Shown here piece after piece: positions 1 to 28,732 of a DNA stretch of 28,732 nt (position 1 is the stretch's first letter; every line of letters starts with the position of its first letter). Origin of the DNA: Amoebophrya sp. AT5.2. Taxonomy: Eukaryota > Sar > Dinophyceae > Syndiniales > Amoebophryaceae. Location: contig RXOD01004106.1 of assembly GCA_005223375.1 (NCBI GenBank), forward strand, positions 1 through 28,732, read 5' to 3'. The position numbers were made by a program, and so were the translations under genes. The notes under the pieces are model-generated. The model ran no database searches, was not told the origin of the DNA, and saw only the letters and a program-made list of their open reading frames with translations.

Positions 1-2
1 CA

Positions 3-3000
3 GCCACAAACTCGAACGGCTCGGCTTCTTCGGCGTCCTCGGCAGCTGGTGGCGAGGTTATCTCCGCCGCGTCTCCCACAACTATTGCAGCTTTGGTGCC
101 TGGAGGTGTACAGCACGTTGCCGGCCATCACAATCTTGTGCGGGGGGATTTGGATCTCTCCAGTCCTTCGTCCTCCAACGCGTGGGGCGGGGGTGGCGCT
201 TCTTCCTCCACCTCCTCCTCTTCCGACGTGGGGGGCGCCAGTAGCAGTAGTGGCCAACAGGATTTGTATCCCTTCGTCGCGCGGGGGCGCATCCATCGCG
301 GTCGGGAGCGGCGCGACCCGGCGCGGTCGCCGGTTTTTGCTCGTTTCCCGCGCGCGCGAGAGGAGGAGCCGGTGAACGGGTTCCCGCACCTGTCGCCGCG
401 CATCACCAACGTGCGGCGCTACGAGAGTGCGATGACGCCGGGGCGGATATTCAACTTCAGCAACAACTGGAGTGGTCCACCAACTACAGGTGCGGCAGTA
501 GATTTCCTGCGAACTGGAGGGGCCCTTGTAGGTCCGGGGAACAACAACTATTCGGGAGGTGATGGGGTCGTTGGAGAGGTGACAACGCATCAGCAGCAGC
601 AGACTGCTGGGTCGTCTTCTCAACATAGCATGCTCACTTCGTTTACGCGAAGCGCGGACAACATGCGGGTTGGCGGAAACTTCACGCCTGCAGCTCCCCC
701 TACGACGTCGAGCGCGGAGGCACCAGTATCCGACACGTACCGTGGTCAGCAACAGGAGCTGCCGCCCCCGCTCCCGCGGACTCGCAGCTTCGTGCGCGCG
801 ACGATCGGGTCCTCGGGGGAGGAGGAAGCTGGCGAACCTCTAGTACCACCAAATCCAAACGACCCAAACGCAGGCGCACAGCAGCGGCACCAGGCGACCT
901 CCCCCGGCGAACAGCAGGGCACCAGCATCTTCTCGCCGCGCACGGAGGAGACGAATACAATGAATACGAGAAGTGCGGCCGCGACGCTGGCCGCGCGGGC
1001 GATCGTTGCCGAGGCGCTGTCCAGCGCCTTGGAGCATCTGACGCAGCGGACGCGGCTGCTGACCGAGCAGACGACGACTCTGCTGCACCGCTTTCGGGAC
1101 GGAAACGAAATGCTGTCGCTGATGGACGAAAACGACGATGGCATCAGAAGAACTGCAGATAATTCGTCAGACAATTACACGCCACCGAGAACAAGCTCCC
1201 TGGCCGCACAGGCGCAGGCGATGATGACGGCGGAACAAGAGATCGGAGTCGACGAAGCGGCGGCCTCGGTGGAGCGGGACGTACTGCCGACGTTGCGGTC
1301 CTCGGCAATTCAAATTGCGGACCGCGCCGCGAACATCGCGCGCATCCTCGGACGCCGGACCGCTCCCCCCTTCGGGGGGGCACCTACTTCTACGGAAGCT
1401 GCGATACCTCCAAGAGCAAGCGTCGTTGGTGAAATAAGAGGAAGTAGCGATACTTATGGTATAGTTCGTGCAGCAGGGGACGAGCAGGACGTGTACAGCG
1501 AAAACCGACGGGTGCTGGCGAGCCACCTGAACGCCGTGAATCGGGGCTTGCGCGTGGGCGAGGGGAACATGCTGAATATGCGCTCGACGGGTCCGGGAAC
1601 GATCCCGCTCCCGCGCATGAGCCCAAGCGTCGCGGCGCGGGGGGAGCGGTTCTCAGAGGACGATGAACAGCTCATGGGGGGAGTTGAACAACCTCCGCAT
1701 GGAGGACTTCATGGGGGACTTGAAGTTGAACGAACCGCAAACTACCAGCGTAGCATGGACGGGTCGCCGGTTCCACCGATCATGGGAGTGCTTGGCGCTC
1801 CGGCTGCTCCGGCGGACGATGATCCTCGAGCAGTGCAGATGAATCCCACTTCCACGGCAGCGTCGAATCGGAATCCCTACCTCGCGGCCCCGCCGGCAGG
1901 CTTCGGCGCAGCCCCCCTGTTTACCTCGCCTCTCGGAGGTCCACCTACTAGTACTTCTACAGTCGCGAACCGTCCGCGTCCTCCGCGACGGATCACGCAG
2001 CGCGATTACCTCGCCCTGCGGAACGCGGGGCGCGTGCGGGAGCTCGCCAGCGCGATGGGCCACGAAATCGAGGATGGCGCGGACAACCACGAACTCGTCG
2101 ACCACTACTCCAATACTACTTCTGACTACAACAATATTGATCCTCGCGGCCATTTCCCTAGGGGCTCTTCCTCGCGCTCCTTCCCGACGTACCACACCGC
2201 GGCGGGCGAGCTGCTGGAGCTGGATCTTTTGTTCCCGAATTTGACCGTTTTGCGCCTGTACGAGGTCCCGCGCTACGTCCTGGTGGACGTGTCGCTGCCG
2301 ATCTTTCCGAAGCTGGAGACCTTCTGCCTCCGTGGCGGGACCCTGGTGTCGCCGCTGGCGCTGGGGGACCTCAGTCTGGTGCCACACAAGATCGGCCCCA
2401 TTGCCGAGGTCGTGGGCCAGAAACAGCGCGTGTCGACGAGTCCTTTATTGTCGTTTCGGAACGGCCGCGTGTGCGCGCCGGAGGTGGAGAGCGCGACCGT
2501 GGTAGACGGAAGAGGTGCTGGCGCGGCGGAAGGCGGCGGCACAGCAAATCAAGAGTCGTGCGGCGCTCTGCTGCATGATCCGGCGCAAAGGATGCAGAGC
2601 TCGGAGCACAACATGACGCTCGAGTTCCGCATGGCATCAAATACAATTTCGGAGTCAGCAGCAGATGTCAACGACCCTAGTGATAAAAATCTCGAAGGAG
2701 AAGGCGGTGAAGGTGAGCAAAATAGCTGCTCTGACACGACGTCGACGGAGCAGAGGAAAAACCTTGCTTCCTCAGAAACGACCCTGTCTGTGAGCGACCC
2801 GCGTTTTCGTCGGTGGCGGTTTCTGGCCGGCGCGAGCCGCGGCAGTTTTTTCCAAGCGAGATCGATGAAATGCCTCGGGCTGGAGTTCGGGCGAGTGGTG
2901 GAGACGCTGAAGAATTCGCACTTCAACTACTCGTTCACTGATCTCCTCCTCACCTCCGTCATCAACTGCACCTCGGACCACGTGCGGCACTGCTTTCCGC

Positions 3001-6000
3001 CGCTGATCGAAAAAGACGGGGTCTTCGGCTGGGCGTCGTCCGGTATCGGCAGCCGGCGGCGGCCCCCGCGCCCGGCGGAGGTCACCACTCTGATAGAAAA
3101 ACTGTGCGATAGCTGCGAGGACGCAACAGAAGTGTTAAAAATCGCCGGCTTCCTGAATGCTGATGCTGGTGCCCTTGGGAAGATGCAGATGGAAGATGTA
3201 GATGGAAGAGGACCGAGCTTCGTGGGCTCGCTGCTGGCGAGATTGAGCGGAGGAAGTACAAGTTCGTCCACGACTAAGCAGCTGGGGGACGCTATGGAGA
3301 CGGCGAACTGCGTGAACGTTGTGCACCCAGCACCATGTTCACGCAGTTCGCCGTCTCCAGAGGACGACCACGACGTCGACCACAAACAGCGATCGCTAGA
3401 AACAGAGAAGCTCTACGCCGCCGCTATACGCCGGACGACTGCGGAAAACTCCGTCGTGGACGCTTTGTTCGATGCTAGTGGTCGTTTATCGCTCCTCGTA
3501 TGGGCGATCGGCAGCGTGTTGTCGTCTCCCTACTGCTTCGACCCGCCGAGCACACTGCTCGTCCACGCCTGTAAGGCGGTTCTCTCCGCGCTGGAGAGAA
3601 TAAACCAAACTTCCGTCGCTCTGAACACACGACTGCAGAAGGGCGTTTTCCACTCGCAGCGAGACGTCGGAAGGTTGATTTTGTTGGGCGGGTTGGGTCC
3701 GGGGAGTAGAAGTTGTTGTAGTAGAAGCAGCGGTGGAGGTTTTGGTTCATCATCTTCCTGCGCAGGGATGACATCTGATCCGGAGCTCCTGATTGCCGCG
3801 GACGCTTTACTCAGCCGCTTGCCGACGTTGCTGGCCGAGCTGCAGAAAAGCCGCCGGTTCTGCTGCCACAGCATTTTGGTGATACTGAGACGGTCGTTGC
3901 TGCAGCAGTCGAAGGCGGAACGGGCGATGCGACAGCTGGTGGCGGAGGTGCCCAACTTGATTCCGATTCTCCTGCCCGAACAACTAGAAGGAGGAGGAGC
4001 ACATCAACTATGTAATGGACAACTAGCCAGCGGCGATGATCTGGAGCAGGCGATCTGTGTGGTGGATCTGGTGGGATACCTCACCAACTTCGCCAACTGG
4101 ACCGAAAAGGCGAAGCGCGCGGCCTTCGACGCCGCGAAGAAAGTGCTGGACGCGAAAAAATTGAATCTGATGAACATCACGTCTTCTTGTAGTTCACCTC
4201 GCTCAACACGGGGGGAACAACTTTCCGCAGCCTTCAGGACGGTAGCACAAACTGCCGACGGCGCGGAAGATTCGTTTGATCAGAACACGACTTCGGAAGC
4301 TGAAGATGATCTTCCTCTTCATGGTCCGCCGGATTTTTCCCTTAATTCTCCTCGTGTCGTGGCCACCCGGAGGAACGGCCGCAGCGGGTTGTTTGAGCTG
4401 GTTCTTCCGTCACCCACCACCCTCCCCCATGACCCAGCATTCGTTGATTCGGATTCCGGGCGCGAGGAGTGGGACCCCTACCACCTGGACGCGAAGAAGC
4501 TCACCTTCGCCACGAGCTCGAAACACCACCCGAAGCGCCTGATAACCCGCGGCAGAGCCTCAAACGCCGGCTCCAAGTCCTCGAGCTGCGCGTCCAGTGG
4601 CGGGTCAAAGTACACCTGCGACTGGAACGTGGACGGGGGCTCGACGGAGCCGGTTCCTGTTGACGTAGTTCTTCTGCCAGCCGCTCCTGCTTCGGCTTCC
4701 CTACCTCCAGGCGTGCCAGACGTCGTCGCGGCTGTGGGGTCCACGAGCGCAGCGGGAGAGGACGAGAGCGACAGTAGTTCACCTCTCCGGAGACAGGACG
4801 AGAGTAACAGGAGTGTCCGGGACACCTCGGCCGGAGAAGTGGCGGGGGAAGGAGCGGAGGGGGGCGCTCTCTCCGGCACGATGGGTTCGTTCGAACTGCC
4901 TTCGGAAGGCAGTTCGAACGAAACAATCGTGCCGGGAGAAACAGAATCACATCCTCTAGTACCACCTTTTGATCATGATGATGTAAACCGAGGAGCCGCG
5001 GGCGCAGTCGCCGGAGCGCTTACAACTACTGCCGCCAGAAGTGGCAGTGCAAGCGAAAGTGTTCTGCTGGAACAAGACGTCGCTTCGTTATCATCTTCAA
5101 CAGCAGTTAGACGGAGGGCAGAAGGGGAATTTGTGACCGTAGCTCACGCGCCCGAATATGGCAGCAGGCGGCAGTACCAGCGGGTGGAACCGATGTTCCA
5201 AAATCTGGTGTCAGGAGGAATCGCCTCTTCCGACACCTCAGACCAGGAAGCAGGGGAGGTGGAGCATCGGGGCATAAATCTCGTGGACGTGGTTGCGGAA
5301 GTGGAGCTGCAGGCTAGTGGTATTAATGCGGCTTTAGGTGGACCAGGACCTGCTCCGATACCACCCAGCGCAATCATCGACCCAGGGATGTTGATTCCAC
5401 CCAGCGCAATCAACATCCCTCACTCCGTGCCGCCGCAGGAGCCGCGTGCGATTTTTTCCCAGCATCCCCCCAGAATCCCCGAGCAGGAGGAGATGAACAG
5501 TGGGTTTCAACATCTGCAACCTCGGCCAAGTAGAAGGAGAACCACGGGAACCGCGTGGCGCTCGTCTGGGTCCTCATCTTCGAATTCCTCCACGCCGAAC
5601 TTTGGCCGACGGTTTCACCTCGCAGAGGACCTCCGCCTGCAAAACGAGCAAGATCTTGACGACCAAAGCCTGGATCCTATCGACTCTGCTGCAGGGAACA
5701 ATTCGTCAGTGGGCGACTTGTCTATCGAGGAGCTGCAGGAGGAGGAGGGCGACGGAGAAGTAGGACGGCGGCAGCGAGGTGGGGAAAACCCGGAAATTCC
5801 TCAGCTCGCCCACCTCTCCCCCCTAACCCAGCTGGGCGACGTGGACGAGCTGAGTTTCCACCTCACGACCTCGTCCTCTGCAGAGGAAACCGAGGCGGCC
5901 GCTGCTGACAGTCATGTTGAAAGAGGTGGTACGGATGTTGAAGAGGAGGAAATCGTTCTGCTGCGCTCCTCGGACCCTCCGCCAACCCCCGTGGAAGTGG

Positions 6001-9000
6001 AGGCGGGCAATCGAAGTACTCGAAGTACTGCCACATCAACTGCTGGGCCGAATGCCGCGAATGTAAGGATCACGCACCGGGAGGTGGCGGTTCCAGTTCC
6101 GGTGTCCTCGAATTCCGGGAACAATCGTTCCGTGTACCGGGAGCCGTTTCGGTACGACCACATGACCGAGTATCCTCCGTTCCGGTTTTCCGTTGGTATC
6201 GGGCGAGATATGGTGACAGGACCTCCACAGCTGCAAGAAGTGCAGGACCTGCACAGTCACAACAACTTCTTTACTTCCTCCGGGTCTTCCCCCCGTCCTT
6301 TCCCCCAACTTCCAGGAGGCGCTGTTGCGGATCATCTTCCCCACAATCTTCCCGAGGATCGCCCCCCCCAGGCACCCCAGCAGATGGCGGAGGAGCAGTC
6401 ATCTCCACTCGAGATCGAGGATCGCGGGCACCGGGTGCGACGAATGTACTCAACGGCGCTGCACGTCGGCTACCAGCACGAGCGGGCACAGAGTCGGAGC
6501 GTGCCGCCGCCCGAGACGCGGCAAGGAGGAAGCCTGTACGAAGAAGTAATCTCGATGGACGTGGATGGGTACGGATACGGGAGGGAGGAAGAAGAGGAGC
6601 AGGCGCTGATGCAGCGAGAAAGAAGACGCATCCGCCAGAGCGGAATAGAGTGGAGAGATGGCAATGGAACTGTTGCTGTGGGGGCTCCGGGTGCGCAGAA
6701 CAACAATTTCAACGCGTCGAATTCCTCGAGTTCTTCGGCAACATCTACAGTGGGGAGGACCGCTTTTGGGTCCTCGGGAAGCGGACGGATGAACAACTTG
6801 GACGCGGAAAGTGGCATCGAGCGCGAGGGGCGGGGATCTCCGCTGCCCGACATTCGGGAGCAGGCGGAGCCATCCGTAGCATCGGTGCCGGTAACAGGAG
6901 AAGATGAAAGCAGACCGGGCACAACTACATCGACTCTGCAAGCAGCGGCCGCACCAGTGAATTCTTCCGCCATCACCCTCGAGCCAGTGCTCTTGGGCTC
7001 GAGCGCCACGGTGGACTTGAATAACTCGGCTGGGGGAATGGGCGGAATCAACCTTAACCGGAATCAGCTGACGGAGTCGGAGTCTATCCATCTCTCGTCT
7101 GAGCAGGAGTCGGAGGGCAACGCCGGAGGGGCAGCTGCGGGGACTGCGAATGACGTAGGGCTGAGGTCCCTCGATCCTGCTGACCCTCGAAGTGTAGGAG
7201 AGCTGAACCTGCACTTCGAGAGTCAGCAGCACGGCGGCATTCGAACCAACGCCAACGCCAACCCTGTCGGCGGGTCGCCAGAAGATAATTCGGGCCCTTC
7301 TGCAGCTCAACCTCCTGGCCCAGGCGCGCCGACGGTAGATCGAGATCGGATCAGCGCAACTGTGAGAGCTACGCTTCGCGAATCTCGCATCCGCCCGACG
7401 TTGCTCCAAGCGCTTGCGGAGAGCCAGAATACTCAGGCAGGCGGAACAAGTACGCCGTTCGTGTTTGGTCGCCAGACCTCTTTCGGGTTGAATCCCTACG
7501 GGCGCCAGAACTACCCAACCAACCGGGGCAGGCGGATCATTCCGGATGCTGCTGCTCCCCCGACAACCGCTGCGAGGGACCCCCAGCATCAATTGCTGCC
7601 AAGTAGAAACGGACCTGCGTCCTGGGCCAGTTTCAGTGCCAGCGCGCGGGCGCTCCGTTTCCCCCCAACATTTTCGTCGAACGCGGCCTCGCCGGCTATC
7701 GACCACCGTTCGCACGGGGTGACGTCTCTGGAATACCAGGCGCAGATGGACCACGGCCGATTCGCGGACATCTTTCCAGAGCTGCGACACTCCGTTTCCC
7801 CACGAAGGAGAACCCCTGCATCCGCGGCGACGCGGTCGCCCTCCCGTACCTCGCCACTCCGAGGAACAAGGGTATCCTGCCCCTTGCCGACTTCCTCTCC
7901 TTCCCAGACGAATCGTGCAATCAAGGAAAGCAATGGGTGTAGTACCACCTCCCCATCTTCAAGTACAAGTTCAACCTCGTCCAGCACGCGCGAAAGCATC
8001 CAGTACTTCCACGCGTCACAGATCCTGGACCGGCTGGCGTATGCTGGATACCGCCCGGCGGTGAAAGAACGCGGCGCTCTGAAAAAGCGGGAGGAGTGGA
8101 TCTCCTACCTCCGCCCCGGAACGCACGTGGACGCCATGGACACAGAACAGGCGGCATGGTGCGGCTTTTTCCATATATCTTGATTTATTGCTATGGAAGG
8201 ATCTCAACTCAACTCAACGTCAACTCGAACTCATCATGAGGTTGATGTTTGATGCGCTTCTTTCCTTTCTTGTGATGATGAAACTTCGTTTGCCATCTGC
8301 AGCGGGGGCCGCAGAAGTCCTCTAGGTTTTGGTTGCTTGAGGTTGAGCAGTTTGCGCATGGTTGTACCCCGTTGCATCCCGTTACACTTGTTACCGATTC
8401 CACTTTAAATCGATCGGACGTCCTCGCTCACAACTTCCTCTTTTACCTCCAGGTACGAGTCCTACATTGTCTCGATCGATGAAGACAAGTGCTTGGTGCA
8501 TTTCCTGGGTTGGAACACGACGTGGCGGCGGCACATATTTCTGCAGAACGCGGACGCGCTGCGATTGCAACCCCGCAACTGGGTTGTGCCGGAGTGGCGC
8601 CGCCGGCTGCGGCGGCAAGACTCGCTTGACGTAAAAATTCCCCTGGCGCAAGTGCTGGGAAATAAGCTTGTATCCCCGGTACAACTAGATGTAATGGCGG
8701 AAGGAAGAGGTGGAACAACTACTATGGGCACTGGGAATGAATATGAAGCTCCTGCTCCGACTCCGGGATCGTCGTCGGCTGCTACGCCAGCGGCTACAGA
8801 AGATGACCCGAAGACGATTGCCCTCCCGCAGTCGGTCGAGATGTGCACGTTTGCGGAGGAAAACATGGCCGAGCTGCGACCGCGGTGGAAGGTCGCCCAA
8901 ATCGTTCAGTTGGGTCCGGGGAGGAGGGCTCAGGTGCGGGTTCTGGGCAACCCCTTGCCGACGACGGGAGCGATCCTAATGGGGAACGCTTTAGCTGCAA

Positions 9001-9623
9001 GATCGCCCACTGCGGAGGTTTCCCCGGTCGTGCCGGCAGCTACTACGCTTTCCATCGCAGCGCAGCAGCTCGAGGGGAGGACGGTGGGGAGCCAGATTCC
9101 GGCTTCCGCTACAACTGCGGGTGGTACGAGTGCAAGCGGCGACGGTGCTGGAAACCCACTGGGCGAAGTAATGGGGGGAGCAGACGTTGGAGGTCATCTT
9201 CAAGCAAGTCCTACGCAGCTCCGACCGGCGCTTCACCTTCCCACGGGGACAACATCGTCCGCAGGGCATCATCGATCATCATCCGCAGGAGTTCATCTGA
9301 GCAGTCTGACGTTCGGGGGGTTGCTTGATAGCGGATACTCACTCCTGTTTTGGGTCGACCTGAACGGCAACGCGGTGCAACCCTTCGGCACGCACACGGT
9401 GAAACCCTCGACGCGGCGGCCGGTGTGGAGCTTTTTGGAGCCCCCAAGCCCGCCGCACATGCTGGGAAGAGGCCAAGACCCGTGGGACGGAGGCGGGGGA
9501 TGCAGCGCTGGGGGGTGCAGTGGAGGAGAAAATGATATTAGGGGAGATCATGAAACCGCGGAGGGCGGATTTGGTCGGGGGACAGGCACCAGCGCGATGC
9601 GGCCGCACATGTTCGCGCTTTGA
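3..9623 (+). CDS. Giant low-complexity protein with a C-terminal Tudor-knot/MBT-like domain (5' partial, two exons)
   Basis: The frame is open from the window edge to 8158 and continues after an intron at 8453-9623, giving about 3,108 residues; the true start lies upstream. The first in-window ATG of the frame is at 432, but the Ser/Ala/Gly-rich composition before it matches the rest. Most of the protein is disordered (Ser, Gly, Glu, Pro, Asn-rich). Two ordered-looking parts stand out. Around 2190-2420 there is a leucine-rich, LRR-like stretch (FPNLTVLRLYEV, FPKLETFCLRGG). Around 2800-4180 there are helical, armadillo/HEAT-like stretches. At the exon junction the residues GTHVDAMD...W|YESYIVSI...CLVHFLGWN fit the Tudor-knot/MBT pattern (G-x-V-D-A-x-D ... 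W-Y ... V-H-F-x-G-W). This fold usually reads methylated chromatin or scaffolds chromatin complexes. The family as a whole is not recognised. The existence of the gene is near certain; its function is inferred only from the C-terminal domain. Confidence 0.8.
3296..3358. repeat. Perfect inverted repeat (22-bp arms, 19-nt loop) inside coding sequence
   Basis: The left arm 3296-3317 (GGAGACGGCG...) is the exact reverse complement of 3337-3358. The loop 3318-3336 has a further GTGC/GCAC pair. It lies inside the giant exon, in a disordered linker between helical blocks, and keeps the frame open. Confidence 0.85.
4874..4934. repeat. Near-perfect inverted repeat (30-bp arms, 1-nt loop) inside coding sequence
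   Basis: The left arm 4874-4903 and right arm 4905-4934 pair at 28 of 30 positions around the single base 4904. It sits in the disordered part of the giant protein and encodes the palindromic-looking peptide FELPSEGSSNE without breaking the frame. Confidence 0.85.
5384..5420. repeat. Inverted repeat (13-bp arms) overlapping a direct repeat
   Basis: Arms 5384-5396 and 5408-5420 are exact reverse complements around an 11-nt loop. The motif CCACCCAGCGCAATCA also occurs twice in direct orientation at about 5360-5413, giving the repeated peptide PPSAI. Confidence 0.7.
8159..8452 (+). other. Intron of the giant gene (GT-AG, phase 2)
   Basis: The donor is GTGCGG after base 8158 and the acceptor is CTCCAG before 8453. 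Exon 1 ends with TG and exon 2 begins with G, which rebuilds a TGG tryptophan codon. This is exactly the W of the W-Y pair expected in the Tudor-knot motif. In the unspliced reading the frame would end at the TGA at 8181-8183. The intron has lower GC than the exons and a run of CAACT repeats near 8205-8230. Confidence 0.8.
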
Positions 9624-9641
9624 AGGTAGATTTTGAAATTA

Positions 9642-9647
9642 AATAAA
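9642..9647 (+). promoter_or_regulatory. Possible polyadenylation signal AATAAA
   Basis: AATAAA lies 19 bases after the stop codon of the giant gene, in an AT-rich stretch. The position fits a polyadenylation signal, but use of this hexamer in the organism is unknown and the motif is short. Confidence 0.3.
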
Positions 9648-10501
9648 CTTATCGGATATCGGCTATACCCCCAGCATTTAAGTGACTCAACAGATGAGTC
9701 AACAGGAGAGGTGAGGAGGATTATTTTGAAGTTTTTGGCGCGGCAGAGAGCACGAACGACCTTTGCCTTCAAATGAAGAAAAGCGTCTCTCTGCGCTCGA
9801 AAATCATATTTGCGCATGCCCGAAATTAACTGACGAGAAGTAGATGGTACTAGAGGCGGACGATGTATGATCTCGTGCCTGACGTCGAGAAGAAAAGTTC
9901 AGAATTGAGGTCAGCATCACTAGCTCGAGCTATGCCCTGAAAGTATGGGGTGAATCTGAGTCATTTATTAATTCAACAGCACGAGCACAACTAGATGTAG
10001 ATCTCAGAAGGCGAGAACGATCCGCGACTAGATGGATGAATCTTAGCGGAGCCATGTGTAAAAACAAGAGCAAAATTCGCGGCAGTAGCTTGATGTGCTG
10101 CTCCGGGGCAGCGCACAAATTGAGCGTGATCAATTCTGTTCTGTTCGTTGCTGTTTCAGGAAAAAAGAAGCTCCCGAAGGATGGACGTGCACTCGCTCAC
10201 TGACATGGTCCTGATCTTGTTTCATCTTCTTCTTCTTCATCAACATTTTTCATTGTGGCTTGCATTTCGTTTTCAATGTCCAGGGTTCGTCTTTGCCCTA
10301 GTACGCGCAAATTATGAATATTCATTGCACGTGATAATATATCGCGGTGTAAGTTGTACAGCTAGCGGTAGAGACTGCAACTAACTTAAATAAGTGTCGA
10401 CGCCCAAAGCCAAAGCCAAACGGAAAATCAAATTAAACTGTTCGGCCCTCTCCCTCTCTCGCAAGCTCGTTCGAGTTTGTTGGAGGAGTGTCACAGAACC
10501 G

Positions 10502-10509
10502 TATAAAAG
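10502..10509 (+). promoter_or_regulatory. TATA-like sequence TATAAAAG
   Basis: A consensus-looking TATA box stands in non-coding DNA about 225 bp before the insertion point of the TIR element. If the element is disregarded, it lies about 330 bp before the ATG at 23438, so it could have been the promoter of that ORF. This is inference from position only. Confidence 0.25.
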
Positions 10510-10726
10510 TATTTTCCGCAGCAGCTCAGGCCGTTACAGGATAGAGTTAGCGTAGATCTTGAGGCACAGGCTAACAGGGGGGACAGGCTATCCAATTAAT
10601 TTTGCAAACGGCGTTCTTCAAGTTCAACTTCAACATCAATTCAACAGATGGAGAAGTAGAAGTACGTGCAGATCATGAAAAAAAAAGAGCCCGCGAGTCC
10701 GAGTCCGATTTCGATATTTTCTCGCA

Positions 10727-10734
10727 TAGTTAGC
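10727..10734. repeat. Left 8-bp target-site duplication (TAGTTAGC)
   Basis: TAGTTAGC abuts the outer end of the left inverted repeat and is identical to 23331-23338, which abuts the outer end of the right inverted repeat. The flanking DNA beyond the eight bases differs between the two sides. Eight bases is the duplication length of hAT, P, Merlin and KDZ-type transposons. Confidence 0.85.
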
Positions 10735-10979
10735 TATGAACGGACAAAGTTAGATTTTCGGACAAGACTCGGCGTGCGTTTTCAGATGGATTTCCGCCAG
10801 CCTTCGGAAGTGGAGCCGAAGGATGGCGGAAGTGGAACCGAAGGCTGGCGACGGCTGCTCCGACAGTTGGCGATGCGGAAACCGACAGCTGGCGGAACCA
10901 ACGGAGCTTCCCCGGGCGGCAGCTCGAATCGTTGCGGTTACTACCAGAACCACAACCTTTCAAAAAACCTCCAATCCAG
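10735..10979 (+). repeat. Left terminal inverted repeat (245 bp)
   Basis: It is the reverse complement of 23086-23330. The outer 110 bp differ at one base (10837 region, A for G). The inner 75 bp, from AGCTTCCCC to CCAATCCAG, appear identical. Between them about 60 bp differ; this part is built from shuffled CCGAAGG / GGAAGTGGA / CCGACAG units. Homology ends abruptly at 10979. Confidence 0.9.
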
Positions 10980-10985
10980 TCCGGT

Positions 10986-11049
10986 GGTTACGCAACAGTG
11001 GAATCTTCCTCTCGCTCGGTTACGCAACAGTGGAATCTTCCTCTCGCTC
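10986..11049 (+). repeat. 32-bp tandem duplication just inside the left TIR
   Basis: Two exact copies of a 32-bp unit beginning GGTTACGCAACAG occupy 10986-11017 and 11018-11049. The unit is absent next to the right TIR, so it is specific to the left side. It could be a subterminal binding site or a simple slippage duplication. Confidence 0.8.
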
Positions 11050-12445
11050 GCGACGAGGTTGACAAGGGATCGAAAGCTACTCCGCAGATGCTTTGGGCCG
11101 GCGTCGAGACAGGTCGTGACTGTTTCTATTGGTTGAGTTTAAGACTATGTCATGATTTAGAATTTTAAAACCGAGCCCGAACGTAAGAATGACAATGAGA
11201 TTGACACTGAGAAAGAGTGACAATCTAAATATCGACATCATACCCTAACCCTTACCCATTCCGATTCCCATTCCCATACCGATTCTGATACCGCGACCGC
11301 GTCCGCTCTTCGTATTCAACGCTGAACCAAAATCACAACAGGTGCAGCTTGGCGATCTGGCGCGCGCGTTCTGACCTTGGCTCCGGATGACCTGGGAAAG
11401 GAGACATGGACATGGACGTCGATTCTTTCGCTCGGGGTTTGCATGGGCATGCGATTGCGACACGGACTTGGGCTCGCTGGCCAATGATGATTGAGACTCT
11501 CGCCCTCCGACTGCGACTCGCACTCGCGCACATACTCACATTGCGGCCTCACACATCACTCAGAAGTGTAAGTAGCAGTAGCAGAAGGCTATCGCTATCC
11601 GAATCCTAATCCATACCCTTACCCTTACCCATTGCTATTCATTTTCATATTGAAGAAGAAGTAGAAGAAGAAGAAGATGGAGATGAAGGAGAAGCAATTT
11701 GAAGAACTGGCGCCGGCGCCGCGGGCGCAGTTGGCGATGGAGTTGGAGATCGGTTTCAAAAAACAAAAAAACAAAAAGCGACAACGTACCTACTCGGCGG
11801 AGCCTTGGGCTCGTTCCGTTGTCCATGAGCATGAGGATGAGCTCGAGCATGAGGGTACGCATTTGAATTCGTGCGTCAGCGTCGTGGTCGTTCTTGAGCT
11901 TGATCCTGAGGGGCTCACGGGGTGCGTCAGCGTCGCCGTCGTCGGGTCCTGGCTAGTGATGATGATCCGATGATGAAAATGATCAATCGTTGCAGTCGAT
12001 CTCGTCGTCGTGGTGAGCTCGACTGGGGGTACTGGAATCGATCGTCGTCGTGAGAGAGGGGATCTCGAGGCATTTCGTTTGTGCGTATGCTCGTGCTTAA
12101 TTTCTATTTCAACGATCTCCCCCTAGCTTTGCGATCCCAGTATGACTCGAACTCGTCTGGTGCTCGTAATTGGTTTTGGGTTTGGGTTTCTTTCGCATTC
12201 TATCTGATGATGATGAAGATGATGATGATCGCGTCCCCAATTTAATTTCTAAGGCCCCTACCCCTAGTGCTAGTCCTCTTGTTACCGCAACTGCCGCTCC
12301 TTCTACCCTAGTTCCAAATGCGCCGTCAGCGTCATCGTCAGCATCACGTAGCCTCAGCGTTGCGGCGCCGCCGCCGGAAGTAATTGCAATTCAGTTTACT
12401 TGTACATTTACAGACGAGGCAGTTTATGTTTTAGTCTCAAACAAA
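11050..12445. other. Non-coding leader region of the element's first gene
   Basis: This stretch holds cryptic simple sequence. There are CCNATN-type hexamers at 11239-11300 and 11610-11640, including CCCTAACCCTTACCC-like telomere-type runs. GAA/GAAG runs lie near 11652-11696 and GAT runs near 12208-12232. A frame is open from 12170 into the first gene but is AT-richer and begins at no ATG. An acceptor-like TTTACAG ends at 12413, so an untranslated or spliced leader is likely. Confidence 0.5.
11236..11300. repeat. Degenerate hexanucleotide / telomere-like repeat
   Basis: The stretch reads as CCCTAA, CCCTTA, CCCATT, CCGATT and CCCATA units in a row with a 6-bp period. The first two units match TTAGGG-type telomere sequence on the other strand. 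A second short run lies at about 11610-11636. Confidence 0.5.
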
Positions 12446-15400
12446 ATGCCGCGCGCGTTCATCAGGGATCCACTCTTCGAGCTTCCGGATGAAGAGCACC
12501 TGCGCGATCCTTCTTTGCCCCGGCCGCCGCCGAAAAGGCATTTCAAGGAGCAGCCGAGTTTCCTCGTGAATTTTGCGGTCCGCGAGGGGGAGGCGGAGCC
12601 CGTCGTTGGTTGCGATCCTGCACTGCATCGTCAAGCGGAGGAGGTTGTGCAGGACCTTCTGGAGAGGCTCGCGAAGGTCACCAGCTTTGTCGAGGTGAGG
12701 CAGATCCTGGATGTCGCGAGTGACGAGCTGCCGGCGGTGTGGAGAAACACCGGCGTGAGCAAACGCAAAGGGCCGCAGAAGTTCTGTCCGGACGTCGAAA
12801 GCCTGAAAAAGAGTTATCGTCGCTACCGCACGGATATGGAGTACAAGGCGCGCGCAACTGACCCAGGCCCTCCCGAACGACCGCACGACCGGCAAATCGA
12901 GCCGGACATGAGCGATTGGACGGTAAACATCAAAAAGCCCGAGCCCTTCTTCCTTCGCGAATTTGCGCGGGCGCAGTTGGTCGCGCGCTACAACGTTCCC
13001 GCGAACTTCCTCGAGGGCAAGAAGATTAAGAAACAAGGCGACATCGTGTTAGAAGATCCGGAGCTGCCTGACGCAGCCGAGTCGGACGCGGTGGAAAGAA
13101 AGAGGATCGGCCGCGTCAAGGAATACCTTCCCACCCTGATCAATGAAAGCATCCTCGCGTCACTCCATACCGCAGCCGCGAAGCGACAGTACCTGTCGTA
13201 CTCCGTTGGTGTTAGTGTGGGAACGGTCACGCAGAAAGTTCGAGCTATGCAGCTGACTCTCGGGGTGGACATCAATGAAGTCGTGGGACACAAGAGCAGG
13301 CTCAAAGGAGTTTCTAAGCTGGGGGCGGGAGCAGCACGGATCGGGGATCCAAACGACGCGGACGTCGATACCAGTGACGAGGACGAAATGGATATGGACG
13401 CGAAGCGGCGCCGCCTATTCGAAGGGGAGGACAAGAGCCATCTCAACAAGGTTTGCACTGGCGCTGTCTACGAGCTGCAGGGAAACCTATCAACGGGAGA
13501 TGCGACCCGGAAAAGAAAGCGGGAAACAGCAGAGGCCGACAAGCTGCAGGGCGCGCTCCGTAGATGGGTCGAGCGGGCGGAGATACGGAAGTGCGATATT
13601 ACCGAGTGGTGGAAGTTTTTGAACATGCTCAAATTCGCGGGTGGTATATATAAAAACTATTTCTTTATCTTTTTTGTTTTTCGTGCTCAGACTAAATCTA
13701 AACTCGAACGCGGCCTCCGTATTGATCACAGCCACCTTCGATTTTTTCTCACGTGCGCGCGTACACGGGCACGCGCACGCGCACACGCGCGTGCGCACGC
13801 GTACACGTGCGCGCGTGCACGCGTACACGTGCGCGCGTGAGTCGCTTAAATCTACTACTCGACCCCGCCCAGGCAACTGCGTCGATCCGCGCCGGAAGCG
13901 TTCAGTGGAGGAGTTGCCGCCGGCGCTCGAGGATCTCGACGGGCTCAATGTCGGCGCGGTGGGCAACCAAATGCTCGGCAGCGGACTGGCGGTGGGCAAC
14001 CAAATGTTCGGCAGCGGACTGGGGCTGCCTGGCGATCCGATGCTCCTTGACGTGGTGTTCGATCACGTGCAGGGACCGGGAACAGCAGTCGCATCCTCGT
14101 CGTCCTCTTCTTCATCATCTCTCATCATCCGCCGGCCAGATAAAAGCAAACGTGACGCACCAAAGCACCCTCCCGAACTGCTCGCGTCCTACGTGCAGGT
14201 TCATCAGCAGCGTCCTGTTTTTGTGGTGCGGGTGGCACCCGACGCCACAAATTTCAGGAAGCAGAAGGCCCTGAACATCGAGGTTTTCGTGTGCCGCACG
14301 ATGACACCCACCGGCAAGGTCCAGCTGAAACCCCTCTTTCCAAAACCTCTGGTACACAAAGGCGGCTTCCGGAACGTTTTGCAAGATCTGTACGTGATGC
14401 TGCGCCGGTATGGGGTGCCGTTACCTGGGTGCAAAGTCTCCGAGTTTCCACTGGACCCGCTGGCTCTGATTTGTTTTTGTTCCGACTGCGGTTCGGACGT
14501 CCGCAAAGCTGCGCGAGTTTGGAGGAAGCAAGCTCATCAGGGGGGTGAACTGGCATCGCGCCAAGTTCGGCGGGGCGGGCGACCGCTTCTTGCAATGCTT
14601 CATGTTGCAGTACGTGTGTCTCATGCACCAGTACCACTTACTGGAGGGAGACTTGATTACCGGAGACGTCACGAAAGAATTTCTGCAGGACTTGAAAGCG
14701 GTCATCTCCGCGTCGAGCCAGTGGCTGGAAAAAGTTCCGACGTTGCACCAGTACCAATCGCACCGCTGGATGACATTGAGCGCAGCGCTCCGCGACGTCG
14801 TTGACAACAGAATCGGCATCGAAAACGGGTTGCAGGCGCTCTCCCTCGACGACAGAAAACCAGAGATGCGAGCCACTGCGAAGCGCGCGAAAAAAGCCCT
14901 CTGCAATTACAAGGATCGTTTTTGGACGAACGTGCATGCGGTGCAAGCCGCTTTTGAACCGGTGCAGCACGCGGACGCGAAGCTCCTGAAACACTCCAGA
15001 ACGGTGTTTTCCGACGCGTCCATTTCCGCCGTCGTGAACGACGCCCCGGCCGCCCGGGAGGATTTCGCCTCCTTGTTTGAGGAGCACCTGCTGCTGCGTC
15101 CGCAGGACATGGATGGGCTCCGTATGCTCGTCAATCTCCGAGTGATTATGCCGCGACGCGAAGCGCAGTTGCTCACGTTCCCCTGGTTGCTGAACCACTT
15201 CCACCACCCGGTTCTCAGCCAGCGCGCAGCCGCGGCGTTCCAGCAGCACCCCACCAACAACGACGATTTCCTGCTCTTTTTGCAAACGGCGTACGCCGAT
15301 GACATTGATGATCTGGCACATAAGCGGCTGAGAACGGTCGGCGAGAACTTGGGGAAAGTTCTGGAGGCAGTCCCGACCTCTAGCGTCCCCGCAGCGGTGT

Positions 15401-16842
15401 TTCCGGAGAGTTCCCACTCCGCGATGACATACAACAAGAAGATTGCGCCGTCCATCCAGATGGAGCGGCTCTCCGTGCGGACCGCGATGGCTCGGGAGGA
15501 TGAGATGATCTCATGGGAACACTTTCCGGCGATCGAGGCGGCGTGGGAGGAGACGCACGACAAGCGAAAAGGAGGAGGCGAGCGCATGCAACACGTTCGC
15601 GTTTTGCCGCAGATGGAGGAGGAGCCGAAGAAACAACCGGGGGGGGAGCTCTTCTTGCGCGAGACGCTCGACGCCTGTTGCGACGCTATGGATCTGTACA
15701 GCCAGGAGTTCGCGAACACGCCGCACTTCACCGTCGAGGAGCCGCTGCACGAGAGCGGTCGGTTCGAGATATCGCCGGGGGTCCTGAAAAGTGTGAGTTG
15801 GGATGCTGAAGAAATTTTGGTATTAAATCGGGCGCAAAAGACCATGCTGGCGACGGAGATGGAAACTGGTGATTTGGTGGTGAAGAAGATGGCATCGGCG
15901 AAAAAACAAGAGGCCGAGCAGGTGTATTATTACTTTCGGCAGAAGTGCGACGCGGGCTACCTCCTCCCGGTGAAAATAATGCATGGGGCAAAAAAGAGTC
16001 CGGGCCAGGAGCTAGTAGAATATACTTTGCTCTTCAACTCCGTCCGCAGTCTCCGCAACTGGATCGCGTACCCAAAGAACACCACTACGAAGAACGACTT
16101 CGAGTACCACACGACGACGCCGCTCCGTGCGTACTGGAATGCGCAGAAGGAAGCAGTAGTGTTCGTGGCACTGGCGAAGCTGCAGTCGTGGGTGAAAGGC
16201 AGGCACGCGTTCAAAGACATCTTCCAGGGAAGGGCGCGAACGCGAACCGGCGAGGTCACCACTCGTGATTACGTCCCGCGCACGGGCCGCCGGGATCGCG
16301 AAGTGAAGTGGTCGACGCTGGGCGCCTACGACCACTCGGTGGCGATCCCGGAAAAGAAATACTCCGAAGTGCTGGCAGGTCCGAGATAGCACTTGATGTC
16401 ATTTCTCTTCGTTCAAGTTCACTAAGACTCATGCTCATCAACTGCCCTCGTTGCTCTCGTTCTTGTTCTTCTTCTCGTCGTTATTCGCGAAAATCCAACG
16501 CCGCAAACAGATTTGCGCGTGATATTCAGACCGGAGACGGGGACGTGGTTCGTCAATGTTCCGCTCGATCGCCGCAGGAAAAAACGCGGTGAAGGCTTCA
16601 CGGCCGATCAGTGGAAGCCGGAAACTTCGCAGACCCCGCACGGCATTCTCGCGCCAGATGCAGTGAAGGAACATCGTCGAATCGCTCTCGGATTGGCCTG
16701 CGACCGACTCGGAATCGAGCTACCGGAGGTGACGCAGGAAGAGGAAGAACGGGCGTGGGGCGAACTGGACCGGTACATTCAGGACACTGCAGGGTTTGAC
16801 TTTTCCTCTTCGGAAGAGTCTGGGGCGTCGTCCGAGGGGTGA
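12446..16842 (+). CDS. Element gene 1: large protein, candidate divergent RNase H-fold (hAT-like) transposase (three exons, one frame break)
   Basis: Exons are 12446-13643, 13873-16378 and 16511-16842, joined in matching phase 1 at both introns. Reading on needs one surplus base ignored near 14503-14508 (CGCAAAGCT), where the frame moves +1; about 1,344 residues result. The ATG at 12446 is the first in frame, but the frame is open from 12170. Possible transposase signs are Asp523 in a VAPDATN strand, Asp604/Asp608 in a CFCSDCGSDV strand about 80 residues later, a Cys/His helix (QCFMLQYVCLMH), then SHRWMTLSAAL at about 695-705, like the hAT 'RW' helix. The last exon (LRVIFRPETGTWFVNV ... RRRKKRGEGF) looks like a small basic DNA-binding segment and ends in an acidic tail. 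No family match is certain. Its place in a TIR element with an 8-bp duplication supports a transposase role, which is inference. Confidence 0.6.
13644..13872 (+). other. Intron 1 of element gene 1
   Basis: The donor is GTATAT at 13644 (GTGGTA at 13641 is an equally in-phase alternative) and the acceptor is CGCCCAG at 13872. Both choices join frame 2 to frame 3 with a split glycine codon. The intron starts AT-rich, then carries a long alternating purine-pyrimidine tract just before the acceptor. Confidence 0.75.
13750..13839. repeat. Alternating purine-pyrimidine (Z-DNA-prone) tract in an intron
   Basis: Bases 13769-13839 are 71 consecutive strictly alternating purines and pyrimidines made only of CG, CA, TG and TA steps. 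A shorter alternating run, 13750-13767, precedes it. It is also strongly self-complementary. It ends 33 bp before the splice acceptor. Confidence 0.85.
13956..14021 (+). repeat. 33-bp tandem duplication inside element gene 1
   Basis: Two 33-bp units, 13956-13988 and 13989-14021, differ at a single base (C/T). They encode the repeated peptide AVGNQM(L/F)GSGL in a flexible linker near the start of exon 2. Confidence 0.8.
16379..16510 (+). other. Intron 2 of element gene 1
   Basis: The donor GTCCGAG follows a phase-1 G at 16378. The acceptor AAACAG ends at 16510 and the next bases AT complete a GAT codon. Unspliced reading would stop at the TAG at 16387. The intron is 132 bp and pyrimidine-rich towards the 3' end (CTCGTTCTTGTTCTTCTTC). 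Confidence 0.75.
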
Positions 16843-17797
16843 TCCAATGCTGCCCGGAGGCCCACTGAGCGGCAGCGCCGACCGCCGCGACCTGTAGTTT
16901 TGTGCGGAGATTTTCCGCCATGCCGAGGATGAAGGAGGCATCTTGGCCTCCCTCAAGAGGTTCATAATGGAGAGGTGAAGGTGACCAAATCCGAAATTTT
17001 CGGATCACTGGTCGAAAAAGTATCATATTTCTTGATTTTTCGGACCGTTCCATGATTTTTCCGCGGAAAATTCATGGACTCATCTGAAAAATCTGGTTTT
17101 TGGAGACTTTTCGGAAGGCACTTCCGAAAATTTCGTTTCTATGGATGTCTGACACTAAGTAGAACATATGAAAAGAGGCAGAACTTTGCTTCGCGAATCG
17201 CTTGTACAGCATTGATATCCAACGCCCTGTGCTCGACATCTCTTCAATTTTGATGATAAGTTGTACACTTGCGCGATCGCCTCGCCGCTCAATTTACCCG
17301 AGGAAAGAGCTATGATGTAGACTCATGTACTTCACGAAGACAGTAAAAATATCTAAAGATATCACCTCGAGCGCTCACGATGTAGATGAAAATGAAAGAG
17401 ACTATACCTGAAGTGTCCGCCTGCGTCGCGTCTTGCTGCGTCGTCGTTCGTCGACTTTTGCACTGCTCATCGCTCATCATGTGTTCGCTTTTGCGTCGTG
17501 AATTCTTGGGAGAGGGCGTTTTAGAATCTACCCCGCCTCACTCTTTGGAAGTGCTAAACCCCTTCTAAGTGCACCCGGGAGCCCCGGCATACGTTAGACA
17601 TAGAGTAGCCTTCTACTTCTACTCACACATAGATTAGTGTCCCACATCATCAATTTTTCCACTGCCTCACCGGGCCGCCTAGCACAGTCGCTACATCATC
17701 TGCTTCGCTTCCTTGCGCATCATCCGACCCAAACCAAACCTTCTAGCGAGCGAAAGCGCAACCTTCTTCAACGCTAAACGCGCGAACAACCGACAAG
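16843..17797. other. Non-coding region between the two element genes
   Basis: No coding region longer than about 60 residues is present. The first 300 bp carry a cluster of strong inverted repeats (listed separately). The remainder is AT-richer and presumably holds the 3' end of the first gene and the promoter and leader of the second. No clear TATA box is visible. Confidence 0.5.
16983..17130. repeat. Cluster of three palindromes sharing CCGAAA/TTTTCGG arms
   Basis: (1) 16983-17013 has GACCA...TGGTC and ATCCGAAA...TTTCGGAT nested arms. (2) 17051-17076 is a 26-bp near-perfect palindrome centred on CCGCGG. (3) 17108-17117 and 17121-17130 are perfect 10-bp arms around a GCA loop. They start about 140 bp after the stop of element gene 1. 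Confidence 0.8.
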
Positions 17798-20700
17798 ATG
17801 AGTGGAGCTCAACCGACGGAAAGCGAGGTCAAGGACGTCCTCAAGCGCTGGCGCAAGAGGACGATAACGAAGAAGGACTTCATCGACTTCGTGATGAGGT
17901 TCCGCGCCCCGACGATGGCCGCGAACAGCACGATGACGGTGCAGCAACTCCGTGCCTGCGCCCACGTGACCACCCTCCTGGGGTTCATGAAGGAGGGCAG
18001 TTACATCTGCCGCCAACCGGTCGTCGCGATCCATGACACCATGGAGGTCCTGAGCGGCCGCCACAGCGTCGAGGCGAGCAAGCGCTTCGAGGAGGAGTCT
18101 ACCGAAGAGTGGGAAAAATTGGGGTTCCAGGTTTAACCAAAAATCTAAAGCATGAAAGTAGAACACGAAGTAGGGACGATGTCGCTTTTTAGTTTTTTGG
18201 TTTCGGTCCACAGGCAGCTTATCTCGAATGACAGATCACCTGCCTGTCTGCGGGGGTGCGCGACTTCCCCGATCTTCTGCGAGTGTACGTGCGGGTCTGT
18301 AATGAAGGGGCCAGCAGTTTGAAAACGACGATGCTGGAGAAGCTCTGCAGTGTTTACCCCCAGGTATTCTTGACCCCCCAGGTGTTTACCCACAGTGGGC
18401 TACCTGCCGTGGCAGAACTAATAATCAGCTACTACAGCCCGTGGAAATCGATGAAGATCAAGTGGATACTTGGTATCATACCGCAGTACGTGCTGAAGAT
18501 ACGCAGACACGTCGACTTCATCGATGTTACTGAAGACGATTTCGATGACCACTACCACTAAGCAGTTTCGTTCAACAGTTGAACTTCAACTACAAGCACA
18601 CTATTACTTCCGCCAGCTCGCTACCTAGTAGCTCGGATTGCGATGAATATGAAATCACATTCACTGTGCCTACACTTCTGCGCCCGTGAATCATACTTCG
18701 AGCGACGTGGCCGCGTTGCGGCGAAAAGAATAGTCCGAATGTATGTAGTGCATGAGACTGTTAGCGGACGTATGTCCAGTCATCTTCATGATTACCGAGA
18801 GCGCCGTTCCCTGCCGGTACAAATGGCTTGCGAGGGAACGGCGCGGAGTATGCGAAGTAATGAGGTCTGCTGGACAGGAGTTCTTCCCTTTGGGCGTAAA
18901 GGATTCCCTGTCCTCCCGAATTTTCTTCTCCAGTGCCTCGTAACCGAATGCAAAAATGTTGTCGGTCTGTTTGGCGCCGTCGTACTCTTTGATCTCCGCG
19001 ATTGCTTCCGCGAGGAATTTTTTGGTGTCTGGTTTCGGTGCAATCGGGACCCAGCAGCACTTCCCCTTTCCCACCGCGTTCTTCCGGTTTTTGGTATCCC
19101 CTACGCGTACTCGGGTCAAGTCGGCCGGGATGTCTTTGTGGGTCAGCATCCTGATGTCCTTGCCTCTTCGGCCAGTCATACACTGCAGAAGCCACGCGAG
19201 GCGATAGCGTTTACCCGTAATTTTTTTCCTACCGCTCAGCTTCTGTAAATGTATTCCGAACTCTCTGCAGTCGCTCATTTCGAGGCTGCCACTTCGTTCT
19301 TCTCCTTCAGCATCACCCATGATTACCTACAGCTGGCGGCCGACTGGGAACGGTGCGACGACTCCTTCGACGAGAGCAACGAGGACGGCGAAGCGAAGCT
19401 CAGCAAGCTGGAGTTCCTGAAGGTGCGGCGGAATATCAATCATTTTTAATCAATCGAAAAGTAAGGGAAGTAACTCAAAATAAATATAATTGGACGAGCC
19501 CCTCGTGCGCGCGCGCGCGTGCACGTACGTACGTACGCACGCGTGCACGCGTGCGTGGCGCGCGCGCAGGCGCGCAGGCGCGCAGGCGCACGGGGAGGGA
19601 AATTTAGACTTCCGTAGGTGTTTCCGCTCGTTGTGCGTAACTCTAGTACGACCATCATCACAGCGGGGATGTGAGGCGCTGGCGAATATCGGGGAGTTTG
19701 ATATCCTGATGCAGGCTGCCCGTGAAAAGTGGGGGACGGTCAAGGGGTGGCAGCATCAGATCTCCAAATACGGGAACGTCAAAAGCGAAGGCTCGTACGC
19801 GAGCTTTTTTAAGTCGAAGATCTTCCCCCTCAAGCTCAAGCGCCTTCGACTCGTGCATAAAGACTGCGTACTCACCGCCGCGATGCGGCTGGCACTCAAG
19901 GAGCCGACCCTGCCCCAGGTCACGCACGAGGAGCTCCAGCCCCTCGCCGACATGTTTCGCCACAAGATCGAGGCCACTGCGACTTTGGAGGACGCTGCCG
20001 TGTACAGGGAGGTGATCAAAATCACGGAAACCGCGCGAAGCATCATCCTCGGCGCGCCCCCCCCGACCGACGAGGAGTTGGACGAGATGTTTGCCGACGA
20101 AGTCGACGACCTGCTGGCTAGCGAGAACGAGGGCGGGGACGCTGCGGACGGCACCGACTCCCAGAACACCGCGGCCGGCGGCACGGCCGGGGCCGGAACG
20201 CCGACGCGTCTTCCGGCACCAACGCCACCACGTCCACGTCCCGGGAAAACTTTTGGACCAGCGACGCCTGCAAGGAGATCGACGACATGGTGTTCAGCGG
20301 AATGTGCCCTGCTGACATCGGATGTCCCGACCTCGACTCGTGGACTTTGAAGACGCCGGAGCAGTTGGCTGCGACAAAAAAGCAGCGCGCCCTCTGCGAC
20401 CGCCTCGCCGCCGTCATCGCCGCGGATGATTTTTTCCAGACAAGGAAAAACGCGTGCACTTTGTCGGTGTGCGCGGCGACGAAGGAGCACAGCGCCCTGC
20501 TGCTGAAGATTAAAGACGGAATGCAGGTGAGGTTGGAATTTGATGAGGGATCCAAATTTTTTCCCTTCCACTCCAAAAAAGCATCCGTCATCAAGGCCGC
20601 CTGCACCAGCACCGAGGCAGAGTCGCTGCAGGCCGAGCTCGACAAGCAGGCAAAGACCGCGAAGCAGGAGGTGACCGCGCGCAAGGAGCTGTTCAAGAAG

Positions 20701-21626
20701 GAGGGGAAGGCGTTGGACGTCAAGATGAACACCAACTCCAAGGTCGACAAACACTTCGGCGGCGACAAGGACGACGCGCTGCTGGAGCACGCGAAGGCGA
20801 AGCTGGCGCTTGAGAAGAAGCTCAACTTCGACATCAAGGAGCTCCAGGTGAAGTACCGCGAAAAGGTGAAGGACCTGCAGGACAAAATTTCCGCCGCGAA
20901 GTCGGCGGTATATTGCCAGGTCAAGATCACTGAGTTCGCGCGCAACTTGACGATCCCAGTGGAGTGCGCGGTGGTGGACGTCGCCCACTACCAGGCGAAG
21001 GACATCTCGGCCGTCGGCACGGAGGCCACGATGTCCGGTTCGAAGACCCACATCGTCCCCGCGCAGATCCCGTGCATCTGGACCGCCACTGCGGGCGACG
21101 CCAAGGAGATGAAGATGCCGAAGATCCGCATGGACTTCAAGACGCCCTCCGACAACGACTACAAGCTCATGCCGCGGTGCGCGGTATAGTTTTTAACTTT
21201 ATGGATATGCTGCTCTACCTCTACCTGTAGGTGTAGCCCCCCCTCGCCCTCTCGCATTTTGTTTTCATCATCACTTGCATTTTCCTGTCTCGATTTTGGT
21301 GTTGCGCGCGCCCGCGCCTATCCTAACGCTCCTCTCCAACGCCACAGGACTTTGGCGACTGGAAGTTGCAGTACAAGATTCCGGTCGAGGTCGTCGCGGA
21401 GGAGGAGAAGGAGGCAGATGACGGGGACGCGAAGGACGGGGACGCGAAGGGCAAGAAGGGCGCGAAGAAGATCGACGACAAGCTGCTAGTGCTCTTCGAC
21501 GACGACCTCGGCACCGCCACCGCCACCGCCACCTCAACGGCCGGCGCGTCCTCCTCGTCGACCGGCAACAAGCGCAAGGCGGGGCCGGCCGCGGCCACCG
21601 ACGGCGCGAGCAAGAAGAAGAAGTGA
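17798..21626 (+). CDS. Element gene 2: charged coiled-coil protein of unknown family (five exons, one frame break)
   Basis: The ATG at 17798 has a purine-rich context. Exons are 17798-18130, 18235-18363, 19333-19422, 19664-21183 and 21348-21626, all phase 0, about 783 residues. Exon 4 moves from frame 2 to frame 1 between about 20160 and 20250, inside a Gly/Ala/Thr-rich linker; its length (1,520) is one base short of a multiple of three, so one missing base would restore it. The N-terminal part is helical. A cysteine-containing block (FSGMCPADIGCPD) starts at about 20290. A Lys/Glu-rich coiled coil covers about 20600-20910. Beta-rich segments follow, then an acidic stretch and a basic tail (NKRKAG ... 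KKKK) that resembles a nuclear localisation signal. I do not recognise the family. As a partner of gene 1 in the same element, an accessory or DNA-handling role is plausible but unproven. Confidence 0.6.
18131..18234 (+). other. Intron 1 of element gene 2
   Basis: The donor is GTTTAA after CAG at 18130. Of the AG sites near 18213-18234, only the acceptor ending at 18234 keeps the downstream frame 1 open. The intron is 104 bp, phase 0, with a poly-T stretch near 18186-18202. Confidence 0.6.
18364..19332 (+). other. Long intron 2 of element gene 2, hosting an antisense recombinase ORF
   Basis: The donor is GTATTC after CAG at 18363 and the acceptor is CTACAG at 19332, phase 0. At 969 bp it is 4-9 times longer than the other introns of the same gene. 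Nearly all of the extra length is the minus-strand recombinase frame 18691-19320, which stops short of both splice sites. Without splicing, the frame reads on to a stop at 18561, giving an alternative short product. Confidence 0.55.
18691..19320 (-). CDS. Tyrosine recombinase/integrase catalytic domain, nested antisense in an intron
   Basis: The 209-residue frame reads as the catalytic half of a tyrosine recombinase, the enzymes that cut and rejoin DNA through a 3'-phosphotyrosine. The active-site residues appear in order. They are Arg51/52 in TGRRGKDIRMLTHKDI, a Lys in the DTKNRK hairpin (77-80), His157-x-x-Arg160 in SHTPRRSLASHLYRQG, His183 in MTGHTSANS, and Tyr192 in HYIHSDY. The N-terminal core-binding domain of full-length enzymes is missing. 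In-frame TAG lies three codons before the ATG, and an acceptor-like CTGTAG precedes it, so an upstream exon or 5' truncation is possible. Eukaryotic homes of such enzymes are Crypton, DIRS-like and some giant elements; with no RT beside it, Crypton-like is the simplest reading. It lies wholly inside intron 2 of the + strand gene. Confidence 0.75.
   Translation of the reverse strand: MGDAEGEERSGSLEMSDCREFGIHLQKLSGRKKITGKRYRLAWLLQCMTGRRGKDIRMLTHKDIPADLTRVRVGDTKNRKNAVGKGKCCWVPIAPKPDTKKFLAEAIAEIKEYDGAKQTDNIFAFGYEALEKKIREDRESFTPKGKNSCPADLITSHTPRRSLASHLYRQGTALSVIMKMTGHTSANSLMHYIHSDYSFRRNAATSLEV
19423..19663 (+). other. Intron 3 of element gene 2
   Basis: The donor GTGCGG follows AAG at 19422 and the acceptor ATCACAG ends at 19663, phase 0 on both sides. 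The donor hexamer equals that of the giant gene's intron. The intron is AT-rich at its start and carries a GC-rich alternating tract in the middle. Confidence 0.65.
19504..19595. repeat. Alternating purine-pyrimidine tract plus GCGCGCAG repeats in an intron
   Basis: Bases 19504-19555 are 52 strictly alternating purines and pyrimidines (CG, TG, CA, TA steps, including three ACGT units). They are followed by about three tandem copies of GCGCGCAG. The outer edges (CCCCTCGTGCGC and GCGCACGGGG) are nearly complementary, so the tract can fold as one hairpin. Confidence 0.8.
21184..21347 (+). other. Intron 4 of element gene 2
   Basis: The donor GTATAG follows GCG at 21183 and the acceptor GCCACAG ends at 21347, phase 0. 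The next exon opens DFGDWKLQYKIPVEVV in frame 3. Unspliced reading stops at the TAG at 21187. Confidence 0.75.
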
Positions 21627-23085
21627 TGTTTGTGTTGTTGATCGTTGTGTTTTCGTTTCGTGCGAGGACCACTCCGGATCTGGCTCGTCCGGCACGCATA
21701 GTGTAGGGCAGCGGCAGGTCGTACAACGTAGTTGTTTCATTTTTATATCCAGTAGGTAAAAAGAGTGACTACTACATTTCTATGTCGAAACATTGTGGCT
21801 GAACAGGTGGAGGATCGTGAAAAAAAATTTCATAGTCTGTAGCTTTGCTGTCGTCTGATTTGAAGCTCTTTGAATAGCAGCATATATTTGTACATGAATT
21901 AGAATTTCTACACGGTAGGACGGCAGCGGGCGCAGGCAGTAGTAGATCACCACCTGCTGGATATCTAGTTCTTCATGATTTGTTTTTATCGCCGCTGCCC
22001 TACACCATAGGAGTTCATCATCGGAGTCTCAGCACCTATTCAATTTTGGTCATCGCATCCGGATAAAGACCCGACCGGATTATAACTTCACTCTGGCGCG
22101 GTGGATAAAGAGATAGCGATAGTTCGATCTGACGTTAGCGCTCAGTACCTGTACGTGCCGGACCGTTGTGCTGTGGCCTCCGACTCGGTTTTGCGTGGTG
22201 CGATCCACTGCAGTCTCGGTGTCGTTGAGTGTTGACCTGCAGATCGAAGTACTTTAATTGGTAGGAGATGTGACCATGCTAGACGACATAGTGTATGATC
22301 TTTGATTGCCTCGGTTTCCGGGCACTAGAAAATCCGTCAGGATCAGGTCCGAATCGGTGAGGCGAAGCCGTAAGGCCCCTGCGGTCAGCTCACTCTGAGT
22401 TCTTTCGAAGTCATTCGCTCTCGTTGATCAGGCCATCATAGCTGAGTTTACACCAGCCGAAGTATCGCCCGCTCGTTCTACTGCTCCCTCGGCGATGCTC
22501 TCTCAACGATCACTCCACTCCGGCACTTCTTTCGTTGAGTATCAAAATCATATTTCGAAGAAAAAATAAATACATAAAGTACTACCAGAGGTGCCGGAGT
22601 TTTGGTTTGATCGTGGTGATCCGATGCTGTGCTCGTGCCAGGCTTGTTTGACTCAGGTTGAGCAGGTGCTGGACATGTGACGGACCTTACGCTGAGTGAT
22701 TGATGAGTAAACAAGTCGGGATACGACACCTGTAAAATATGATAGTTCTTCATTCAGTGCTGAGGCCGTCGGAAACCAAAAAGCGGGGGGGTGCGAATTC
22801 CCCGTATCAACGCACTGGACCAAAGCGCCGGTGTTCACTTTCCCTCGAATCCCATGGAAAAACGAAGCTGATGAAGATCCAGCACGATCCGATCCTACCG
22901 ACCCTTTCGTCGATCCAGCTCTTTTGATGATCCAGAAGATCGGATCGCGACCGTTCGTTCTGGATCACCGTATACATATTTTACACTTCTGCAGCATCGC
23001 TACTTAAGCTTTCGTGAGCTCGTGGGGGATCAAGAGGGTCTGGGGATCGTGCTAGCGGGATTGGGGCAGATCGAGCTTCGTTTTT
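21627..23085. other. Non-coding right-hand part of the TIR element
   Basis: About 1.46 kb without a supported gene; the longest frames are 60-90 residues and show no protein-like pattern. GC is lower than in the two genes. Visible structure is a spaced inverted repeat (21701-22005) and GATC-rich palindromic words near 22870-22960. It presumably holds the 3' end of element gene 2. Confidence 0.55.
21701..22005. repeat. Spaced 15-bp inverted repeat
   Basis: GTGTAGGGCAGCGGC at 21701-21715 is the exact reverse complement of 21991-22005. The 275 bp between are AT-rich and non-coding. It could be a small MITE-like insertion, but no matching duplication flanks it. Confidence 0.5.
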
Positions 23086-23330
23086 CTGGATTGGAGGTTT
23101 TTTGAAAGGTTGTGGTTCTGGTAGTAACCGCAACGATTCGAGCTGCCGCCCGGGGAAGCTCGGTTTCCGTCGCCAACTGTCGGCTCCACTTCCGAAGGCC
23201 TTCGGTTCCACGTCCGCCAGCCTTCGGCTCCACTTCCGCCATCCTTCGGCTCCACTTCCGAAGGCTGGCGGAAATCCATCTGAAAACGCACGCCGAGTCT
23301 TGTCCGAAAATCTAACTTTGTCCGTTCATA
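23086..23330 (-). repeat. Right terminal inverted repeat (245 bp)
   Basis: This is the inverted copy of 10735-10979. It carries the same terminal and inner blocks. Its variable middle has more complete CTTCGG(C/T)TCCAC(T/G)TCCG units than the left copy. The outer end (TTCATA) directly meets the right target-site duplication. Confidence 0.9.
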
Positions 23331-23338
23331 TAGTTAGC
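23331..23338. repeat. Right 8-bp target-site duplication (TAGTTAGC)
   Basis: Identical to 10727-10734 and immediately outside the right TIR. The following bases (AGAACTCC) differ from those inside the left flank, so the match is limited to the duplication. Confidence 0.85.
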
Positions 23339-23437
23339 AGAACTCCTTCAGCCGTCTGGCACGTGATGTGCTACTTCATCCATCGCATTCAATAGTGCTC
23401 GAACTTGAGTAGAAGTACGACCCGCGAAAAAAATATA

Positions 23438-25381
23438 ATGCCGCGGGTCGTTGCTCTCGGCGTTGCCGACTTGAGCGCCTTCGACAACTGGACGGACCTT
23501 GGTCTGTCTCCAAATGTCTTTCTCAAGCAGGTGAAGCCGTACTGGAAAAAATTTGTAAAGGGCCTCGGCCTCATCTCCGCCTTCGAAGATTACAAGTTAT
23601 CCTCGACGACGTCCTCGTTGGATAACGTATGTGTAGCCCCGCCGCCGCCAAGACCTAGTTCTAGTTCCACGACCAGCCCGCATGCTGCGCACACGCATCA
23701 TCAAATCACGGGCCTGGGGCAGCAGAAGACTCCAGCAGATGCTGTTGACACAAGAACTGCATCCAGGAAGGCCGCGGCCCCCTCGTCAATACCAGACTAC
23801 GTCGCATCAGAACTTCTTGCCACCTCACGCTCACCCGACGAGGATAGTACAAAAAAGGCGGAGGGCATCAGGTTCCGAGGAGGGGCCGCTGCAGCAGCCG
23901 TCGCCGGAAGAGAAGGAAAAGAACTAGAGCTGCCGTCAATGGTGCCTCCAGATGAACAAGTACGACTACCATCGGCGCCAGTACAACCACAAGGAGAGGA
24001 ACAAGACCAGTCACCACGGCCATACGCAGAGCCAGCTATCAGCCTCCCGTACGTGCCCGATGATCCTTCATTTCCATTGCCTTTCTCATCGTCCGCGACT
24101 AAGGGCAGCGAAACATGTTGCCCCTTTGGCCTCATGTTGTCACACTCCTGGGGTACGCTGAACATCAACAGCCGCCGCGGCTGCTGTAAGTCGCGACGAG
24201 GACGAGGAGGAGGCACGACCTTGTCCACCTCCGCACCAGCTGACACACGTCGAGATGGCAGCGCATCTTCCGCCTTATCCAGCACAGCTACACGGCATGT
24301 AGTTGAGCCGAACCGGAAGACCGAACAGGATCAGGATCATCGACCAGCGCCTGGTGTGGTCCAGCCTGCCCCTACAGCTGGCCCACCTGCAATGGAGGCA
24401 AAAACAGGACCACGACTAGGACTACCGCTAGAAGCGCGAAAAGTAGCGAGCAGCTCCAAAACTTCTTCGACCAGCAGCAAAAGCAAAAAACTGCTTCTGG
24501 AGCGCACGTCGGCGCAGCTCGCGGCGTCCTCTGCGATTGGGCAGCTCTCCAACGCGGCTGCCTATTCCCAAACGAACCTGAAGCGGTCGCAGAGTTGTCC
24601 CACGGTCGCAGGGTTGAAGGAAATGCGAAATGTTGGAGGACCACAGGGACTACAAGGTGGTCAGCTGCCTCCCGGTCCGAAGCTGGTGCTGCGGCATTCG
24701 GGCGAGGCGAAAAGGAACTGGCAGTTTAGGGAGTTCAGTATCGACGGATACACCTTTCAGGACCGGTACAAGGAGGTTTTAAAGCGCTACCAGCGGTTGT
24801 GGGAACAGGCAGAGTGGCAGGCACAGGTAGAGTTCTGGCACGACGCGGACGATATGACTGTGACCAGTGAGGATGACTTCGGTGCGCGAATGGGGGAGCC
24901 CATCGTCTTTGCCGCGACGAACGATCACTTTGGCGCACCAACAAGCACAACTGCCGTTCTCGGTCCTGCTCCTGAACCTCGATGGAGCGCTCCTGAACAG
25001 GTGGCCATATCTGGTAGCGGAGATCAACGCCACGTCGCAGCTCCCGCTGCTAGTGGTCCTCTCCGAGGCGGACATGCAGGATGCGCTATGGGAAAAAGTG
25101 CTGCGCCTCCTGCAAATCACTCTTCGGCACCGCTACGCGATAATCCGGGCAGCAAGAGCAGTCGCCCTAGTAGCCCACTCCCTTCAGCTCCCGGCAATGA
25201 AGGCCCCAGCGCTGGTCCCCGGCGCAGAAGACGTACTGGCTATACAAATAGCGCACAAAGACCTCTCGGGAGAAGTACTAGTGGGCTACGTCTCGCCTAC
25301 CAAAAACCGGTCCCCAGCTCTCAGGGCACTAGTAGACTATGTTGCAGCGAATGCGGAGGACCTGTGCCTAGCAGCGGGTGA
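23438..25381 (+). CDS. ORF1-like protein of the retrotransposon, or host exon fused in frame
   Basis: The ATG at 23438 (context AAATATAATGC) opens 647 residues. The first 64 residues look globular (DNWTDLGLSPNVFLKQVKPYWKKFVKGLGL). The codons then run into GTATGT at 23627, a consensus splice donor, after which the protein becomes Ser/Pro/Gly/Ala-rich and disordered. A second ordered-looking block (about 24690-24890: FSIDGYTFQDRYKEVLKRYQ, then WEQAEWQAQVEFWHDAD) precedes the overlap with ORF2. No CCHC knuckles or RRM expected of classical ORF1 proteins are visible. It may be a nucleic-acid-binding ORF1, or a host exon 23438-23626 with the element behind it; the sequence alone does not decide. 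Confidence 0.5.
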   Translation: MPRVVALGVADLSAFDNWTDLGLSPNVFLKQVKPYWKKFVKGLGLISAFEDYKLSSTTSSLDNVCVAPPPPRPSSSSTTSPHAAHTHHQITGLGQQKTPADAVDTRTASRKAAAPSSIPDYVASELLATSRSPDEDSTKKAEGIRFRGGAAAAAVAGREGKELELPSMVPPDEQVRLPSAPVQPQGEEQDQSPRPYAEPAISLPYVPDDPSFPLPFSSSATKGSETCCPFGLMLSHSWGTLNINSRRGCCKSRRGRGGGTTLSTSAPADTRRDGSASSALSSTATRHVVEPNRKTEQDQDHRPAPGVVQPAPTAGPPAMEAKTGPRLGLPLEARKVASSSKTSSTSSKSKKLLLERTSAQLAASSAIGQLSNAAAYSQTNLKRSQSCPTVAGLKEMRNVGGPQGLQGGQLPPGPKLVLRHSGEAKRNWQFREFSIDGYTFQDRYKEVLKRYQRLWEQAEWQAQVEFWHDADDMTVTSEDDFGARMGEPIVFAATNDHFGAPTSTTAVLGPAPEPRWSAPEQVAISGSGDQRHVAAPAASGPLRGGHAGCAMGKSAAPPANHSSAPLRDNPGSKSSRPSSPLPSAPGNEGPSAGPRRRRRTGYTNSAQRPLGRSTSGLRLAYQKPVPSSQGTSRLCCSECGGPVPSSG

Positions 25382-28300
25382 CTGGAACCTATCGGGGGGT
25401 CCGGTCTACGAGCCGCAGCGCCGCCCAGGAGCCGCCGGCCGCCTCTGGGATGAGCTGGAGAAAACGAAGCTCTCCAGCGTCCTCCCCCCCGATGAGCCCA
25501 CGTTCAGGGGAGCCGAAACACAACCGGACATTCTGTGGGTTCGGAAGCAGCCCGGCCAGAACGCCTTGGCAATGGCAACAGTTTCGGAGCCGTCGCGTCT
25601 TCCGGTCTCGATAAACTCCCATAGGCGCATCGACTGGCGGGGGAAAGCAGCCCCAGGACCGGGCAGCAGCGGCCCGGTCGAAGTGGGAGGGGAGCCACCA
25701 CCGGTCCCTCCGGGGTTTCGCCGGCGAGTCAAGTTTGAGGTAGAGAAGGCCACGGACCAATCCCTCGAAAAAGCAGCTGATATATGCCGAGCAGCCCTGG
25801 CCAACGGCACCTTCAACCAAGGGACGATGGAAGCAGCACTCGGAAAAGCGGGAGTACCGCGCTCAAAAAGTCGCCGTCCGCCACTTCCGATGCCGCTAAT
25901 CCAGGACAGCGGAAAGCTGACGACAACGTCGGAGGAGGCAGCCAACGTTTTCCGCGCTCGCGTGATGGAGGGGCGCCCGGCCAGCCTCCGGCGCACGCCC
26001 GCAGAGCAGAAGGAGCACGATGTAGAAGTAGAAAAACTACTAGCAGAAGCACCAGACGACCCGTTTGAAGCAACATGGGATAGCGCGCACAGAGCTCGGA
26101 AGCGGCTAAACAAGAACGCGGCACCTGGTTCGGACGGCGTCAGTGCGAGATTCCTCTTCGTCTGCGATACGCTGCTGCTAGTGCTGGTCCAGTGCATATG
26201 CGCGGCGTTTAACGCGTTCCGCGACCCCCCATGGAGCAAGACGTATCTGGTCAACTTTTTGTTCAAAGCCAAAAAACGGGCGGCCAGCATATTCGTCTCG
26301 CGATTCTACCGCCCAGTAACGTTGATAAACGTTATCGATAAACTGGCAGAGGCCGTGGTTTTGGAGAAGCTGACAGTGGTGCTGGCGGTGGTGGCAGATA
26401 ATTTTGCCTACCACGCGGGGTGGTCTCCGGCGGCCGGCCTTCTCCGCTCGCTTCTGTACACCCTTTCTTCGTCGGCTCCATTCATAGGAGTCATCGTAGG
26501 AGATGTGCAGGGCGGGTTTGAAAATGCCCTTCTCTTGCACGTGCTACGCGTCTTGGCAGCGAAAGGAGCGGGCCGACAACTGCTAAAAGCAATTGTCAAT
26601 TGGTTTGCGGGCCGCGCAATCATCATAATGGTTGATGGTCTCCTCTCCGCGGCAGCGGCCATTTCTGAAGGTTTGGGGCAGGGGACCCTGCTCTCCCCTG
26701 CCCTTTTCAGAATTGTCATTGAAGAAGGCATGACTCAAGTGGGCTTCCGCACAAACCAGACGCTAGCAGAAGTAGTCACCGGCTTCAGCGATGAGCTCGC
26801 GATCTTCTGCATTGCCTGGTCAGAAGCAGAGCTGGCGCAGAAGCTGCAGGAGCGGGGCAGCCAGCTGCTTGACATGCCGTATCCAGTGGACGACTTCAGA
26901 ATTGCCCTCCTCCGCTGCCCTGAGGACCAGGATGCAACCGACCGCAGAAAACGCGCACTGGCCCGCCGCTTCCATGTTCGCCTGAAAAACGGCCTTCTCC
27001 TCACGCTTCCAGAAACGTGGGCGCAGCCGGAGGACGATGGCATAACGGCGACGGCTATGGCGGGCACGAACGCCTGGCACCCGGAAGCGCACATCTCGAT
27101 CCTCGGAGTCCCACTCACAGCGAACAGTGCGGCGTGGGCGTCCTGGCTTGAAGACCAACGTAGAGCAGTGGAGATAACGACGTCGAACATCCGCTCGAAG
27201 CTCCTCGACCAGGACAACAAGGAGGTCCAGACCCCGCTGGACCTGGTGGACCAGTATCACCAAAAGATATTCTCCACCCTGCTGTATATGGCGAGCGTAA
27301 AGACCGTCCTGTGTCCATGGGTGTTACCTGCGTTAGACGGTCTGGCGGAGGAGGCCCTACGCAAGCTCCTAAAGGTCAGCGTCACGGCGCCGTTTTATAC
27401 GACCTTCGTGTCAACAGGCGCCCTCGTCCCATCAGTTGCAGCCCTTGCCGAGAGAAAGACGAACAACACGCAGATCCTCGGCCTAGACAGCGAGGAGTAC
27501 AGGACAACGATGCGGGTGGGCGACGTGTTCGACCACGGCTGGTTTGGCTGGAGCAGGGCCCTCATCTCGCTGACAAACGAAGCTGGCCCGGCGCTGCCGG
27601 ACAACGTAGTCCTCCTCACGTGCGCGGACGTCTGCCGCAGGGTTGGCCTCAGCAACAAAAAGGTCAACACACCGGAAATAGCAAGACGAATAAAAGCAGA
27701 GTTCGAAGATCTAGAGCGCAACCTCGGCTCAGCCCTGCTATGGGTTGCGACGGACAGCGGCGACGACCCCACAGACTTCGACCCCAGCATGCGGGTGGGA
27801 ACGATCGCCATGCGCTACGGGCACGACAAAGACGCGGACTGTGCATTTGCGCTCCGGCTAGCGCATCTGTTCACAACCTTCATCGGAGAGGCGGGAGCAG
27901 TAGTCAGTGCTTTGACCATCCTCGACGACAGCGCGGACGTCCCGGAGGCACCGCTCAACTCCCCGCAGCTGCGCTACGTTGTCTTCCAGATAGACGCGGC
28001 CGGTGTGATAGATGATCTGAAAAGTATTATAAGGGAGCAGCTCTGGGTTCGAGCGCGACAAATCCTCGCTCGCCTTGGCAAAAGGTACGAGGGGAGGATT
28101 GTTTTTGTGCTCCACTGGGTTCCAGGACACAGTGGTATCTCGCCGCACCAGCACGCGGACGAGATCCAAAAAACCCCGGGCCCAAGGGTGCCCATGGAAG
28201 CATTCGTGAAGCCGGTCGTGCCTCTGCGTCAACTCCGGGCCTTCATCCGGAAGGAGCTCACGAAAACGGTGCGGAGAACAGTTGGCATCAGAGGAAGCCG

Positions 28301-28732
28301 CCCTGGGGACCGGAATCACATGGGAGGTATGCGAGGGGTCTTTGCGGCAAACTTCGGCTGCTTGCGCCCGCTCCTTCGCGGGCTATCGCCGGTTCAGCAG
28401 GAAATTGTCTTCTCAGTCCTGTCGGGAGACGGCAGAGTCGCAGCACGCGAAGTTGGCAGCACAGTAGGCCAGAACTTCATCGTCTGCGGGCTGTGCGGCC
28501 AGCACGTCTGCGCAAAAACGCTGAGCCCGCAAATGTCGCAGTTCTCCCAGCTTGCGGATGAAGTTGCTCTTCCTCCTGCCTCGCAGCCGCCCGCCGCAAG
28601 CCCTCCTGATGCAGCTCCCGGTGCTGATGACGCCGACGGGGACGTCGCAATGGGCGTAGACGAAGGAGGAGCGGCCGCCCTGGCGGTCGCGGGCGAAGCC
28701 CAACTAGACGAGCCGGAGCAGGAGTCGGACGG
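24873..28732 (+). CDS. Retrotransposon ORF2: endonuclease, reverse transcriptase, RNase H (3' partial)
   Basis: The frame is open from ATG 24873 (after a TGA at 24861) to the window end, 1,286 codons. The APE-type endonuclease has LLNLDG (Asn35), LSEAD (Glu65), AGDWNL (Asp170) and a degenerate final motif INSH (His250) where SDH is usual. The reverse transcriptase has APGSDGV, FYRPVTLINVIDKL, motif A GDVQGGFEN (Asp544), motif B GLGQGTLLSPALF (about 600-612) and motif C FSDE (638-641) in place of the usual F/YADD. The RNase H set is complete: Asp961 (ATDSGD), Glu1006, Asp1041 and Asp1096, with WVPGHSGI at 1082. A CxxCxxHxC cluster lies at 1205-1213. This protein nicks target DNA and copies its own RNA there. 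ORF2 overlaps the upstream frame by 509 bp in the +1 register. Confidence 0.9.
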   Translation, partial: MTSVREWGSPSSLPRRTITLAHQQAQLPFSVLLLNLDGALLNRWPYLVAEINATSQLPLLVVLSEADMQDALWEKVLRLLQITLRHRYAIIRAARAVALVAHSLQLPAMKAPALVPGAEDVLAIQIAHKDLSGEVLVGYVSPTKNRSPALRALVDYVAANAEDLCLAAGDWNLSGGPVYEPQRRPGAAGRLWDELEKTKLSSVLPPDEPTFRGAETQPDILWVRKQPGQNALAMATVSEPSRLPVSINSHRRIDWRGKAAPGPGSSGPVEVGGEPPPVPPGFRRRVKFEVEKATDQSLEKAADICRAALANGTFNQGTMEAALGKAGVPRSKSRRPPLPMPLIQDSGKLTTTSEEAANVFRARVMEGRPASLRRTPAEQKEHDVEVEKLLAEAPDDPFEATWDSAHRARKRLNKNAAPGSDGVSARFLFVCDTLLLVLVQCICAAFNAFRDPPWSKTYLVNFLFKAKKRAASIFVSRFYRPVTLINVIDKLAEAVVLEKLTVVLAVVADNFAYHAGWSPAAGLLRSLLYTLSSSAPFIGVIVGDVQGGFENALLLHVLRVLAAKGAGRQLLKAIVNWFAGRAIIIMVDGLLSAAAAISEGLGQGTLLSPALFRIVIEEGMTQVGFRTNQTLAEVVTGFSDELAIFCIAWSEAELAQKLQERGSQLLDMPYPVDDFRIALLRCPEDQDATDRRKRALARRFHVRLKNGLLLTLPETWAQPEDDGITATAMAGTNAWHPEAHISILGVPLTANSAAWASWLEDQRRAVEITTSNIRSKLLDQDNKEVQTPLDLVDQYHQKIFSTLLYMASVKTVLCPWVLPALDGLAEEALRKLLKVSVTAPFYTTFVSTGALVPSVAALAERKTNNTQILGLDSEEYRTTMRVGDVFDHGWFGWSRALISLTNEAGPALPDNVVLLTCADVCRRVGLSNKKVNTPEIARRIKAEFEDLERNLGSALLWVATDSGDDPTDFDPSMRVGTIAMRYGHDKDADCAFALRLAHLFTTFIGEAGAVVSALTILDDSADVPEAPLNSPQLRYVVFQIDAAGVIDDLKSIIREQLWVRARQILARLGKRYEGRIVFVLHWVPGHSGISPHQHADEIQKTPGPRVPMEAFVKPVVPLRQLRAFIRKELTKTVRRTVGIRGSRPGDRNHMGGMRGVFAANFGCLRPLLRGLSPVQQEIVFSVLSGDGRVAAREVGSTVGQNFIVCGLCGQHVCAKTLSPQMSQFSQLADEVALPPASQPPAASPPDAAPGADDADGDVAMGVDEGGAAALAVAGEAQLDEPEQESD

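Follow-up and report, generated by a model that had tools for sequence, protein, structure and literature searches.

The locus studied here raises the question of what kind of mobile element lies between positions 10735 and 23330 of the window (the whole stretch of DNA analysed, 28,732 nucleotides), and of which of its proteins moves it. The explanation that we favour is that this DNA belongs, as a full-length copy, to a family of autonomous TIR DNA transposons in a protist of the dinoflagellate lineage; we give it a probability of about 70%, a figure that covers the explanation as a whole, predicted DDE transposition and recombinase action included. Feature positions are given in Table 1.

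Table 1. Positions in the window of the ends, repeats, genes and predicted motifs of the element
Feature	Position	Strand	Remarks
Left 8-bp target-site duplication	10727..10734		TAGTTAGC; adjoins left end
Left terminal inverted repeat	10735..10979	+	Terminus TATGAACGGAC; holds 22-bp internal repeats
Dyad, candidate left recombinase core site	10930..10957	+	CGTTGCGGTT-ACTACCAG-AACCACAACC
Large-protein gene, in pieces	12170..16839	+	Proposed DDE transposase
Large-protein ORFs	12170-13837, 13623-14801, 14470-16386, 16426-16839	+	Last ORF is the C-terminal piece
Motifs in ORF 13623-14801	D 14241-14243, D 14484-14486	+	Large protein
Motifs in ORF 14470-16386	CxxH 14617-14628, RW 14764-14769, E 15406-15408	+	Large protein
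Small gene, perhaps two exons	17747..18561	+	ORFs 17747-18133 and 18232-18558
Tyrosine recombinase, catalytic domain	18694..19326	-	Pfam PF00589 (Phage_integrase), E 3.7e-14
Third gene (ORF3), multi-piece	19490..21189	+	ORFs 19490-20347, 20122-21186
Right terminal inverted repeat	23086..23330	-	Inverted partner of left arm
Inverted copy of dyad, candidate right recombinase core site	23108..23135	-	
Right 8-bp target-site duplication	23331..23338		TAGTTAGC; adjoins right end

The window element is 12.6 kb long and its inverted arms of 245 bp match over 116 nt at 99% and over 98 nt at 93% (90.4% over 249 columns in a single alignment). The two copies of TAGTTAGC that abut the ends are identical, and no further match is present in the window; in shuffled sequences the mean was 0.42 matches and at least two were found in 5 of 100 shuffles, matches being counted anywhere and not as abutting both ends. 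Searching the genome with the window's end, as the sequence-only reading had proposed, tested for a dispersed repeat and returned only the query itself; the outer arms differ between elements. Other copies were recovered with the end pattern TATGAACGVACN{8,16}GACA, which had 16 matches in the genome compared with one for the reversed control. Twelve of the 16 form six correctly oriented pairs, every one with its own 8-bp direct repeat: TAGTTAGC in the window, AAAGCTGT, GGTCCGCT, GATCGGCT, AGGCAGTA and AAAATGAA/AAAATGAG. These repeats are all different from each other; five are exact and the two copies of the last agree at seven of eight positions. Five pairs, including that of the window, delimit elements of 11.6-12.6 kb, and the sixth encloses 3.8 kb without family genes. 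The window ends are TATGA and the other 14 ends found by pattern agree, a motif that the search pattern itself demands. With inverted ends, a target-site duplication and several insertions at different targets, the element is a TIR (class II) DNA transposon. Five full-length copies, that of the window among them, and one copy without family genes bear out the earlier proposal that this is a large, complete TIR transposon flanked by genuine 8-bp duplications, and the six end pairs provide the different 8-bp duplications that it had named as confirmation.

Removal in silico of the element and one repeat left an open frame across two of the six sites, 533 aa long at C82 and 347 aa long at C874. 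Of the pieces flanking the C874 element, those on the left give one match to a mitochondrial carrier and those on the right give two. One insertion splits a host gene, so the family has moved. A search for empty sites gave 15 matches, of which 12 were the flanks themselves and three were 34-35-bp repeats of one flank. Rfam and tRNA searches of the window found no match.

Two spliced genes of no recognisable family had been proposed from the sequence; we find at least four conserved coding regions, one of which clearly encodes a tyrosine recombinase. Its predicted product combines the Phage_integrase profile with the R..K..HxxR..H/W..Y residues (R53/R54, K79, H159, R162, H185 and Y194 of the ORF). 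The recombinase is intact, the seven catalytic positions being invariant in all 19 aligned rows, window included, and 13 further close relatives, at 48-82% identity, are present in the genome. Relatives also carry the small gene and the third gene, which is in several pieces. For the small gene, a blastp match to relatives was obtained for the second piece (18232-18558) and the first piece was placed by position; the third gene lies where ORF3 lies in the relatives and weakly matches ORF3 of C2292 (E 0.0095). Of the 13 other contigs with a close recombinase, 12 also carry the large protein, as does C1089, a contig of a weaker recombinase group. Gene order is conserved: the large-protein and recombinase genes are convergent in all 14 contigs that carry both, window included.

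A recombinase, long inverted ends and genes without known function could also belong to an integrated virus or virus-like element, such as a polinton-like virus or a virophage. The recombinase has a PHROGs integrase match, and ORF3, which was searched in part, has one weak PHROGs match (E 0.032), to a protein of virion structure. However, no significant match to a capsid, a packaging ATPase or a polymerase B was found among the ORFs searched (ORF3 in part), and 8-bp duplications are present. In IMG/VR, a pattern scan for recombinase relatives returned 15 stretches with one weak 55-residue match, and a scan for the large protein returned 54 stretches that fit the pattern, none of which is a relative; a search of phage records gave six records with weak integrase-type matches. 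A viral origin appears very improbable.

The large protein carries D, D, CxxH, RW and E motifs like those of DDE transposases. C, H, R, W and E are invariant in 15 of 15 aligned rows, the first D is kept in 12 of the 13 rows with a letter and the second D in 13 of 14. The frame changes near 14.5 kb, which implies either that a short intron lies there or that the frame is broken. The motifs suggest that the protein is a DDE transposase of the RNase H-like kind, in which CxxH and RW belong to a helical insertion. The order of strands and helices in the predicted structure fits an RNase H-like fold, but pLDDT is 55 and structure matches are weak; Hermes was listed among them, within the range of noise, and was discounted. 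No significant database match was obtained for the large protein, and its weak Pfam, NCBIfam, PHROGs and PDB-profile matches include no transposase family; the uncertainty about the superfamily expressed in the sequence-only reading stands. For the window ORFs and six relatives, Pfam gave few rows at E <= 1, all weak (best 0.02), and no Tc1/mariner, hAT or KDZ-type model was among them; Pfam includes a KDZ transposase profile. PF12314 had one marginal match and was set aside, as a bacterial control also scored.

The ends contain a second conserved structure. A 10-8-10 dyad is present at the inner TIR edge in all five full elements (10 of 10 ends), each time where, or close to where, TIR likeness stops: within an element, TIR identity is 89.6-99.6% up to the dyad and 45-64% over the next 60 bp, and between different elements it is 49-60%. 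In the 14 sites found, the dyad arms match at 7-9 of 10 positions (the chance of at least 8 matches is 1e-3 per random position), and symmetric double changes affect arm position 2 in the window and arm position 6 in C82. Searching the genome with up to three mismatches yielded 10 matches (control, 0), all in element ends and two of them degenerate. Its two inverted arms enclose an asymmetric spacer of 6-8 bp; the dyad thus has the form of a lox or FRT site and is a predicted recombinase site. Dyads are common binding sites, and this one could instead be bound by the large protein, or be a signal for replication or an element of a promoter; the recombinase would then act elsewhere. The C830 ends, which lack the dyad, are in line with such a role, as is C1089, the one whole-contig case of its group, where no inverted ends and, in the portion scanned, no dyad were found. 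The 10-8-10 geometry, the confinement of genome matches to element ends and the coincidence with the limit of TIR identity argue against it, and we regard this alternative as unlikely.

The recombinase could itself be the transposase, as in Crypton-, Starship- or Tn916-like elements, with the large protein as an accessory: the element would leave as a circle, its ends separated by a coupling sequence of 8 bp, and would re-enter by strand exchange with an 8-bp overlap. Overlaps of 6-8 bp are typical of tyrosine recombinases, the catalytic positions are kept in every row, and joined ends would read TTCATA-8bp-TATGAA, itself a dyad. However, integration of a circle should often leave unlike coupling sequences, whereas the 8-bp copies are alike at all six insertions (7 of 8 positions in one) and the targets differ; the separate dyad inside the ends and the DDE-like conserved acids of the large protein also count against this scheme, which we consider improbable.

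In the favoured explanation, the large protein, as the predicted DDE enzyme, would cut at TATGAAC and join the ends to the target at positions staggered by 8 bp. Judging from the anatomy of the ends, the recombinase would bind the 10-bp inverted arms of the dyad that lies inside each inverted end, and strand exchange would take place in the 6-8-bp spacer between these arms. This second enzyme probably flips or resolves the element at sites inside its ends: recombination within an element would flip the interior because the two sites are inverted, and recombination between directly repeated copies (cointegrate or dimer) would resolve them. Exchange at the dyads would also account for the pattern of likeness: within an element the two outer arms agree roughly as far as the site but not past it, and between elements the outer arms resemble each other little.

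The pairing of a DDE transposase with a tyrosine recombinase is already described in ciliates and some bacteria, and the window family, in which motifs point to the DDE part, appears to be a variant of it. Few such elements are known in eukaryotes. Tec1/Tec2 of Euplotes and Sardine and Thon of Paramecium are TIR transposons with both enzymes, and Sardine and Thon also have long inverted ends and additional ORFs with no known function (PMC3464196, PMC5405496, PMC3212892). The recombinase has been suggested to resolve transposition intermediates (PMC3212892). The ciliate elements have IS630/Tc1/mariner transposases and TA-bounded insertions; the window family, in contrast, lives in a host of the dinoflagellate lineage, has 8-bp duplications, encodes a much larger protein that looks unrelated and carries a dyad at the inner edge of its TIRs. 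It supplies a candidate recombination site, which all full copies examined have at the same position, and so opens the role of the second enzyme to direct testing. The bacterial Tn3-family elements Tn4430 and Tn5401 also combine a transposase with a tyrosine recombinase (TnpI) that acts on a dyad core site. Their duplication is 5 bp and their core site lies upstream of tnpI, versus inside the inverted ends here. The 2-micron element of yeast is a circular plasmid that has neither a transposase nor target duplications. Its Flp recombinase can invert the DNA between two head-to-head FRT sites (PMC6594588), and the window element likewise has a recombinase and two inverted candidate sites. Cryptons are described as being without inverted ends (PMC3212892), unlike the window family, which has them.

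Typical hAT transposases are shorter than the large protein, and hAT ends follow YARNG, which the window-family ends TATGAACG do not fit. An RW motif is common to hAT and the large protein, whose E followed by xxHS resembles the hAT ERxFS motif. No sequence similarity to hAT was detected, PDB profile matches included no hAT, and a search of the genome for the hAT_C domain gave no match, its controls being silent as well. Like hAT, for which this is usual, the window family has an 8-bp duplication (PMC12730594); it also shares with hAT a C/DxxH motif that follows the second D and precedes the last E (PMC9587614). CxxH is shared with the group hAT, P, MuDR, Kolobok and Dada. Zisupton/KDZ elements also have 8-bp duplications (PMC12730594) and a large protein. 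A limited literature search found no published transposon that makes 8-bp duplications and encodes a tyrosine recombinase along with a DDE enzyme. The family adds, from the dinoflagellate lineage, an unassigned transposase-like group with 8-bp duplications. Tentatively, and with somewhat less than even confidence, it may be a new eukaryotic transposon superfamily, in which a DDE-type enzyme with an 8-bp stagger is joined by the element's own recombinase, acting on lox/FRT-like end sites to invert the interior or to drive Flp-style amplification of a free form, and keeping the outer arms of each copy alike.

The light-harvesting domain PF00504 was not found in the genome, of which the assembly is possibly incomplete, and the host may be devoid of light-harvesting proteins. 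The spliced-leader core, which we take to be a dinoflagellate marker, has 34 exact matches in the genome and none for the control; its presence points to a host of the dinoflagellate lineage.

The genome assembly (G000; 50.7 Mb, 2,759 contigs) was searched for further copies of the transposon. The sequence-only reading had proposed its end as a genome-wide query; the 246-base end matched nothing other than the window itself, which makes up all of contig C310. Outer arms are unlike between elements, and the family was revealed by protein searches and by a common terminus. The end pattern TATGAACGVACN{8,16}GACA gave 16 genome matches versus one for the reversed control. Twelve of these form six pairs; for the four others (C1297, C1666, C2292 and C2392) no partner end was matched. 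Each of the six pairs has an 8-bp direct repeat on either side, exact in five and matching at 7 of 8 positions in one (see table). Five pairs are full-length members (11,586 to 12,596 bp), each with its own repeat, which that reading had named as confirming evidence. In the window, TAGTTAGC abuts the outer edges of both arms and has no further match across the 28.7 kb, and two or more matches, counted at any position, arose in 5 of 100 shuffles; once the other copies are included, the inverted ends and 8-bp duplication first reported there are real and beyond chance. The family is mobile, with an 8-bp duplication. No recombinase or large-protein match lies inside the sixth pair (genome protein matches and ORF list), so it is probably a non-autonomous copy.

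Features of the window element and of related copies
Feature	Contig	Position	Strand	Remark
Inverted arms	C310 (window)	10735-10979 and 23086-23330		249 alignment columns, 90.4% identical
Large-protein gene	C310	12170-16839	+	several pieces
Small gene	C310	17747-18561	+	
Tyrosine recombinase	C310	18694-19326	-	Pfam Phage_integrase, 3.7e-14
Third gene (ORF3)	C310	19490-21189	+	multi-piece
8-bp repeat	C310			TAGTTAGC, exact
8-bp repeat	C82			AAAGCTGT, exact
8-bp repeat	C1444			GGTCCGCT, exact
8-bp repeat	C874			GATCGGCT, exact
8-bp repeat	C830			AGGCAGTA, exact
8-bp repeat	C2027			AAAATGAA/AAAATGAG, 7 of 8
Sixth pair	C830	7995-11750		3.76 kb
Mitochondrial carrier gene holding an element	C874	4435-4877 and after 16667		element between first and second carrier repeats

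Empty-site copies, another check proposed from the sequence, were not found in the assembly. Flanks were joined less one repeat, and a frame was counted if it had at least 80 codons with 20 on each side. Joined flanks were open across C82 (533 aa) and C874 (347 aa); the remaining four of six sites gave no qualifying frame, the left flank of C2027 being only 93 bp. The C874 halves match the Pfam mitochondrial carrier once on the left and twice on the right, and these three repeats are the number expected of one carrier; at least one copy thus lies inserted in a host gene.

The two genes of unrecognised family described earlier become four gene regions, and the recombinase belongs to a recognised family, also matching PHROGs integrases. 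Elsewhere in the genome are 13 close relatives (48-82%), five weaker relatives (34-39%) and a fragment interrupted by a stop. An alignment of 19 sequences (window included, stop-bearing fragment excluded) shows R, R, K, H, R, H and Y to be invariant, and the recombinase is intact. The large protein, a proposed DDE transposase, is matched (E <= 1) on 16 contigs besides that of the window, most weakly on C830 (E 0.012). It is present on 12 of 13 close-recombinase contigs (missing on C2124) and on one of five weaker-recombinase contigs (C1089); the two genes are convergent in all 14 contigs holding both, window counted. It is an open frame of at least 1,182 aa in six relatives (for C874, 1,474 or 1,293 aa depending on the stretch read). 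Unlike the window copy, some relatives have the large gene as a single open frame; the frame change near 14.5 kb, together with arms 90% alike, suggests that the window copy is an older one, although this change could be a short intron. The window ORF3 matches that of C2292 weakly (E 0.0095), in the right position. Long alternating purine-pyrimidine (CG/CA) tracts at 13745-13846 and 19497-19562 separate coding pieces of the element and possibly lie in introns.

Each inverted end carries at its inner edge one dyad of layout arm(10)-spacer(8)-arm(10). A scan 100-320 bp in from the terminus for the best-matching arms, requiring a spacer that ends in AG, located it at 10/10 ends of the five full elements. 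The ends of the 3.8-kb C830 copy lack it. C2292, C2125, C1421 and C158 bring the sites to 14 (arm match 7 to 9 of 10). An arm match of at least 8 has a probability of 1e-3 at a random position (215,540 windows), which is a yardstick and not a test, since the dyad was deliberately sought; with the axis kept and the spacer shortened to 6 bp, the score is 7-8. Arms pair at positions 3, 4 and 9 in 14/14 sites and at position 10 in 13/14, and poorly at positions 1 and 7 (4/14 only). Two positions show paired changes: position 2 is C/C in 12 sites and G/G in the two of the window, and position 6 is T/T in nine, G/G in the two of C82 and mismatched in three. Genome-wide, all 10 matches with at most 3 mismatches lie in these element ends (control, none); this count misses the two window and two C82 sites, which have more mismatches. 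At C1421:8265-8290 and C158:8206-8231 the dyad lies inside element ends that have degenerated, which suggests older copies. C2292 and C2125 start precisely at the terminus TATGAAC, with zero flank, and stop at the inner dyad of the opposite end; this could reflect a free linear form, insertion at several sites or an effect of assembly.

In gapped alignments without shuffled control, ends of the same element are 89.6-99.6% identical as far as the dyad and 45-64% over the following 60 bp; between elements, the outer arms are 49-60% identical. BLAST likeness stops no more than 5 bp from the dyad in C2027, C82 and C1444, and about 22 bp past it in the window. The dyad lies at the border of the inverted ends. 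Arm likeness stopping there fits strand exchange at the dyad; gene conversion could also account for it, as could selection favouring symmetric ends.

We propose that the large protein would be the transposing enzyme and that the recombinase would act at the dyads. Two inverted sites within one element would give inversion; in a cointegrate or dimer, two sites in direct repeat would give resolution. Both fit: inversion with or without replication, as by Flp/FRT of the 2-micron plasmid (PMC6594588), and resolution, as by TnpI of Tn4430 (PMC7157771); neither is strongly favoured. According to PMC3464196, PMC3212892 and PMC5405496, Tec1/Tec2 of Euplotes and Sardine/Thon of Paramecium combine a DDE enzyme and a tyrosine recombinase within one TIR element, but with enzymes of Tc1/mariner type. 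A literature search (Repbase and Dfam outside it) returned no report of such an element with 8-bp duplications, or in dinoflagellates.

As to the host, CCATTTTGGCTCAAG, the dinoflagellate spliced-leader core motif, has 34 exact copies in the assembly (control, 0); a light-harvesting protein was not found there. A forward reverse-transcriptase-like ORF (window 24864-28730; RVT_1 E 1.3e-5, under the curated cut-off) runs off the contig and is probably a retrotransposon adjoining the element. The 2,726-codon forward open frame at 3-8180 has no Pfam match and contains near-perfect hairpins at 3292-3362 and 4873-4935. On contigs holding relatives, self-palindromic stretches some 100-170 bp long (C2038:6309-6429, C2698:5210-5309 and C2311:3640-3805) recall introner-like introns that carry inverted repeats.
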